In this document: positions 1-64,000 of the stretch, in pieces
Layout of the letters: every line of letters begins with the position of its first letter
Numbering within the stretch: position 1 is the first letter of the stretch
Notes under the pieces: generated by a model
What the model saw: the letters and a program-made list of their open reading frames with translations, nothing else
What the model was told of the DNA's origin: nothing
Databases searched by the model: none
Translations under genes and position numbers: made by a program
NCBI RefSeq assembly: GCF_900109195.1
Contig: NZ_FNZG01000003.1
Location: 558,001-622,000 of the forward strand
Direction of reading: 5' to 3'
DNA length: 64,000 bases
From: Pseudooceanicola nitratireducens
GTDB taxonomy: Bacteria; Pseudomonadota; Alphaproteobacteria; Rhodobacterales; Rhodobacteraceae

Positions 1-2
1 TG

Positions 3-743
3 CGGGAACGGCGCGGGGTGCGGCTAACGCCGGACGGGCGCGCGCTGTTCACTGCACTTCAGGGCCCCCTGCACGAGGCCAGCACCGCCTTTGAAACCTT
101 CTGCCGTGTGCCCCGCCGCGAAGAGGTCGTGATCCTGACCGACATCGCCTTTGCCAGCTTTCGCCTGCTGCCCGAATTCCCGTCGCTGAACGCCGCCTTT
201 CCCGATGTGGGCGTGTCGCTGATGTCGCGGCAGATGCCCGACGCCAGCCACAGTCCGAACGCCCACCTCATGATCCGGATGGAGAGGATCGCCGAGCCGC
301 CCCAGGGCGGCGATACGCTGTTGTTCCGCGAACGTGTCTCGGCCGTCTGCAGCCCCGGCTACAAGGCCGACCACCCGGAACTGCGCGTGCCGCAGGACCT
401 GCCCGTGCAGACCGCCATCGACCTTGTCGCCGGAGAGGACGCGCCCTGGTACACTTGGCGATCCTGGCTGTCCGAACTGGGGGTCGCGGGCGGCATGCGC
501 GGCGAATACACCGCCTTCGATTCCTTCGATCACGTCATCCGCGCCGCCCGGTCGGGCCTGGGTGTGGCGCTGTGCTGGGAAGGGCTTCTGGACCTCGACG
601 CCCCCGATGCGGGCCTGGTCCGCGCCGTGCCGCAGTTCCTGGAAAGCGACCGGGGTTACGTGCTGCGCCCGCTGTCGGGGATGGAGGATCCCAAGGTGGC
701 GCAGGTGCACGACTGGCTGAGGGACACTTTCCAGATGGGCTAA
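3..743 (+). CDS. LysR-family transcriptional regulator, 5' truncated by window edge
   Basis: The reading frame is open from the first bases and starts inside the wing of a LysR winged helix (RERRGVRLTPDG), so the N-terminal helix-turn-helix lies outside the window. About 246 residues remain and form the LysR substrate-binding domain. They include the first sub-domain strand (EEVVILTDIAFASFRLLP) and the typical late segment FDSFDHVIRAARSGLGVALCWEG. A GTG at 18 could be mistaken for the start, but it lies within the wing. A cupin gene follows 143 bases downstream on the same strand. The inducer and target genes cannot be read from the sequence. Confidence 0.88.
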   Translation, partial: RERRGVRLTPDGRALFTALQGPLHEASTAFETFCRVPRREEVVILTDIAFASFRLLPEFPSLNAAFPDVGVSLMSRQMPDASHSPNAHLMIRMERIAEPPQGGDTLLFRERVSAVCSPGYKADHPELRVPQDLPVQTAIDLVAGEDAPWYTWRSWLSELGVAGGMRGEYTAFDSFDHVIRAARSGLGVALCWEGLLDLDAPDAGLVRAVPQFLESDRGYVLRPLSGMEDPKVAQVHDWLRDTFQMG

Positions 744-886
744 CCCCTGGGCCGGGGCCCGCCACATCATCATGCCCCCGCGATCCGCGTCAGGATCCCT
801 TTGACCCTTGCAGGACTTTCTTCGACACTCCCCCCACAGACACAACGCCCGCAGACACAGCGCCCCTTTTCAGAAAGAACCGCCCC

Positions 887-1282
887 ATGCAGATCATTCG
901 TAGCGGAAGCACCCCCTCGGGCCCTGGCCCGCAGGTTTATTTCACCGGAACCGTGCGCATCGATCCGCTGTTTCAGATGCCGGACCCGGGCCGTACCTCG
1001 GGGGCCCATGTGACGTTCGAGCCCGGCGCCCGCACCGCCTGGCACACACATCCCGCCGGGCAGACGATCATCATCACCTTCGGGCGGGGCCGCGTGCAGC
1101 GGGATGGCGGCCCGGTAGAGGAGGTCACCGCAGGCGACGTGGTGATCTTTCCCGCCGGCGAAAAGCACTGGCACGGGGCCGCACCGGACACCGCCATGTC
1201 GCATATCGCGATACAGGAGACCCTGGGCGAAGGTCCCGTCACCTGGCTGGAAAAAGTGTCAGACGCGGAATACGCGGGCTAG
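887..1282 (+). CDS. Single-domain cupin protein (131 aa)
   Basis: This is a small one-barrel cupin. The first motif is GARTAWHTHPAGQT with His53, His55 and Gln59, and the second is FPAGEKHWHGA with His94 and His96. Those side chains would hold a divalent metal. The protein resembles the cupins found beside carboxymuconolactone-decarboxylase or quinone-related genes, but the substrate is unknown. I chose the ATG at 887 because the frame upstream overlaps the LysR gene and lacks cupin sequence. The preceding LysR gene on the same strand could be its regulator. A weak hairpin (GCCCCTT/AAGGGGC, 1327-1352) follows the stop. Confidence 0.82.
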   Translation: MQIIRSGSTPSGPGPQVYFTGTVRIDPLFQMPDPGRTSGAHVTFEPGARTAWHTHPAGQTIIITFGRGRVQRDGGPVEEVTAGDVVIFPAGEKHWHGAAPDTAMSHIAIQETLGEGPVTWLEKVSDAEYAG

Positions 1283-1381
1283 ACCGCCCTGCCCCGCCCC
1301 ATTGCCGGGACTTCAATCGGACCTTCGCCCCTTTGGCGTTTGCCTAAGGGGCCCGGACCAATGCCTGGACCGAAACCGCAA

Positions 1382-2347
1382 TCAATGCCGGGCCTCGCAC
1401 ATCCGAAAGCGTTGCTTGGACGGGCTGACGCCAAAAGCGCCCTTGTAGTGCCGCGCAAAATGGGTGGTGCTGCCGTAGCCGCAGGACACTGCCACCTGCA
1501 TCACCGACATGTCGGTCTGCAGCAAAAGCCTCTGGGCGCGATCCATGCGCAACCGGCGATAATAGCTTTGCGGCGAAGTCCCCAGATGTGACCCGAACAG
1601 CCTTTCAAGCTGCCGGGTCGAGATGCCGACACGCGCGGCAAGATCAGGCGTCTGAATCGGCGTCTCAAGCGTGTCGCGCATGACGCGGATCGCGGCGTTC
1701 AGCTTGGCATTGCGCCGCCCAAAGGTGGATTGCACCGATACGGTCTGGCGTGCGCTTTCGTCCCGCACTGCAGTATAGACCATCTGATCTGCCACCCGGA
1801 TCGCCACGTCCTCTCCGTGGGTGGCTTCGATGAAATGCAGCATCAGATCCGCCGCAGCCGCCCCGCCCGAAGCCGTGGCAAACCCGTCCTCGGCGACAAA
1901 GATGCTCTTGCTTAGCTCGACCTGCGGGAAATCTTCACCGAAAGTGTCGTGCAAGGTCCAGTGAACCGCCGCGCGCCGCCCGTTCAGCATGCCTGCCGCA
2001 GCAAGGACATAGGCACCGGAACAGATCGCCCCGATCTTCATGCCGCGCCGCCGTTCACGCCGCAGCAGCGCCAGCAGTGACCGCGAAACATGGTCACGCA
2101 CGTTATTGCCCGACACCACGAACAGCCGATCAGCATCCAGTACCCCGCCGCCGCCCGCAAAATCCCCATGCACCAGCGTTGCAGCCCCGCTTGACGCCTT
2201 GGCCGCATGGCCGTCCTGCGACAGGAAGGACCAGCGATACAGCTCTTTGCCGCTGACCATGTTGGCGATGCGCAGCGGCTCTACCGCGTTGGCGAAGGCC
2301 AGGTGCGAGAAGTCCTCGACCAGGGCGAAAACGACATGTTCGGTCAT
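1382..2347 (-). CDS. GlxA-family AraC-type regulator (321 aa)
   Basis: The N-terminal half (about residues 1-190) is a DJ-1/PfpI-like class I amidotransferase fold. It includes GAICSGAYVLAAAGMLNGRRA, the nucleophile-elbow position of that fold, which in this family acts as a sensor and not an enzyme. The C-terminal half (about 215-315) is a two-helix-turn-helix AraC domain with GISTRQLERLF and AVSCGYGSTTHFARHYKGAFG. This architecture is typical of regulators of quaternary-amine and amino-acid catabolism. The gene is divergent from the GntR / DapA / ALDH / oxidase operon across about 115 bases, so it may act on that operon. Confidence 0.9.
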   Translation of the reverse strand: MTEHVVFALVEDFSHLAFANAVEPLRIANMVSGKELYRWSFLSQDGHAAKASSGAATLVHGDFAGGGGVLDADRLFVVSGNNVRDHVSRSLLALLRRERRRGMKIGAICSGAYVLAAAGMLNGRRAAVHWTLHDTFGEDFPQVELSKSIFVAEDGFATASGGAAAADLMLHFIEATHGEDVAIRVADQMVYTAVRDESARQTVSVQSTFGRRNAKLNAAIRVMRDTLETPIQTPDLAARVGISTRQLERLFGSHLGTSPQSYYRRLRMDRAQRLLLQTDMSVMQVAVSCGYGSTTHFARHYKGAFGVSPSKQRFRMCEARH

Positions 2348-2391
2348 CCGAGTCTCCGTTTCTGATGCCGGTATATTCCGCAGAATTCAGT

Positions 2392-2408
2392 TTGCATACA
2401 AGTTGTAT
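2392..2408. promoter_or_regulatory. Candidate GntR/FCD operator between divergent regulators
   Basis: Within the GlxA/GntR intergenic region lies TTGCATACAAGTTGTAT. It contains the palindrome ATACAA-G-TTGTAT at 2396-2408 and an overlapping TTG-CATA-CAA at 2392-2401. FCD-type GntR regulators often bind TTGTATACAA-like sites, so autoregulation by the downstream GntR protein is the natural reading. The assignment to GntR over GlxA is inference. Confidence 0.5.
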
Positions 2409-2463
2409 TTTCTGCTAGGCCGAGTCGCAGAGACCTTCAGACCCGATCAAAGGCGCGCCCCGC

Positions 2464-3168
2464 ATGGCCCCCAAGACCCGCAAGACCGACCTGGCCGACT
2501 GGCTCAAGCGACAGATCCTGACGCTGCAGCTGGCCCCGGGCAGCGACCTGGATGAAACCCAGCTGTGCGACAGCTTCGGACTGTCCCGCACCCCCGTGCG
2601 CGAGGTGTTTCGCGATCTCGACGGGCTGGGCTATGTGCAGATCCGCGAACAGCGCAGCCCCAAGGTCTCGGACCTCAGCCATGTCACGCTGCGCAACTTC
2701 TTCCTGGCCGCGCCGATGATCTACGGCGCCGTGCTGCGCCTGGCGGCGGGCAATGCCCGGCCCGACCAGATCACGGCGCTTAAGGCCGCCCAGGACGATT
2801 TCCGCGCCGCGCTGCAAAGCGGATCGGCCGAGGATCGCACGCTGGCCAATTACCGCTTTCACGAAATCACCGGCGAGATGGCCGGCAGCGTCTACCTGAT
2901 GCCCAGCTTCCATCGCCTGCTGATCGACCACGCGCGGATCGGCATGACCTTCTACCGCCCCCAGGGCAGTGACACCGCGATGGACATGGGGCTGGCCAGC
3001 GACCAGCACGACCAGATCATCGCCGCGATCGAAGCCGGGGACGCCGCCACCGCCGCCCGCCTGGCCGATGACCACTGGGCGCTGTCGCGCGACCAGATCA
3101 GCCTGTTCCTGATGCCCGAGGCACTGGATCAGCCCCTTGGGCAGATGCCCCAACCCCGAACCGCATGA
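2464..3168 (+). CDS. GntR-family regulator, FCD subfamily (234 aa)
   Basis: Residues 1-75 form a GntR winged helix: DWLKRQILTLQLAPGSDLDE, then LCDSFGLSRTPVREVFRDL, and a short wing. Residues 85-225 are a helical FCD ligand domain with NYRFHEITGEMA and a late DDHWALSRDQI that supplies metal-binding histidines. It is the first gene of the DapA / ALDH / oxidase operon. Its stop at 3166-3168 is 7 bases from the next ATG, so the operon probably controls itself through the palindrome at 2396-2408. The effector is likely a small carboxylate or amine from the pathway, which is inference. Confidence 0.9.
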   Translation: MAPKTRKTDLADWLKRQILTLQLAPGSDLDETQLCDSFGLSRTPVREVFRDLDGLGYVQIREQRSPKVSDLSHVTLRNFFLAAPMIYGAVLRLAAGNARPDQITALKAAQDDFRAALQSGSAEDRTLANYRFHEITGEMAGSVYLMPSFHRLLIDHARIGMTFYRPQGSDTAMDMGLASDQHDQIIAAIEAGDAATAARLADDHWALSRDQISLFLMPEALDQPLGQMPQPRTA

Positions 3169-3175
3169 GGTGCAG

Positions 3176-4093
3176 ATGACCCCTGTATTCAAGTTTGACG
3201 GCATCTGGACGCCCGTCGTGACCCCGATGCATCCTGACGGCACCGTCAGATGGGACGGGCTGGCCGACGTGATCGAACACCTGATCAACAAGGGCGTGCA
3301 TGGGCTGATCACCGGCGGGTCGACCGGCGAAAACTATGCCCAGACGGTCGAGGAACGGATCGAAATCGCGCGCTTCACCCATCAGCAGATCCGCGGTCGC
3401 CTGCCCCTTGTCATGGGCACGGGCGCGATGCTGACGGCGGATTCCATTGCATTGGCCACCGCCGCGCGCGACATGGGCTGCGACGCGATCCTGCTGGCCT
3501 CTCCGCCCTATGCGGTTCCGACGGAACGGGAAAACGCGCTGAACGCCCTGGCCATCGACCGGGCGGCGGATCTGCCGATCATGCTGTACAACTACCCCGG
3601 CCGCACCGGCGTCATGATGGGCGAAGACTTCCTGGACCGGGTCGGCCGGTCGCGCAACTTCTGCGGCATCAAGGAAAGCTCGGGCGATATCAACCGGGTG
3701 CACCTGCTGGCCCGCGACTACCCGCATATCCAGCTGGGCTGCGGTATGGATGACCAGGCGCTTGAATTCTTTGCCTGGGGCGCACCCTTCTGGGTCTGCG
3801 GCGGATCCAACTTCCTGCCCGAAGAACATGTCGCCCTCTACGAGGCCTGCGTTGTCCAGAACGACTTTGCCAAGGGTCGGCGCATCATGTCGGCGATGCT
3901 GCCGCTGATGCATGTGCTCGAACAGGGCGGCAAGTTCATCCAGACGATCAAGCACGGGGTGACCCTGACCGGCATCGACTGCGGCCACGTGCGCGCGCCG
4001 CTCAAGGCACTGAACAAGGACGACAAACGCGAACTCGAACAGGTGGTGAAGGTGCTGAAACGCACCATCGCCGACATCCAGGCGGAGGGCTAA
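3176..4093 (+). CDS. DapA/NAL-family aldolase or dehydratase (305 aa)
   Basis: This is a dihydrodipicolinate-synthase-family TIM barrel. Visible motifs are GGSTGEN (substrate carboxylate binding), MLYNYPGRTG with Tyr138, and CGIKESSGD with Lys166 as the Schiff-base lysine. Length matches the family (about 300). The start at 3176 was chosen because GAGG overlaps the preceding stop just upstream. An in-frame ATG at 3137 lies inside the GntR gene. Members outside lysine synthesis act on 2-oxo acids, for example in hydroxyproline, sialate or sugar-acid catabolism. With an aldehyde dehydrogenase and a FAD oxidase downstream, a role like the hydroxyproline-pathway deaminase is possible but not shown. 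Confidence 0.9.
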   Translation: MTPVFKFDGIWTPVVTPMHPDGTVRWDGLADVIEHLINKGVHGLITGGSTGENYAQTVEERIEIARFTHQQIRGRLPLVMGTGAMLTADSIALATAARDMGCDAILLASPPYAVPTERENALNALAIDRAADLPIMLYNYPGRTGVMMGEDFLDRVGRSRNFCGIKESSGDINRVHLLARDYPHIQLGCGMDDQALEFFAWGAPFWVCGGSNFLPEEHVALYEACVVQNDFAKGRRIMSAMLPLMHVLEQGGKFIQTIKHGVTLTGIDCGHVRAPLKALNKDDKRELEQVVKVLKRTIADIQAEG

Positions 4094-4097
4094 GGCC

Positions 4098-5594
4098 ATG
4101 GCACTGCTGACGAAAGACGAATACGCCGCCCTTGCAGGCGACATGACCTTCCCGACCGCGGCCTATATCGATGGCGGCTATCGCCCCGCCGCATCGGGCA
4201 AGACCTTCGAGACTGTGAATCCCGCCACCGGCACCGTTCTGGCCCAGGTCGCCGCCTGCGGTGCCGAGGACGTGGATTTCGCCGTGCAGAAGGCCCGCGA
4301 CGCCTTTGAGGACGGGCGCTGGTCGCGTCTGCATCCGTCGGACCGCAAGGACGTTCTGATCCGCTTTGCGAAGCTGCTGACCAGGAACGCCCGCGAACTG
4401 GCGGTGATGGAAAGCCTCGACAGTGGCAAGACGATCTATGATTGCGAAACCGTCGACATCCCCGAAACGATCCACTGCATCAAGTGGCACGCCGAGGCGA
4501 TCGACAAGATCTATGACCAGATTGCCCCGGCCTCGGACGATCACATCGCCATGGTTCTGCGCGAACCGATTGGCGTCGTTGGCCTGGTCCTGCCCTGGAA
4601 CTTCCCCCTGCTGATGCTGGCCTGGAAGATCGGCCCGGCGCTGGCCGCCGGCTGTTCCGTCGTGGTCAAACCGGCCGAGGAAACCTCTCTGACCGCGCTG
4701 CGGGTGGCGGAACTGGCGACCGAGGCCGGGCTGCCCGCCGGTGTGCTGAACGTCCTGCCCGGGTCCGGCCCCGAGGTGGGCGAACCGCTTGGCCGGCACA
4801 TGGACGTGGACATGGTGTCCTTCACCGGGTCGACCGTCACCGGCAAGCGGTTCCTGACCTATGCCGCCGAAAGCAACGCCAAGGAGGTCGTGCTGGAGAT
4901 GGGCGGCAAGAACCCCGCCGTGGTCATGGACGACGCCGAAAACCTGGACCGGGTCGCGGCGCATGTGGTCAACGGGGCCTTCTGGAACATGGGCGAAAAC
5001 TGTTCCGCCACCTCGCGGCTGATCGTACACGCCGGGGTCAAGGACGCCTTGCTGGAGCGGATCCGCGCCCATGCCCGCGAATGGGTGGTGGGCGATCCGC
5101 TGGATCCCGAAACCCGGGTCGGCGCGCTTGTCTCGGCCGCGCATTTTGCCAAGGTCGCGGGCTACCTGGACAAGGCCGATACGGTGCTTCTGGGCGGGGG
5201 TGCCAAGGACGGTTTTGTCGAACCCTCGGTCGTCGATCTTCCCGGCAATGATCATCCCCTTGCCCGGGAAGAGATCTTCGGCCCCGTCCTGTCCGTGCTG
5301 ACCGTCAACAGCTTTGACGAGGCGATCGCCATGGCCAACGACACCGACTACGGGCTTTGCGCTTCGCTGTTCACCGCCAATGCCAAGCGTGCCCTGCGCG
5401 GCGCGCGCATGCTGCGGGCGGGCACCGTCACCGTGAACAGCTATGGCGAAGGCGACATCGCGACGCCCTTCGGCGGCTGGAAGCAGTCGGGCTTTGGCGG
5501 GCGCGACAATTCCCTGCACGCCCACGATCAATACACCCAGCTCAAGACGATCTGGCTGGACCTTGCCGACGACGAGGATGAGGCCGTGTCATGA
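4098..5594 (+). CDS. NAD(P)-dependent aldehyde dehydrogenase (498 aa)
   Basis: This is a full-length aldehyde dehydrogenase. The Rossmann region contains LPWNFPLLMLAWKIGPAL, the general base Glu267 lies in LEMGGKNPAVV, and the nucleophile Cys302 in NMGENCSATSR. The C-terminal EIFGPVLSV and PFGGWKQSGFGG are standard. It oxidises an aldehyde to the acid. The overall pattern resembles the gamma-glutamyl-aminobutyraldehyde and betaine-aldehyde types. It starts 4 bases after the DapA-family stop and overlaps the next gene by ATGA, so the three enzymes are translationally coupled. The substrate is probably the aldehyde released by the FAD oxidase (inference). Confidence 0.93.
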   Translation: MALLTKDEYAALAGDMTFPTAAYIDGGYRPAASGKTFETVNPATGTVLAQVAACGAEDVDFAVQKARDAFEDGRWSRLHPSDRKDVLIRFAKLLTRNARELAVMESLDSGKTIYDCETVDIPETIHCIKWHAEAIDKIYDQIAPASDDHIAMVLREPIGVVGLVLPWNFPLLMLAWKIGPALAAGCSVVVKPAEETSLTALRVAELATEAGLPAGVLNVLPGSGPEVGEPLGRHMDVDMVSFTGSTVTGKRFLTYAAESNAKEVVLEMGGKNPAVVMDDAENLDRVAAHVVNGAFWNMGENCSATSRLIVHAGVKDALLERIRAHAREWVVGDPLDPETRVGALVSAAHFAKVAGYLDKADTVLLGGGAKDGFVEPSVVDLPGNDHPLAREEIFGPVLSVLTVNSFDEAIAMANDTDYGLCASLFTANAKRALRGARMLRAGTVTVNSYGEGDIATPFGGWKQSGFGGRDNSLHAHDQYTQLKTIWLDLADDEDEAVS

Positions 5595-6928
5595 CAACCT
5601 ACCGGGCGCGTCAGCTCCCGGTGCATCGCGGGGTGGCGGCCTGGTCCGCCATCCTCGGCCCCGGGGCAGAGTACCCCGCCCTCTCCGATCAGCGCACGGC
5701 CGATTTCGTCGTGATCGGCGGCGGCTTTGCGGGGCTGTCGGCCGCCCGTCGCCTGACCCAGCTGCAGCCGGGCGCGCGGGTTGTCCTGCTTGAGGCCGGG
5801 CGCATTGCCGAAGGGGCTTCGGGGCGGAATTCCGGCTTCATGATCGACCTGCCGCACGAGCTGACAAGCGCGGATTACGCCGGGTCCGGCAATGACCGGG
5901 CGATGATCGCGCTGAACCGCCAGGCCATCGCCTTTGCCGCCGAGGCGTCCCAGGCCTATGACATCCCCCCCGGCTGGTTCGACCGCGCGGGCAAGGTGAA
6001 CGGCGCCGTCAGCACCGAGGCGCGTGACCACAACCTGTCCTACGCCGCGCACCTGGACAGCCTGGGCGAAACCTACGAACACCTCGACGCGCAGGCGATG
6101 GAGGAGCTGACGGGCAGCCGCCACTATCACTCGGGCCTCTATACGCCGGGCACCGTGCTGTTGCAGCCCGCCGGCTATATCCGGGGCCTGGCGACGGGGC
6201 TGTCGTCGCAGATCGCGCTACACGAAAAATCTCCCGCCCTTGGCCTGACCCGGATCGGATCCGACTGGCGGGTCGACACCCCCGGCGGATCCGTCACCGC
6301 CCCCCGCGTGATCCTGGCCACCAACGGGCACCTGGAAAGCTTCGGCTTTGCCAAGGGACGGCTGATGCATGTGTTCCTCTATGCCTCAATGACGCCGAAC
6401 CTGGACGATGCGGCGTTGTCGCGCCTGGGCGGCGCGCCTGACTGGGGCATCACGCCTTCCGATCCCATGGGCACGACGGTGCGGCGCATTCACGGGGCCC
6501 AGGGCGGTAACCGGATCGTCACCCGCACCTGCGCCACCCTGCGGTCCGGCATGCAAAGCACCGCCCGCGACCTGACCCGCGCCACCGCCCTCCAGCGCGC
6601 GAAATTCGACCAGAGGTTCCCGCAATTGGCCGGCATGGCCCCGGAATACGAATGGGCCGGGCACCTGTGCCTGACGCTGAACGGCGTGTCGGTGATGCAG
6701 TGCCTGGATGACGGCCTGTTCTCGGCCTGCGTTCAGAACGGCCTTGGCACGACGCGCGGCACGCTGACCGGCATCGGCGCGGCTGAACTGGCCTGCGGCG
6801 TGACCTCTGACATCACCCGTCACTTCACCGCCGAAGCCGCCCCACGCCGCCTGCCCCCCCGCCCGTTCCGGGACATCGGGGCCAACGCGGTGATCCGCTG
6901 GAAGGAACACCGCATCGGGGATGAGTGA
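5591..6928 (+). CDS. FAD-dependent amine/amino-acid oxidoreductase, DAO family (445 aa)
   Basis: The dinucleotide-binding motif VIGGGFAGLSAARR is at residues 41-54, preceded by a roughly 40-residue N-terminal arm. This is followed by LLEAGRIAEGASGRNSGF, a signature of the DAO/PuuB group (gamma-glutamylputrescine oxidase and relatives). The C-terminal EYEWAGHLCLTLNG and NGLGTTRGTLTG also fit. It oxidises a C-N bond and gives an imine or aldehyde. It is the last gene of the four-gene operon and overlaps the aldehyde dehydrogenase by 4 bases. The specific substrate is unknown: polyamine derivative, N-methyl amino acid and hydroxyproline isomer are all compatible. Confidence 0.9.
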   Translation: MTTYRARQLPVHRGVAAWSAILGPGAEYPALSDQRTADFVVIGGGFAGLSAARRLTQLQPGARVVLLEAGRIAEGASGRNSGFMIDLPHELTSADYAGSGNDRAMIALNRQAIAFAAEASQAYDIPPGWFDRAGKVNGAVSTEARDHNLSYAAHLDSLGETYEHLDAQAMEELTGSRHYHSGLYTPGTVLLQPAGYIRGLATGLSSQIALHEKSPALGLTRIGSDWRVDTPGGSVTAPRVILATNGHLESFGFAKGRLMHVFLYASMTPNLDDAALSRLGGAPDWGITPSDPMGTTVRRIHGAQGGNRIVTRTCATLRSGMQSTARDLTRATALQRAKFDQRFPQLAGMAPEYEWAGHLCLTLNGVSVMQCLDDGLFSACVQNGLGTTRGTLTGIGAAELACGVTSDITRHFTAEAAPRRLPPRPFRDIGANAVIRWKEHRIGDE

Positions 6929-7123
6929 TCTTTGCCGCCCGCCTGCAATGCGCCCGTTGGTTTAATAGGGCCGCCTTTCAGGTACAGCCTTGCACATGCG
7001 GTCCGCGAAGATGGCAATCGCACCGGGGAACATCTACCTTCCTCGACACGTGCCCAGCCAACCCCACTTTCGGGGAAGGGTCCCCCCCCCGTACCACCCG
7101 AAGATCAGACCCAAACGAACCCT

Positions 7124-7492
7124 ATGATAAGAAAACACCTGATACGCTATCTTGCGGCACCCATTGCGACAGGCGTCTTCTTTGTCCTCGCCGCGGCTTC
7201 GATTGACGCGGTGACGCATGTCCTTGGGCCTCCGTCGCGCGGGGTGGGATACGGTATCGGCGTCCAAAGCCTTGGCCTGGCTCTTGCCATCGCCGGGGCC
7301 GCAACGCTTACGGCATCCTATTGGGTGGGACGGGCCTTTGCCCTGACCATAGGAACCGCCCTGTGCCTGATCTGCGTTGTCGCGCTTTTCCCGCAACCCA
7401 GCTTGCTGGTTCGACTGCTCCTGGGCGTCTGGATATCGGTATTGTTGAGCATGCTGGTTCTTGTGCTGCGGAAACTTCGCCACATCGGCTGA
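7124..7492 (+). CDS. Four-helix membrane protein of unknown function (122 aa)
   Basis: Four hydrophobic stretches can be read: YLAAPIATGVFFVLAAASI, IGVQSLGLALAIAGAATLTA, AFALTIGTALCLICVVAL, and LLLGVWISVLLSMLVLVL. A short basic tail, RKLRHIG, suggests a cytoplasmic C-terminus. I chose the ATG at 7124 because the upstream in-frame sequence (from 6932) is proline-rich and non-hydrophobic. It stands alone between the oxidase operon and oppositely oriented small genes. I do not recognise the family. Confidence 0.6.
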   Translation: MIRKHLIRYLAAPIATGVFFVLAAASIDAVTHVLGPPSRGVGYGIGVQSLGLALAIAGAATLTASYWVGRAFALTIGTALCLICVVALFPQPSLLVRLLLGVWISVLLSMLVLVLRKLRHIG

Positions 7493-7525
7493 GCCCGCAG
7501 GCCTCTCAGGATGCCTTTGTGGCGC

Positions 7526-7765
7526 TCACGTCCGGTTCCGAAACAGCCGGGACCCTCCAATCGCGCCGACGATCGCCACACAGAACAGCACCCCCCAAAC
7601 CAGCCCGGCCTGTTGATGATAAACCACCCCGGCCTGCGGATCGAAACAGCGCCCCGTTGCATCAAAGCAACCGCGCCAACGGTAGTACGTGGCATGAAAG
7701 AAATAGGCGCAGATGACCGCCACACCGAAAAGGATCGGACCAATCATCCCTGAGAGCGTCTTCAC
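7526..7765 (-). CDS. Small two-helix membrane protein, unknown function (79 aa)
   Basis: The translation has two hydrophobic segments, MIGPILFGVAVICAYFF and LVWGVLFCVAIVGAIGG. They are separated by a short polar loop with two cysteines (RGCFDATGRCFDP) that could form a disulfide in the periplasm. A GTG at 7765 is preferred over the TTG at 7786 because GGAGG (complement of 7771-7775) lies 5 bases before it. It lies 36 bases downstream of the LprI-like gene on the same strand, so the two may be co-transcribed. The function is not known. Confidence 0.6.
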   Translation of the reverse strand: MKTLSGMIGPILFGVAVICAYFFHATYYRWRGCFDATGRCFDPQAGVVYHQQAGLVWGVLFCVAIVGAIGGSRLFRNRT

Positions 7766-7801
7766 CTGAACCTCCGGTCGTTCCAAAAGGATGCCAGGCC
7801 G

Positions 7802-8299
7802 TCAGTTGGCGGCAAGGTCTCTCCGGACGCGCTGCAATTCAAAATACTGCCGCGCCGTCTCCCTTAGCCTGCACAAGGCGGAAACCGACGACACCCGCGA
7901 CCCGAAGGGTTTGGCAAGCGCCATTTCCTGGGCGCAGGTCGCGTCCCGATACGCGATCCACGCGATCTGCATCTCACGAAGAGTGTCCACAAGTGATCCC
8001 GGATCCCAGCCGCTGTCAGAGGCCTCAAGATCACGCGCCGTCGCAATCAGGCCTTTGTAGGTGGAATTGAGCCAGTCGTCCCAGACCTCGGCTTCGGCTT
8101 CATAACATGCCCCAAGCACCATGTTGGGCCCGCCCCCGTTTCGGTGAATGCAGTCATATGCCTGCTGACCGACACATTGCATCTGGTTATCCACGACCGG
8201 CAGGCATCGATCGATCAAATGCGGGTCGATTGTGAAATCCTGTGCGACGGCAAAAGAAGCCCCGCCCAGCCACGCAAGAAGAGCAATCGTCGGACGCAT
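7802..8299 (-). CDS. LprI/DUF1311-type secreted protein (165 aa)
   Basis: The N-terminus is a clear Sec signal peptide (MRPTIALLAWLGGASFAVAQ, cleavage after AVA). The mature part carries several cysteines (RCLPVVDNQMQCVGQQAYDC) and the DUF1311 core CYEAEAEVWDDWLNSTYK, then MQIAWIAYRDATCAQEMAL. That core is characteristic of the lysozyme-inhibitor LprI-like family, in which conserved Cys and Trp residues pack a small helical domain. The ATG at 8299 has GAGG 8 bases upstream. A GTG three codons earlier is possible. It would act in the periplasm, but inhibition of lysozyme is only a family-level suggestion. Confidence 0.8.
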   Translation of the reverse strand: MRPTIALLAWLGGASFAVAQDFTIDPHLIDRCLPVVDNQMQCVGQQAYDCIHRNGGGPNMVLGACYEAEAEVWDDWLNSTYKGLIATARDLEASDSGWDPGSLVDTLREMQIAWIAYRDATCAQEMALAKPFGSRVSSVSALCRLRETARQYFELQRVRRDLAAN

Positions 8300-8451
8300 C
8301 TTGTTCACCTCATCTTCTTCTGATCTAAAGATATTTTTGACACCGAAGGCCGCTCATTGGCTCAATAGGTTGCGCCAAAACTGGCAAACAAAGTTGGTCC
8401 CGGCGACACGGCAATTTGGAAATTGATCAAGTACTATAGTGAAAGTCTGAC

Positions 8452-8622
8452 ATGATATTATCGATCCTCCTTCCCTTCGCCATGCCAATTGTTGCTTTGG
8501 TTTGCCTTCTGGGTGCGCTTTCCCCTTCAAGGGTCTCGCGGTTTCTGCTGATCTCAACAGCCTGCGCTCTATTCGCGCTTACCGCCTGGTATGTGGCCAC
8601 GTTTTTCTTTGGCGTGATCTGA
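8452..8622 (+). CDS. Putative 56-aa two-helix membrane peptide
   Basis: A short frame runs from ATG 8452 to TGA 8620-8622. It encodes two hydrophobic helices (ILLPFAMPIVALVCLLGAL and FLLISTACALFALTAWYVAT) around a short basic turn, SPSRVSR, and ends FFFGVI. That composition is typical of small bacterial inner-membrane proteins. The ribosome-binding site is weak (GAAAG about 6 bases upstream). It is divergent from the LprI-like gene. No family is recognised and expression is unproven. Confidence 0.45.
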   Translation: MILSILLPFAMPIVALVCLLGALSPSRVSRFLLISTACALFALTAWYVATFFFGVI

Positions 8623-8889
8623 ACGATCGACCTCCGGCCGACGCATGCCGAATGCCGCATGATGGCGGGTCCGTTTCCCAAGCATGTCGGCACGAGGATC
8701 AGCCGGGATGTGACGGCCAGCCATAGCCCCGGGTCAAGTGCGTTCCAGTCACTTTGGGATCTTGTCGTTTTCGCGGATCGACCATACTCAGCCCGCGACC
8801 CCGCCTGACACGAGAGCGGACGAAAAACAAAGGAGCCGGCCCTCAAAGGCCCTATCCCGGGCCGAACCACTGATTGCTATTTGAAATAG

Positions 8890-8964
8890 TGGTGCCCGGG
8901 GGCGGAATCGAACCACCGACACGAGGATTTTCAATCCACTGCTCTACCCCTGAGCTACCCGGGC
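8890..8964 (-). tRNA. tRNA-Phe (anticodon GAA)
   Basis: Read on the minus strand, the sequence folds as a cloverleaf. The acceptor stem is GCCCGGG/CCCGGGC with discriminator A and an encoded CCA, the D arm is GCTC/GAGC, and the T arm is GGTGG-TTCGATT-CCGCC. The anticodon loop TTGAAAA gives anticodon GAA, phenylalanine. The anticodon stem GTGGA/TCCTC has a T-T mismatch at the second pair. The gene stands alone, about 700 bases before ctaD, which is on the opposite strand. Confidence 0.96.
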
Positions 8965-9681
8965 ACGGGTCAAGACGGGCGATGCCGTCTTCGGGTTGCG
9001 GCGTTCTATGCGGGGGCGGAGGGCTTGTCCAGACCGATTTTGCGCATTTTTCGCCGCAAGCCGAAATTCTGCGGAAAAATGGCGGGGTGCCAAGGGATTG
9101 CCACGTGTTCTCAGGGGACTGGCAAGCGGACGTGGCGGTGCGGAGCGGGTTGGCCAGTCAGAGTACGCGGGCAAAGTCGGACACACTTGCTGCGCTTCGC
9201 AGGAGCGGCCCGGATTGCGTGCCCCACAGCCGGATTCTTGACCTATCAGGGCCCGTAGGTACGTCGGAATGATCTAAAGCATGAGGGGCCGCGGGCGAAC
9301 AGCCGTCTGAAGCCCACGACCCAAAGGTCAAAAGTTCGAATGCCAGCCACGCCACTGCTACCAGAGAACCCAGCCCCGAACTCCATGCCCCGGCTACACC
9401 GGCATGGCACCTTCTTCGTCATCCCCCATGACAGGTCGACACGACAGAGCGACTCGGCTCTGCCCGGTCCCGCTGCCCGGGCTGCACCTTGCGCCCCACG
9501 GCGGCAGCAGGCGCAGAATCCACCGGGATCCGCGACCAAAGGCGCAAGGGGGTGCGACAAATTTCTTTGATCTGCGTCAATACCGGCCATTGCCCGCAAC
9601 CCCTGATCATTCTAGAACCCGAATAATTCTCGCACGGCCCATGGGCTGGGCGGGATCCGTAACATCAGCAGGAGGCGAGAC
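8965..9681. other. 717-base stretch with no convincing gene
   Basis: No frame on either strand here shows recognisable domain content, a good ribosome-binding site and normal codon use together. All are arginine/proline-rich shadow frames. Around 9285-9360 there is a tRNA-like tail (AGTTCGAATGCC ... CTACCA) whose T stem does not pair, so it is not annotated as a gene. The last part must hold the ctaD promoter. GCAGGAGG at about 9668-9675 is the ctaD ribosome-binding site. Confidence 0.6.
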
Positions 9682-11355
9682 ATGGCTGACGCAGCCGTTC
9701 ACGGCCATGGACATGAAGACAACCGTGGGTTTTTCACCCGCTGGTTCATGTCCACCAACCACAAGGATATCGGGATCCTCTACCTCGTCGTTTCGGCGCT
9801 GGCAGGCCTGATCTCCGTTCTTTTCACCGTATACATGCGCATGGAGCTGATGCATCCGGGCGTGCAATACATGTGCCTCGAGGGCGCGCGGTTCATCGCC
9901 GACAGCGGTGCGACCTGTACGCCGAACGGCCATCTGTGGAACGTGATGATCACCTATCACGGCGTCCTGATGATGTTCTTCGTGGTGATTCCCGCGCTCT
10001 TCGGCGGTTTCGGCAACTACTTCATGCCGCTGCAGATCGGTGCGCCGGACATGGCTTTCCCGCGGATGAACAACCTGTCCTTCTGGATGTACTTCGTCGG
10101 TGTGGCCCTGGGCGTCGCATCGCTGCTGGCACCGGGTGGCAACGGCCAGGCCGGGTCCGGCGTGGGCTGGGTTCTGTACCCGCCGCTGTCGACGACCGAA
10201 GGCGGATCCTCGATGGATCTGGCGATCTTTGCCGTGCACGTTTCGGGTGCGTCCTCGATCCTGGGTGCGATCAACATCATCACCACCTTCCTGAACATGC
10301 GTGCCCCCGGCATGACCCTGTTCAAGGTGCCGCTGTTCGCCTGGTCGATCTTCGTCACCGCCTGGCTGATCCTTCTGGCCCTGCCCGTGCTGGCCGGCGC
10401 GATCACCATGCTGCTGACCGACCGCAACTTCGGGACGACCTTCTTCGACCCGTCGGGCGGTGGTGACCCGATCCTGTATCAGCACATCCTGTGGTTCTTC
10501 GGCCACCCGGAAGTGTACATCATCATCCTGCCCGGCTTCGGCATTATCTCTCACGTGATCTCCACCTTCGCGCGCAAGCCGATCTTCGGCTACCTGCCGA
10601 TGGTTCTGGCGATCATCGCAATTGGTGTTCTGGGCTTCGTCGTCTGGGCGCACCACATGTACACCGTGGGCATGTCCCTGACCCAGCAAAGCTACTTCAT
10701 GATGGCCACCATGGTCATCGCGGTTCCGACCGGCGTGAAGGTGTTCAGCTGGATCGCGACGATGTGGGGCGGCTCGATCGAGTTCAAGACCCCGATGCTC
10801 TGGGCCTTCGGCTTCCTGTTCCTCTTCACCGTGGGCGGCGTGACCGGCCTGGTGCTGAGCCAGGCACCGGTGGACCGCGCCTACCATGACACCTACTACG
10901 TGGTTGCACACTTCCACTACGTGATGTCCCTGGGTGCCGTCTTCGCCATCTTCGCCGGGATCTACTTCTACTTCGGCAAGATGACCGGTCGTCAGTACCC
11001 CGAGACCCTGGGCAAGATCCACTTCTGGATGATGTTCATCGGTGCCAACCTGACCTTCTTCCCCCAGCACTTCCTGGGCCGTCAGGGCATGCCCCGCCGC
11101 TACATCGACTACCCGGAGGCCTTCGCGACCTGGAACTACTGGTCGTCCATGGGTGCCTTCCTGTCCTTCGCCTCTTTCCTGCTGTTCTTCGGCATCATGA
11201 TCTACGCCCTGCTGCGTGGCACCAAGATCACCGAAAACAACTACTGGAACGAATATGCCGACACGCTGGAGTGGACCCTGCCCTCTCCGCCGCCCGAGCA
11301 TACCTTCGAAATCCTCCCCAAGCAGGAGGACTGGGACAAGGGCCACGCCCACTGA
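9682..11355 (+). CDS. ctaD: Cytochrome c oxidase subunit I, aa3 type (557 aa)
   Basis: This is the catalytic subunit of the terminal oxidase. It holds heme a, heme a3 and CuB and pumps protons in the inner membrane. Diagnostic motifs are [12 protein letters not shown] at the first helix, [11 protein letters not shown] (heme a ligand), [17 protein letters not shown] (CuB His, the covalently linked Tyr and the D-channel Glu), WAHHMYTVG (CuB His pair), [16 protein letters not shown] (heme ligands) and FFPQHFLG. Twelve hydrophobic helices and the length match the family. It stands alone, not with ctaC/ctaE, as is common in Rhodobacterales. A strong terminator follows. Confidence 0.98.
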
Positions 11356-11379
11356 TCCCGGCCAGGTAAGGCAAGATCA

Positions 11380-11410
11380 AAGGCCGGGGGAAACCCCGGC
11401 CTTTTCCTTT
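11380..11410 (+). terminator. Rho-independent terminator after ctaD
   Basis: A stem AAGGCCGGGG / CCCCGGCCTT with a short GAAA-type loop is followed by TTCCTTTT, 25 bases after the ctaD stop. It separates ctaD from the DUF2244 gene. Confidence 0.85.
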
Positions 11411-11489
11411 TGCAGACGCCCCCCATGAAGGATGGCACGGTGGACCACTTGGCGGACTGCATGACGGATCCCAGGAAAGAGGACAGGCC

Positions 11490-11963
11490 ATGACCTATCG
11501 CTGGACCACCCCCGACCGGCTGGAGCTTCGCCCCCACAGGTCCCTGCCCCGCCGTGGCTTTGCCGGGGTGATCGGCCTGTTCTTCGTGCTGATCCTGGTG
11601 CCGCTGACGGCCATGCTGGGGACCATGGTGCTTTGGGGTCTACTGCCCTTTGCCATGATCGCCCTGGGCGCTTTGTGGTGGGGGTTGGAACGCAGCTATC
11701 GCGACGGCGACATCCTTGAGGTTCTGGCGATCGAGGATCCGGAGGTCACCCTGACCCGCACCAACCCCGACCGTTCCGTGCAGGAGTGGCGCTGCAACGG
11801 CCACTGGGTGCGTGTGACCAAACACGACACCGGCGGCCCGGTCCCGCACTACGTCACGCTGAACGGCAACGGCCGCGAGGTCGAGATCGGGGCCTTCCTC
11901 TCCGAAGACGAACGCAAGGCACTGTACGGTGAACTGGCCAGCCGGATGCGAGAGCTGCGGTAG
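11490..11963 (+). CDS. DUF2244 membrane protein (157 aa)
   Basis: The N-terminal region, ELRPHRSLPRRGFAGVIG, is followed by a hydrophobic hairpin of two helices (about residues 26-66). A cytosolic beta-rich part with RSYRDGDILEVLAIED and SVQEWRCNGHWVRVTKHD then matches the DUF2244 family. The last helix, FLSEDERKALYGELASRMREL, is also typical. These proteins are often encoded near cytochrome oxidase genes in alphaproteobacteria, as here. No biochemical role is established, and a part in oxidase assembly is only suggested by context. Confidence 0.85.
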   Translation: MTYRWTTPDRLELRPHRSLPRRGFAGVIGLFFVLILVPLTAMLGTMVLWGLLPFAMIALGALWWGLERSYRDGDILEVLAIEDPEVTLTRTNPDRSVQEWRCNGHWVRVTKHDTGGPVPHYVTLNGNGREVEIGAFLSEDERKALYGELASRMRELR

Positions 11964-12011
11964 CGGTTGCTTCGGCACCCCGGGCGAACCGGTGCCTGTC
12001 CGGTTAGTCCT

Positions 12012-12115
12012 CAGTCCGTCAGTCCGTCAGTCCGTCAGTCCGTCAGTCCGTCAGTCCGTCAGTCCGTCAGTCCGTCAGTCCGTCAGTCCGTCAGTCCGTC
12101 AGTCCGTCAGTCCGT
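12012..12115 (+). repeat. Perfect octanucleotide tandem repeat, 13 x CAGTCCGT
   Basis: Thirteen uninterrupted, identical copies of CAGTCCGT fill 104 bases. They begin 48 bases after the DUF2244 stop and lie between it and the minus-strand DUF3008 gene. Because 8 is not a multiple of 3, any copy-number change would shift a reading frame. No credible gene runs through the array. A perfect array implies recent expansion by slipped-strand replication, so copy number probably differs between strains. Confidence 0.97.
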
Positions 12116-12200
12116 CGAATGCGGGATACCGCTGCTGTCCAGCGGAATATCCGTTGGCTGGCGCGATCCAGTCCCGTTTCCGAACAATAGCCCTGCGGGC

Positions 12201-12380
12201 TCAGGCTTCCTCGGGCAGATCGTCATGCGGGGTCGAGGCCATCTTTTCCAGCTCGGCCTCGCTCATGTCGTCGTACATCTCTTTCGATGCGCCTTGCAGG
12301 TCCTTCACCTTGGTGTCGCCCCGCTTGGCAGACAGGGCGGCACCTGCGGCGCGTTGCTGGGCCTTGGACTGGGCTTTCAT
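12201..12380 (-). CDS. DUF3008 small basic-acidic protein (59 aa)
   Basis: The protein begins MKAQSKAQQRAAGAALSAKR and continues with KVKDLQGASKEMYDDMSEAE, the pattern of the DUF3008 family (usually about 60 residues). These are lysine-rich at the N-terminus with a conserved MYDSMSE-like helix. The ATG at 12380 has AGGAGA 6-8 bases upstream. The frame continues upstream, but that sequence is arginine/proline-rich and unrelated. The function is unknown; stress-linked expression has been suggested for relatives. It is downstream of kynU on the same strand, with its own gap of about 140 bases. Confidence 0.85.
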   Translation of the reverse strand: MKAQSKAQQRAAGAALSAKRGDTKVKDLQGASKEMYDDMSEAELEKMASTPHDDLPEEA

Positions 12381-12524
12381 GGGTGCTCTCCTGTTCGAAC
12401 GTCTTCGCGGGGTCACCGGGAAAACGCCCCCCTCTCCCGTAGGGTTCCACGCCCGGGACGGCACACCGCAAAACGCCCGACCTGATGGCCGGGCGTTCTT
12501 TACTGTCCACAGTCGAAGGAAGGC

Positions 12525-13736
12525 TCAGGTCACGCGACCCTTGGCATGATATTCCGGCCGGTCCCACAAGCGGTTGTCGATCACATCCGCCAGGATATCC
12601 ACCGCCGCGATCACGTCGTCCCGGTCGATATAAAGCGGCGTGAAGCCAAACCGCATGACGTCGGGCGCGCGGAAGTCGCCGATGACGCCCCGGGCGATCA
12701 GTGCCTGCATCGCAGCATAGCCTTGCTCGAAGGCGAAGGACACCTGACTGCCGCGTTCGTCCGCGTTGCGCGGGCTGATCAGCCGCAGCGCGGGGCAGCG
12801 GGCCTCGACCTCCTGGATGAAGGTCTCGCTCAGCGCGACCGAGGCGTCGCGGACCGCCGACATCTCGATCCCGTCCCAGGCGCGCATGGCGGTTTCCAGC
12901 GCCGACATCTGGATCACCGGCGGGGTGCCGACCCGCATGCGTTCGATATCCACCGCCGGGCGATAGTCCAGATCGAAGGCAAAGGGCGCATCATGCCCCA
13001 TCCAGCCGGACAGCGCCGGCTGCGCCTGCCCCACAAGGTCGGAACGGATATAGATGAAGGCGGGCGCCCCGGGCCCGCCGTTGAGGTACTTGTAGGTACA
13101 GCCCACGGCGAATTCGCAGCCCGACCCGGCCAGGTCGACCGGCACGGCCCCGGCGGAATGCGCCAGGTCCCAGATCATCACCGCGCCCTTTTCATGCGCC
13201 TTGCGGGTGATCGCCTGCATGTCGTGCATCCGGCCGGTGCGGTAATCGACCTGGGTGATCATGACCACGGCGATCTCGTCCGTGATGGCGTCCAGCACCG
13301 CCTCGGGGTCGACGACGCGCAGTTCATGGCCGCGGTCCAGGTGCCGGATCAGCCCCTGCGCGATATAGAGATCCGACGGGAAATTGCCGTTGTCCGACAG
13401 CACCACCCGGCGGTCAGGCCGCATCAAAAGCGCAGCGGACAGCGCCTGGTAGACCTTCAGCGACAGCGTGTCGCCCATCACGACCGACCCTTCGGGCGCG
13501 CCGATCAGCCGGGCGACCTGATTGCCGACGCGCACCGGCTGGCCCATCCAGTCGTCCACGTTCCAGCCCTTGATCAGGTGCTGGCCCCATTCTTCCTGCA
13601 CGACCTTGTCCAGGTGCGGCACCACGGCGCGCGGCAGCGGGCCCAGGGAATTGCCATCCAGATAGATCACCCCTTCGGGCAGGTGGAACCGGTCCTTCAC
13701 CGGCAGGGTTACGGGCTGGGTAACGGGATCGCTCAT
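12525..13736 (-). CDS. kynU: Kynureninase (403 aa)
   Basis: This PLP enzyme cleaves L-kynurenine to anthranilate and alanine. Motifs include [12 protein letters not shown] near the N-terminus, [10 protein letters not shown] (cofactor phosphate and substrate region), [16 protein letters not shown] with Asp190 and His193 contacting PLP, and [16 protein letters not shown] with Lys216 as the Schiff-base lysine. Length fits the bacterial family. Its ATG overlaps the kynA stop (ATGA), so the two are translated together. It is the last gene of the minus-strand operon that begins with the thioesterase. It supplies anthranilate for the CoA ligase encoded at 34.3 kb. Confidence 0.97.
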
Positions 13737-14566
13737 AGGGCTCCTCGCAGGTTCCAGAGTTCGGGGAAAAGCTCGACCTCGAGCATGCGGCGCAGGTAGG
13801 TCACGCCGCTGGTGCCGCCGGTGCCGCGCTTGAACCCGATGATCCGTTCGACCGTGGTGACGTGGTTGAAGCGCCAGCGGCGGAAGTAATCCTCAAGGTC
13901 CACCAGCTTCTCGGCCAGTTCATACAGCGACCAGTACTTGCGCGGATCCTGGTAGACGCGGGTCCAGGCCTGGGTCACCGCGTCATCGGCCTGGTGCGGG
14001 GCATCCATGCGATAGACGGAAGCATCGAAACTGACCCCCATCTCCTGCGCCAGCAGATCCAGCGCCACGTGATACAGCGACTTCTGCGCCAGTTCATCCT
14101 GCAGCATCGCCAGCAGTTCGGGCCGGTGTTCATGCGGTTTGACCATCGCGGGATTGCGGTTGCCCAGCACGAATTCGATCAGCCGGTACTGATGCGACTG
14201 GAAGCCCGACGACCGGCCAAGCGCATCGCGGAAGGCCCCGTATTCACTGGGCGTCATCGTGCGCAGCACATCCCAGGCGCTGTTCAGCTGTTCGAAAATC
14301 CGCGCCACGCGCGTCAGCATCTTGAAGCTTTGCCGCAGTTCCCCGGCCGCGACCGCCCGCCGCGCGGCGGCCAGTTCGAACAGCGCCAGACGCATCCACA
14401 ACTCGGACGTCTGGTGCTGGATGATGAACAGCATCTCGTCATGGGTGTCAGACCGGGGGGCCTGTGCCCCGATGATCTGGTCCAAGGACAGGTAATCGAC
14501 ATAGCTCATGTCCTTGGCAAAGGACATGCGGGCCCCGTCGCCCGCCGGATCATAGGCGTCGCTCAT
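13733..14566 (-). CDS. kynA: Tryptophan 2,3-dioxygenase (277 aa)
   Basis: This heme dioxygenase opens the indole ring of L-tryptophan to N-formylkynurenine, the first step of the kynurenine route. The signature [16 protein letters not shown] is followed by [18 protein letters not shown] with the distal His51 that contacts the indole NH. Later, [19 protein letters not shown] contains the proximal heme ligand His235, and [15 protein letters not shown] binds substrate carboxylate and ammonium groups. The start at 14566 is used, though the Met at residue 14 or 20 could also initiate. It is followed directly by kynU and preceded by a small RAM-domain gene. Confidence 0.97.
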
Positions 14567-14606
14567 GCGCCCCTCCCCCCTTGTTCGCCAGACGTCCCCG
14601 CAGGGA

Positions 14607-14843
14607 TCAGAAGGCGGTGAATGTCATTGTGGTCAGCGTGCGCTCGATCCCCTCGACCGAGAAGATCGTATCGCTCAGGTAATGGCCGATATCCTGATCC
14701 TTGGGCACGTAGATCTTCAGCAGAAGGTCATACTGCCCCGAGGTCGAATAGAGTTCCGAATGCACTTCCTTCAGCGCGATGGCGTCGGCGACCTTGTAGG
14801 CCTGGCCGGGTTTGCACTGAATCTGCACGAACACACATTGCAT
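14607..14843 (-). CDS. Stand-alone Lrp/AsnC ligand-binding (RAM) domain (78 aa)
   Basis: The 78 residues form one beta-alpha-beta-beta-alpha-beta RAM domain with no DNA-binding helix-turn-helix. It starts [21 protein letters not shown], has the central [17 protein letters not shown], and ends [17 protein letters not shown]. Such stand-alone domains form ring-shaped oligomers and bind amino acids. The ATG at 14843 has GAAGGAAG upstream. It lies between the RidA-family gene and kynA in the same operon, so tryptophan, kynurenine or anthranilate is a plausible ligand (inference). It might also modify the activity of the full-length Lrp proteins encoded near 48-49 kb. Confidence 0.85.
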
Positions 14844-14920
14844 GGCTTGCTTCCTTCTTGTCGCGATCCCCAAGGGGTCGGCGTCGGTCTCTGCTTCGGT
14901 CACTGTGTCGGACCATGGCC

Positions 14921-15319
14921 TCAGGACGGCAGGACCGCCGTCGCCTCGATCTCGACTTTGGCATCGTCTTCCACCAGCGCGCTGACCACAACCATGGTCA
15001 TGGCCGGAAAGTGATATCCCATCACCTCGCGGTAGGCGCGACCCACTTCGCCCTGATGCGCGACATATTCCTTCTTGTCGGTCACATACCAGGTCAGGCG
15101 GGTGATATCCTCGACTTTGCCGCCGGCCGCATGGACCACGTCGGCGATATTCTGCAGCGCCTGTTTCATCTGGCCGATGAAATCCTTCGCCTCAAAGACC
15201 TGATCAGCGGTCCAGCCGATCTGGCCGCCGACGAACAGCACGCGCCCCTCGGCCACCATGCCGTTTGCATATCCCTTGGCCGGTTTCCAGCCCTCTGGAT
15301 GGATCGTCAGTGTGCTCAC
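14921..15319 (-). CDS. RidA/YjgF-family protein lacking the catalytic Arg (132 aa)
   Basis: A single RidA domain covers the protein: GMVAEGRVLFVGGQIGW, then QMKQALQNIADVVHAAGG, and VEIEATAVLP at the end. In imine-deaminating RidA the segment FPARSCVEV carries the key arginine. Here it reads FPAMTMVVV with Met107 in that place, so classic 2-aminoacrylate deamination is not expected. It belongs to one of the other Rid groups, some of which sit in catabolic operons. The GTG at 15319 overlaps the thioesterase stop (GTGA), and GGAGG lies 5-7 bases before it. It may act on a ring-derived enamine, but that is speculative given the missing arginine. Confidence 0.88.
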   Translation of the reverse strand: MSTLTIHPEGWKPAKGYANGMVAEGRVLFVGGQIGWTADQVFEAKDFIGQMKQALQNIADVVHAAGGKVEDITRLTWYVTDKKEYVAHQGEVGRAYREVMGYHFPAMTMVVVSALVEDDAKVEIEATAVLPS

Positions 15320-15735
15320 ACCGTTTCCTCCGAATAGTTCACCAATATCTCGCGCACGGCCTGCGGCCAGCGCTGTGCTTTCATCTGGTCCAGGTGGACC
15401 AGGACCAAAGTGCCCCGCACCGTCAGCCGATCCTGCCCGCCGCACCGCCCCTGAAGGGTGAAATCGGCGCTGGCCCCGCCGACGCGGGCAAAGGCAAAGG
15501 ACCACTCCATCACGTCACCCAGACGTGTCGGCGCATGGAAATCGGACTGGATGCGCCCCATGGGAACGCCCATGCGTTCGACCACGTGCATCTGGTTGAA
15601 GGACCAGCCGACCACGGCGTCGAAAAAGGTTTCGACCACCGCATTTATCATCTCGAAATAGCGCGGGTAGAAGACGATCCCCGCCGGGTCGCAGTGCTGG
15701 AACATCACCGCATTCTGATGCGCAAAGATGGCCAT
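15316..15735 (-). CDS. Hotdog-fold acyl-CoA thioesterase, 4HBT type (139 aa)
   Basis: The catalytic signature of 4-hydroxybenzoyl-CoA-type thioesterases is at the N-terminus: FQHCDPAGIVFYPRYFEM with Asp16. It is followed by the hotdog helix and a beta core (RLTVRGTLVLVHLD). Length is normal for the family. It is the promoter-proximal gene of the operon thioesterase / RidA-like / RAM / kynA / kynU, and it overlaps the next gene by 4 bases. A likely role is to release CoA from a stalled 2-aminobenzoyl-CoA or ring-product thioester. A similar thioesterase accompanies the 2-aminobenzoyl-CoA pathway elsewhere. Confidence 0.9.
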   Translation of the reverse strand: MAIFAHQNAVMFQHCDPAGIVFYPRYFEMINAVVETFFDAVVGWSFNQMHVVERMGVPMGRIQSDFHAPTRLGDVMEWSFAFARVGGASADFTLQGRCGGQDRLTVRGTLVLVHLDQMKAQRWPQAVREILVNYSEETV

Positions 15736-15827
15736 GGCGGCTCCTGCCTCCGGGGCCCCGAGGGGGCGGGCGATTGAAAACCGGGCAGAAACTGCCCTGC
15801 GACTGGGGTCACATTCGGCCAGCCACA

Positions 15828-15867
15828 GAGAAATTTCAAGCCTAAAGTTTTATACTTGAAATTTCTC
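15828..15867. promoter_or_regulatory. Long inverted repeat, candidate MarR operator
   Basis: Two perfect 13-base arms, GAGAAATTTCAAG (15828-15840) and CTTGAAATTTCTC (15855-15867), surround a 14-base AT-rich spacer. They lie in the divergent region between the thioesterase (start 15735) and the monooxygenase (start 15918). The core half-sites TTTCAAG and CTTGAAA recur at 31681-31709 in front of the MarR gene. The position fits control of both divergent operons by one protein. Assignment to the MarR protein is inference. Confidence 0.7.
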
Positions 15868-15917
15868 GGAAGGGATGGAAGGCTCTGCCCAAGAACCGCT
15901 CAGCAGGAGGGAAGATC

Positions 15918-18203
15918 ATGAAGGTTGTCTGTCTCGGAGGTGGGCCCGCGGGCCTGTATTTCGCCATCAGTCTCAAGCTGCGGGATCCGCAGGCCGAAAT
16001 CCTTGTGCTGGAACGCAACAAGCCCGATGACACCTTTGGCTGGGGCGTCGTCCTGTCGGATGAAACCCTGGACAACATGCGGACCAACGACCCCGCAAGC
16101 GCCGCGACCATCGCCAAGCATTTCGCCTATTGGGACGACATCAAGGTGGTGAAAGAGGACGTCGCGATCACCTCGTCCGGCCATGGGTTCTGCGGCCTGG
16201 GCCGCAAGCAGATGCTGATCGACCTGCAGAACCGCGCCCGAGAGCTGGGGATCGAGCTGCGGTTCGAAACCGAGGTCGACGATATCGACCGGCTCAAGTC
16301 CGAATACGATCTGGTGGTGGCCGCCGACGGCATCAACTCCAAGACCCGCACCCGCTATGCCGAGCATTTCAAACCCGAGATCGACACCCGCGCCTGCAAG
16401 TTCATTTGGCTGGGCACCCATGCCAAGTTCGACGATGCCTTTACCTTCATTTTCAAGAAGACCGATCACGGCTGGATCTGGGCCCATGCCTACCAGTTCG
16501 ACGACAATACCGCGACCTTCATCGTGGAATGCGCCGAAGACACGTGGACGGGCCTTGGCTTCGACCAGATGGACCAGGACCAGACCGTGGCGGAATGCGA
16601 ACGCATCTTTGCTGACCACCTGGGCGGCAACGACCTGATTTCCAACATGAAACACCTGCGCGGCTCGGCCTGGCTGAACTTCAACCGGGTGCTGTGCGAG
16701 AAATGGCATCACGAGAATGTCGTGCTGTTGGGCGATGCCTCGGCCACGGCGCATTTCTCGATCGGGTCCGGGTCGAAACTGGCCATCGAATCCGCCATCG
16801 CGCTGGCCGAACTGGTGCACAGCAAGCCGACCCTGGAAGAGGCCTTCAAGACCTACCAGGAAGATCGCCGCCTGGACGTGCTGCGCCTGCAATCGGCCGC
16901 CCGCAACTCGACCGAGTGGTTCGAGGAAGTTGAACGTTACCTGCACCTGGATCCGGTCCAGTTCACCTATTCCCTGCTGACCCGCAGCCAGCGCATCAGC
17001 CACGAGAACCTGCGCCTGCGCGATCCCGAATGGCTGCGGTCAGCCGAGGAATGGTTCCAGGCGCAAGCCGGCGAGAACGGTGTGCACCGCGCGCCGATGT
17101 TCGCCCCCTACCGTCTGCGCGACATGTCCCTGAAGAACCGCGTCGTGGTGTCCCCCATGGCGCAGTACAAGGCCGTCGACGGCTGCCCGACCGACTGGCA
17201 TTTCACCCATTACGCCGAACGCGCCAAGGGCGGTGCGGGTCTGGTCTATATCGAAATGACCTGTGTCAGCCCCGAAGGCCGGATCACCCCCGGCTGCCCC
17301 GGCCTGTATGCGCCCGAACATGAAGAGGCCTGGAAACGCCTGACTGGCTTTATCCATGCCGAAACGACCGCGAAGCTCTGCATGCAGATCGGCCATTCGG
17401 GGCGCAAGGGGTCGACCCAGCTGGGCTGGGACGACATGGACGCGCCGCTGAAGGACGGCAACTGGCAGACCGTCTCGGCCTCTTCTATCCCCTGGGATCA
17501 GGGCCACGCCGCGCCGCGCGCCATCGACCGGGCCGAGATGGACGTGATCCGCGATCAGTTCGTCGCCGCCACCGAAATGGCCGACCGCGCCGGGTTCGAC
17601 ATGGTCGAACTGCATGCCGCCCACGGCTATCTGCTGTCGTCCTTCATCTCGCCCGTGTCGAACACTCGCGATGACGACTATGGCGGGTCGCTGGAAAACC
17701 GCATGCGCTATCCGCTGGAAGTCTTTGCCGCCATGCGCGCCGTCTGGCCCGAAGCCAAGCCCATGTCGGTCCGCATCTCGGCCAGCGATTGGGTCGAGGG
17801 CGGCGTCACCGCGGAAGAAGCCGTGCAGATCGCCGCCATGTTCCGTGCCGCCGGTGTCGATATCGTCGACGTCTCGGCCGGGCAGACCAGCACCGATGCG
17901 CGGCCCGTCTATGGCCGGATGTTCCAGACCCCCTTCTCGGACCGGATCCGCAACGAAGGCGGCCTGCCCACCATGGCGGTCGGCAATATCTATGAACCCG
18001 ATCACGTGAACTCGATCCTGATGGCCGGGCGCGCGGATCTCGTCTGTCTGGCGCGACCGCACCTGGCCGATCCCTACTGGACGCTGCATGCCGCCGCTGC
18101 CCTGGGCGACGAGGCAACGGAATGGCCCCTGCCCTACCTGGCGGGCCGCGACCAGATGCGCCGCCTTGCGGAACGCGGCGAAGGTCTGGGGATCAAGGTA
18201 TGA
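15918..18203 (+). CDS. 2-Aminobenzoyl-CoA monooxygenase/reductase-type flavoprotein (761 aa)
   Basis: Two flavin domains are fused. Residues 1 to about 375 are a PHBH-like FAD monooxygenase, with [16 protein letters not shown] at 5-20 and [17 protein letters not shown] near 270. Residues about 390-761 are an old-yellow-enzyme barrel, with [30 protein letters not shown], the catalytic-face [11 protein letters not shown] near 565, and [11 protein letters not shown]. This is the architecture of the enzyme that hydroxylates and then reduces anthraniloyl-CoA. Such proteins are often labelled salicylyl-CoA 5-hydroxylase/oxidoreductase. A ribosome-binding AGGAGG precedes the ATG. It is coupled to the SDR gene by ATGA. 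Anthranilate from KynU and the aminobenzoate-CoA ligase support the aminobenzoyl-CoA assignment over salicylyl-CoA. Confidence 0.93.
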
Positions 18204-18949
18204 CCCTGCTTGCGGGCCGCCGCGCGCTGATTACCGGCGGCGGCTCGGGGCTGGGCGCGGACCTGGCGCTGCGCTTTGCCGATCAGGGGGCCGAGGTCTG
18301 GATCGCCGGGCGCCGCCCCGCGCCCCTGCAAGCCACCGCCGCGCGCCATCCGAACATCCGCACCGTCACCGCCGACATCACCGATGAGGCGCAGGTCACG
18401 GCCATGTTCGACACGGCAGGCCCCTGCGACATCGTCATCGCCAATGCGGGCGCGTCGGAAAGCGCCCCGCTGACCCGCACGACGCTGGCCAGCTGGCAAC
18501 AGATGCTGGACGTCAACCTGACCGGCACCTTCCTGACCCTGCGAGAGGCCGCACTCCGCCTGAAGGGCCAGGACTGGGGGCGGCTGATCGCCGTGGCCTC
18601 GACCGCCGGGCTGAAGGGGTATCCTTACGTTTCGGCCTATACGGCGGCGAAACATGGCACAATCGGGCTGGTGAAAAGCGCGGCGCTTGAGATGGTCAAG
18701 ACCGGGATCACGGTCAACGCCCTGTGCCCCGGTTTCCTCGACACCGAGATGACCGACCACTCCGTCGCCAATATCATGGAAAAGACCGGCAAGACCGACG
18801 CCGAGGCCCGCGCCTCGCTTGCGGCCATGTCACCGCAGAAGCGGCTAATCCAACCCTCCGAGGTCTCGTCCGCCGCGCTCTGGCTCTGCTCTCCGGGGTC
18901 CGAGGGGATCACCGGTCAGGCGATTTCGATCTCGGGCGGGGAAACCTGA
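18200..18949 (+). CDS. Short-chain dehydrogenase/reductase (249 aa)
   Basis: This is a classical SDR. The cofactor motif ITGGGSGLG lies near the N-terminus, then NAG in [10 protein letters not shown], and the catalytic Ser-Tyr-Lys set in [32 protein letters not shown] follows the active site. The C-terminus [13 protein letters not shown] is standard for NAD(P)-dependent 3-hydroxyacyl reductases. It overlaps the monooxygenase gene by 4 bases. In this setting it could act as a 3-hydroxyacyl-CoA dehydrogenase on the reduced ring product, the step expected before ring cleavage (inference). Confidence 0.92.
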
Positions 18950-18951
18950 CG

Positions 18952-18985
18952 AAAAACGCCGCCCGGGGGGACCGGGCGGCGTTCA
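18952..18985. terminator. Bidirectional hairpin between convergent SDR and M20 genes
   Basis: A 12-base stem, AACGCCGCCCGG / CCGGGCGGCGTT (18955-18966 with 18972-18983), stands between two converging genes. On the minus strand it is followed by a run of T, so it can end the TRAP/M20 transcript. On the plus strand the T-run is poor. Confidence 0.75.
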
Positions 18986-19021
18986 GATCATGCCAGATCA
19001 TGGGGGGCACAAAGGGCCAAA

Positions 19022-20212
19022 TCAGGCCGAGAGCTCCGCTGCGACCACGTTCATCCAATAGGCCACGCCGATCGGGATCAGATCGTCGTTAAAGTCGAAC
19101 CTGGGCGTATGCACGAAGGCCGCATCAGGCCCGTCGCCATTGCCGATCATCACGTAGGCCCCAGGCACCTTTTCCAGCATGAAGGAAAAATCCTCGGACC
19201 CGCCAACCAGCGGCGCTTCGGCATCGACTAGGTCGGCCCCGACCGTTGCGCCGGCGGCCTGAACCGCCCGCGCGACCTCTTCGGCCGCGTTCACCAGCGG
19301 CGGATAGCGGCGGGTATAGATCAGCCGGGCGCTGACCCCATGGGGCTGGGCGCAGCCTTCGGCAAAAGCCCCGATCGACTGTTCCAGGATATCGCGCACC
19401 TCGGGCCGGTAGGACCGCGCCGTACCGCGCACGACGACCCGCGACGGGATGATGTTGGGGCTGTTGTAATCCCCTGCCCCGATATGACCGACCGAAACCA
19501 CCGCCGGGTCGTTCGACGGCACCTTGCGGGAAATGATCTGCGCCAGCGATGCGATGAACTGCGCGGCGGGAATGGTCGGATCGGTGGCGTTGTGGGGCAT
19601 CGCCCCGTGGCCGCCGGTGCCTTCGAAGATCACTTCCCAGGTATCGCCTGCGCACATGTAGGGCCCGACGCGCGTCTGCACCTGGCCAAGCGGTTCCTTG
19701 GGCGCATTGTGCACCCCGTAAACCGCATCGACCGGGAAGAGGTCGAACAACCCGTCCTCGATCATCACCCGTGCGCCGCCCAGGCCTTCCTCGGCCGGTT
19801 GGAAGATGAACTGCACGGTGCCGGCGAAATCGGGATCCGCCGCCAGCTTTTCGGCCGCGCCCAGAAGCATGGTGGTGTGGCCGTCATGGCCGCAGGCATG
19901 CATCTTGCCCGGCACGGTCGAGGCGTAGGGCTTGCCCGTCTCCTCGGTGATGAACAGCGCGTCCATGTCCGCCCGCAGCGCGATGGCGCGCTGACCCGGG
20001 CGCTTGCCGCGCAAGGTGCCGACAACGCCGGTGCCGCCCAGCCCGCGATGGATCTCGATCCCCATTGCCTCAAGCCGGGTGGCAACGATGTCCGAGGTGC
20101 GGACCTCTTCAAAAGCGGTTTCGGGATGGGCGTGGATGTCGCGGCGCAGCTGGGTCAGGCGGTCGATGAAATCGGTATCGGCGCGCAGGTCGTCAGGCGT
20201 GATCGGGGGCAT
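19022..20212 (-). CDS. M20-family amidohydrolase, hippurate/N-acyl-amino-acid hydrolase type (396 aa)
   Basis: This is a metal-dependent M20D peptidase-like enzyme. LRRDIHAHPETAFEE is the N-terminal signature, and ALRADMDALFITEE holds a metal-side Asp. MHACGHDGHTTMLLGAA supplies Cys/His metal ligands, and FQPAEEGLGGARVMI contains the paired catalytic and metal Glu. VGGSEDFSFMLEKVPG is the last metal motif. It hydrolyses an N-acyl amide. Its start overlaps the TRAP small-subunit gene by 20 bases, so uptake and hydrolysis are coupled. An N-acylated aromatic amine or amino acid is a reasonable substrate given the neighbours, but it is not proven. Confidence 0.92.
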   Translation of the reverse strand: MPPITPDDLRADTDFIDRLTQLRRDIHAHPETAFEEVRTSDIVATRLEAMGIEIHRGLGGTGVVGTLRGKRPGQRAIALRADMDALFITEETGKPYASTVPGKMHACGHDGHTTMLLGAAEKLAADPDFAGTVQFIFQPAEEGLGGARVMIEDGLFDLFPVDAVYGVHNAPKEPLGQVQTRVGPYMCAGDTWEVIFEGTGGHGAMPHNATDPTIPAAQFIASLAQIISRKVPSNDPAVVSVGHIGAGDYNSPNIIPSRVVVRGTARSYRPEVRDILEQSIGAFAEGCAQPHGVSARLIYTRRYPPLVNAAEEVARAVQAAGATVGADLVDAEAPLVGGSEDFSFMLEKVPGAYVMIGNGDGPDAAFVHTPRFDFNDDLIPIGVAYWMNVVAAELSA

Positions 20213-20771
20213 TCGTCTCTCTTTCCGCGGGGGTCTTGGCAGGGGTCTTGGCAGGGGCCTGGGTCGGGACCAGCGCGTTGGCGCAATGGGCCAGGCCGTG
20301 AATGAATATGGCGATGATGAAGATCGGCACGGTGATGGCAACGAAGATCGTCGGCATGTCGAAGGTCTCGGCCGTAGTGTGCAGGTTGCGCGCCAGGAAG
20401 GACCGCGCCGGGTTCATCCCGGGGCCATAGAAGCAGTAGAACAGGATCGGGCCCAGGAAGACGACGACCGCGGACCCGCGCAGCAGGGCCGCAAGGGCCA
20501 GCACGGGCCGGGGCAGCGTCACCGGCAGTTTCACCAGCCGGGGGTCGAAGCCCGTCTTGAAGGAAATCGCCGCCCCCAGCAGACCGACCCAGACCATCGC
20601 ATAGCGCGCGGCCTCTTCGGTCCAGGCCGGCGGCGCGGCGAACCCGTAGCGGGCCACCACCTGCAGGGCGATGAAGCCGACCATCAGCACCAGCCCCACA
20701 AGGGCGACAAGGCGCAGAACCCGGTCAATGCCGGTGCTGAGGTAGGTCAGGAAGGTCGCGATGGACTGCAT
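20193..20771 (-). CDS. TRAP transporter small membrane subunit, DctQ type (192 aa)
   Basis: Four hydrophobic segments are visible: VLRLVALVGLVLMVGFIALQVVA, a segment after EEAARYAMVWVGLLGAAISF, LAALLRGSAVVVFLGPILFYC, and IFVAITVPIFIIAIFIHGLA. The conserved W-TEE-ARY element (PPAWTEEAARYAMVWVGLLG) identifies the DctQ family. The tail is soluble and repetitive (APAKTPAKTP), from a short direct repeat in the DNA. The ATG at 20771 is chosen as the first Met at the expected position. It lies between the binding-protein and M20 genes. Confidence 0.88.
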   Translation of the reverse strand: MQSIATFLTYLSTGIDRVLRLVALVGLVLMVGFIALQVVARYGFAAPPAWTEEAARYAMVWVGLLGAAISFKTGFDPRLVKLPVTLPRPVLALAALLRGSAVVVFLGPILFYCFYGPGMNPARSFLARNLHTTAETFDMPTIFVAITVPIFIIAIFIHGLAHCANALVPTQAPAKTPAKTPAERETNAPDHA

Positions 20772-20846
20772 GATAGGGGCCTTGCTTGGGATGTCAGGGT
20801 CCGGGGCCCGCGCCCGCATGGCACGGACCCCGGGATCAACGCGAAA

Positions 20847-21821
20847 TCAGTCGGCGAATTTCGCGATGAAGGCGGCGTCTTCGGCGGGCACGATCTGATC
20901 CCAGACCGCGCGCGAGGCTTCGACGAACTTGGCGCGCTCGCCCTCTTCCAGCGGCGTGATCTCGATGCCGCCATCGACGATCACCTGCTCGAAGTAGGGG
21001 GCCTGTTCCACGGCCCAGGCGCGGTTCACGGCGACGCCATGGGCAACCGCGTCATCGACCCAGGTGCGTTCCTCGTCGCTCAGCATGGAATACCAGTCGT
21101 CGGACAGCATGATGACCTTGGGCACCGGGCCCGCGTTCATCGGCGTGAAGTAGTTCAGCAGCTCGACCTGACCGGCGGCCACGACGGTCGAGGGCGGGTT
21201 GTAATGGCCCACGGCCACACCGGTCTGCAGTGCGTTCGGCGTCTCGGCCCAGGACACGACGGTCGGCTTGGCACCCCATGCGGACATGAAAGTCACCTGG
21301 TCGCCGTTCTGCGCACGCAGGCGCATGTCGGCCACGTCGTCGATCGTGCTGACCGGCTTTTCGGTGTTGAACAGGCCAAGCGACCCGCCGCGCATGGCGA
21401 AACCGGCCACCCGCAGCCCCAAGCGCGAGGCTTCTTCGTTGATCCGGTCCAGGCCCTTGCTTTCCGCGACCATGCGGTCGAACGACGCCTCGTCCGAGGT
21501 CAGGAAGGGCAGGAACAGGGTCGAGGCCCATTTCGACGCCTTCATCAGCGCGCCACCGTTGCCGATGTTCACCGCGATCAGCCCCTGAGAGGTCTGGTCG
21601 AAACGGTCGCTTTCCTTGCCCATGGTGTTCGACGGGTGCACGACCACGTTGACGCCGTGTTCGGACAGGCTTTCGGCGAAGGCATGGATGAAGACATATT
21701 CGGCGTCGTTCTTCAGGTCCTCGGTGCCGGCGAAGGCGACGATCACGTCATCCATCGCGGTGGCCTGGGTTGCCGTCAGGGCGGCCAGGCCCAGGGTTGC
21801 GGCCATAAGCGTCTGTTTCAT
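20847..21821 (-). CDS. TRAP transporter solute-binding protein, DctP type (324 aa)
   Basis: A signal peptide (MKQTLMAATLGLAALTATQATA) leads into a periplasmic binding protein. Family marks include GKESDRFDQTSQGLIAVNIG, LPFLTSDEASFDRMVAE, and the ligand-carboxylate region ADMRLRAQNGDQVTFMSAWGAKPTVVSWAE with its arginine. DctP proteins usually bind organic acids through that arginine. Ligand identity is unknown. It is the second gene of the operon DctM / DctP / DctQ / M20 reading on the minus strand, 35 bases after the DctM stop. Confidence 0.92.
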   Translation of the reverse strand: MKQTLMAATLGLAALTATQATAMDDVIVAFAGTEDLKNDAEYVFIHAFAESLSEHGVNVVVHPSNTMGKESDRFDQTSQGLIAVNIGNGGALMKASKWASTLFLPFLTSDEASFDRMVAESKGLDRINEEASRLGLRVAGFAMRGGSLGLFNTEKPVSTIDDVADMRLRAQNGDQVTFMSAWGAKPTVVSWAETPNALQTGVAVGHYNPPSTVVAAGQVELLNYFTPMNAGPVPKVIMLSDDWYSMLSDEERTWVDDAVAHGVAVNRAWAVEQAPYFEQVIVDGGIEITPLEEGERAKFVEASRAVWDQIVPAEDAAFIAKFAD

Positions 21822-21856
21822 TGGAAAATACTCCTGTTGGTTCTGGTTTTCGGAAG

Positions 21857-23140
21857 TCAGTTGATAAGGCCCAGGTAACGCGGCAGCGTCAGCGAGATGG
21901 CGGGCACGTAGATCAGCACGCCCAGCAGGATCAGCTCGACCACCAGGAAGGGCAGCGTCGCGCGGACCAGCCGCCAGTAGCCGATGTCGACCACGGTCGA
22001 GAGGATCAGAAGCACCCCGCCAAGCGGCGGCGTCAGCAGGCCCACGGTCAGGTTGAAGCCGACCAGGATGCCCATGTGCACCGGGTCCACGCCCAGGGCG
22101 ATCGCCGGCGGGATCAGCAGCGGACCCAGAAGCGCCACGGCGGCCTTCACGTCCATGATCATGCCCGCCAGCAGGAAAATGATGTTCAGCACGATCATGT
22201 AGCCGGTCGCATCCAGCCCGATCTCGCCGATCATCTCGGCCAGCTTGCGGGGCAGCTGTTCAACCGAGGTGAGGTAGCCAAAGGTCGCCACCGCCACGAG
22301 GATGATGAAGACCGCGCCCGACAGGATCACCGTGCGGTTCAGCGCCTCGTGCACGTCCTTCAGGGTCAGGCGGCCATAGAACATGCCCACAGCGAGCGCG
22401 GCCAGCGATGCGACGCCTGCGGCCTCGGCCGGGGTCATGAAGCCGAACAGGATGCCCGACAGGATGATGACCGGCAGCGACAGCGCGGGCAGCGCCTGGA
22501 ACAGCGATCCCCAGAACGGCGGGATCTCGGATCCCTTGCCGCCCGGATGGCCGTGCCGGTGCGCTAGGATGGCGTTCACCACCATCAGCACCGCCGCCAG
22601 CAGCAGCCCGGGCACCACGCCCGCCGCAAACAGCGCCACGACCGAGGTGTTCAGCAGCGCGCCGTAGAAGATCAGGATGATCGAGGGCGGGATGATCGGC
22701 CCGATGATCGACGAGGCCGCGGTGATCGCCGCCGCATAGTCGCGGCTGTAGCCCTGGCGCTCCATCTCGGGGACCAGCGTGTTGCCAAGCGCCGCCGCAT
22801 CCGCCGTGGCCGAGCCCGAGATCCCCGCGAAGAAGACCGAGGTCAGGATGTTCACATGCGCCATGCCGCCCTTGAACCGGCCAAGCATCGACAGCGAAAA
22901 GCGGATCAGCGCCTCGGTCACGCCGCCGCGGTTCATCAGCTCTCCGGTCAGAATGAACAGCGGCATCGCGAGGAAGGCAAAGACATCCAGCTGGCTCATC
23001 GCCCGCTGCGGCAGGGCGGCCAAATAGCGCGCCTGATCCTGCGTGAAGAAACCGACGATGGTTGCACCGCCGACGAAATAGGCAATCGCGCTGCCCGAAA
23101 GCAGCGTCGCCAGCAGAAAGAGGAAGGGTATGAACGGCAT
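21857..23140 (-). CDS. TRAP transporter large permease subunit, DctM type (427 aa)
   Basis: This is the large sodium-coupled permease of about twelve hydrophobic helices. Conserved pieces are AMPLFILTGELMNRGGVTEALIRF, FFAGISGSATADAAALG (the signature loop), ITAASSIIGPIIPPSIILI, and GLLTPPLGGVLLI in the second half. The ATG at 23140 is preceded by AAGGAGA and gives a length normal for DctM. It is the first gene of the TRAP/M20 operon. Its promoter region contains two inverted repeats and faces a LysR gene. Confidence 0.93.
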   Translation of the reverse strand: MPFIPFLFLLATLLSGSAIAYFVGGATIVGFFTQDQARYLAALPQRAMSQLDVFAFLAMPLFILTGELMNRGGVTEALIRFSLSMLGRFKGGMAHVNILTSVFFAGISGSATADAAALGNTLVPEMERQGYSRDYAAAITAASSIIGPIIPPSIILIFYGALLNTSVVALFAAGVVPGLLLAAVLMVVNAILAHRHGHPGGKGSEIPPFWGSLFQALPALSLPVIILSGILFGFMTPAEAAGVASLAALAVGMFYGRLTLKDVHEALNRTVILSGAVFIILVAVATFGYLTSVEQLPRKLAEMIGEIGLDATGYMIVLNIIFLLAGMIMDVKAAVALLGPLLIPPAIALGVDPVHMGILVGFNLTVGLLTPPLGGVLLILSTVVDIGYWRLVRATLPFLVVELILLGVLIYVPAISLTLPRYLGLIN

Positions 23141-23182
23141 CGGGGTCTCCTTTCCGTCAAGGAAGGGGTTTGCCGCCCTATA

Positions 23183-23225
23183 GGCAATACGATAAATATT
23201 GCCCGACCCATACGCATGACGTATG
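23183..23225. promoter_or_regulatory. Paired inverted repeats upstream of TRAP operon
   Basis: GGCAATA-N7-TATTGCC (23183-23189 with 23197-23203) is followed by CATACG-CATGA-CGTATG (23209-23225). Both lie between the DctM start (23140) and the divergent LysR gene (start 23357). LysR proteins commonly bind two adjacent dyads in such regions, so these are candidate recognition and activation sites for that regulator. This is inference from position. Confidence 0.5.
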
Positions 23226-23356
23226 ACTTTCATTGAAGCGTCACGAAAATTTCACGTTCGGCACCGCCTGCCCCCTGCCCCGGCCGCAGGTTCAGCGCCC
23301 GAAGGCCCGCGCGGGGGGACGCCACAAATGATTAAAGATTAAGCAAAGGGGCCGAG

Positions 23357-24268
23357 ATGGACGGCATCAACCTGCACAGGCTTCAGGTCTTCCGCACCGT
23401 TTTCGAAACCGACAGCGTCAGCGCCGCCGCCCGCGCCATGCGCCTGTCGCAGCCCACCATCAGCCGCCACCTGCAGATCTTCGAGGACGAGCTGAACCTG
23501 ACCCTTTTCCGCAATGTCGCGGGCCGGCTGGAACCGACCTGGGAGGCGCAACGGCTTTATGCCGAAAGCGGCGGGCTGTTCGAACGTCTAGGCCAGGTGG
23601 CGCAATCGGTCGACTCGATCCGGCGCGGCCAGCACGAGGCGCTGCGCATCATGGCCACCACCGCCCTGGCCCATTCGGTCCTGCCCGAGGCCGTGGGCCA
23701 GCTGCGCCGGGATTTCCCCGACCTGGAAATCGTGGTGGACGGCGGGCGGCAAAGCAACCAGCTGCCGGCGCTGCACGAAGGGTCGGTCGATCTGGCTGTC
23801 GGCGGGGCCTGGGACGGCCGGCCCGAGCTGCGGCAATGGACCATCGGCCATATGCCCCTGGTGGCGGTGCTGCCGGACGACCACCCCCGCGCCAGCGAAG
23901 ACGCCTTTGATCTGGCCTGGCTGCAGGGGGCCGATTTCGTCACCCACAACGTACACGCCCCCCTTGGTGCACGGGTCGAGGCCGAGCTGAAACGCCGCAA
24001 CATCCAGCCCCGCCGCAGCCTGACCGCGCTGAGCATCCCCTTTGCCGTCGGCCTGGCCCGGGGCGCGCGCATGTGCACGGTTGTCGATCGCCTGTCGGTG
24101 CCCGCGCTGAAGGGCAGCCGCATGCGGGTCCTGCCGCTTAGCGAACCGATCGGGCTTGAACTGGCCGTCGCCCAGCTGGCCGACCGCCCCGAACGCAGCC
24201 CCGTCACCGCACTGATCGCGGCCATGCGCCGGGTCTATGCCGAAACGGTCGCACAACCGCTGAACTGA
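23357..24268 (+). CDS. LysR-family regulator of the TRAP/M20 operon (303 aa)
   Basis: The N-terminal winged helix reads LHRLQVFRTVFETDSVSAAA then MRLSQPTISRHLQIFEDELN. The rest is a two-part effector domain (about residues 90-300) including LPEAVGQLRRDFPDLEIVV and SIPFAVGLARGARMCTVVD. It is divergent from the TRAP transporter and M20 hydrolase genes, with two dyads in between, so it is probably their regulator. The inducer would then be the transported compound or its product. Confidence 0.9.
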   Translation: MDGINLHRLQVFRTVFETDSVSAAARAMRLSQPTISRHLQIFEDELNLTLFRNVAGRLEPTWEAQRLYAESGGLFERLGQVAQSVDSIRRGQHEALRIMATTALAHSVLPEAVGQLRRDFPDLEIVVDGGRQSNQLPALHEGSVDLAVGGAWDGRPELRQWTIGHMPLVAVLPDDHPRASEDAFDLAWLQGADFVTHNVHAPLGARVEAELKRRNIQPRRSLTALSIPFAVGLARGARMCTVVDRLSVPALKGSRMRVLPLSEPIGLELAVAQLADRPERSPVTALIAAMRRVYAETVAQPLN

Positions 24269-24286
24269 CGCATCCCGCACAGCAAA

Positions 24287-24308
24287 AAGGCCCCGTCACC
24301 GGGGCCTT
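24287..24308. terminator. Hairpin between convergent LysR and monooxygenase genes
   Basis: The stem AAGGCCCC / GGGGCCTT with a 6-base loop lies in the gap between two converging genes. On the minus strand the stem is followed by TTTTGCT, so it best serves the minus-strand operon ending with the flavoprotein gene. Confidence 0.75.
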
Positions 24309-24350
24309 CGTGGTCAGGATCGTTCTGGGCAGGATGCGCCTAGGAAGCGC

Positions 24351-25598
24351 CTAGGACGCGCGCTGTATCAGCTTGACCCGCGAATAGCCCGCCATCTGGG
24401 CATAGCCGCCGACGATGGCCTTGCGATCCTCGTAGGACAGCACGTGATCGACCGTCTTGAACCCGGCGGGGGCCAGCTTCTCGACCTCGTCGATGACCCT
24501 TTCGGGGCCGCCGATGCGGTTGGTGCGCACGACCTCGGCCGTCTTGGGCAGCCGGTCCTTTTCGTACTGCCACAGCGCCGCACGGGGGTGTTCGGCCCGC
24601 GCCAGGGCATCCGCCAGGCAGCGCGCATCCAGGATCGCCTGGGACGCGCCGTTGGAACCCACGGGATACATCGGATGCGCCGCATCCCCCAGAAGCGTCA
24701 CGCGGCCAAAGGTCCAGCGCGGCAGCGGATCGCGGTCAGCCATGGGATATTCGAAGATCGTCGGCGTCTTCCTGACCAGCCCGCCAATGTCCATCCCCGG
24801 CACGTGAAAGCGCAGCGCATGGGGCAGCACATCCGCCAGCGACACCTGACGCGACCAATTGTCCGGCGGCGGGGTCGAGACCGCCGGATCCTTGATCCGC
24901 ACGTTCACCACCCAGTTCATCAGCTGCTTGCCCTTCACCGCAGGCGCAATGGGATACAGCACGAACTTGCCGCCCAGGCCGCCGCCGATCGCCATGCTCT
25001 CGCCGTCTTCCCAGACCGGCCATTCGGCCGCGCCGCGCCACATCACGACCCCCTGCCACGAAGGCGCGCCTTCGTTCGGGTAGAAATGCCGCCGCCCGGC
25101 GGAATGGATGCCATCGGCGCAGATCAGAACTTCGGCCCGGTGCGTTTCACCCGCATCGCCCAGCACGCTGTCGGTGAAATGCGCGGTCACGCCCGACTCG
25201 TCCTGGATAAAGCCCGAAAGCCGCCGCCCGGTGCGGATCGCATCCGGGCCCAGCCGGTCGATCACCGCGTCATAGATGACCTTCTGCAAACGCCCCCGAT
25301 GGATCGAAAACTGCGGCACGTCGTGGCCCGCATGCATGCCGCGCAGCTCGGTCCAGACCTCCTGCCCCTGCTTGGTCAGGTAGGACAGCTTGCGGGTGCG
25401 CACGCCGACCTTGTCCAGCGCCTCCAGCAGGCCAAGGTTGGCCAGTTCCTTGATGGCATGGGGCAGCACGTTGATGCCGACGCCCACTTCGCGGACTTCG
25501 CGGGCGGCTTCATAGATCTGAACGGGGATGCCCCGGGCGTGCAGCATCAGGGCGGTCGTCAGACCCCCGATGCCCGCCCCTGCGATAAGGACCGTCAT
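24351..25598 (-). CDS. FAD-dependent aromatic monooxygenase-like flavoprotein (415 aa)
   Basis: This is a group A flavin monooxygenase. LIAGAGIGGLTTALMLHARG is the FAD Rossmann motif at residues 4-23, and the DG motif lies in EVLICADGIHSAGRRHFYP. RVTLLGDAAHPMYPVGSNGA binds the FAD ribityl chain. GIPVQIYEAAREVREVGVGI and YPVGSNGASQAILDA resemble the PhzS-like and salicylate-type hydroxylases. It is the last gene of the minus-strand operon formamidase / livKHMGF / cupin / flavoprotein, 3 bases after the cupin stop. The substrate is unknown; a kynurenine- or anthranilate-related aromatic is plausible from the operon. Confidence 0.9.
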   Translation of the reverse strand: MTVLIAGAGIGGLTTALMLHARGIPVQIYEAAREVREVGVGINVLPHAIKELANLGLLEALDKVGVRTRKLSYLTKQGQEVWTELRGMHAGHDVPQFSIHRGRLQKVIYDAVIDRLGPDAIRTGRRLSGFIQDESGVTAHFTDSVLGDAGETHRAEVLICADGIHSAGRRHFYPNEGAPSWQGVVMWRGAAEWPVWEDGESMAIGGGLGGKFVLYPIAPAVKGKQLMNWVVNVRIKDPAVSTPPPDNWSRQVSLADVLPHALRFHVPGMDIGGLVRKTPTIFEYPMADRDPLPRWTFGRVTLLGDAAHPMYPVGSNGASQAILDARCLADALARAEHPRAALWQYEKDRLPKTAEVVRTNRIGGPERVIDEVEKLAPAGFKTVDHVLSYEDRKAIVGGYAQMAGYSRVKLIQRAS

Positions 25599-25601
25599 GG
25601 A

Positions 25602-26048
25602 TCACTCCTCCTCGGGCGGTAGGAAGTCGACCTCGTGCTTGGCCGAGACCGCGACCACATCGGCCGGGTTCGCATCGGGGCCAAGGTTGTGCAGCGCCCA
25701 GAACAGATCGAACAGCTTGCGGGTCGGTGCGACCCAGAACAGGCATTTGATGGTCTGGTCGGTCTTGTTGTAGATGCCGTGCGGAATGCCCTTGGGCAGG
25801 CGGATCAGGTCGCCGGGTTCCGCATAGGTTTCGACCCCGTTCAGCAGCACGTCGAACCGGCCTTCCAGCACGTAGATGAATTCGTCCTGCGTGGGGTGGA
25901 TATGCGGCGGCACAAAGGTCCCCTTGGGCAGGGTCGCATGCCAGGCCATCGAGTTTTCGGACTTCTGCTTGGGCACATAGGTCTGGCCCAGGATGTTCCA
26001 GCTGATTTCTTCGATGCCGGTATTGGATTTCGTGACGCCGGGTATCAT
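25602..26048 (-). CDS. Cupin protein paired with flavoprotein, copy 1 (148 aa)
   Basis: This single-domain cupin has the first motif FVPPHIHPTQDEFIYVLEGRFDV (metal His pair and Glu) and the second GDLIRLPKGIPHGIYNKT. The C-terminus TRKLFDLFWALHNLG...HEVDFLPP is distinctive, and it is shared almost word for word with the cupin at 38285-38722. In both places a flavin monooxygenase gene follows immediately. It lies between livF (21 bases away) and the flavoprotein gene. It may be an oxygenase or isomerase acting on the same substrate as the flavoprotein (inference). Confidence 0.88.
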   Translation of the reverse strand: MIPGVTKSNTGIEEISWNILGQTYVPKQKSENSMAWHATLPKGTFVPPHIHPTQDEFIYVLEGRFDVLLNGVETYAEPGDLIRLPKGIPHGIYNKTDQTIKCLFWVAPTRKLFDLFWALHNLGPDANPADVVAVSAKHEVDFLPPEEE

Positions 26049-26069
26049 GGGCGGGGGTCTCCTTGACTG

Positions 26070-26759
26070 TCAGACATGTAGAAAACGGTCCTTCACCTGC
26101 GGTGAGGCCAGAAGTTCGGGGGTAGAGCCGGTCCAGACAACGCGGCCCTTTTCGACCACCACGTGGCGGTCGGCGAACCGGGTCAGCGCATCGACGTTCT
26201 TGTCGATGACCAGGATCGCCTCTCCCTCTTGTTTCAGCCGTTCCAGGCAGGCCCAGATGTCGGCGCGGATCAGCGGGGCCAGGCCCTCGGTCGCCTCGTC
26301 CAGGACGACCAGCTGGGGATTGGTCATCAGCGCGCGGCCGATGGCCAGCATCTGCTGTTCCCCGCCCGACAACTGGTTGCCCATATTGCGCCGACGTTCG
26401 TGCAAGCGGGGGAACAGGTCGTAGATCCGCTGCAGGGTCCATTTGCCCGGACGGGCGGTGGCGCGCAGGTTCTCCTCGACATTCAGGGTGGGAAAGATCT
26501 GCCGGCCTTCCGGCACATAGCCCAGCCCCGCCAGCGCGATCCGGTGCGGATCGGCCCCGGTCAGGTTCTTGCCGCCGATCTTGACCGACCCGGCGCGTGG
26601 CTTGACCAGCCCGAAGATCGACTTGATCGTCGTGGTCTTGCCCATGCCGTTGCGGCCCAGAAGGGTCACGACCTCGCCTTCGCGGACGCGAAAATCGATG
26701 CCGAAAAGGATCTGGCTGTCGCCGTAGCCGGCCTCGAGCCCATTGACGTCCAGCATCAC
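26070..26759 (-). CDS. livF: Branched-chain-type ABC importer ATPase LivF (229 aa)
   Basis: This is a complete ABC ATPase: Walker A GRNGMGKTT, Q-loop region FGLVKPRAGSV, LivF-type YVPEGRQIFPTLNVEENL, signature LSGGEQQMLAIGRAL and Walker B LVVLDEATEGLAPL. LivF partners LivG in HAAT-family importers. It overlaps livG by ATGA. The start is MMLDVNGLEAGYGDS, the normal beginning for this family. Substrate specificity comes from the binding protein encoded at 29438-30625. Confidence 0.93.
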   Translation of the reverse strand: MMLDVNGLEAGYGDSQILFGIDFRVREGEVVTLLGRNGMGKTTTIKSIFGLVKPRAGSVKIGGKNLTGADPHRIALAGLGYVPEGRQIFPTLNVEENLRATARPGKWTLQRIYDLFPRLHERRRNMGNQLSGGEQQMLAIGRALMTNPQLVVLDEATEGLAPLIRADIWACLERLKQEGEAILVIDKNVDALTRFADRHVVVEKGRVVWTGSTPELLASPQVKDRFLHV

Positions 26760-27508
26760 GCGGCCTCCTCTTCTTCGCCCAGGTAGGCGGCCCGCACCTG
26801 CGGGTCCGACCGGATGGCCTGCGGTGTGCCGGTCGCGATGATGCGCCCATAGACCAGCACCGAAACCCGGTCGGCCAGCTGGAAGACCGCGTCCATGTCA
26901 TGTTCGATCAGGACCATGGTGAACCGCCCCTTCAGCCGTTGCAGGTTGGCGACGAAGGTTTCCGCATCCTCGCCCCCTACCCCGGCCAGGGGTTCGTCCA
27001 GCAGCAGCACCGAAGGTTCGGTGGCCAGGGCGATCGCCAGCTCCAACCGGCGATGTTCCCCGTGGCTGAGCGATTTGGCCAGAACGTCGGCCCGGTGATC
27101 CAGCCCCGCTTCGGCCAGGGCCTTCAGCGCGGCGCGGTTCAGCGCCTCTTCCCGCGCGACGGTGCCGAAGAACCGGAAGGACGACCCTTCCCGTGCCTGC
27201 ACCGCCAGGGCCACGTTTTCCAGCGTGGTGAACCCCGGCAGGACAGATGTGATCTGGAACGACCGCGCCAGCCCCAGCTTGACCCGGTCGGGCATCGACA
27301 GCCGGGTGATGTCGCGATCCCCAAGGGACACGGACCCGCCGTCGGACCCAAGCTGCCCGGAAAGCTGGGAAATCAGCGTCGTCTTGCCGGCCCCGTTCGG
27401 GCCGATGATGGCGTGGATTTCGCCCGGCTCCACCGCCAGGGACACGTCATCGGTGACCTTCAGCGCGCCGAAGCTTTTCGTCAGGTTGCGAACCGTCAAA
27501 GACGTCAT
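26756..27508 (-). CDS. livG: Branched-chain-type ABC importer ATPase LivG (250 aa)
   Basis: The protein contains Walker A GPNGAGKTT, the LivG feature LGLARSFQITSVLPGFTTLENV, signature LSHGEHRRLELAIAL and Walker B VLLLDEPLAGVGGEDAE. The C-terminal GRIIATGTPQAIRSDPQVRAAYLG is standard for LivG. The signature LSHGE in place of LSGGE is common in this subfamily. The ATG at 27508 overlaps the livM stop by 4 bases. The frame continues upstream only through livM sequence in another frame. Confidence 0.93.
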   Translation of the reverse strand: MTSLTVRNLTKSFGALKVTDDVSLAVEPGEIHAIIGPNGAGKTTLISQLSGQLGSDGGSVSLGDRDITRLSMPDRVKLGLARSFQITSVLPGFTTLENVALAVQAREGSSFRFFGTVAREEALNRAALKALAEAGLDHRADVLAKSLSHGEHRRLELAIALATEPSVLLLDEPLAGVGGEDAETFVANLQRLKGRFTMVLIEHDMDAVFQLADRVSVLVYGRIIATGTPQAIRSDPQVRAAYLGEEEEAA

Positions 27509-28494
27509 TCCTGTCTCCTTGCGATACCGGCCTTTTCCAGAAGCCCCGTGATGCCACGCGGCGAGAAGAGCACCATGAGAACCAGGAACACCCCGAAGAA
27601 CAGCTTCCAGTGTTCCGACAGCGCGCCCAGCCATTCCTCAAGCAGCAGCGCGGCAACTGCGCCCGCGATCGGCCCGGCCAGCGTGCCCACGCCGCCCAGC
27701 ACGACCATCACGATCAGCTCTCCCGAGCGGTGCCAGGACATGAAGGCCGGCGACACGAATTGCGCCTGGTTGGCCAGCATGACCCCGGCCACCGCCGTGA
27801 TGCAGCCCGAGATGACGAAGGCCGTCAGCTGGTAGCGGAAGGGCGAATAGCCGATGGCCTCCATCCGGGTTGGGTTTTCGCGGATGCCGGTCAGCACCCG
27901 GCCAAAGCGCGACCCGACAATGCGGTGACACAGGACGAACAGCGCGACCAGGATCGCCAGCGTGGTGTAATAGAGCCCGAAGTCGGATTTAAGCAGATCC
28001 ATCCCCAGCACGGTCGACCGCTGCATCAGCGCCACCCCGTCGTCCCCGCCATAGGCCGAGAGAGAGATGAAGAAGAAGAACGCCATCTGGCCGAAGGCCA
28101 GGGTGATCATGATGAAATAGACGCCCTTGGTGCGCAGCGAAATCGCCCCCGTCACCAGCGCGAAGATGGCCGAGATCGCGATCGCCGCAAGGATCTGCAG
28201 CACCAGGTCATTGACGCCCCAGCTGGCCAGGATCGCCACCGCATAGGTGCCGAACCCCAGGTAGGCCGCGTGGCCAAAGCTGACCATCGCGCCGTAGCCA
28301 AGGATCAGGTCCAGCGCCATGGCGGCGATGGCAAAGGCCAGGATCCGGGTGCCGATCAGCACGTAGAAGGGATCGTTCAGCGCGGCCGCCAGCGGCGGCA
28401 TCAGCGCGAACAGGACAAACAGGACCAGCGCAGCTTTCAGTCGCCCGGTCAGGGCGCGGCGCGGCGCGGTCAGCGTTGCGGTTGCGTCGCTCAT
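27505..28494 (-). CDS. livM: ABC importer permease LivM (329 aa)
   Basis: This inner-membrane permease has about nine hydrophobic helices. LivM marks are LGYGAMVSFGHAAYLGFGTYAVAIL and the cytoplasmic-loop motif GSRFGRVLTGIRENPTRMEAIGYSPFRYQL, which docks the ATPases. MVVLGGVGTLAGPIAGAV follows. The C-terminus FLVLMVLFSPRGITGLLEK is typical. It is coupled to livH and livG by 4-base overlaps on both sides. Confidence 0.93.
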   Translation of the reverse strand: MSDATATLTAPRRALTGRLKAALVLFVLFALMPPLAAALNDPFYVLIGTRILAFAIAAMALDLILGYGAMVSFGHAAYLGFGTYAVAILASWGVNDLVLQILAAIAISAIFALVTGAISLRTKGVYFIMITLAFGQMAFFFFISLSAYGGDDGVALMQRSTVLGMDLLKSDFGLYYTTLAILVALFVLCHRIVGSRFGRVLTGIRENPTRMEAIGYSPFRYQLTAFVISGCITAVAGVMLANQAQFVSPAFMSWHRSGELIVMVVLGGVGTLAGPIAGAVAALLLEEWLGALSEHWKLFFGVFLVLMVLFSPRGITGLLEKAGIARRQE

Positions 28495-29408
28495 GCGGTC
28501 CTCCCGAACAGGCCGGCGGGTTTGACCGACAGGATGACGGCCATCAGGATGTAGACAAGCATCGGGGCCAGCACGCGGCCCGTCTGTCCGGCGGCGGCGG
28601 GATCCATGATCTCACGCAGCCAGATCGGGCCAAAGACGCCGCCCACGGTGTCCACCACCGCAACCAGCAGCGCGCCCAGAAACGCCCCCTTGACCGATCC
28701 GATGCCGCCGATGACGACAACCACGAAGGTCAGGATCAGCACGGATTCCCCCATGCCGGTGTCCACCGACAGGATCGGCGCAACCAGCGCGCCAGCCAGG
28801 CAGGCCAGCACCGCGCCCAGGGTGAAGACCACGGCAAACAGCCGGTTGATGTCCACGCCAAGCGCCGAGACGGTCGAGCGGTTGGTGGCCCCGGCCCGCA
28901 GCAGCATGCCGACGCGGGTGTAGTTGACCATCACGAACAGCCCCAGGCCCACGGCCAGGCCCGCCACGATGATGGCGATGCGGTAGACCGGGTATTTCAG
29001 CGGCCCCATCAGCGGGATCGAGCCCGAGAAGACATCCGGCATCGGCACCGACAGGGGCGCGGTGCCCCAGATGATCTTGACCGCTTCGGTTGCGATCATC
29101 ACCAGGCCGAAGGTGGCCAGCACCTGGTCCAGGTGTGAGCGCGCATATAATCGTCGCATCACCACGAATTCGAGGATCAGCCCCACTAGCACGGCGGCCG
29201 GCAGCATCAGCAGGAAACCCCACCAGAAGCTGCCCGTGGCCGCCGCGAAAGTCGCGATCAGGTAGGCGCCCACCATGTACAGGACGCCGTGGGCCAGGTT
29301 GATCACGTCCATGATCCCGAAGACGAGCGTCAGGCCCGCCGCAATCAGGAACAGCAACACGCCCAGCTGTACGCCGTTGAGCAGTTGCAGGACAAAAAGG
29401 TTCATCAT
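28491..29408 (-). CDS. livH: ABC importer permease LivH (305 aa)
   Basis: The permease begins with LQLLNGVQLGVLLFLIAAGLTLVFG and INLAHGVLYMVGAYL, the standard LivH opening. GAVLACLAGALVAPILSVD and VVVVIGGIGSVKGAFLGALLVA are the conserved later helices. About eight hydrophobic segments fit the family. It forms the channel with LivM. Two adjacent ATG codons start the gene, 29 bases after the binding-protein stop. Confidence 0.93.
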   Translation of the reverse strand: MMNLFVLQLLNGVQLGVLLFLIAAGLTLVFGIMDVINLAHGVLYMVGAYLIATFAAATGSFWWGFLLMLPAAVLVGLILEFVVMRRLYARSHLDQVLATFGLVMIATEAVKIIWGTAPLSVPMPDVFSGSIPLMGPLKYPVYRIAIIVAGLAVGLGLFVMVNYTRVGMLLRAGATNRSTVSALGVDINRLFAVVFTLGAVLACLAGALVAPILSVDTGMGESVLILTFVVVVIGGIGSVKGAFLGALLVAVVDTVGGVFGPIWLREIMDPAAAGQTGRVLAPMLVYILMAVILSVKPAGLFGRTA

Positions 29409-29437
29409 GGTCGTAATCCCCCTGGCCGTCTAACCGA

Positions 29438-30625
29438 TCACATCTTGCACTGGTCGGCGTAGTTATCGACGTAGTCGTCGAAGATCTTCTCCTTGACCGA
29501 GGTGCCGTACATGCCGTCCTCGCGCTTCACCGCCTCGACCAGGTAGAAGTCCTGGATCGGGAAGTTGTTCTTCCCGAACGAGAAGTCGCCGCGCGGGCTG
29601 TCGAAATCGGCTTCCTTGATGGCGGCGTGCAGCGCGGCACGGTCCGTCAGGTCTCCGCCCACCTTGGCGACGGCGCTGTTGATCAGCTGGGCCGCGTCAT
29701 AGGCCTGCATGGCATAGGTGCCCGGCACCGCGCCGTATTTGGCGATATAGCCGTCGACGAATTCCTTGTTCGCGGCGTTGTCCATGTCCGGGGCCCAGTT
29801 GGCACCGCCCAGCATGCCGACGGCGGCATCCTGCGTTGCGGGCAACGTGGTTTCATCCACGGTGAAGGCCGACAGGAAGGGGATGCCCGACAGGCCCGCC
29901 TGGCTGTACTGCTTCACAAGGTTCACACCCATGCCGCCGGGCATGAAGGTAAAGACTGCATCGGGCTGGAAGGCCGCGATCTGTGCCAGCTCGGACGAGA
30001 AGTCCAGCTGCCCCAGTTCGGTGTAGATCTCGCCGGCCGTGCCGCCCTTGTAGGAATTCTTGAACCCTGCCTGGCTGTCCTTGCCCGCCTGGTAGTTGGG
30101 CGTCATCAGGAAGACGTTGTTGTACCCCTGGGCCTGGGCATAGGCGCCCATGACTTCGTGGTTCTGGTCGTTCTGATACGAGGTCGTGTAGAAGTTCGGA
30201 TTGCAGGCCTCGCCCGCCAGGGTCGAGGTCCCTGCGTTGGTCGAGATCAGAACCGTCCCGGTCGAGGTGACCGGCTGCACGATGGCCATCAGGATGTTGG
30301 AAAAGATCGGGCCGACGACGAAATCGACATTGTCGCGCAGCACCAGCTCATTCGCTTTCTGCGCGGCCAGGTCGGGCTTGCCTTCGTCATCGACGATGAT
30401 GATCTCGGTCTTCATGCCGCCCAGCTCGCCGATCTTCTCGGCGGCCAGCAGGAACCCGTCGCGGGCCTGCTCGCCCAGGGCCGCGGGCGGGCCGGACAGG
30501 GTGTAGACAAGGCCGATCTTCAGCACATCGTCGCTGGCCCCGGCGGGCACATCCTGTGCGATTGCAGGGGCCGTCAGGCCCATGGCCAGGACGGTGGATG
30601 CAAGTAGTCTGGATTTGTGGTTCAT
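29438..30625 (-). CDS. livK: ABC importer periplasmic binding protein, LivK type (395 aa)
   Basis: A signal peptide (MNHKSRLLASTVLAMGLTAP, cleavage near AIAQ) precedes a type I periplasmic binding fold. Recognisable parts are LKIGLVYTLSGPPAALGEQARDGF, FVVGPIFSNILMAIVQPVT, the ligand-site TNAGTSTLAGEACNPNFYTTSYQND and YAMQAYDAAQLI. It is less like leucine-binding LivJ/LivK and more like the aromatic-compound or amide-type binding proteins. Its gene lies just after the formamidase-like gene, so an aromatic such as kynurenine or anthranilate is a reasonable ligand (inference). The ATG at 30625 has GGGAG upstream. Confidence 0.9.
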   Translation of the reverse strand: MNHKSRLLASTVLAMGLTAPAIAQDVPAGASDDVLKIGLVYTLSGPPAALGEQARDGFLLAAEKIGELGGMKTEIIIVDDEGKPDLAAQKANELVLRDNVDFVVGPIFSNILMAIVQPVTSTGTVLISTNAGTSTLAGEACNPNFYTTSYQNDQNHEVMGAYAQAQGYNNVFLMTPNYQAGKDSQAGFKNSYKGGTAGEIYTELGQLDFSSELAQIAAFQPDAVFTFMPGGMGVNLVKQYSQAGLSGIPFLSAFTVDETTLPATQDAAVGMLGGANWAPDMDNAANKEFVDGYIAKYGAVPGTYAMQAYDAAQLINSAVAKVGGDLTDRAALHAAIKEADFDSPRGDFSFGKNNFPIQDFYLVEAVKREDGMYGTSVKEKIFDDYVDNYADQCKM

Positions 30626-30757
30626 GATTGAACTCCCTTGTTGAGACATGCGGCTTTTGCCGTCTGATTGGGCGCTAGGCCTCTTTGCCTGACGCGTCAC
30701 ACCGGGCATTCAGCGGGGCAACGCGTTGCAGATGCAAGTTATTTTCTGGTCACCTCG

Positions 30758-31579
30758 TCATTCGCCCCCCAGCACGACGCGCAACATCGCACTTTCCGGA
30801 TCCATCAATCCGTCGATGACGTTGAAATGATGCCGGTCCGGTTCGGGCACATCCTGCGTAACGCAGCCCAGCCCGTGCCAGATGTTCGACAGCAGCGCGG
30901 ACTGGCGCAGGAATTCCTGCCGCTCGCCACCGCCGACCCAGGTCGTCAGCCGCACGTTCGGCAGCGGGCGTTTCAGGGCCGGGCTGTTGGCCTCGGCGCT
31001 TTGCATGTCCAGCCCGAGAACCTGGTTGCGCGCGGTCTTCAGCATCGGCCGCAGGTCATGCAGCCCCGAGATCGACAGCACATGAGCGAGCCGGTCACGT
31101 ACGGGACCGGAGAGCGGCGTGTCCTCGCACATCATCGCAGTGACAAGGTGACCGCCGGCGGAATGGCCCGACAGGACGATCGGCCCCGCGACCTCGCCCG
31201 CCGCATGGTTGATCGCCGCCCCGACCTGCGCGGTGATCTCAGCGATCGAGACATCGGGGCACAGATCATAGGACGGCATCATCACCGCCCAGCCCCGCGC
31301 CAGCGGACCAGCGGCCAGATGCGACCAGAAGGACTTGTCCAGCGCGACCCAGTAGCCGCCGTGCACGAAGACGAACAGACCCTTCGGCGTGCCCTCGGGC
31401 AGGAACAGATCATAGCGGTGGCGCACCCCCGCCCCATAGGCGATATCAAGCCGCGCATCCGCGCCTTCGCGGAAGGCAGACGACGGCCCGACCCAGGCGG
31501 CGGGATAGCCGGATCCACCCGGAATATTGCGCGCGTTCTCATAGGCGTCATCCCAATCGGTGACGATGTGAGCAACCAT
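30758..31579 (-). CDS. Alpha/beta-hydrolase, probable kynurenine formamidase (273 aa)
   Basis: The oxyanion-hole motif FVHGGYWVAL (H73-W77) and the nucleophile elbow LSGHSAGGHL (Ser140) are the hallmarks of the arylformamidase (AFMID) branch of the hormone-sensitive-lipase-like hydrolases. HHFNVIDGL near the end supplies the catalytic His251. That branch hydrolyses N-formylkynurenine to kynurenine, the step missing between kynA and kynU here. No metal-dependent KynB homologue is in the window. The gene is divergent from MarR and leads the operon with livKHMGF. Function by homology is likely, not certain: related esterases share HGGYW. Confidence 0.85.
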   Translation of the reverse strand: MVAHIVTDWDDAYENARNIPGGSGYPAAWVGPSSAFREGADARLDIAYGAGVRHRYDLFLPEGTPKGLFVFVHGGYWVALDKSFWSHLAAGPLARGWAVMMPSYDLCPDVSIAEITAQVGAAINHAAGEVAGPIVLSGHSAGGHLVTAMMCEDTPLSGPVRDRLAHVLSISGLHDLRPMLKTARNQVLGLDMQSAEANSPALKRPLPNVRLTTWVGGGERQEFLRQSALLSNIWHGLGCVTQDVPEPDRHHFNVIDGLMDPESAMLRVVLGGE

Positions 31580-31678
31580 GCAGACCTCCCTTTCAGGCCT
31601 TGTTTTATTGACATCCCCGCCCTGTTTTCAGGGTCACGAATGCCGCTTCGTTAAGCTCACGTTACCCGCACTCAAATA

Positions 31679-31711
31679 TATTTCAAGCTCAAACCTTTTT
31701 TGCTTGAAATA
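31679..31711. promoter_or_regulatory. Inverted repeat at formamidase/MarR intergenic region
   Basis: TATTTCAAGC (31679-31688) and GCTTGAAATA (31702-31711) form perfect 10-base arms around 13 bases. The half-sites TTTCAAG and CTTGAAA are the same as at 15834-15861, with nearly the same spacing (22 against 21 bases between half-site starts). It lies between divergent starts at 31579 and 31770. It is a candidate autoregulatory site of the MarR protein that also controls the formamidase/liv operon. Confidence 0.7.
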
Positions 31712-31769
31712 ATTTTTTGGCCTGCCTAGCCTTTGATCATCGACACCGCAAACAACGCCGGAGGGCTCT

Positions 31770-32276
31770 GTGACGATGAACGGCCCCAAGACCGAGAAGG
31801 CCCAAAGCGACGGCCCCGCCGCCGCCCTTGGCACCCCGTCGAAGGAACGTCTGCGCATGTGGCTGAGGATGCTGAAAAGCACCCGCCGGGTCGAAGCGCA
31901 GCTGCGTGAAAACCTGCGGACCGAGTTCAACTCCACCCTGCCCCGCTTTGATGTGATGGCCGCGCTGTCGCGCTATTCCGACGGGCTGAAGATGTCCGCC
32001 CTGTCGGGCGTGCTGAAGGTATCGAACGGCAATGTCACCGGCATCGTCGACCGTCTGGTCGACGAAGGACTGGTGGTGCGCGTGCAGGTCCCCGGCGACC
32101 GCCGCGCCTCTCTCGTGCGGCTGACCCGCAAGGGGGAAGAGGTCTTTGCCGCCCAGGCCCTCGCCCACGAGGCCTGGATCGATGAATTGCTGGGCAGTTT
32201 CACGCCCGAGGAGGCGCGCATGGTCTCGGACCATTTCGACATGATGCGCGATGATGATGAGGAGGAAGGCCAATGA
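31770..32276 (+). CDS. MarR-family regulator of aminobenzoyl-CoA genes (168 aa)
   Basis: The winged-helix core reads [23 protein letters not shown], then [23 protein letters not shown] and [17 protein letters not shown], the classical MarR recognition helix and wing. Dimerisation helices flank it. GTG 31770 or ATG 31776 could start it; GGAGG lies upstream of both. It overlaps the crotonase gene by ATGA, so the regulator is first in the operon for aminobenzoate activation. MarR proteins of aromatic-CoA pathways usually release DNA on binding the aryl-CoA, so 2-aminobenzoyl-CoA is the likely effector (inference). Confidence 0.9.
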
Positions 32277-33073
32277 GGGCCGATACGAAACATTTTCTGT
32301 GCCAGATCGAGGACGGCATCGCGACCATCCGCCTGGACCGTCCCGACCGCAAGAACCCGCTGACCTTCGACAGCTATGCCGAATTGCGCGACTGGTTCCG
32401 CGATCTGCACTACGACGACACGATCAAGGCCGTGGTCTTTGCCTCGAATGGCGGCAATTTCTCCTCCGGGGGCGATGTGCATGACATCATCGGCCCACTC
32501 ACCCGGATGTCGATGAAGGAGCTGCTGCAATTCACCCGGATGACCGGCGATCTGGTCAAATCCATGCTGAACTGCGGCAAGCCGATCATCACCGCCGCCG
32601 ATGGCGTCTGTGTCGGTGCCGGCGCGATCATCGCCATGGCGTCCGACCTGCGGGTCGCCACGCCCGAGGCGAAATGCGCCTTCCTGTTCACCCGCGTCGG
32701 CCTTGCCGGCTGTGACATGGGCGCCTGCGCCATGCTGCCCCGCATCATCGGCCAGGGCCGCGCGAACGAACTGCTTTACACCGGCCGCGCCATGACTGCC
32801 GACGAAGGCGAAAGATGGGGCTTCTGGAACCGCCTGATCCCCGCCGACCAGCTGGAAGCCGAGGCCGTCGCCTGGGCCAGGAAGATCGCCGAGGGCCCGA
32901 ACTTCGGCCACATGATGACCAAGACCATGCTGCAGCAGGAATGGTCCATGTCGCTGGACCAGGCCATCGAGGCCGAAGCCCAGGCCCAGGCCATCTGCAT
33001 GCAGACCGAGGATTTCACCCGCGCCTACAACGCCTTCGTCGCGAAGGAAAAACCCGTGTTCGAGGGCGACTGA
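32273..33073 (+). CDS. Crotonase-fold enzyme with non-canonical active site (266 aa)
   Basis: The enoyl-CoA hydratase/isomerase fold is clear: [25 protein letters not shown] (oxyanion loop), [20 protein letters not shown] and [19 protein letters not shown]. By eye, the two glutamates of true hydratases are replaced (Ile119 and Arg141), while Asp148 in the GCDMG loop is present. So it may be an isomerase, hydrolase or ring-cleaving enzyme and not a simple hydratase. It is coupled to the MarR gene and to the acyl-CoA dehydrogenase gene (TGATG). A step after 2-aminobenzoyl-CoA reduction is the expected role. Confidence 0.88.
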
Positions 33074-34233
33074 TGGCCGATCGGACCTTCCTTGACTGGC
33101 CCTTCCTGACGCCCGCCCACAAGGACCACGCCATGGCGCTGGACCAATGGGCCCAAGGGCTGGGCGCGATCGACCACCGCGACACCGACAACGCCTGTCG
33201 CGCGCTGGTGGCGAAACTGGGCGCGGATGGCTGGCTAAACCCCACGGCCGTCGATCCCGCCAACCCGCAGCCGCTGGACGTGCGCACCCTGTGCCTGTCC
33301 CGCGAAACCCTGGCCCGTCATGACGGGCTGGCCGATTTTGCCTTCGCCATGCAGGGCCTTGGAACCGGGGCAATTTCGCTGTTCGGTTCGCCCGAACAAC
33401 AAGGTGAATGGCTTCCCCTGACCCGTTCGGGTCGGGCGATTTCCGCCTTTGCACTCACGGAACCTCAATCCGGGTCGGATGTCGCCAATTCCACCATGAC
33501 GGCCCGCGACGACGGCGACGCATGGGTATTGGATGGGGAAAAAACCTGGATCTCGAACGGCGGGATCGCGGATGTCTACACGCTCTTCGCCCGCACCGGT
33601 GAAGGCCCGGGGGCCAAGGGCCTGTCGGCCTTCATCGTGCCCGCGGACACGCCCGGCTTCGAGATCGCCGAGCGGCTGGACACCATCGCCCCGCATCCGC
33701 TGGCCACCCTGCGCTTCACCGGCGCGCGGCTGCCGAAATCGGCGCTGATCGGCGCGCCGGGTCAGGGGTTCAAGATCGCCATGTCGGTGCTGGACGTCTT
33801 CCGCACCACCGTGGCCGCCGCCGGCCTGGGCTTTGCCCGCCGCGCCCTGGACGAAGCCACGGCCCGCGTCATGGCCCGCAAGGTCCAGGGCAAGCCCCTG
33901 GCCGATCTGCAGATGGTTCAGGCGCATATCGCGGAAATGGCGCTGCGCGTCGATGCCTCGGCCCTGCTGGTCTATCGCGCCGCCTGGACCAAGGACAGCG
34001 GCGCCCCCCGCGTCAGCCGCGAGGCCGCGATGGCCAAGCTTTTCGCCACCGACGAGGCCCAGAAGGTCATCGACGCGGCGCTTCAGCTGCATGGCGGTGA
34101 CGGGGTCAAATCCGGCGAAACCGTCGAACGTCTGTATCGCGAGATCCGCGCGCTGCGGATCTACGAAGGGGCCTCGGACGTGCAGAAAGTCATCATCGCC
34201 CGCCAGACGCTGGATGCAGCACTGGCCGGCTGA
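33073..34233 (+). CDS. Acyl-CoA dehydrogenase (386 aa)
   Basis: This is a FAD acyl-CoA dehydrogenase. [20 protein letters not shown] binds flavin, and [21 protein letters not shown] and [20 protein letters not shown] follow. The C-terminal [17 protein letters not shown] holds the catalytic base Glu365. Length is standard. The ATG at 33073 shares its A with the preceding stop. In this operon the probable substrate is the alicyclic aminobenzoyl-CoA product or its ring-opened acyl-CoA. Reduced flavin would pass to ETF. The specific substrate is not known. Confidence 0.92.
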
Positions 34234-34292
34234 CGAAACCAGAAAAACAAAAACCGGCATGGACCGGCAACAGGGAGTTCGAAACAACAAAG

Positions 34293-35924
34293 ATGGCACC
34301 TCAGACCCTCAACCTCGGCCCCTCGGCCCATGTCGACACATACACCCGCGACAACCTTCCCCCGGCGGATCAATGGCCCGATCTGCTGATGGATGGCTTT
34401 GACTATCCCGATCACCTGAACGTCGGCGTCGAGCTGACCGATGCCATGGTCGACAAGGGCTTTGGCGACAACACCGCCCTGATCGGCAACGGCCGCCGCC
34501 GCACCTACAAGGAACTGGCCGACTGGACCAACCGCCTGGCCCACGCCATGGCCGAGGATCTGGGCGTGCAGCCCGGCAACCGCGTGCTGATCCGGTCCGC
34601 CAACAACCCCGCCATGGTCGCCGTCTGGCTGGCCGCCACCAAGGCCGGCGCGGTCGTGGTGAATTCGATGCCCCTGCTCCGCGCGGGGGAACTGACGGCC
34701 ATCGTCGACAAGGCCAAGATCCAGTTCGCCTTCTGCGACACGCGGCTGATGGACGAAATGGCCACCTGCGCCAAAACGTCGGAATACCTGGAAAAGGTCG
34801 TGGGCTTTGACGGCACCTCGAACCACGACGCGGAACTGGACCGGCTGGCGCTGGAAAAGCCCGTGCATTTCGACGCGGTGAAGACCGGGCGCGATGACGT
34901 GGCGCTGCTTGGGTTTACCTCTGGCACCACCGGGTCGCCGAAAGCCACCATGCATTTCCACCGCGACATCCTGATCATCGCGGATGGCTACGCGAAAGAG
35001 GTCCTGGGCGTCACGCCCGAAGACGTGTTTGTGGGGTCCCCTCCGCTCGCATTCACGTTCGGGCTGGGCGGTCTGGCGGTGTTCCCGCTGCGCTTCGGCG
35101 CGGCGGCGACGCTGCTGGAAAACGCCTCTCCGCCCAATATGATCGAGATCATCCAGAAATATAAGGCCACGGTCAGCTTCACCGCGCCCACGGCCTACCG
35201 GGTGATGCTGCGCGCGATGGACGAAGGCGCGGACCTGTCGTCGCTGCGCGCCGCCGTCTCTGCCGGGGAAACCCTGCCCGCGCCCGTCTACGAGGAATGG
35301 ATCGAAAAGACCGGCAAGCCCATGCTGGACGGCATCGGCGCGACCGAGATGCTGCACATCTTCATTACCAACCGCTTTGACGACCACCGCCCCGCCTGCA
35401 CCGGCAAGCCCGTACGCGGATACGAGGCCAAGGTGATCGACGACGACGGGGCCGAGGTCCCGCGCGGCACGGTCGGACGCCTGGCCGTGCGTGGCCCGAT
35501 CGGCTGTCGCTACATGGCCGATGACCGGCAGAAGAAATACGTGCTGGACGGCTGGAACATCACCGGCGACGCGTTCTTCATGGACGAAGACGGCTATCTG
35601 CACTTTGCCGCCCGCAACGACGACATGATCGTCTCCTCGGGCTACAATATCGCGGGCCCCGAGGTTGAAGCCGCCCTTCTGTCACACCCGGCGGTGGTGG
35701 AATGCGCCGTCATCGGCCAGCCGCATGAGGAACGCGGCACCATCGTCGAGGCCCACGTCGTCGTCGCCGAAGGGCACGAGCCGGGCGAGAAACTGGTGAA
35801 GGCGCTGCAGGAACACGTCAAGGCGACCATCGCGCCCTATAAATACCCCCGCTCGGTCAAGTTCACCAAGGCGCTGCCCAAGACCGAATCCGGCAAGATC
35901 CAGCGCTTCCGCCTGAAGAACTGA
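34293..35924 (+). CDS. Benzoate-family CoA ligase, probable 2-aminobenzoate-CoA ligase (543 aa)
   Basis: This AMP-forming acyl-CoA synthetase has the P-loop LLGFTSGTTGSPKATMHFHRD at about 207-227, the adenylate motif DGIGATEMLHIF, and the hinge DGWNITGDAFFMDEDGYLHF. The C-terminal ESGKIQRFRLKN contains catalytic Lys535. TGSPKATMHFHRD and GATEMLHIFITNR are typical of the benzoate/aminobenzoate CoA ligase group. It makes 2-aminobenzoyl-CoA from the anthranilate released by KynU, using ATP. It ends the MarR / crotonase / acyl-CoA dehydrogenase / ligase operon and is followed by a strong terminator. Benzoate as substrate cannot be excluded. Confidence 0.9.
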   Translation: MAPQTLNLGPSAHVDTYTRDNLPPADQWPDLLMDGFDYPDHLNVGVELTDAMVDKGFGDNTALIGNGRRRTYKELADWTNRLAHAMAEDLGVQPGNRVLIRSANNPAMVAVWLAATKAGAVVVNSMPLLRAGELTAIVDKAKIQFAFCDTRLMDEMATCAKTSEYLEKVVGFDGTSNHDAELDRLALEKPVHFDAVKTGRDDVALLGFTSGTTGSPKATMHFHRDILIIADGYAKEVLGVTPEDVFVGSPPLAFTFGLGGLAVFPLRFGAAATLLENASPPNMIEIIQKYKATVSFTAPTAYRVMLRAMDEGADLSSLRAAVSAGETLPAPVYEEWIEKTGKPMLDGIGATEMLHIFITNRFDDHRPACTGKPVRGYEAKVIDDDGAEVPRGTVGRLAVRGPIGCRYMADDRQKKYVLDGWNITGDAFFMDEDGYLHFAARNDDMIVSSGYNIAGPEVEAALLSHPAVVECAVIGQPHEERGTIVEAHVVVAEGHEPGEKLVKALQEHVKATIAPYKYPRSVKFTKALPKTESGKIQRFRLKN

Positions 35925-35944
35925 TCCCCGGTTACCGGAACAAC

Positions 35945-35970
35945 AAAGGCCCCGCACTGCGGGGCCTTTT
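35945..35970. terminator. Strong hairpin terminator after CoA ligase
   Basis: AAAGGCCCCGC-ACT-GCGGGGCCTTTT forms an 11-base stem ending in T residues in both directions. It therefore serves the ligase operon and the converging exchanger gene. Confidence 0.9.
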
Positions 35971-35991
35971 GCATTGCTTGGGGCTTGGACA

Positions 35992-36969
35992 TCACGGCCA
36001 GAGCGCGAAAAGATAGATCCCGTATCCGGCAAGAAGCACCCCGCCCTCGCGCCGGTCGACCTTCAGCCCGGTCGCGGCCACCAGCACCAGCAGCAGCGTG
36101 ACCCCCAGCATCACCAGCGCATCGAACCGCGCGATCTCGACCGGCACGGTGCCGGGTGCGATCAGCGCCGTCGCGCCCCCGATGCCCAGGATATTGTAGA
36201 TGTTGGACCCAACAATATTGCCAAAGGCCACGTCCCCCTGCCTGCGCAGCGCCGCCACCAGAGAGGTCACAAGTTCGGGCATCGAGGTACCAATGGCCAC
36301 GATCGTCAGCCCGATCACCGTTTCACTGATGCCGAAGGTCCGCGCCAGCGTGACCGCACCGTCGACCAGCAGCCCGCCGCCCAGAAGGATCGCCACCAGC
36401 CCGCCAAGGGCCAGCGCCAGCGCGGTCCAGATCGCCGGGCGCTTGGCCCCCGGTTCAAGCGCCGGATCGACGGCCCCAAGCGCCACCTCTTTGTCATGCA
36501 GCGCGCCCGTGGGTGCCCCCCGCCGCTCCTGCTGAATGGTCAGCCAGATATAGGCGACCAGCGCCAGCACAAAGCCCCCGCCGACCAGCGGGCCAAAGGG
36601 CACCACCAGCGCCAGCGCGGCAAACACCGCCGCAACCACCAGCATGACCGCCGCATCCCGCCGCAGCGCCGCCCGCGCCACCACCACCGGGGTCACCAGG
36701 GCCGAGGCCCCGACGATCAGCAGGATATTGGCGATGTTCGACCCGACGATATTGCCATAGGCGATGCCCGGCGCGCCCGACAACGCGGCGCGCACCGATG
36801 TCACCAGTTCCGGCATCGAGGTGCCGAAGCCCACAAGCGTCAAGCCGATCACCAGCGGGGATACGCCCAGCCGTTCGGCCACCTGCACCGCCCCGCGGAC
36901 TAGGAAATCCCCGCCCAGGATCAGCAGCACCAGCCCGCCCAGCAGGGGCGCCCAGATTTCGGTCAGCAT
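35992..36969 (-). CDS. Calcium/sodium antiporter, YrbG/CaCA family (325 aa)
   Basis: Two inverted repeats of the CaCA family are visible. Each has the alpha motif G-GTSMPELVTS (FGTSMPELVTSVRAAL and IGTSMPELVTSLVAAL) followed by GNIVGSNIANILLIVG or GNIVGSNIYNILGIGG. About ten hydrophobic helices and 325 residues match the YrbG type. The ATG at 36969 begins MLTEIWAPLLGGLVLLILGG; the longer upstream frame is arginine-rich and unlikely. It exchanges sodium or protons for calcium across the inner membrane. It does not appear to be part of the catabolic cluster. Confidence 0.92.
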   Translation of the reverse strand: MLTEIWAPLLGGLVLLILGGDFLVRGAVQVAERLGVSPLVIGLTLVGFGTSMPELVTSVRAALSGAPGIAYGNIVGSNIANILLIVGASALVTPVVVARAALRRDAAVMLVVAAVFAALALVVPFGPLVGGGFVLALVAYIWLTIQQERRGAPTGALHDKEVALGAVDPALEPGAKRPAIWTALALALGGLVAILLGGGLLVDGAVTLARTFGISETVIGLTIVAIGTSMPELVTSLVAALRRQGDVAFGNIVGSNIYNILGIGGATALIAPGTVPVEIARFDALVMLGVTLLLVLVAATGLKVDRREGGVLLAGYGIYLFALWP

Positions 36970-37119
36970 CGGTTTTGTCCTTCCTGACGGCCCGTCCCCG
37001 ACGGGATCGCGACCATGACGCGGCGCTTTGCCTCTCGCGGCCGCCCCCCTCAGGTGGGATGCTGCCGCCCCCCCGCACAAGGAGCCCGCGAAAATAATTT
37101 CAGCAGCTTGCCCGGCGGC

Positions 37120-38106
37120 TTATTGCACGACCGAGGGGCTTTCCCCGAAGCGGTCGCGATAGTCGCGCGAAAACCGGCCCAGATGGGAAAAGCCGACGGA
37201 ATAGGCGACCTCGGTCACCGAGGCGCGGTTCAGCCGGCGCGCCAGCATGTAACGCGCCATGTCCAGCCGCACGTCGCGCAGGTAACGCATGGGCGACACG
37301 CCAAAGGCCGACTTGAACCCCAGTTGCAGCGACCGGACGTTCAGCCCGGCGGCCTTTGCGATATCCTCGACCCGCAGGGGATCGGCGATGTTTTCATGCA
37401 GGTATTCCAGCGCACGGCGCATCTGGCGCGACTGCGGGGCGCGTGTCGCCCGCCACAGCATGTGACTGACGTTGCTTGGCTGGCTCTCCAGCAGGACCGA
37501 GGCGAGTTGAAGCTCGGCCCAGGCCTCGTTCAACCCCGGATCACCGGACCACAGGTCCCCGTCACCCGCGGCCCGTGCAGCGGCCACGACGCGACCAAAC
37601 AGCCGCTGCCCGCCGGCGCGGGTTAGATCCACGCGCGGATCAAAGCGCACGGCCCCGGGAAGCGGCGCGCCGATCAGGCTTTCCGCCGCCCGGTCCAGCA
37701 GCCCCTTGTTCACCTGCAACAACAGCTTGCGGCAGCCCTGCCCCCAGATCATCGTGGTTTCGCGGTCCGGGTTCAGGATCGTCGCTACCTGCGCGCCAGC
37801 CTCGACCACCTCACCGCGATGCGTGATCCGTGCCTGCCCACGCAGCGGGAACTGCAACAGATAGAAATCTTCAAGCCGTCCGGGGTCGATCGCGACCTCG
37901 GCCCCGTAGCCAAGCGCGTTCAACGACAGCTCGGCCCCGCCGATGTGATCGTGCTGCACCGCCAGCCGCGTGCCCTGCCGGATGTCCAGCCGGTGATCGC
38001 AGAAGGCACGGCCCACGACCTCGCGCGCTTCGGACAGGTCTTCGGTCCGCAGGATGGGAAATCCTGCCAGCAAGCCGTCCAAAGCAAGGTGCATCGCCTG
38101 AGCCAT
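37120..38106 (-). CDS. AraC-family regulator with AraC_binding_2-type sensor (328 aa)
   Basis: The N-terminal sensor (about 1-200) contains EAREVVGRAFCDHRLDI and DFYLLQFPLRGQARITHRGE, resembling the sensor of AraC regulators of aromatic dioxygenases. The C-terminal domain holds two helix-turn-helix units, HENIADPLRVEDIAKAAGLNVRSLQLGFKSAFG and VTEVAYSVGFSHLGRFSRDY. The ATG at 38106 is the best start. The gene is divergent from the second cupin/flavoprotein pair, so those two genes are the likely targets. A contiguous TTCAAGCTTGAA lies in the shared promoter region. Confidence 0.9.
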   Translation of the reverse strand: MAQAMHLALDGLLAGFPILRTEDLSEAREVVGRAFCDHRLDIRQGTRLAVQHDHIGGAELSLNALGYGAEVAIDPGRLEDFYLLQFPLRGQARITHRGEVVEAGAQVATILNPDRETTMIWGQGCRKLLLQVNKGLLDRAAESLIGAPLPGAVRFDPRVDLTRAGGQRLFGRVVAAARAAGDGDLWSGDPGLNEAWAELQLASVLLESQPSNVSHMLWRATRAPQSRQMRRALEYLHENIADPLRVEDIAKAAGLNVRSLQLGFKSAFGVSPMRYLRDVRLDMARYMLARRLNRASVTEVAYSVGFSHLGRFSRDYRDRFGESPSVVQ

Positions 38107-38136
38107 GTTCAAAGTCTGGGCGAGTGTCACATTTAT

Positions 38137-38148
38137 TTCAAGCTTGAA
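38137..38148. promoter_or_regulatory. Perfect 12-base palindrome TTCAAGCTTGAA
   Basis: The palindrome lies between the AraC gene (start 38106) and the cupin gene (start 38285), 31 bases upstream of the AraC start. It joins the TTCAAG and CTTGAA half-sites seen at 15834-15861 and 31681-31709 without a spacer. Because the spacing differs, binding by the same MarR protein is uncertain. Confidence 0.45.
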
Positions 38149-38284
38149 GCACCCCCGGCCCATTCGGATTCGCAATCTGGATAAGCGCTGGCCGGAAACT
38201 CGGGCAGAGTTTGGGGGACGGGCCCGCACAGGCCCGCACCAACAGGCCCGCCAAAGGGCCACCCCAACAGGAAGGAAACGCGAA

Positions 38285-38722
38285 ATGGAACCAGGAGTCA
38301 CCCCCGCCGACGGATCCGTCGAAGGCAAGCAGTGGAATGTCGTAGGCCATACCTATACCCCCAAGCTGCACAGCGAAAACGCCATGATCTGGCATGCCAT
38401 CATCCCCGATGGCACCGGCGTGCCGCCGCATATCCACCCCACGCAGGACGAATGGATCGTCATGCTGACCGGCAACCTTGAAGTCGCCTTTGGCGACAAG
38501 GTGGTCAAGGCCGGCCCCGGCGACACGGTCAAGATGCCCATGGGCATTGCGCATGGGATCTCGAACGTGTCGGGGGCCGAGGCGACCTGCGTCTTCGGTG
38601 TCGCGCCCTCGCGCAAGCTGTTCGATCTGTTCGGTCAGCTTGATGGCGTCACCGACCCAGAAGAGCTGGTGCGCATCTCGGCCGCGCACGAAGTCGACTT
38701 CCTGCCGCCGCCGGCGGAATAA
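38285..38722 (+). CDS. Cupin protein paired with flavoprotein, copy 2 (145 aa)
   Basis: This cupin is a clear paralogue of the one at 25602-26048. It shares GVPPHIHPTQDEW in place of FVPPHIHPTQDEF, a matching RKLFDLF segment, and HEVDFLPP at the C-terminus. The second metal motif is GDTVKMPMGIAHGISNV. An AGGAAACG sequence precedes the ATG. The flavoprotein gene follows after 12 bases. Both cupins probably act on related compounds; whether they are enzymes or sensors is not known. Confidence 0.88.
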   Translation: MEPGVTPADGSVEGKQWNVVGHTYTPKLHSENAMIWHAIIPDGTGVPPHIHPTQDEWIVMLTGNLEVAFGDKVVKAGPGDTVKMPMGIAHGISNVSGAEATCVFGVAPSRKLFDLFGQLDGVTDPEELVRISAAHEVDFLPPPAE

Positions 38723-38734
38723 GGGGGACGTTTC

Positions 38735-40222
38735 ATGGTCAATCGCAAGAAGGTGGCCGTGATCGGCGGCGGGGTTTCGGGCCTCGCCGCTGCCAAGGCC
38801 TTTGACGAAAAGGGACACCGCGTCTGCGGGTTCGAACGCAGCCACGACTTCGGCGGCGTCTGGGAATTGTCCCGATCCTACCCCGATGTGCAGACGCAAT
38901 CGCCCAAGGATCTGTATTGCTATACCGATCTGCCGATGCCCAAGGACTATCCCGAATGGCCCAAGGGTCCGCAGGTGCATGCCTATCTGCATTCATACGC
39001 CGCGAAACACCGGCTGGCGCGCCTGTTCAAGCTGAACACCGACGTGCTGTCGATGGACCGCCGCACCGATGGTCAGCCGGGCTGGACCCTGCGTCTGCGG
39101 TCAGGTGACAACGAATGGTCCGAGGATTTCGACTTTGTCGCGATCTGCACCGGCCAGTTCTCGGAAAAGAACATCCTCACCCATCCGGGTCAGGAGGCAT
39201 TCACAGAGGCCGGCGGCACGGTCCTGCATTCCTCGGATTACACCGATCCGGCGATGTGCAAGGGCAAGCACGTGGTGGTTCTGGGGGCGTCCAAGTCCGG
39301 CACCGACATCGCGGTGAATGCCGCGAAGAACGGCGCGAAATCGGTGCATCTGGTCTATCGCGAAAACGTCTGGCGGGTGCCCTATTTCGTCGGCGGCATC
39401 AACTTCAAGCGGCTGCTCTACATGCGGGCGCAGGAGATGCAGTTCAACGGCTGGGGCCGCGGTCCGCTGAAAAAGGCGCTGGCCGCGATCACCAAGCCGC
39501 TGGTCTGGGCCAATTTCCGCGGGCTTGAGACGCTGTTGAAGCTTCAGCTGGGTCTGAAGAAACATAACATGGTCCCCGACGCCCCGATCGAGAAAGAGGC
39601 CTCCTGTTCCCTGCCCATCGTCACCCCGGGCCTGTTCGAGGCGCTGAATGCCGGGACGATCAAGCCGGTCATCGGGTCGATCGACCATTATGAGCCGGGC
39701 CGCGTCACCCTGACCACGGGCGACACGATCCCCTGCGACCTGTCGATCCTTGCGGTCGGCTGGAAGCTGGGCGTGCCCTATCTGGCGCAGGACTACCGCG
39801 ACAAGCTGATCGAGGAGGACGGCCAGTACCGCACCTACCGCCTGTCGGTGAACCCGGACCTGCCCGACATGGGGTTTGTCGGCTTCAACTCATCCTTCTG
39901 CACCGTCCTCTCGGCCGAGATGATCGCCAACTGGCTGGTGCGCTACATGGATGGCCAGCTGAAACGCCAGCCCTCCCGGGATGAGATGGACCGCTCGATC
40001 GAGCAGATGCTGCACTGGCGCCGCAAGGAACGCCCGGCGGCGCAGGTCTATGGCGGGCTGTGTTCGGCCCCGTTCCATTTCCAGCATTTCGACGAATTGA
40101 TGCAGGACATGGGCGCAACCCGGTGGAAACGGTCGAACCCGCTGAAGGAAATCTTCAGCTATCCCGACGCGGGGGCCTACGGCCAGTTCCTGGCCACGGC
40201 ACCGCAGTATCAGGCGGGCTGA
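38735..40222 (+). CDS. FMO-like NAD(P)/FAD-dependent monooxygenase (495 aa)
   Basis: A first Rossmann motif, VAVIGGGVSGLAAAKAF, at residues 8-24 binds FAD. A second, VVVLGASKSGTDIAVNAA, near residue 185 binds NADPH. Between them, FVAICTGQFSEKNILTHPG resembles the flavin-containing monooxygenase linker, and FGGVWELSRSYPDVQTQSPKDLYCYTDLPMP is the FMO/Baeyer-Villiger-type region. It probably inserts oxygen into a C-C bond or oxidises N or S. It belongs to a different flavin family from the monooxygenase paired with the other cupin. The substrate is unknown; the neighbouring aromatic cluster suggests an aromatic or alicyclic ketone (inference). Confidence 0.9.
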   Translation: MVNRKKVAVIGGGVSGLAAAKAFDEKGHRVCGFERSHDFGGVWELSRSYPDVQTQSPKDLYCYTDLPMPKDYPEWPKGPQVHAYLHSYAAKHRLARLFKLNTDVLSMDRRTDGQPGWTLRLRSGDNEWSEDFDFVAICTGQFSEKNILTHPGQEAFTEAGGTVLHSSDYTDPAMCKGKHVVVLGASKSGTDIAVNAAKNGAKSVHLVYRENVWRVPYFVGGINFKRLLYMRAQEMQFNGWGRGPLKKALAAITKPLVWANFRGLETLLKLQLGLKKHNMVPDAPIEKEASCSLPIVTPGLFEALNAGTIKPVIGSIDHYEPGRVTLTTGDTIPCDLSILAVGWKLGVPYLAQDYRDKLIEEDGQYRTYRLSVNPDLPDMGFVGFNSSFCTVLSAEMIANWLVRYMDGQLKRQPSRDEMDRSIEQMLHWRRKERPAAQVYGGLCSAPFHFQHFDELMQDMGATRWKRSNPLKEIFSYPDAGAYGQFLATAPQYQAG

Positions 40223-40323
40223 TCCGGGGTTTCGGATTGTTCCTGAAGGCCGGTCTGTCCGGCGACATCCCGGCGGTCTTCCCGCCGGACGGATTGCGCC
40301 CCTGTCCCGGGCGCAATCCTATA

Positions 40324-40379
40324 TTTCCGGGCCTTTGTTTCCGGGCCTTTGTTTCCGGGCCTTTGTTTCAGGCCCCTGT
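40324..40379. repeat. 14-base tandem repeat, three exact copies and one degenerate
   Basis: TTTCCGGGCCTTTG is repeated at 40324, 40338 and 40352. A fourth altered copy begins at 40366. It fills much of the 204-base gap between the flavoprotein and yqeY genes, which converge here. GGGCC-rich units could form hairpins, so it may also act in termination. Confidence 0.9.
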
Positions 40380-40426
40380 TCCCGCGATCCCCGGCCCTTC
40401 GGCCAGCGAGATCCCGGGCCGGACAC

Positions 40427-40885
40427 TCAGCCCAGCTTGTCTTTCACCATCGGACCGGCCGCGCCGAAATCCATCTGGCCGGTGTACTTGCCCTTCAGCA
40501 CGCCCATGACCTTGCCCATGTCGCGGATCGACTCGGCGCCCACCTCGGCGATGGCGGCGTCGATCGCTGCGGCGACCTCTTCCTCTTCCAGCTGGCGGGG
40601 CAGAAAGGCCTCGATATAGCCGATCTCGTGGCGTTCCTGTTCGGCCAGGTCGATGCGGCCGCCCTCTTCATAGGCGCGCGCGCTTTCCTGGCGCTGCTTG
40701 ACCATCTTGCCGAGGATCGCCAGCACTTCGGCCTCGTCCACGCCATCCTCACGGCCATCGCCCCGGGCCGCGATGTCGCGGTCCTTGATGGCGGCATTGA
40801 TCAACCGCAGCGTGCTAAGCCGGTCGGCATCACGATCCTTCATCGCCTGCTTGAGCGCGCCGGTGATCTGGTCTCGAAGTTGCAT
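40427..40885 (-). CDS. GatB/YqeY-domain protein (152 aa)
   Basis: The protein reads LRDQITGALKQAMKDRDADRLSTLRLINAAIKDRDI, then VDEAEVLAILGKMVKQRQESARAYEEGGR and AFLPRQLEEEEVAAAID. The end DMGKVMGVLKGKYTGQMDFG is the YqeY tail. The family is related to the tRNA-binding tail of GatB and is often found beside carA, dnaG or rpoD, as here. Its exact function is not settled. Met at 40885 gives the usual start (MQLRD); ATG 40900 is possible but lacks a ribosome-binding site. Confidence 0.92.
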   Translation of the reverse strand: MQLRDQITGALKQAMKDRDADRLSTLRLINAAIKDRDIAARGDGREDGVDEAEVLAILGKMVKQRQESARAYEEGGRIDLAEQERHEIGYIEAFLPRQLEEEEVAAAIDAAIAEVGAESIRDMGKVMGVLKGKYTGQMDFGAAGPMVKDKLG

Positions 40886-41123
40886 CCATTCATCCCACAT
40901 GGTTCAGAGGCCGGACCCTATCCCCGCCGCGCCGCGGACACAACCGTTGCGCCGCGACGGCACCCGGCATCTGGCCAGCCATGCCCCGAACCTATGCACC
41001 CGTATAGGCAGACTGGCGGCACCCCTGTCCGAATGGCAGGCAAAACCCTGCCGGAACGGCCTTGACCCTCCTTCGTCGCACCCTTACGTAGTGGCCAATT
41101 TGCCACCCGACAGAGGCCGCAAA

Positions 41124-42281
41124 ATGCCCCACACGTACCAAGCGAAACCGACCGCCTGCCTGGCCCTGGCCAATGGCACCATCTTCATGGGCAAGGGCTT
41201 TGGGGCCACCGGCGAAACGGTGGCCGAACTCTGCTTCAACACTGCCATGACCGGTTACCAGGAAATCATGACCGACCCCTCCTATGCGGGGCAGATCGTG
41301 ACCTTTACCTTCCCGCATATCGGCAACACCGGCATCACGCCGGAAGATGACGAAACCGCAGACCCCGTCGCCAACGGCATGGTGGTCCGCTGGAACCCGA
41401 CCGAATCGTCGAACTGGCGTGCTGCGTCGGAACTGTCCGACTGGCTGGCCGCGCGCGGCCGCATCGCCATCGGCGGCATCGACACCCGCCGGCTGACCCG
41501 CGCCATCCGCGCCCAGGGTGCGCCCCATGCCGCGCTGGCCCATGATCCCGAAGGTAACTTCGACATCGAGGCGCTGGTCGCCAAGGCGCGCGAATTCCCC
41601 GGCCTTGTCGGCCTGGACCTGGCCAAGGACGTCACCTGCGCCCAGTCCTATCGCTGGAACGAAACCAGATGGGCCTGGCCCGAGGGCTTCGGCACCGTGA
41701 AAGAACCCAAGCACAAGGTCGTTGCCATCGACTACGGTGCCAAGCGCAACATCCTGCGCTGCCTGGCCTCGGCCGGCTGTGACGTCACCGTCCTGCCCGC
41801 CTCGGCCACCGCGGACGAGGTGCTGGCCCACAACCCCGACGGCGTCTTCCTGTCGAACGGCCCCGGCGACCCGGCGGCCACCGGTGCCTATGCCGTGCCG
41901 ATGATCCAGGGCGTGATGGAGAAATCCGACCTGCCGATCTTCGGCATCTGCCTGGGCCACCAGATGCTGGCGCTGGCGCTTGGCGCAAAGACCGTCAAGA
42001 TGAACCACGGCCACCACGGCGCGAACCACCCGGTGAAGGACCACGAGACCGGCAAGGTCGAGATCACCTCGATGAACCATGGCTTCGCCGTGGACAGCCA
42101 GTCCCTGCCCGAGGGCGTGATGGAAACCCATGTCTCGCTGTTCGACGGATCGAACTGCGGCATCCGCATGAAGGACCGCCCGGTCTTTTCCGTCCAGCAC
42201 CACCCCGAGGCCAGCCCCGGCCCGCAGGACAGCTTCTACCTGTTCGAGCGTTTCGCGGCCTCGATGGACGCGCGCAGCTGA
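41124..42281 (+). CDS. carA: Carbamoyl-phosphate synthase small subunit (385 aa)
   Basis: This is the glutaminase subunit that supplies ammonia to CarB for carbamoyl phosphate, needed for arginine and pyrimidines. The N-terminal CPSase domain reads ETVAELCFNTAMTGYQEIMTDPSYAGQIV. The C-terminal class I amidotransferase holds the nucleophile Cys276 in IFGICLGHQMLALALG and the His-Glu pair in FSVQHHPEASPGP. The ATG at 41124 gives the family's usual beginning. It is divergent from yqeY. carB is not in the window. Confidence 0.97.
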   Translation: MPHTYQAKPTACLALANGTIFMGKGFGATGETVAELCFNTAMTGYQEIMTDPSYAGQIVTFTFPHIGNTGITPEDDETADPVANGMVVRWNPTESSNWRAASELSDWLAARGRIAIGGIDTRRLTRAIRAQGAPHAALAHDPEGNFDIEALVAKAREFPGLVGLDLAKDVTCAQSYRWNETRWAWPEGFGTVKEPKHKVVAIDYGAKRNILRCLASAGCDVTVLPASATADEVLAHNPDGVFLSNGPGDPAATGAYAVPMIQGVMEKSDLPIFGICLGHQMLALALGAKTVKMNHGHHGANHPVKDHETGKVEITSMNHGFAVDSQSLPEGVMETHVSLFDGSNCGIRMKDRPVFSVQHHPEASPGPQDSFYLFERFAASMDARS

Positions 42282-42312
42282 CCTGATCGCGGCTAAGCGG
42301 ACACTTTACGAC

Positions 42313-42333
42313 CGGGGCCCCACGTGGGCCCCG
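42313..42333 (+). terminator. Hairpin after carA
   Basis: CGGGGCCC-CACGT-GGGCCCCG forms an 8-base GC stem 32 bases after the carA stop. It is followed only by TGACGTTTG, so it is a weak intrinsic terminator at best. Confidence 0.5.
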
Positions 42334-42494
42334 TGACGTTTGTGCCGCTGCCTTTTCGCCAGGTTTTGCACGGGTTTTCCGGCAGCTTTCTGGCGATTTT
42401 CCATCGGATTTCCATCGGCCGTTAACCAGATCTTCAGGCAATATTAACCGCCCCCGCTCAATCCTCGGGTCAGAGCATTCTCGGGGGCGGTTTC

Positions 42495-44822
42495 ATGTCG
42501 ACCAAAGACCTGCGCAGACAGGTACGACCACAATCAGGGCCATCCGATGGCAATGGCGGGCCTGTCGGTGGCGTGTCGTCTGACACTGCGCAGGCCCCCG
42601 GTCCTGCGCCTCAGCCCCCTGTTTCGGAACCCTTTGCCCATTGGCCGAACCCGGCACGCACGCCCCTTTCCGACGATCGCACCAAGTCCTGGGACGCCCC
42701 CGTTCCGGAGGCCAAGGCTCCGCCCCGCGCGGATCACCCTGTTGGCCCGACAGGTCCGGACAGCCAGGCCAGTTTCACCAGCGGTACTTTGCCCTACGGC
42801 ACGTCGAACCGCGACATCGGGCCTGGGATGAACGCCGGTCACTCCGCCGCCACAGATAATACCTTCTCCGACACCACTCCGACGCATCCCGACCGCGCCA
42901 CCAATTCCAGCGACAAAACCAAAACCCCCGGCTTCGCCGACGCCCAATCGCTGTTTGTGCCCGCCCCGCGCGCGCGCCCCTCGCCACCACACAGCCTACG
43001 CCTTCCCGATCCGCCCGCCGTCACTCCGATCCCGACGCGCCCCGGGGCCCTGCCACCCGCTGCACTGCAAGCCCAGGCAAGGGATCTGCGCCGCGCCTAC
43101 GCTCAAGGTGACCTCAGCGAGGCGCGGATGCTCGACCTGCTCGCCCGCACCTGTGGCTGCCAGCGCATCGACCTGGCCCTGACCCCGCCGGACCCCGCGC
43201 TTGCCTTGGCCCATGACCCGGCGCTGTGCCTGCAGCACCAATGCCTGCCCTGGCGCGACAGGGACGGCACAATCTGGATCGCCACCGCCGCGCCCGAGGA
43301 TTTCCCTCGCGCCCTTTCCGCACTTTTCCCCCTTGGCCTGCCGCCCGGCCTTCAGGCCAGACCCGTGGTGGCCAGCCGCGACGCCATCCAGCGGGCATTG
43401 GCCGAACCGCACCGCGCCCCCCTGACGCAGCGCATGGCCACACGCACCGCCGCCGCCCTCTCGGCCCGCACCCATCCCGGCCGCGCCCTGGGCGGCATGA
43501 TCGCCGTGCTCCTCTCCTGCCTTCTTGCGCTCTGGGTTGCTGGCCCGTTGAACCTGCCGGATCTGTTGACCAGCCTTGCCATCGGGGCTGTTGCCGTGGC
43601 CTCGCTGCTCAAGGTCTCGGCCGCGCTGCGCCACCTGACCCGCCCCGACGACCAGACCGCACCGCCCCTGCCCGAGGACCCGCCGATGGTCTCGATCCTG
43701 GTGCCGCTCTATCGCGAGACGCGGATCGCCTCGGCCCTTCTCAAACGTCTGGAAAGGCTCGACTATCCCGGCGACCGGCTCGACATCCTGCTGGTGCTCG
43801 AAGAAAGCGACGACCTGACCGCCAGCGCCATCCGCTCGGCCCGCCTGCCCCCCTGGGTCCGCACCGTCACCGTCCCCGAAGGCCGCCCCCGCACCAAGCC
43901 CCGCGCCATGAACTACGCCCTGGATTTTGCACTGGGCGAGATCATCGGCGTCTACGATGCGGAAGACGCGCCAGACCCCGACCAGATCCGCAAGGTCGTT
44001 GCCCGCTTTGCCGCCGCGCCCCCCCGCGTGGCCTGTCTTCAGGGGGCGCTGGATTACTACAATACCTATGAAAACTGGATCACCCGCTGCTTTGCCATCG
44101 AATACAACACCTGGTTCCGGCTGATCATGCCCGGCATGGCCAAGCTGGGGTTTCCCGTGCCCCTGGGCGGCACCACGATCTTTTTCCGCCGCGCGGCGCT
44201 GGAACAGGTCGGGGCCTGGGACGCCCATAACGTGACCGAAGACGCCGACCTTGGCATGCGCCTGGCCCGCTTCGGCTATCGGACCGAGGTCATCGACACC
44301 ACCACCCGAGAAGAGGCCAGCGCCCGCCCCGTGCAATGGATGCGCCAACGCTCACGCTGGCTGAAGGGCTATCTGATGACCTATATGGTGCATATGCGCC
44401 GCCCCCTGGCCTTGCTGCGTGACCTCGGGCCGTGGCAATTCGTGGGGTTTCAGGCGCATTTCCTGACGGCGATCCTGCATTTCACCCTGGCCCCGATGCT
44501 CTGGCTGCTGTGGCTGGTGGTCTTCGGGGTGGATCTGCCGCTTCTGCACATGGACACCGCGCCGGCCATGCGCCGCCTGGCCCTTGCCCTGCTGGGGTTT
44601 GAGGTGCTGACCATCCTGCTGGGGGCCATCGCCACGCGCCGCGCCACGCATCGCGCGCTCTGGCCCTGGCTGCCGACGCTGCACCTGTACTGGCCCATGG
44701 GCAGCATCGCCATGTGGAAGGCGCTGATCGAACTGATCGCTGCGCCCTATTACTGGGACAAGACCCCGCACGGCCATTCTCTGCCCGATGCACCGCCAGA
44801 TCCCCCGGATCAGCCGCGTTGA
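42495..44822 (+). CDS. Membrane glycosyltransferase family 2, XagB-like, with long disordered N-terminus (775 aa)
   Basis: Residues 1 to about 190 are rich in Pro, Ser and Thr and look disordered. About 195-300 resemble an MshEN/GspE N-terminal domain (RMLDLLARTCGCQRIDLALTP). Two helices near 330-375 are followed by a GT-A domain from about 395. SILVPLYRETRIASALLKRLE, the DXD-like VYDAEDAPDPD, PLGGTTIFFRR, EDADLGMRLARFGY and QRSRW (about 617) are cellulose-synthase-type motifs. Three or more helices end the protein. XagB-like enzymes polymerise or export surface polysaccharide. No partner gene is nearby. Confidence 0.85.
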   Translation: MSTKDLRRQVRPQSGPSDGNGGPVGGVSSDTAQAPGPAPQPPVSEPFAHWPNPARTPLSDDRTKSWDAPVPEAKAPPRADHPVGPTGPDSQASFTSGTLPYGTSNRDIGPGMNAGHSAATDNTFSDTTPTHPDRATNSSDKTKTPGFADAQSLFVPAPRARPSPPHSLRLPDPPAVTPIPTRPGALPPAALQAQARDLRRAYAQGDLSEARMLDLLARTCGCQRIDLALTPPDPALALAHDPALCLQHQCLPWRDRDGTIWIATAAPEDFPRALSALFPLGLPPGLQARPVVASRDAIQRALAEPHRAPLTQRMATRTAAALSARTHPGRALGGMIAVLLSCLLALWVAGPLNLPDLLTSLAIGAVAVASLLKVSAALRHLTRPDDQTAPPLPEDPPMVSILVPLYRETRIASALLKRLERLDYPGDRLDILLVLEESDDLTASAIRSARLPPWVRTVTVPEGRPRTKPRAMNYALDFALGEIIGVYDAEDAPDPDQIRKVVARFAAAPPRVACLQGALDYYNTYENWITRCFAIEYNTWFRLIMPGMAKLGFPVPLGGTTIFFRRAALEQVGAWDAHNVTEDADLGMRLARFGYRTEVIDTTTREEASARPVQWMRQRSRWLKGYLMTYMVHMRRPLALLRDLGPWQFVGFQAHFLTAILHFTLAPMLWLLWLVVFGVDLPLLHMDTAPAMRRLALALLGFEVLTILLGAIATRRATHRALWPWLPTLHLYWPMGSIAMWKALIELIAAPYYWDKTPHGHSLPDAPPDPPDQPR

Positions 44823-44844
44823 TCAATCACTCAGGCCGACCGTC

Positions 44845-45480
44845 TTAGCCAATCGCCCCGATCTCACCGGAATCCAGCTTCAGCCGGGTCACGAAGGCCT
44901 TCGAAATATGATCGCTCAGCATCCGGTCGGCGGCATCCTCGTCGCGCGCCTCGATGGCCGTGACGATGGCGTCATGTTCGGCCAGCGCGGCCTCGTCCCG
45001 GCCGGCCGCCGCAAGCGAGGTCAGCGCCAGAAGCGCCATCGTCCGGTGCACCATCTCAAGCTGCTGCACCAGGAACCGGTTGTGCGAGGCCAAGTGGATC
45101 TGCTTGTGGAACCGCCGGTTCGCCCGCGACAGCGCCGAGGGATCGCCCAGAAGTTTGCGGTCTTCCTCGACCATGTCGCGCAGCACGCGGACCTCTTCGG
45201 GCGTGGCATGGCGCGCGGCCAGGCGCGCCGCCAGCCCCTCCAGCTCGGTCCGCACGATATACAGTTCGGCCAGCTGGTTGTGATCCAACGACGCCACGAT
45301 CAGCGACCGCCCGTCCCGCGTCAGCATGCCCTGCGTCTCCAGCCGCTGCAGCGCCTCGCGGATCGGGGTGCGCGACACGCCAAAGCGTTCGGCCAGCTCG
45401 CTTTCCACAAGGCGGTCGCCGGGGCGATAGGTCCCGTGGTCGATCGCTTCGAGGATCAGCGTATAGGCGTCTTTCTGCAT
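44845..45480 (-). CDS. GntR-family regulator, FCD subfamily (211 aa)
   Basis: The winged helix is QKDAYTLILEAIDHGTYRPGDRLVESELAERFGVSRTPIREALQRLE with wing DGRSLIVASLD. The FCD domain includes YIVRTELEGLAARLAA, FHKQIHLASHNRFLVQQLE and EHDAIVTAIEARDEDAADRMLSDHI with metal-binding histidines. The ATG at 45480 is chosen because sequence upstream is proline/arginine-rich. It is divergent from the HAD phosphatase gene across about 140 bases and converges on the glycosyltransferase. Its target genes are unclear. Confidence 0.9.
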   Translation of the reverse strand: MQKDAYTLILEAIDHGTYRPGDRLVESELAERFGVSRTPIREALQRLETQGMLTRDGRSLIVASLDHNQLAELYIVRTELEGLAARLAARHATPEEVRVLRDMVEEDRKLLGDPSALSRANRRFHKQIHLASHNRFLVQQLEMVHRTMALLALTSLAAAGRDEAALAEHDAIVTAIEARDEDAADRMLSDHISKAFVTRLKLDSGEIGAIG

Positions 45481-45622
45481 CTTGGCGGTCCTCTCCTCCG
45501 GGCCGGCGCGCGGGCCAGCCCCTGTCACTTCCTGCGTCTCATCCTGCGCATCGCGCCACCCTAGTCGCCGACCGGGGCTGCGGCACTTGCGCCCATTGTC
45601 GCGCCCCCCTAAGGCTTTGACC

Positions 45623-46279
45623 ATGGCAAATTCCGATATCTCCGCCGCTTTTTCGCATGTGACCACCTGGGTCTTCGACCTGGACAACACGCTCTACCCG
45701 CCCTCGGCCCGGCTGTTCGATCAGATCGAGGTCCGGATGACCGACTGGGTCATGGCCACGCTTAACGTCCCCCGGGACGAGGCCGACGCCCTACGATCCC
45801 GCTACTGGCGCGACCATGGCACGACGCTGGCGGGTCTGATGCGCAATCACGACGTGGACCCCGGCCCCTATCTCGAGACGGTCCATGACATCGACTTCTC
45901 GCCCTTGCTGCCGGATGCCGACCTTGCGATGCGGATTGCCGCCCTGCCGGGCCGGCGCATCATCTACACCAACGGCACCGCCCCCTATGCGGAACGGGTG
46001 ATCGCCGCGCGGGGCCTCTCGGGACTCTTCGATGCGATCTACGGGGTCGAACATGCGGGCTTCCACCCCAAGCCCGACCGTGCCGCCTTTGACCAGGTCT
46101 TTGCCACCGACGGCTTCGACACCACCCGCGCCGCCATGTTCGAGGACGACCCCCGCAACCTCGCCGTGCCCCATGCGCTTGGCATGAAGACGGTGCACGT
46201 GGCCGACACCCCCGCGCCCGCGCCACATATCCATCACCACACCAACGACCTCTCGGCCTTCCTCACCCACCTGATCTGA
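45623..46279 (+). CDS. HAD-family pyrimidine 5'-nucleotidase-like phosphatase (218 aa)
   Basis: Motif I is WVFDLDNTLYPP with Asp19 and Asp21, motif II is IIYTNGTAPYAERVI, and motif III/IV lies in HPKPDRAAFDQVF and AAMFEDDPRNLAVPHALGMKTVHV. The PxxDLDNTLYPP beginning is typical of the Sdt1/pyrimidine 5'-nucleotidase subfamily of HAD proteins. It would dephosphorylate a small phosphomonoester such as UMP or a related substrate in the cytosol. The ATG at 45623 gives the normal start. Repeat-rich DNA follows. Confidence 0.92.
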   Translation: MANSDISAAFSHVTTWVFDLDNTLYPPSARLFDQIEVRMTDWVMATLNVPRDEADALRSRYWRDHGTTLAGLMRNHDVDPGPYLETVHDIDFSPLLPDADLAMRIAALPGRRIIYTNGTAPYAERVIAARGLSGLFDAIYGVEHAGFHPKPDRAAFDQVFATDGFDTTRAAMFEDDPRNLAVPHALGMKTVHVADTPAPAPHIHHHTNDLSAFLTHLI

Positions 46280-46341
46280 GCGCCCCTCCGGCACACACCC
46301 TGAACGCATTGCGCCCAATTCGACGAGCGCACGCCCCACCC

Positions 46342-46625
46342 CTCTTTGGTTTTCTAAAATATCCCCGCCGGAGGCATCCCAAACCCACCACCCGCACAAG
46401 CCTCTGGACAAAGGCCACGCCTCCCGGCCCCGTCAGGCAAAGCCCCCCCTCTTTGGTTGTCCCAAATATCCCTGCCGGAGGCATCCCGCGCCCGCCACCC
46501 GCACGAACACCCCGGCAAAGGCCCCGCCCCGACACGCCCCCCTCCGGCAAAGGCACACCCCGCCCCCTCTTTGGTTTTCCAAAATATCCCCGCCGGAGGC
46601 ATCCCGCCCCCGCCACCCGCACAAG
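46342..46625 (+). repeat. Three direct copies of an intergenic element
   Basis: Core copies lie at 46342-46380, 46449-46487 and 46567-46605. Each begins CTCTTTGGTT, contains AAATATCCC and then GCCGGAGGCATCCC. Each is followed by a conserved CC-CCACCCGCAC segment, so the repeating block is about 60 bases at a spacing of 107 and 118. They fill the gap between the HAD gene and ubiH. The same opening recurs at 48040-48063 (reverse) and 48283-48306. It looks like a dispersed Rhodobacterales intergenic repeat and codes for nothing. Confidence 0.93.
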
Positions 46626-46749
46626 CGCCCGGACAAAGCCCCACCCCGAGACGCTTTGCCGCTTTCCCCTCCCTGATCTGCGGCCTATCTAAAGCATCGA
46701 CCCAGGGGCCAGCCCCCAGCCGCCCGAAGAGCCCGGAGGACAGACCGAC

Positions 46750-47949
46750 ATGAGCACCGATTACGACATCGTCATCTCGGGTGGCGGCGTGGCCGGCCTG
46801 ACGGCGGCTGCCGCCATGGGCAGCGCGGGCTTTTCCGTGCTGCTTTGCGATCCCACGCCCCCCGTCATCGCGCAGGATCAGGCCGGGGCCGACCTGCGAA
46901 CCACCGCCTTCCTGCAACCGGCACAGCAACTGCTGGACGAGATCGGCCTCTGGAATCGCCTCTCGGCCCACGCCGCCCCCTTGCAGATCATGCGCATCGT
47001 CGATGCCGGCGGGCCAGAGCCCGAGCCGCGTGTAGTGCGGGAATTCAATGCCGCCGATATCTCCTCCGGTCCCTTCGGATGGAACCTGCCGAACTGGCTG
47101 CTTCGTCGCGAAATAGTCGCGCGCCTGTCCGAGATGCCCAATGTCACCTTCCGCCCCGGCACCGGCACCGCCAGTCTGCTGACCCGCGAAAGCGAGGCGC
47201 TGGTGACGCTCAGCGACGGCACCCGCCTGCGCAGCCGGCTCGTCATCGCTGCCGATGGCCGCAATTCCCCGATGCGCGAGGCCGCCGGGATCGGCGTGAA
47301 GACCACGCGCTACGGCCAGAAAGCCCTGGCCTTTGCCGTCACCCATCCCATCCCGCACGACAATGTCTCGACCGAGATCCACCGCTCGGGCGGACCCTTC
47401 ACCCTGGTGCCTCTGCCCGACCGCGACGGCCTGCCCTGCTCGGCCGTGGTCTGGATGGAAGACGGTCCCGAGGCGCTGCGCCTCTCGCGCCTGCCCGTTT
47501 CGGGTTTCGAGGCCGCGATGATGACCCGCTCCTGCGGGCTGTTCGGCCCGCTGAGCCTGGCGACCGAGCGTTCCCTCTGGCCGATCATCACCCAGGTGGC
47601 TGACCGGATGTCCGGCGAACGCATCGCGCTTCTGGCCGAGGCCGCCCACGTGGTGCCCCCGATCGGGGCTCAGGGCCTGAACATGTCGCTTGGCGATCTG
47701 CGCTGCCTGCGGGATCTGGCCCTGGCCGCGCCCGCCACCCTGGGCGACCGTGCGATGCTGGAGGCCTATGACCGCCGCCGCCACGCAGAGGTCCGCCTGC
47801 GTGCCGCCGGTATCGACGCGCTGAACCGCGCCTCTCAGATCTCGGCCCAGCCCCTGCGCGATCTGCGCGCTGCCGGCCTATCGGCGCTCTACGGGGCCGC
47901 GCCGGTGCGCAAGATGCTGATGCAGATGGGACTTGGGGCAAGGGGCTGA
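46750..47949 (+). CDS. UbiH/COQ6-family FAD hydroxylase (399 aa)
   Basis: This is a flavin hydroxylase of the ubiquinone pathway type. The FAD motif IVISGGGVAGLTAAAAMGSAG is at residues 7-27, followed by the DG motif LVIAADGRNSPMREAAGI. The family signature AEAAHVVPPIGAQGLNMSLGD binds flavin. The length and the PPIGAQGLN motif place it with UbiH/UbiF/UbiI/UbiL, which hydroxylate the quinone ring precursor at the membrane. Which ring position it modifies cannot be told from the sequence. It is flanked on both sides by copies of the same intergenic repeat. Confidence 0.9.
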   Translation: MSTDYDIVISGGGVAGLTAAAAMGSAGFSVLLCDPTPPVIAQDQAGADLRTTAFLQPAQQLLDEIGLWNRLSAHAAPLQIMRIVDAGGPEPEPRVVREFNAADISSGPFGWNLPNWLLRREIVARLSEMPNVTFRPGTGTASLLTRESEALVTLSDGTRLRSRLVIAADGRNSPMREAAGIGVKTTRYGQKALAFAVTHPIPHDNVSTEIHRSGGPFTLVPLPDRDGLPCSAVVWMEDGPEALRLSRLPVSGFEAAMMTRSCGLFGPLSLATERSLWPIITQVADRMSGERIALLAEAAHVVPPIGAQGLNMSLGDLRCLRDLALAAPATLGDRAMLEAYDRRRHAEVRLRAAGIDALNRASQISAQPLRDLRAAGLSALYGAAPVRKMLMQMGLGARG

Positions 47950-48039
47950 TGCCTTCTGAACTCAACCGCCCTTCCTGTCAGCCACGCCATTGCGCCTACG
48001 GCGGGCGGGTGCCGGAGGGCGCTGCCCTCCTGACCTCCC

Positions 48040-48063
48040 GGGATATTTTACAAAACCAAAGAG
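48040..48063 (-). repeat. Reverse copy of the CTCTTTGGTTTT intergenic element
   Basis: On the minus strand this reads CTCTTTGGTTTTG then AAAATATCCC, matching the core at 46342. It lies 90 bases after the ubiH stop and is followed (reading minus) by a GC-rich imperfect hairpin, GGAGGGCAGCGCCCTCC. Confidence 0.9.
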
Positions 48064-48392
48064 AAGCAGGAGGGGGCGGCGACCTTCGCCGTTTGCATGG
48101 CCATTTGACATTTTTGCCAACGGCCGCCTGACGGGGCGTCGCAACCGACGGCTGGTGTTGGCCCGCTTCCTCCTCTGTCTTGTCCAGGTGTCTTCGCGCT
48201 CAGAGGGCGAAACCAAACCTGAATGCCGGACTTCGCCCCTGCAGCACGACAAACATCGGGCAAACCAGGGCCGCCGCCCCCCCTCTTTGGTTTTCTGAAA
48301 TATCCCGGGGGTCAGCGGCAAAGCCTCGGCTTTGACGCCAGGGGGCAGCGCCCCCTGATGGCCCCTGAAGGGGCCATTCCGGCGCAACCGGG
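48064..48392. other. Repeat-rich intergenic stretch without a gene
   Basis: No convincing gene lies here. A forward copy of the intergenic element occupies 48283-48306 (CTCTTTGGTTTTC then TGAAATATCCC). It is followed by small hairpins, AAAGCCTCGGCTTT at about 48319 and GGGGGCAGCGCCCCC at about 48342. A last pair, GGCCCCTGAAGGGGCC, is near 48360. These may end transcription of the minus-strand Lrp genes. Confidence 0.75.
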
Positions 48393-48857
48393 TCAGATGG
48401 GGCCCGGCAGACGTTCCTCGCTCAGCATGACATTGGCGTCGACGTTGGCCACCCCGGGCAGCGTCATGATCCGCCGGCGCAGCACGCGTTCGAAATCCGC
48501 GATGTCGCGCGCCGTGACCCGAAGGCGGTAATCGTACAGGCCCAGCACGTGTTCCACCGTCTGCACCTCGGGGATGGCGCTGACGGCGCGTTCGAAATCC
48601 GCCAAGCTGACGCGCCCCTTGGTGCCCAGTTTGACCCCCAGAAAGACCGTCACGCCAAAGCCAAGCGCGGCAAGGTCCAGGTCCAGCCGTGCGCCGGAGA
48701 ACACGCCGGCCTCTTGCAGCCGTTGCACCCGCCGCCAGGCGGCCGGCTGCGACAGGCCGACCCGTTTGCCCAGGGCCGAGGCCGAAAGGCCTGCGTCCTG
48801 CGACAGGTGCCGCAGCAGTGCGCGGTCGATGTCATCCAGGGCAATGGGATCGGTCAT
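48393..48857 (-). CDS. Lrp/AsnC-family regulator, downstream copy (154 aa)
   Basis: The helix-turn-helix reads LDDIDRALLRHLSQDAGLSASALGKRVGLSQPAAWRRVQRLQEAG. The RAM domain follows, with GVKLGTKGRVSLADFERAVSAIPEVQTVEHVLGLYDYRLRVTARD. Length is standard. Its ATG overlaps the stop of another Lrp gene (ATGA), so two different Lrp proteins are made together and could mix as hetero-oligomers. The pair is divergent from ilvC, suggesting control of branched-chain amino-acid synthesis (inference). Confidence 0.92.
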   Translation of the reverse strand: MTDPIALDDIDRALLRHLSQDAGLSASALGKRVGLSQPAAWRRVQRLQEAGVFSGARLDLDLAALGFGVTVFLGVKLGTKGRVSLADFERAVSAIPEVQTVEHVLGLYDYRLRVTARDIADFERVLRRRIMTLPGVANVDANVMLSEERLPGPI

Positions 48858-49309
48858 AGCGGCACCGTCTCGTCCGTCTTGATCCGCGCCACATGCATCA
48901 GCGCCTCGAGGTCGTTGATATGCGGCAGGGTCAGGATGCTGTCGCGGTAGAGCGCCTGGTAATGCGCCAGGTCCCGCGCGATCAGGCCCAGGCGCACGTC
49001 CACCTGGCCTAGGAAGGTCTGGATTTCCAGGACCTCGGGGATCTCTCGGGCGGCGGCGGCGAAATCCTCGAAGGCGCGGGGCACCGTCTTGTCGAGCGTG
49101 ACCCGCAGCGACACCTCGACCGTGAAGCCAAGCACCTGCCAGTCGATCACCGCCCGGGCACCCCGCAGCACGCCGCGCTCGCGCAGACGTTCCAGCCGCC
49201 GCCAGCAGGTGGCCGCATTCACGCCGGCCCGGTCCGCCAGCTGCGCGGTCGAGATCGTGGGATCCTCTTGCAGCTGTCGAAGGATGCGCCGATCGGTGTC
49301 ATCGAACAT
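48854..49309 (-). CDS. Lrp/AsnC-family regulator, upstream copy (151 aa)
   Basis: The helix-turn-helix is FDDTDRRILRQLQEDPTISTAQLADRAGVNAATCWRRLERLRERG. The RAM domain has VEVSLRVTLDKTVPRAFEDFAAAAREIPEVLEIQTFLGQVDVRLGLIARD. The ATG at 49309 is preferred over the GTG at 49318, which would leave too little space after AAGG. It is the first of two coupled Lrp genes. The 142-base gap to ilvC is AT-rich and would hold operators for this divergent pair. Confidence 0.92.
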   Translation of the reverse strand: MFDDTDRRILRQLQEDPTISTAQLADRAGVNAATCWRRLERLRERGVLRGARAVIDWQVLGFTVEVSLRVTLDKTVPRAFEDFAAAAREIPEVLEIQTFLGQVDVRLGLIARDLAHYQALYRDSILTLPHINDLEALMHVARIKTDETVPL

Positions 49310-49448
49310 GGAAATCACGCCTTACTTGCCAGTGAAGAATGAATTTCTAACATATGTGGAAGTTTTTACAACATTTGCAAAGCTTATCCCCATCCCCTCC
49401 GTATGATGCCAGACATCCCGTCACGATGACGGCCCAATAGGAGAATAG

Positions 49449-50474
<1,026 letters not shown>

Positions 50475-50513
50475 TCCCTTCGGGATCGGTCTTCCCCCTC
50501 GGGGACAGAATTG

Positions 50514-50543
50514 GGGGAGAGCAGAGATGCTCTCCCCTTTTTT
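50514..50543 (+). terminator. Rho-independent terminator after ilvC
   Basis: A 10-base stem, GGGGAGAGCA / TGCTCTCCCC, with loop GAGA is followed by six T residues, 40 bases after the ilvC stop. A smaller hairpin, GATCCCTTCGGGATC, overlaps the end of ilvC. Confidence 0.93.
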
Positions 50544-50688
50544 GTGCTCTTCCGCCCAATTGCCGCCGGGTAGAAGGTGACGTTTTCAGATGGAAAAGTG
50601 ACCGAACGTTAAGTTTTTGCTAACGTTGCTCAGGGGTGCGGAAATTTTGGCCCCTGTGTATTTTGTCGTTCAGAATCAGGAGGTTTTC

Positions 50689-51357
50689 ATGATTCGCACG
50701 TCCATTTCCCTTGCATTTGCAGGCCTGCTCTTGGCCGCTCCGGCCTCGGCCACCATCGTCGGAGGCGGCGTCACGTCCGGTCCGACCGGCGCAACATTCT
50801 ATAAATTGGACATCAATTCAGCCGGGAATTTCGAAGATACCGGCGGCACCGACTACGGCACGAATGATGTCGGGAACAACACCTTCCAGCTGCCGCACCT
50901 CTTTGGTTTTGACGAAGGCCAGAACATTTCCCTGACCGCGGATGTCGCCGTGAACATCGGCTCCAGCCCGCTGGCCGGTGGTTTCGTGGCCAGCCACTAT
51001 GTGTTCTTCGATCCCGGCCCGACCCAAGATTTGGTCGGCTATGTGGATTTCGACAGCGACATCTTCGGCATCGCGACCCTGACCGCACAGCTGTTCGCAT
51101 CGGATTGGCTTGCCCGCTCGGACGTGGACTATCTGAACCCCTCGCTGCGCGGACTTGAGTCCGGCCAGGACAGCGTTTGGATCGATCCGACGAACTCCAA
51201 GCGTCTGATGGTGGATCTGCGTGCCAGCACGCCCGGCGATTATGTCCGCGTCTTCACCGAATACAGCCCGGCAGCCGCAGTGCCCCTACCCGCCGGTCTG
51301 CCGCTGATGGCCGGTGTCTTCGCGGCCCTTGGCTGGCTGCGTCGCCGCAAAAGCTGA
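50689..51357 (+). CDS. Secreted VPLPA-CTERM protein (222 aa)
   Basis: A signal peptide (MIRTSISLAFAGLLLAAPASA) is followed by about 175 residues with few charges and many Gly, Asp and Asn. The C-terminus AVPLPAGLPLMAGVFAALGW then LRRRKS has the motif, hydrophobic helix and basic tail of the VPLPA-CTERM sorting signal. Proteins with this signal are thought to be processed by an exosortase and are often linked to surface polysaccharide. No exosortase gene is in the window. AGGAGG precedes the ATG. The middle domain is not recognised. Confidence 0.85.
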   Translation: MIRTSISLAFAGLLLAAPASATIVGGGVTSGPTGATFYKLDINSAGNFEDTGGTDYGTNDVGNNTFQLPHLFGFDEGQNISLTADVAVNIGSSPLAGGFVASHYVFFDPGPTQDLVGYVDFDSDIFGIATLTAQLFASDWLARSDVDYLNPSLRGLESGQDSVWIDPTNSKRLMVDLRASTPGDYVRVFTEYSPAAAVPLPAGLPLMAGVFAALGWLRRRKS

Positions 51358-51367
51358 TCCAAACGAC

Positions 51368-51393
51368 AAAGGCCCGGGAACCCCGGGCCTTTT
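51368..51393. terminator. Bidirectional terminator between converging genes
   Basis: AAAGGCCCGGG-AACC-CCGGGCCTTTT forms a stem of about 10 bases with A/T flanks on both sides. It serves the sorting-signal gene and the small minus-strand gene that converge here. Confidence 0.88.
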
Positions 51394-51397
51394 CACG

Positions 51398-51592
51398 TCA
51401 GGCTGGTTCGCCCTGCTTGAAACGGATCGCGCGATCCAGCTTGGGCGCGTTCGTGCACCACTCATCACCCTTGGCCACCCAAATGGCATCGCGGGTTTCG
51501 GCCCGGACGATGATCCGGTCGTCGCCCAGCTCGACGATTTCGGGTGGCAGCAGGTTCATGAACAGCATCAGGGCTTGAGTCGTCAGGCACAT
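51398..51592 (-). CDS. Small conserved-looking protein, unknown function (64 aa)
   Basis: The 64 residues include FMNLLPPEIVELGDDRIIVRA and WVAKGDEWCTNAPKLDRAIRF, a compact beta-like pattern with no signal peptide. AGGAGG lies 8 bases before the ATG, and a terminator follows the stop, so it has all signs of a real small gene. No family is recognised. Confidence 0.7.
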   Translation of the reverse strand: MCLTTQALMLFMNLLPPEIVELGDDRIIVRAETRDAIWVAKGDEWCTNAPKLDRAIRFKQGEPA

Positions 51593-51774
51593 GGAAGGGC
51601 CTCCTGTTTCAGGCGTGTCCTCCCAGAGCTTGATCCTGCGACGGTTCGCAAATCCTGACCAGTGCGCGCGGCGCGAAGATGCAATTCACATGCACTTGGT
51701 CCGGAATTCTTGCACCGAAAGGTGAATAATTCACCAAATAGCGCGAATTCGCACCAAGACGAGGCTACGCCCCC

Positions 51775-52752
51775 TCAGCCCGCCATCGCCAGCCACAGCC
51801 GCAGCGCCTGCGCGGTCTCGGCCACGTCGTGCACACGCAGGATCTGCGCGCCCTGCCCGGCCCCGTAAAGCGCAACAGATAGCGACCCCGGCATCCGGGC
51901 CGAGGCCTCATCCGCCCCGCCGATCGTGCCGATGAACCGTTTGCGCGACGCCCCCAGCAAGACCGGCAGCCCCAAGTCATGCAGCACCGCCAGATGCCGC
52001 AGCAGGATCAGGTTGTGCACCCCCGTCTTGCCAAAGCCGATGCCTGGATCGGTGATGATCTGCCCGCGCGCGACCCCGCGCGACAAGGCGAAACCGATCC
52101 GGTCCTCAAGCGCGTCGATGACCTCGGCCACCACATCGCCATAGCTGGGGTTGTCCTGCATGGATTTCGGCGTGCCCTTGGCATGCATCAGGCAGACCGG
52201 CACGCCTGTTTCGGCCACCAGATCCGCCAGTTCGGGATCATAGGCAAAGGCCGAGACATCGTTGACGATATCCGCCCCGGCCTCAATCGCGGCATGGGCC
52301 ACCGCGGCCTTGCGGGTGTCGATGCTGATCGGAAGGGTCACGCCTTCGTCCCGCAGGGCGCGGATCACCGGGGCGGTGCGGCGGATCTCTTCTTCGATTT
52401 CGACGTCGTCGGCCCCGGGACGGGTGGATTCCCCCCCGATATCAAGGATGTCGGCGTCGCCCACCATGGCCCTGGCCCGCGCGACGGCGGCCTTGACCGA
52501 ATTATAGGCCCCGCCGTCGGAAAAACTGTCCGGCGTGATGTTCAGGATGCCCATGATGCGCGGACGGTCCATTGCCACGCCGGCCACATCGGCGCGCGGA
52601 CCTGCCAGACGGTCACGCGCGGCTGGATCCAGCGCCGCGACGTCGACCACCCGGTCGCCCTGCGCCACATGGGTAAAGCGCACATGCCCCTGCCCGGCCA
52701 GCGCCAGCCCGCCCGAGGCCCCGATCAGCGGCAGCGGACGCAGGCGGCTCAT
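51775..52752 (-). CDS. folP: Dihydropteroate synthase (325 aa)
   Basis: This folate enzyme joins p-aminobenzoate to the pterin diphosphate. It is a TIM barrel with RIMGILNITPDSFSDGGAYN, ILDIGGESTRPGADDVE, PISIDTRKAAVAHAAI, ADIVNDVSAF, IITDPGIGFGKTGVHN and LLGASRKRFIG, all standard. About 65 residues precede the barrel, longer than in many FolP proteins. Its ATG overlaps the folB stop by ATGA. It is the target of sulfonamides in other bacteria. Confidence 0.97.
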   Translation of the reverse strand: MSRLRPLPLIGASGGLALAGQGHVRFTHVAQGDRVVDVAALDPAARDRLAGPRADVAGVAMDRPRIMGILNITPDSFSDGGAYNSVKAAVARARAMVGDADILDIGGESTRPGADDVEIEEEIRRTAPVIRALRDEGVTLPISIDTRKAAVAHAAIEAGADIVNDVSAFAYDPELADLVAETGVPVCLMHAKGTPKSMQDNPSYGDVVAEVIDALEDRIGFALSRGVARGQIITDPGIGFGKTGVHNLILLRHLAVLHDLGLPVLLGASRKRFIGTIGGADEASARMPGSLSVALYGAGQGAQILRVHDVAETAQALRLWLAMAG

Positions 52753-53675
52753 GCGGCGTCGCCAAAGGCCACGCGGTCCACCGGCACCACGCCCGACCCC
52801 GCATCGCCCCGGCCCGGCGGCAGGATCAGCTGCGCCGCGCCCAGGCTTTCCGCCAGCCACAGCGCCAAATCCTGCGGATCCGCGCCCAGTTTCGGGCCGT
52901 CCACCGCGTCCAGCACCATTTTCGACGGGGCCCAGACGGAAATCTGGCCGTGCTTCATCGCCCAGTCCAGTTCCGTGCGGCTGTTGACCACCACGCAGCG
53001 GGAATCCCGCGCCGCCAGGACCCAGGCATTCTGTTCGATCGCCAGCAGGTCGATCCGGCGCTGCACCATGGCCGATCCGGTTGCGGGCACCGCCAGGTCG
53101 GACGGGCCGCAGCACAGGATAGCGGGCTCTCCGGTTGCCTCGATCCGGTCCAGCACCGCGCCCAGCTGATCCGAGGCGATGTCGCAATTGGTCAGAAAGA
53201 AGATGCGCGGCGCGTGGTCGGCCAGATCGCCCTCTTCCTCGGCCAGGGGCTGGGCGTCGGCACGGCTGCGCATGATCTCGACCCCAAGCGCACCGGGGCC
53301 GCGATCCAGCTTTTCGATCCGTACGAAGACGCGTTCGGCCTGGGGTTCCGCCAGGATATGCGACGCCACCCGTTCGGCCAGCGTTTCCAATAGGTTCAGC
53401 CGTTCCGAGGCCAGTTCGCCCTCGATCGCCTCGGTCACCACGTCATAGGACAGGATCCGGTCCACGTCATCGTTCAGCGGATCGGCGAGGGGCTGGACCT
53501 CGACCACGACGTTGAAACGCAGGCGCTGACGGTGGCCGCGTTCGGTCTGGAAGGCCCCGATGTCGACCTGGGTGACATAGTCGCGCAGCGAAATCCGGTC
53601 GCGCGGTTCTGCGCCGGCCAGGGCCTCGGCGCGTTCGATCGGATGGCCGAAGGCCTGAGAAATGCTGTCGCTCAC
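52749..53675 (-). CDS. folB: Dihydroneopterin aldolase with C-terminal extra domain (308 aa)
   Basis: Residues about 28-140 are a FolB domain: LRDYVTQVDIGAFQTERGHRQ with Glu45, ILSYDVVTEAIEG with Tyr77, LNLLETLAERVASHIL, and VRIEKLDRGPGALGVEI with Lys122. FolB proteins usually end there (about 120 residues). Here about 155 more follow, beginning RIFFLTNCDIASDQLGAV. They contain GQISVWAPSKMVL and LALWLAESLGAAQLILPPG, reminiscent by eye of an amino-acid-kinase-like domain. The fusion is coupled to folP. The extra domain's role is unknown. Confidence 0.88.
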   Translation of the reverse strand: MSDSISQAFGHPIERAEALAGAEPRDRISLRDYVTQVDIGAFQTERGHRQRLRFNVVVEVQPLADPLNDDVDRILSYDVVTEAIEGELASERLNLLETLAERVASHILAEPQAERVFVRIEKLDRGPGALGVEIMRSRADAQPLAEEEGDLADHAPRIFFLTNCDIASDQLGAVLDRIEATGEPAILCCGPSDLAVPATGSAMVQRRIDLLAIEQNAWVLAARDSRCVVVNSRTELDWAMKHGQISVWAPSKMVLDAVDGPKLGADPQDLALWLAESLGAAQLILPPGRGDAGSGVVPVDRVAFGDAA

Positions 53676-53788
53676 GTTGCGCCCCCATTCACGTTGGCGA
53701 AGGGGTACAATCTTGCGGCCGGAATGGCAAAGCCCGACCCGTCACAAAACGGGTCAAAAACGGCGCGTTCAGCGGGGAAATCGCGGGA

Positions 53789-54439
53789 TCAGTTCGACGA
53801 CAGCCGGGTGTGACGGCGGTAGAAGTGGTGCACGCCGATGCTGGCGGTGCGGGCGAACTTGCGCGACCACGACGGGGCCACGGCCCTTGTGTGGTAGTAG
53901 GTTGCGCCATCTGTCAGCGGACGGGCCGCGCCCTTGGTCATGATCGCCGCGATCTTGGACACCGTGGCATAGGCCCCCTTTTCGGAAATCACCTCGGGGT
54001 GGCCATCGCAGGTATAGGTGAACTGGCAGGCGTACTTGCGCCCGGTGCCCTGGTTCACGACGCCACAGATGGAATTCGGGAACGACGGGCTGTCGACGCG
54101 GTTCAGGATGACCTCGGCCACGGCGAACTGACCCTTGATGCTTTCACCGCGGGCTTCGAAATACAGCGCCTCGGCAAGGCAGGCGGCCTGTGCGCCAAGC
54201 GCCGGCTTGGACTGTTTCGCCAGAAAGGCGCGGGAGTATTCGATCTTGGGGTTCTTGCGGGCCTTGGGACGGGTGTCGCGCAGCGCGTCGATATCGAGAA
54301 GCGACGCCAGCTTGTCCGAGCCCACGGCGTTCAGGCCCGAACGCTCTGCTGTGGCGATGTCTCCGACAGTTCCTTCGGCCCAAGCGGCCCCGGCGCACAT
54401 CAGTGCGAGCCCAAAAATCAATCCACGCATGACAATCAT
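53789..54439 (-). CDS. Secreted cell-wall hydrolase, SleB/Hydrolase_2 type (216 aa)
   Basis: A signal peptide ([18 protein letters not shown]) is followed by a linker. The hydrolase domain begins [30 protein letters not shown], where the catalytic Glu of this family lies in YFEARGE. It continues [24 protein letters not shown] and [14 protein letters not shown]. These enzymes cut peptidoglycan glycan strands in the periplasm or at the surface. The start is ATG 54439; ATG 54430 is possible. It is a single gene, 113 bases downstream of folB on the same strand. Confidence 0.9.
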
Positions 54440-54603
54440 CAACACGGTTCCGGTGAACCGTCGCCCCTAAATCCTTGATCCGGGGGTCCGCCTAACCGAA
54501 AAAATCGCTGCGGTCTACCCTGCGGCACCCGCGCGAAATGGACGCAGAACGGGCAATCCGGCACGACCCCGCAGCAGGCTTTTGATTTATCTGCGATTTA
54601 CAC

Positions 54604-57177
54604 TTAAGGGCGAATGGCCTCTTTCACCGCCAATTGAGCGGCAGCCAGCCGAGCGACCGGAACCCGGTAGGGTGAACAGCTGACATAATCGAACCCGGCC
54701 TGCCGACAGAAGGCGATTGATTCGGGGTTGCCGCCGTGTTCGCCACAGATGGAAAGCACAAGATCCTTTCGCGCCTCGCGGCCCCGGTTGGCACCGATCT
54801 GCAACAGCTCTCCCACTCCGTCGGAATCGAGGATGTGGAAGGGATCTTCGGGGTAAACCCCCTGCTGCACATAGGTCTTCATGAACCGCCCCGCGTCATC
54901 GCGCGACAGGCCATAGGTCATCTGCGTCAGGTCGTTCGTACCGAACGACAGAAACGCGGTATGTGGCGCGATCTCACCGGCGCGCAGGGCCGCGCGCGGG
55001 GTTTCGACCATGACGCCCAGCCGGAAATCGAAGCTCTGCCCCGAGGCCGAGCGGACCAGCGCCGCCATCGCCTCGACCCGGGTTTTCACCAGCTCGACCT
55101 CGCGCTTGGCGGATACCAGCGGGATCATGATCTCGGGCACGACCTGCGCACCGTCGCGGCTCGCCTCGAGCACCGCCTCAAAGATGGCGCGGGCCTGCAT
55201 GTCGTAGATCTCGGGCATGGTGATGCCCAGGCGCACGCCGCGCAGACCCAGCATCGGATTGTGTTCGGCCATTTCCTCGATCCGGCGGGTCACGTCCGAC
55301 AGCGGACGGTCCAGCGCCTCGGCCAGGGACCGGATGCCGTCGCGGTCCGTGGGCAGGAATTCGTGCAGTGGCGGGTCAAGCAGACGGATGCACACCGGCT
55401 TGCCCTGCATGATGCGGAACAATTCGACAAAGTCGGCGCGCTGCATCGGCAGCAGCTGTTCCAGCGCGGCCTTCCGGTCATCGGCCTGCGCGGCAAAGAT
55501 CATCTCGCGCATCACGGTCAGGCGGCCGGGATCAAAGAACATATGTTCCGTCCGGCAAAGTCCGATGCCCTGCGCGTCGAAACGTCGTGCAATTTCAGCA
55601 TCCGCGGGGGTATCGGCATTGGCCCGCACGCCTATGTCGCGGAACTGGTCGGCCCAGGCCATCAGCTGTTGAAAGGCCTCGTCCAGCGCTGCTTCGTGCA
55701 ATGGGGCCGATCCCAGAATGACCGATCCGTTCGTGCCATCCACGGTGATCTCGTCGCCCTCTTTCAGCACCCGGCCGTCGGCCATGGTCACCGTCTTGCG
55801 CTTGAGGTTCACCCGCAGGTCCGAGGCCCCGACGACGCAAGGCAGGCCGATGCCCCGCGCGATCACCGCCGCATGGCTGGTGATCCCGCCCCTTTCGGTC
55901 AGCACCGCGACCGAGGCATGCATGCCACGAATATCCTCGGGCGTGGTTTCGCGCCGGATCAGGATGCAGCTTTCATCGCGGGACGCAGCCGTCTGCGCCG
56001 CAGCCGAGGAGAACACGATCTTCCCCGCCGCCGCCCCGGGAGAGGCGGCAATGCCCCGGGTGATCACCTCGGTCCGGGCTTCGGGATCGACCTGGCGGTG
56101 CAGCATCTCGGTCACGGCGCGCGGCTCGACCCTCAGGATCGCCTCGGCCGGGGGGATGACCCCGTCATTGGCCAGCGCCACGGCGATCCGCACGGCGGCG
56201 CGGGGGGTGCGCCGGATGCGCACGCCGTCCAGCACATGCACCTGACCGTTTTCGATGGTGAATTCGGTCTGCATCTCTTCGCGCAGCCGAATGCGCATTT
56301 GCCGCGTGTAATCAATCAGTTCCGCAAAAGCCTCGGGGGCCAGATCCTCAAGCGACGGGCCCCGGGGGTCGCGCGCCAGATAGATCGAACCGCCGTCCTT
56401 GCGCAGCGCATCGCGGCCCTGGCTTTGGCTTAGATAGCGGCCGGTGATCTTGGGCCGCCCGGTGGACGAGCTGACCAGCTGGATCACGCCCGACCCGCAT
56501 TCGCCCTTGCCCAGACCATAAGCCATTTCCTGGACGATCAGCCCCAGCCCCGCATCCGCCGGCGCGCCCTTGGCCTGGCGCAGCAGGCGGGCGGTGGTGC
56601 CTTCCCAGGCACGCGACATGGACCGCAGCACACCTGCCAGCTGAACGGCGGGATCCTGGGGAAAGGCTTCTTCGGTCTCTTCTTCATAGGCCGACAACAC
56701 CTGGTGCAGCCCTTCGCGCCCCTCAAGGATCAGGCCGTCGAACATGTCGGGATCCAGTCGGGCCACGTTGATCGAATAGCCCTGCACAAAGCGGATATAG
56801 ATCGCCGTCGCCGCATCCTGGCCGATCCGATCACACAGATCGACGAACAGCGCATCGTTCATGCCGACGTTCAGCACCGCGCCCGGCCCGCCCCAATCGG
56901 GATCCTCAGACGAGGGGCGCACGCACAGCAGCGGCTGCGGCCCGAAGGGCTCCAACAGGGCGGTCATGTCGGGCATCTGCCCCGAGGCAATGCCATGCAC
57001 CGTATCAAACGACAGCGCCACGGTGCGCGGCACCGGAAGATCCATGCGCACAAGGCGCTGAAGGCACTTGGCCCGCCCGCCATGGCTGGCCACGGCGATC
57101 GGGGCCGTGGGCGTGATCAGCTCGGGGCGGGAATTGGCGTCGGACCGGGACTTGGGGCGATTTATGTCGTGCTGCAC
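54604..57177 (-). CDS. PEP-utilising enzyme, PPDK-like (857 aa)
   Basis: The central phosphohistidine domain has TERGGITSHAAVIARGIGLPCVVG, with the catalytic His in TSHA. The C-terminal PEP-binding barrel has CRTEHMFFDP, LRGVRLGITMPEIY, LGVMVETPRAAL, SFGTNDLTQMTYGLSRDDAGRF and CGEHGGNPESIAF. The N-terminal ATP-grasp part is present but altered: LLCVRPSSEDPDWGGPGAVLNVGMND stands where PPDK has the VRSGA...PGMMDTILN block. So the phosphate donor may not be ATP. GTG 57177 has AGAAGGA upstream. It follows glyS on the same strand. True PPDK activity is not certain. Confidence 0.85.
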   Translation of the reverse strand: MQHDINRPKSRSDANSRPELITPTAPIAVASHGGRAKCLQRLVRMDLPVPRTVALSFDTVHGIASGQMPDMTALLEPFGPQPLLCVRPSSEDPDWGGPGAVLNVGMNDALFVDLCDRIGQDAATAIYIRFVQGYSINVARLDPDMFDGLILEGREGLHQVLSAYEEETEEAFPQDPAVQLAGVLRSMSRAWEGTTARLLRQAKGAPADAGLGLIVQEMAYGLGKGECGSGVIQLVSSSTGRPKITGRYLSQSQGRDALRKDGGSIYLARDPRGPSLEDLAPEAFAELIDYTRQMRIRLREEMQTEFTIENGQVHVLDGVRIRRTPRAAVRIAVALANDGVIPPAEAILRVEPRAVTEMLHRQVDPEARTEVITRGIAASPGAAAGKIVFSSAAAQTAASRDESCILIRRETTPEDIRGMHASVAVLTERGGITSHAAVIARGIGLPCVVGASDLRVNLKRKTVTMADGRVLKEGDEITVDGTNGSVILGSAPLHEAALDEAFQQLMAWADQFRDIGVRANADTPADAEIARRFDAQGIGLCRTEHMFFDPGRLTVMREMIFAAQADDRKAALEQLLPMQRADFVELFRIMQGKPVCIRLLDPPLHEFLPTDRDGIRSLAEALDRPLSDVTRRIEEMAEHNPMLGLRGVRLGITMPEIYDMQARAIFEAVLEASRDGAQVVPEIMIPLVSAKREVELVKTRVEAMAALVRSASGQSFDFRLGVMVETPRAALRAGEIAPHTAFLSFGTNDLTQMTYGLSRDDAGRFMKTYVQQGVYPEDPFHILDSDGVGELLQIGANRGREARKDLVLSICGEHGGNPESIAFCRQAGFDYVSCSPYRVPVARLAAAQLAVKEAIRP

Positions 57178-57305
57178 TGCGGCAATCCTTCTGATCGCTG
57201 CAGAATACGCCGCTTGGCCCATGGGGCAAGGAAAAAGCCCCGGCCCTGCGCGTTGAAACGCATGGTCACCCGGGGCAGCCGTCCGATCTGCTCCTGACCC
57301 GCGCC

Positions 57306-57332
57306 AAAAAGAAAGGGGGCCAAAGCCCCCCT
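57306..57332 (-). terminator. Terminator after glyS on minus strand
   Basis: On the minus strand, GGGGGGC-TTTG-GCCCCC is followed by TTTCTTTTTGG. It lies just after the glyS stop and upstream of the PEP-utilising gene, so that gene probably has its own promoter or depends on read-through. Confidence 0.8.
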
Positions 57333-57354
57333 TCCCCTAAGATATTCAGATCGC

Positions 57355-59571
57355 TCAGCCTTCCAGCTTGGTCAGATCGGCGACTTTGAGGCAGGTTTCG
57401 CGGATCGTGTGCAGCAGGTTCAGACGGTTGCGGCGCACGACCTGGTTGTCGGAATTGACCTGGACGGCCGTGAAGAAGGCGTCGATCGGGGCGCGCAGGG
57501 CGGCCAGGGCCTCCATCGCGGCGTTGAAATCCTCGGCCTCGATGGCGGCGTCGATCTGCGGCTTGGCGGCGGTCAGCGCGTTGAACAGCGCGGTTTCGCT
57601 GGCGTCCTCGGCGAACTTGGGATCCGCGCCGAATTCATAGGACACGCCATCCTTTTCCTCGGCCTGGGCCAGGATGTTGTTGGCGCGCTTGAAGCCCTGC
57701 ACCAGGTTCTCGCCATCCTCGGTCGCCAGCACGCTCCCCAGGGCCTGCGCGCGCTTGACCAGAAGCGACAGATCATCCGCGCCGGGCATCGCCAGACAGG
57801 CGTCGATCACATCGTGCCGCAGCCCTTCGTCGCGCAGGTAAACCTTGAGCCGGTCATGGAAAAACGCCAGCAGGTCGTCCGAAAGGTCGGGCTTGTGCGC
57901 GGTGATCTTCTCGACCCAGGCGGGTTTGTTTTCGACCTGATCCAGGACCGACCGGAAGGCCGCGCCGATGACACCGTGATCGGCGACCTTCTGCAGCAGC
58001 TCGTCCAGCAGGGCGCGGTCGCTGGTGCCATCGGGATTGATCCGGTGACGCAGGATCTGCGCATCGAACAGACGGTCCAGGCGCAGACGCAGATTGTTGT
58101 TCAGAACCAGGCGGATCACCCCAAGCGCGGCACGGCGCAGCGCAAAGGGGTCCTTCGATCCCGTCGGCTTTTCGTCGATCGACCAGAAGCCTGTCAGCAG
58201 GTCGATCTTGTCGGCCAGCGCCACGGCGACAGACACCGGGGCCGAGGGCACGTCGTCCGACGGGCCAAGCGGCGAATAATGCTCTTGCGCGGCGGCGGCG
58301 ACCTCGTCGGGGAAGCCCGCGGCCTGAGCGTAATAGCGACCCATAAGCCCCTGAAGTTCGGGGAATTCATAGACCATTTCCGACGACAGATCGGCCTTGG
58401 CCACCCGCGCGGCCTGTTCGGCCAGCGCCGCATCCGCACCGACCATGGGCGCGATTTCCCGCGCCAGCGCGGCGATGCGGTCGATGCGTTCGCCCTGGCT
58501 GCCCAGCTGGTTGTGGAAGGTCACGTTGTTCAGGCTGTCCTGCCATTCGCCCATGCCCGCCTTGGCGACGCGCTGGTCGTTTTCCCAGAAGAACCGCGCA
58601 TCCGACAGACGCGCCGCCAGCACCTTCTGGTTGCCCGCCAGGATCGTCGCGCCATTGTCGCGGGTTTCGCGGTTGGCCACGGTGATGAACTTCTCGATCC
58701 GGCCCGTCTTGGGATTGCGGACCGAGAAGAACTTCTGGTGTTCCTTCATCGAGGTCTGCAGCACCTCGGGCGGCAGGCCCAGGAATTCCGCGCCGATGTC
58801 GCCCATCAGGACGACCGGCCATTCGACCAGGCCCGAGACCTCGGCCAGAAGGCCCTTGTCCTCGACAACCTCAAGGCCGGCGGCGAACGCCATGTTGGTG
58901 GCGTCCTGCCAGATGTGATCGGCGCGCTCCTGCGCGTCCAGCACCACATGGGCGCGCTTCAGCTTGGCGGCGTAATCTTCGAACCCGGTGACGGTAAAGC
59001 GATCCGGCGCGTGGAACCGATGCCCCGCCGTCCGGTCACCCGAGGCGATGCCGTCAATGTTCAAAGGCACCACTTCGGCGCCGGCTTCTGTCGTCAGAAC
59101 GCAGACGATCGAATGCAGCGGCCTTACCCATTTCAGACTACCGGCACCCCAACGCATGGATTTGGGCCAGGGGAAATTGCGAATAACCGATGTCAGCACC
59201 TCGGCGACGATCTCGGCCGCCGGGCGACCGGCCTTCTCGATCACGGCGACATAGACCTGGCCCTTCTTGTCGTCCTGAACCTTCAGATCCTCGCGCGCGA
59301 CGCCGGCCCCGCGCAGGAAGCCTTCAATCGCCTTTTCCGGCGCATCGACGCGCGGGCCTTTACGTTCCTCACGCAGCGTCGGAGAGGCATCGAGCAGCCC
59401 GTCCACGGCCAAAGCCAGCCGGCGCGGCGTGTGGAAGGCGGCGGCCCCGGCATAGGTCAGACCGGCCTCGACCAGACCGTCCGTCATCCGCGCCTTGAGG
59501 TCCTGCGCGGCGCGCGCCTGCATCCGGGCGGGGATTTCTTCAGAGAAGAGTTCGATCAGAAGGTCGGGCAT
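57355..59571 (-). CDS. glyS: Glycyl-tRNA synthetase beta subunit (738 aa)
   Basis: This is the tRNA-binding subunit of the bacterial alpha2-beta2 enzyme. The start MPDLLIELFSEEIPARMQARAA is the family hallmark. FHTPRRLALAVDGLLD, KSMRWGAGSLKWVRPLHSIVC, EGLVEWPVVLMGD-type segments and LPPEVLQTSMKEHQKFF follow. The C-terminus NRLNLLHTIRETCLKVADLTKLEG is the anticodon-binding tail. Length is slightly above the common 690. It lies downstream of glyQ with the DUF6446 gene between. Confidence 0.97.
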   Translation of the reverse strand: MPDLLIELFSEEIPARMQARAAQDLKARMTDGLVEAGLTYAGAAAFHTPRRLALAVDGLLDASPTLREERKGPRVDAPEKAIEGFLRGAGVAREDLKVQDDKKGQVYVAVIEKAGRPAAEIVAEVLTSVIRNFPWPKSMRWGAGSLKWVRPLHSIVCVLTTEAGAEVVPLNIDGIASGDRTAGHRFHAPDRFTVTGFEDYAAKLKRAHVVLDAQERADHIWQDATNMAFAAGLEVVEDKGLLAEVSGLVEWPVVLMGDIGAEFLGLPPEVLQTSMKEHQKFFSVRNPKTGRIEKFITVANRETRDNGATILAGNQKVLAARLSDARFFWENDQRVAKAGMGEWQDSLNNVTFHNQLGSQGERIDRIAALAREIAPMVGADAALAEQAARVAKADLSSEMVYEFPELQGLMGRYYAQAAGFPDEVAAAAQEHYSPLGPSDDVPSAPVSVAVALADKIDLLTGFWSIDEKPTGSKDPFALRRAALGVIRLVLNNNLRLRLDRLFDAQILRHRINPDGTSDRALLDELLQKVADHGVIGAAFRSVLDQVENKPAWVEKITAHKPDLSDDLLAFFHDRLKVYLRDEGLRHDVIDACLAMPGADDLSLLVKRAQALGSVLATEDGENLVQGFKRANNILAQAEEKDGVSYEFGADPKFAEDASETALFNALTAAKPQIDAAIEAEDFNAAMEALAALRAPIDAFFTAVQVNSDNQVVRRNRLNLLHTIRETCLKVADLTKLEG

Positions 59572-59662
59572 ATCATCGCTTTCGACGTGTCGTTCTATCA
59601 GGTCAGCCGCGGCAACGGCAATTGCAGATCCGGCCGATTGGGCCGGGTCAGTTCAGTCACAT

Positions 59663-60178
59663 TCAGTTTTCGGAGGGCGGCGGGGGGCAGCCCTCGGGGG
59701 CGGGACGGCCATCGAAAACGACCTTTCCGCAATGGTTGATCTGGTGCCAGACATAACCGCGCCCATCCGGGAATATCGCGGCCACGCGGTCGACACCATA
59801 GACATAGTTCTTAACCGACAGCACGGCGCGAGCCCGGCCATCTTCAAGCGCCGCCCCGATTTCATCTGCGTCATAGCAGTCGAACCAGCCCGGAGCTTCC
59901 AGCGGTTCGGCATCGGGATAGGGCTGATAGCTGTCCAGCGCCGCGCCGGTCACGTCGGTGGTGAAACAGGCGCGATAGCGGATCGGCGAGGAATAGGCGT
60001 CGATGGCCTGGAAATCGGCATAGGTCACCAGATCCTCGGCCCCGGTGAGGTCGGTCAGGATCACGTCCTCTCCGGTCGGCACGATGGTCTCGTAATAGCC
60101 GTAGACCTGCAGGTAATACAGCAGACCGCCGCCGCCGACGGCACAGATCACGATCAGGGCGGCCAGGAACTTGCCCAT
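59663..60178 (-). CDS. DUF6446-type membrane-anchored protein between glyQ and glyS (171 aa)
   Basis: One N-terminal helix (FLAALIVICAVGGGGLLYYLQVY) anchors a domain of about 145 residues that is probably periplasmic. It contains DVILTDLTGAEDLVTYADFQAIDAYSSPIRYRACF, APGWFDCYDADEIGAAL and HQINHCGKVVFDGRPAPEGCPPP. Four cysteines could form two disulfides. The pattern matches what I know as DUF6446 in Rhodobacterales, where it sits inside the glyQ-glyS operon. The ATG overlaps the glyQ stop by one base. The function is not known. Confidence 0.85.
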   Translation of the reverse strand: MGKFLAALIVICAVGGGGLLYYLQVYGYYETIVPTGEDVILTDLTGAEDLVTYADFQAIDAYSSPIRYRACFTTDVTGAALDSYQPYPDAEPLEAPGWFDCYDADEIGAALEDGRARAVLSVKNYVYGVDRVAAIFPDGRGYVWHQINHCGKVVFDGRPAPEGCPPPPSEN

Positions 60179-61122
60179 CAGGCGGTGACCTCACCGGCCA
60201 CCCAGCCACCGGCATCCGTCTGCACGAAGGCATCGGCGCATTTCTTCGCAAGCGCCCGCACCCGGCCGATATAGGCCTGGCGTTCGGTGACGGAAATCAC
60301 GCCGCGCGCGTCCAGCAGGTTGAACAGATGGCTGGCCTTGATGCACTGGTCATAGGCGGGATGCGCCATGACGATGCGCTTGCCGGTCTTGGGATCGTCG
60401 TGGGCCTGCGCCAGGATCGCCTCGCATTCGGCCTCGGCCTCTTCGAAGTGCTTCAACAGCACCTCCGTGTTGGCGACGTCAAAGTTCCAGCGGGAATATT
60501 CCTGTTCGGTCTGGCGGAAGACATCGCCATAGCTCAGCGCAATCGGCGCCTGCGGATCGTTGAAAGGCATGTCCATCACGTGATCCACGCCCAGCACATA
60601 CATCGCCAGACGTTCCAGACCATAGGTCAGCTCGCCCGAGACGGGGTGGCAGTCGTGGCCGCCGACCTGCTGGAAATAGGTGAACTGCGACACTTCCATG
60701 CCGTCGCACCAGACTTCCCAGCCCAGGCCCCAGGCGCCAAGCGTCGGGCTTTCCCAGTCATCCTCGACAAAGCGGATGTCGTGCATCTCCATGTCGATGC
60801 CGATCGCGGCCAGCGAACCAAGATACAGGTCCTGCAGGTCCGGCGGCGAGGGTTTGATCAGCACCTGGTACTGATAATAATGCTGCAGACGGTTCGGGTT
60901 CTCGCCATAGCGGCCATCGGTCGGACGGCGCGAGGGCTGAACGTAGGCCGCCGCCCAGGGCTTCGACCCGAGAGAGCGCAGCGTCGTTGCGGGGTGGAAC
61001 GTCCCGGCCCCCACTTCCATGTCATAGGGCTGCATGATCGCGCAGCCTTTCGAGGCCCAATAGGCCTGAAGTCTCAGGATGATCTCCTGGAAGGAACGGG
61101 GCGTGTCTGTCGTCTGGGCCAT
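60178..61122 (-). CDS. glyQ: Glycyl-tRNA synthetase alpha subunit (314 aa)
   Basis: This class II aminoacyl-tRNA synthetase subunit activates glycine. [37 protein letters not shown] is the N-terminal signature. [29 protein letters not shown] covers motif 2. [43 protein letters not shown] follows and is nearly invariant in the family. Length is standard. It leads the operon glyQ / DUF6446 / glyS and is divergent from the protease-like gene. Confidence 0.98.
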
Positions 61123-61291
61123 GTCGCGTCCTTTGTCCGGTCGGCGGCCCTGTCCTACGAGCGCGCCGCACCGGGGTCAATCTGACGATGCGGTCAATCT
61201 GGCGATAACGCATTATTTGGGTGCATGACCCCGTGTTTTTGATAAAAGTCGCCCGGAGGAAAAGACAAGAACACTGGGCAGAGGCGTTTTT

Positions 61292-63160
61292 ATGGTCCGT
61301 TTCATTTCGCGCGTGGCATGCGCATTGGTACTTTTGACACATGTGCAGGTCACGGATCTACGCGCGCAGGACGCGGAAACCGTCTGGGTCCAGATCGAGG
61401 CGCAGCCCTCTCTGGCCCTGGCCGAGGATGCGATCCGCGGCTATGCCGACCGGCTTCAGGACGTGAACGGTTTTTCGCTTGGCGGCGGCTGGTACGGTAT
61501 CGCGCTTGGCCCCTATTCGCGGGAAGATGCAGGCCGCGTGCTGCAGGTCCTGCGGTCGGAAGGCGCGATCCCGCGCGACAGCTATATCGCCCAGCCCTCG
61601 GCCTTCCGTCAGCAGTTCTGGCCCCGTGGTGGCGATGCGCTGAACACGCCCGCCGTGACTGGCCCGCAGGGTCAGCAGGTGGCCGAAGAGGCGCAGACCG
61701 AGGAACTGGCCGAGGCCTTGGCGGAACAGCTGGCCGAGGATCAGCCCACGGCCGAACCCGCCCCGCAGCCGCAACAGCAGGTGCAGGACCAGGTTCAGCC
61801 CGTCGTCACCCCTGCCCCCCAGCCCGCCCCCGAACCCGAGGAAACCCCGGCCGAGGCACGCCGCAGCGAATCCCTGCTGACCCGGGAAGAACGGATGCAG
61901 CTTCAGGTCGCGCTGAAATGGGCCGGTTTCTACGACAGCGCCATCGACGGTGCCTTTGGCCGCGGCACGCGCGGCTCCATGGCAGGCTGGCAGTCGCAGA
62001 ACGGCTATGAGGCCACCGGCGTCTTGACCACCCGCCAGCGCGCGGCCCTGCTGCGCCAGTACAACGCCATCCTGGAAGGGCTGGACCTGCAGATGGTCAC
62101 CGACCAGACCGCCGGCATCCAGATGGTCCTGCCCATGGGGGCCGTGGCCTTCGACCGCTATGAAGCCCCCTTTGCCCATTACGAACCGACCGGCGACATC
62201 GACGCCCGCGTCGTGCTGATTTCCCAGGAAGGCGACCAGAAGACGCTGTTTGGCCTGTATGACATCCTGCAGACGCTGGAAATCATCCCGACCGACGGCC
62301 CCCGCGAACGTCGCAGCGACGGCTTCACCATCGTTGGTGAAAACGCCCGCATCGTGTCCCATACCGAGGTGACGCTGCAGAACGGCCGCATCAAGGGCTG
62401 GGTGCTGGTCTGGCCCTCGGGGGACGAGGAACGCCGCACCCGCCTTCTTGGCGAGATGCAGAAAAGCTTTGAGCGCGTGGTCGGTCAGGTCATGCCAAGC
62501 GCCATGGGCGCCGACGACGCACAAAGCATCGACCTGCTTTCGGGTCTTGAGATCCGCAAGCCGGTGATGTCGCGCTCGGGCTTCTACGTCAGCGACACGG
62601 GCCATGCCCTGACGACCCTGGAGGCGGTGGCGCAATGCGGCCGCATCACCCTGGACAACAAGGTCGACGCCGAGGTTCTGGCCCAGGATGAGACCACCGG
62701 CATTGCCCTTCTGAAACCGGTCGACCGTGTCGCCCCCCTGGGCGTGGCACGGTTCGCCACCACCGCCCCGCGCCTGCAGGGCGAAGTCGCCGCCGCCGGC
62801 TATCCCTACGAGGGCCGCCTGTCCGCACCGACGCTGAACTTTGGCCGCGTCGAAGAGCTTCAGGGCCTTTCGGGCGAGACCTGGGTGGAACGTCTGTCGA
62901 TCTCGTCGCTCTCCGGTGACGCCGGTGGCCCGGTGATCGACCAGTCCGGGTCGGTGATCGGCATGCTGCGCCCGGCCAGCGCCGATGGCCGCCAGCTGCC
63001 CCCCGGTGTCAGCTTTGCCGTCGACAGCAGCGTGCTGGTCGACCTGCTGGGCAAGGCCGGGCTGTCGGCCCTGGCCGGCAACCCCGATGCAAGCCTGGCC
63101 CCGGAGGACGTGAACCGCGTCGGCATGAACGTCACCGCGCTGGTGTCCTGCTGGGAATGA
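61292..63160 (+). CDS. SPOR / peptidoglycan-binding protein with inactive trypsin-like domain (622 aa)
   Basis: A signal peptide is followed by a SPOR-like domain (about 30-105; GGGWYGIALGPYSREDAGRVLQVL) and a Gln/Glu/Pro-rich linker. A PG_binding_1 unit lies at about 192-252 (VALKWAGFYDSAIDGAFGRGTRGSM). The C-terminal part (about 415-615) has the two-barrel trypsin/HtrA pattern. At the serine site it reads SGDAGGPV with Ala544 in place of Ser. The His site reads ALTTLEAV with Glu444, and the Asp site reads TTGIALL with Gly470. By eye all three catalytic residues are lost. It is probably a periplasmic cell-wall-bound scaffold and not a protease. Confidence 0.85.
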   Translation: MVRFISRVACALVLLTHVQVTDLRAQDAETVWVQIEAQPSLALAEDAIRGYADRLQDVNGFSLGGGWYGIALGPYSREDAGRVLQVLRSEGAIPRDSYIAQPSAFRQQFWPRGGDALNTPAVTGPQGQQVAEEAQTEELAEALAEQLAEDQPTAEPAPQPQQQVQDQVQPVVTPAPQPAPEPEETPAEARRSESLLTREERMQLQVALKWAGFYDSAIDGAFGRGTRGSMAGWQSQNGYEATGVLTTRQRAALLRQYNAILEGLDLQMVTDQTAGIQMVLPMGAVAFDRYEAPFAHYEPTGDIDARVVLISQEGDQKTLFGLYDILQTLEIIPTDGPRERRSDGFTIVGENARIVSHTEVTLQNGRIKGWVLVWPSGDEERRTRLLGEMQKSFERVVGQVMPSAMGADDAQSIDLLSGLEIRKPVMSRSGFYVSDTGHALTTLEAVAQCGRITLDNKVDAEVLAQDETTGIALLKPVDRVAPLGVARFATTAPRLQGEVAAAGYPYEGRLSAPTLNFGRVEELQGLSGETWVERLSISSLSGDAGGPVIDQSGSVIGMLRPASADGRQLPPGVSFAVDSSVLVDLLGKAGLSALAGNPDASLAPEDVNRVGMNVTALVSCWE

Positions 63161-63202
63161 TCCTTTTGGCCACGGCAGACCAGCGGTGATTGCAAACCAC
63201 TT

Positions 63203-63234
63203 CGAAACGGCCCAGGCGGCCGTTTCGTGCTTTT
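63203..63234 (+). terminator. Terminator after the protease-like gene
   Basis: CGAAACGGCC-CAGGC-GGCCGTTTCG is a 10-base stem followed by TGCTTTT, 43 bases after the stop. Confidence 0.88.
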
Positions 63235-63275
63235 GGGGCCTTCCCCGCCCCTGACCGTCCGAAGCGGAGCCCGGC

Positions 63276-63599
63276 ATGACCCTGCCTCTTTACCTTCTGG
63301 CCGCCCTGGCCGAGATCGCCGGCTGCTTTGCAGTCTGGGCCTGGTGGCGTCAGGACCAATCCGCGCTGTGGCTGATCCCCGGCCTTGCCTGCCTGATGGC
63401 CTTTGCCTGGATCTTGTCGCTTAGCCCTGCGGATGCGGCGGGACGCGCCTTTGCGGCCTATGGCGGGGTCTATATCGCGACCTCGCTGGCCTGGCTCTGG
63501 CTGGTCGAGGGGCAGCGCCCCGACAGCTGGGATTTGACCGGCGCGGCGCTTTGTCTGTGCGGGGCGGGTCTGATCCTATGGGGCCCGCGCGCGGGCTGA
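63276..63599 (+). CDS. YnfA/UPF0060 membrane protein (107 aa)
   Basis: Four hydrophobic helices are visible: [56 protein letters not shown] and [17 protein letters not shown]. The [19 protein letters not shown] and DxWDLTGA motifs identify the UPF0060/YnfA family, which is distantly related to small multidrug-resistance transporters. Physiological substrates are unclear. It stands alone, converging with the methyltransferase gene. Confidence 0.93.
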
Positions 63600-63621
63600 C
63601 CCAGCCCCCGGATCCGGGGAC

Positions 63622-64000
63622 TTATCCGCCCGCCTTGCCCGCCTTCTGCGCCAGAAGGATCGTTGCCAGCCCGCACAGCGGATCCTGGCGTACGAAATCC
63701 ACCACGCTCAGCCCATGGGCCAGCAGGATCGCGCGATAGTCGGTCTCGCTTAAACTGGCGTGAAAGACCTCATCCTCGCCCACGTGCCCCCAGGCTTCGC
63801 CCGGAATATGGCCCACGGTCAGCATCAGCCAGCCGCCGGGCTTCAGATGGGCGGCGATGCGCGGCAGCAGCGCGCGCTGCTCGGCCTCGGTCAGATGGAA
63901 GAAGGAATGCCAGCCCAGGATGCCGTCGAAGCTCTGCCCCAGGTTCAGACGGCGCATGTCCCCCTGCAGCCAGCGGCCCTGCGGAAGCTCTTGTTCCGCG
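63622..64000 (-). CDS. SAM-dependent methyltransferase, 5' truncated by window edge
   Basis: The frame stays open past the ATG at 63957 to the window end (LPQGRWLQGDMRRLNLGQSFD). So the real start and the SAM-binding glycine motif lie beyond 64000. The visible part has the post-I motifs GDMRRL and FDGILGWHSFFHLT, then LKPGGWLMLTVGH and the late strand DPLCGLATILLAQKAG. This matches the small class I methyltransferases with a GD-MR--L-LG--FDG-L pattern. The substrate is unknown. Confidence 0.88.
   Translation of the reverse strand, partial: AEQELPQGRWLQGDMRRLNLGQSFDGILGWHSFFHLTEAEQRALLPRIAAHLKPGGWLMLTVGHIPGEAWGHVGEDEVFHASLSETDYRAILLAHGLSVVDFVRQDPLCGLATILLAQKAGKAGG

Follow-up and report, generated by a model that had tools for sequence, protein, structure and literature searches.

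What does a Rid-family protein do once it has lost the arginine that its deaminating relatives need? The question is raised by one gene in the window, the whole 64-kb stretch of DNA (64,000 nucleotides) that was analyzed here. In TdcF this arginine binds the substrate carboxylate, as described in PMC4433059, and Rid proteins from which it was removed, RutC R104A among them, are reported to have lost all or nearly all of their deamination (PMC4433059, PMC8113886). The residue is taken in PMC5619798 as the determinant of deamination, and Rid subfamilies that lack it are reported to be without deaminase activity (PMC8113886, PMC5619798); an account from 2015 states that they "remain mysterious" (PMC4433059). 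As far as these assays are described in the same papers, they used free imino or enamino acids.

The gene lies exactly where a first reading of the DNA letters (hereafter the sequence-only reading) had placed it, at 14921-15319, on the minus strand, and encodes 132 amino acids. That reading had noticed a methionine at the position of the deaminase arginine, which alignment confirms as Met107 (...YHFPAMTMVVV...). It had also set the gene inside a kynurenine operon, tied the protein to 2-aminobenzoyl-CoA metabolism, and proposed that it acts there on a CoA-bound enamine.

The Rid gene and its neighbors

The window protein belongs to the Rid superfamily, with a score of 79.7 bits against PF01042 (Pfam; gathering cut-off 27.3). 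Its AlphaFold model, a monomer prediction, has a pLDDT of 93.3, and a structure search with this model shows 50 entries with Z between 15.2 and 18.2, many of them titled as RidA, RutC or YjgF type; the search confirms the Rid fold only, as Z ties under 1 pick no nearest subfamily. Scores against the curated subfamily models fall below their cut-offs, with 57.6 bits for TIGR00004 (RidA subfamily; cut-off 106.25) and 41.8 bits for TIGR03610 (RutC; cut-off 169.1).

The features of the locus are collected in Table 1. The overlap with a thioesterase gene that had been read from the sequence is confirmed at 4 nt, in which the Rid GTG start meets the thioesterase TGA stop. The Rid gene was also said to precede kynA and kynU. 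This holds for their order on the same strand, but not for direct adjacency, since a 98-codon AsnC/Lrp gene without the DNA-binding part sits between Rid and kynA. AsnC/Lrp-like stretches are also found within ~6 kb of Rid in six other loci (L004, L014, L016, L033, L035 and L045).

Divergent from the thioesterase gene is a gene whose 761-residue product joins a flavin monooxygenase to an old-yellow-enzyme domain; a short-chain dehydrogenase (SDR) gene follows. The fusion protein is the only one in the window's genome above the cut-off of NF006101, a model that NCBI names bifunctional salicylyl-CoA 5-hydroxylase/oxidoreductase. Because 2-aminobenzoyl-CoA monooxygenase/reductase (ABM/R) and salicylyl-CoA 5-hydroxylase have this one model in common, the substrate of the window protein is deduced from its gene context, and the label ABM/R is assigned on the same basis. 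A second gene group (31770-35924), comprising genes for a MarR regulator, an enoyl-CoA hydratase, an acyl-CoA dehydrogenase and a ligase, lies 13 kb beyond the ABM/R group and is adjoined by ABC transporter genes.

Table 1. Features of the window, with positions counted from its first nucleotide
Feature	Position	Strand	Basis
kynU, kynureninase	12525..13736	-	TIGR01814 above cut-off
kynA, tryptophan 2,3-dioxygenase	13733..14566	-	TIGR03036 384.8 bits, slightly below cut-off 390.7
Stand-alone AsnC/Lrp ligand-binding domain protein	14607..14903	-	PF01037
Rid-family protein, Met107 replacing deaminase Arg (P0002)	14921..15319	-	PF01042 match, alignment
4HBT_2-type thioesterase; stop overlaps Rid start by 4 nt	15316..15735	-	Domain match, sequence
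Inverted repeat TTTCAAG-N14-CTTGAAA, operator-like, between thioesterase-Rid operon and ABM/R	15834..15861	.	
ABM/R, 2-aminobenzoyl-CoA monooxygenase/reductase-type fusion	15918..18203	+	NF006101 1289 bits, cut-off 1078
Short-chain dehydrogenase (SDR)	18122..18949 (ORF; likelier start is ATG at ~18200)	+	ORF, domain match
Branched-chain-amino-acid/urea-type ABC transporter genes, a type also present in anthranilate-CoA clusters	26756..30709	-	
Second copy of the inverted repeat, N15 spacer, before the MarR-hydratase-dehydrogenase-ligase operon	31681..31709	.	
MarR-family regulator	31770..32276	+	
Enoyl-CoA hydratase family protein	32273..33073	+	73% identical to P. denitrificans cluster gene
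Acyl-CoA dehydrogenase family protein	32815..34233 (ORF; true start probably near hydratase gene end)	+	
Aryl-CoA ligase, candidate 2-aminobenzoate-CoA ligase	34293..35924	+	78% identical to P. denitrificans cluster ligase

Residue 107 and placement in the Rid family

In the alignment, the position of Met107 is occupied by Arg in E. coli RidA, TdcF, RutC and YoaB and by Trp in YjgH, while Tyr17 is kept in the window Rid and its Glu123 aligns with RidA Glu120. All 81 sequences of one set, drawn from 80 loci plus the window, have Met107; of the six search patterns behind this set, one included Met107 itself. A broader survey identified 197 Rid places, some of them the same place entered twice. 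One of these (L211) is broken by a stop codon and is without residue 107; 187 of the 196 others score at least 110 bits. Among these 187 related sequences (178 distinct, the window's included), 185 have Met107 and two have Ser, the latter (L238 and L243) both away from clusters. The nine sequences below 110 bits have Ala (five), Ser (two), Asn (one) and Met (one). As a background, 28 Rids (of 88 matches) were taken from 15 genomes without an ABM/R match, leaving out a paralog in the window's own genome that has Ala at this position; none has Met, and the residues are Arg in 15, Ala in five, Ser in three, Cys in two, and Thr, Asn and Asp in one each. The occurrence of Met107 across the related Rids is not due to chance. 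The Rid of one other locus, L015 (JAHVJD010000002.1), is 84% identical to that of the window.

A tree was also built, as the sequence-only reading had proposed by way of a check. With 44 Met and 44 other tips and rooted on YoaB, it gathers every Met tip, together with four Ser sequences, into a single clade (support 0.881), which branches among Arg-less Rids, including E. coli YjgH, away from RidA, TdcF and RutC. Within the Met clade, Trp36, Thr76, Pro105 and Ala106 are nearly or fully invariant, and Tyr17 and Glu123 are found in 183 and 184, respectively, of the 185 Met-type sequences. Conservation of Tyr17 and Glu123 was considered as a sign of catalysis and dropped, since the Glu123 equivalent is present in 29 of 29 other Rids examined, 14 of them Arg-less, and YjgH keeps both the Tyr and the Glu.

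Co-occurrence with ABM/R

The closest partner of the window Rid is the divergent ABM/R-type gene, not the kynurenine genes. Searches over the same 398 genomes of a phylum set, at E 1e-150 for ABM/R and E 1e-20 for Rid, find ABM/R in 69 and Rid in 69, with both in 67 and neither in 327 (by genus: ABM/R in 44, Rid in 44, both in 42); in a family set of 295 genomes, the corresponding numbers are 106 and 107, with both in 104 of the 106 ABM/R genomes, related genomes in these counts not being independent and some of the family set also belonging to the phylum set. Of the 67 phylum-set genomes with both, 59 have Rid and ABM/R within 15 kb of each other on a single contig. In the remaining eight, the two genes are on different contigs (five genomes), 38 kb apart (G392) or far from each other (G083 and G115).

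The exceptions are few. The ABM/R search, which scored at most two candidates per genome in the phylum set and at most three in the family set, has misses, as an ABM/R-like gene adjoins Rid in both phylum genomes that appeared as Rid-only (G019 and G394; loci L206 and L207). The two phylum genomes with ABM/R only (G349 and G296) both carry loci of the gentisate type described below, and both types of ABM/R occur in G225, as one gene each. In the family set, ABM/R without Rid is confined to G594, at a contig end, and G599, an assembly that is 62% complete; both may lack Rid only through assembly. Rid without a detected ABM/R is found in G458, G500 and G611, and the Rid of G611 has a stop codon. 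This last gene is the one at L211 (9731-10120), a member of the Met clade broken by an in-frame TAA.

Gene clusters and gentisate-type loci

Annotated records show Rid within the clusters. The order in Paracoccus is ABM/R, SDR, MarR, hydratase, dehydrogenase, thioesterase, Rid, ligase and transporter, and variants with Rid are present in Ruegeria, Comamonas, Sinorhizobium, Deinococcus, Roseivivax and Alloyangia; operon membership of Rid spans the Alpha- and Betaproteobacteria and Deinococcus. In Paracoccus denitrificans the Rid gene is PDEN_RS25310 and the ABM/R gene PDEN_RS25280, and in Ruegeria pomeroyi DSS-3 the Rid gene is SPO_RS21860. Across 101 ABM/R loci (100 and the window, in stretches of up to 20 kb), Rid is found in 66, SDR in 84, hydratase in 84, dehydrogenase in 78, ligase in 77, thioesterase in 32, kynA in 25 and kynU in 18. 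Nine of the 35 Rid-less loci, when seen in longer stretches, show Rid just past the transporter genes (L214-L222).

A kynurenine operon as the main link was rejected on these counts of kynA and kynU. The sequence-only reading was right in that the kyn genes follow downstream on the same strand, but the association is secondary to that of Rid with ABM/R.

The same collection contains a natural control. Rid is absent from all three of the 101 ABM/R loci with a gentisate-dioxygenase match in stretches of up to 20 kb, and these loci are also without SDR, hydratase, dehydrogenase and ligase matches in the same stretches; they would suit a nitrogen-free substrate. In a tree of 103 ABM/R proteins, the gentisate-type L136 pairs with the Rid-linked L124 (support 0.967), and the gentisate-type L142 and L147 belong to a five-member clade that includes the Rid-linked L130 and L127 (support 0.989). 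Gentisate-type ABM/R thus occupies two separate places and has switched at least twice on that tree. Since the whole beta-oxidation branch is missing along with Rid, the control cannot isolate nitrogen release as the function of Rid; what it shows is membership of Rid in the branch that handles the amino substrate. A locus of Cupriavidus taiwanensis contains ABM/R, a gentisate 1,2-dioxygenase-like cupin (311.7 bits against the gentisate 1,2-dioxygenase model; cut-off 442.1) and an FAH-family gene, and no Rid is listed in its incomplete gene table.

A link of Rid to gentisate dioxygenase and IorB was likewise rejected. A gentisate-dioxygenase-like gene is present in 23 of the 295 family genomes against 107 with Rid, and all 23 also have ABM/R and Rid, so that Rid tracks ABM/R and not the dioxygenase. 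Several individual loci have such genes nearby. In L033, L038 and L043, a Met-type Rid is followed by a gentisate/5-aminosalicylate 1,2-dioxygenase-like gene, with IorB alongside in L033 and L038 (L038 and L043 judged by eye). Two further loci, L228 (G200) and L232 (G217), contain a second Met-type Rid beside a gentisate-dioxygenase-like gene and an acyl-CoA dehydrogenase gene, and L232 also has IorAB-like genes (by eye). Elsewhere, in L209, L043, L058 and L051, an SDR gene is directly divergent from Rid at the place expected for ABM/R; the L209 stretch has ligase, acyl-CoA dehydrogenase, enoyl-CoA hydratase, MarR and SDR genes and no ABM/R.

An operator-like palindrome common to the pathway genes

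The palindrome TTTCAAG-N14/15-CTTGAAA occurs twice in the 64-kb window, against 0.00 expected, once before each gene group. A slightly shorter form, counted in the window together with 228 loci (4.29 Mb in total), yields 59 sites. Of these, 57 precede by at most 450 bp a gene for ABM/R, the thioesterase, Rid, MarR, a transporter or SDR, in loci that were chosen around those pathway genes and with gene starts estimated from alignments. The palindrome is absent from 56 of 143 ABM/R promoters; Comamonas, Cupriavidus and Deinococcus are among these cases, as are numerous loci from outside the family. As in the Azoarcus evansii-type aerobic 2-aminobenzoyl-CoA pathway, genes for ligase, ABM/R, hydratase, dehydrogenase, SDR, MarR and ABC transporter are clustered, and they have this site in common.

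Rids inside clusters have a site directly upstream in 17 of 142 cases, as expected for genes inside operons. Rid genes away from a cluster have a full or half site in 34 of 44 cases, mostly ~50–90 bp upstream, against 185 of 20000 random stretches, where the half-site pattern was chosen post hoc, the 44 genes are closely related and random stretches can hit true sites. By score, none of the 44 exceeds the control maximum and 25 exceed the control 99th percentile. The site-bearing moved Rids include L038 and L033, beside IorB, and a Leisingera group. This distribution of predicted sites suggests that the moved Rid genes remain in one regulon with the pathway. In the Leisingera group, the genes downstream of Rid resemble, by eye only, those of reductive pyrimidine degradation.

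Co-occurrence with ABM/R, operon membership, the common site and the absence of Rid from the three gentisate-type loci all bear out the proposed tie to 2-aminobenzoyl-CoA metabolism. Membership of Rid in the 2-aminobenzoyl-CoA (anthranilate) pathway is close to certain.

Proposed reaction and alternatives

We infer that the window Rid is probably a dedicated enamine deaminase of the aerobic form of this pathway, and it is the best candidate for nitrogen removal from the CoA-bound ring. The ABM/R product is described as unstable below pH 5 (PMC3534580), the CoA ester reported from anthranilate-grown cells of one strain matches the hydrolytically deaminated intact ring in its formula (PMC3534580), and a review leaves the later steps of the pathway at "enzymes of beta-oxidation" (PMC4539516). 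From these points it follows that at cell pH the pathway would require, or would at least benefit from, an enamine hydrolase. There is also precedent in the family, as RutC and AmnE already carry out enamine chemistry, which by analogy favors an enamine deaminase here.

Rid would plausibly form a trimer and receive the ring in a cleft where two subunits meet. A water held near Glu123 would hydrolyze the C2 enamine or imine there, releasing ammonia and leaving a 2-oxo (beta-keto) acyl-CoA. The keto thioester could then feed a crotonase-fold ring hydrolase, perhaps the enoyl-CoA hydratase family protein of the cluster, and subsequently beta-oxidation. By analogy with BadI-type hydrolases, a keto group would be needed before ring hydrolysis. 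The intermediate acted upon would be that before or after SDR reduction of the 5-oxo group. The family Arg normally grips the carboxylate of the substrate; here it would not be needed, because the substrate would be a thioester and not a carboxylate, and a near-invariant Met could stand in its place.

Two points count against a deaminase: loss of the Arg wholly or almost wholly inactivated the other Rid deaminases described, and the enamine may hydrolyze by itself. In addition, some Rids of the Met clade adjoin IorB and gentisate-dioxygenase-like genes. The suggestion made from the sequence, that the protein acts on a CoA-bound enamine in 2-aminobenzoyl-CoA metabolism, is now better supported, and the sequence-only interpretation as a whole is partly supported. 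For the wider claim, that a separate Met-for-Arg clade of Rids consists of beta-enamino-acyl-CoA deaminases carrying out the nitrogen-releasing step of the aerobic anthranilate-CoA pathway, with the Arg reporting a carboxylate substrate and not deamination as such, the chances appear evenly balanced.

Rid could instead act later in the pathway, deaminating a linear beta-enamino acyl-CoA after the ring has been opened. It stays with the beta-oxidation branch where no ABM/R is nearby (L209 and L213 have ligase, acyl-CoA dehydrogenase, enoyl-CoA hydratase, MarR, SDR and Rid), and the gentisate-type ABM/R loci are without branch and Rid together; however, the formula of the CoA ester reported from one strain in PMC3534580 is that of a deaminated ring still intact, and this order of events is unlikely. 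Damage control would give Rid the clearance of a side product, for example the quinone imine from 5-hydroxyanthraniloyl-CoA formed by ABM/R when NADH is short, with the thioesterase and gentisate-dioxygenase-like enzymes handling the rest. 5-Hydroxyanthraniloyl-CoA has been reported under NADH limitation (as cited in PMC3534580), the thioesterase is present in 32 of the 101 loci, and the 23 family genomes with gentisate-dioxygenase-like genes all have ABM/R and Rid. We consider this role quite unlikely, as the near-perfect co-occurrence suggests a main step and not an accessory one, and the thioesterase is far rarer than Rid, which is found in 66 of the same loci.

A non-catalytic role, in which Rid would serve ABM/R or the CoA enzymes as a sensor, a chaperone or an assembly factor, would accord with the reported inactivity of Arg-less subfamilies and with the chaperone function that has been reported for modified E. 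coli RidA. Retention of Tyr17 and Glu123 is no counter-argument, since the Glu is likewise kept in YjgH and in other Arg-less Rids, but the very tight link to one enamine-making pathway is what would be expected of an enzyme; this weighs weakly against such a role, which we hold to be improbable. Finally, Rid might pre-empt 2-aminoacrylate or other imines arising from the PLP enzyme kynureninase or other amino-acid enzymes, in the manner of RidA. The kynurenine genes do lie downstream of Rid on the same strand in the window, but kynU is present in only 18 of the 101 ABM/R loci, the Arg for carboxylate imines is absent from all 187 sequences of at least 110 bits, and the matched NCBI models score far below their cut-offs, which makes a RidA-like function very improbable.

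Comparison with characterized Rid proteins

RidA and TdcF have the same fold as the window Rid (E. coli YjgF 1qu9, Z 17.4; TdcF 2uyj, Z 17.2) and the equivalents of Tyr17 and Glu120. They differ in the required Arg105, which is Met in the window Rid, and in their clade on the tree, and the window Rid is partnered with a CoA-thioester pathway. RutC resembles the window Rid, as proposed here, in being a catabolic-operon Rid that deaminates a beta-enamine, in its case 3-aminoacrylate (PMC8113886), and its structure (3v4d) is the top-ranked match with Z 18.2, tied within 1 with many others. Unlike the window Rid, it keeps and needs Arg104 and has a free-carboxylate substrate, according to PMC8113886. 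AmnE, which carries the name 2-aminomuconate deaminase, is a Rid by family and by fold (6izh, Z 16.3) and acts by enamine deamination in the breakdown of an aromatic amine, 2-aminophenol (PMC6742747). It keeps a conserved cleft Arg117 (PMC6742747), taken here as the same family Arg, and where the window Rid would act on a CoA ester, AmnE acts on a dicarboxylate whose ring has been opened. The Rid4-Rid7 subfamilies (such as YjgH and Rid7) resemble the window Rid in lacking the Arg, but Rid4 and Rid7 are described with Trp at this position (PMC4433059) where the window Rid has Met107. For Arg-less subfamilies of the Rid4/Rid7 type, the account in PMC4433059 reports no reaction.

A literature search returned, in the accessible text of the papers covered, no Rid protein linked to 2-aminobenzoyl-CoA; the paper of Schuhle 2001 on the Azoarcus evansii cluster lay outside its scope and may list such a gene. 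Enamine deaminases in benzoate regulons have already been suggested in general terms (PMC6449761), and more Rid reactions are expected in catabolic operons (PMC8113886). If the proposed reaction is correct, the rule that ties the Arg to deamination holds only for carboxylate substrates, and Arg-less Rids can be searched for activity on further enamines that are neutral or thioesters. The reaction would also close a gap between ABM/R and ring cleavage in the breakdown of anthranilate and tryptophan.

Tryptophan breakdown in the window

The genes of the window, as annotated by their predicted functions, can be read as a route from tryptophan to anthranilate, anthraniloyl-CoA and onward, encoded in two groups and with the formamidase step only guessed. 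An alpha/beta hydrolase at 30758-31579, above the NF058665 cut-off, may be the kynurenine formamidase of the pathway, although this is only a guess. In R. pomeroyi, an alpha/beta hydrolase gene adjoins the tryptophan dioxygenase gene. Directly downstream of kynU, the window contains 14 copies of an 8-bp unit, AGTCCGTC, that are 99% alike (12006-12116).
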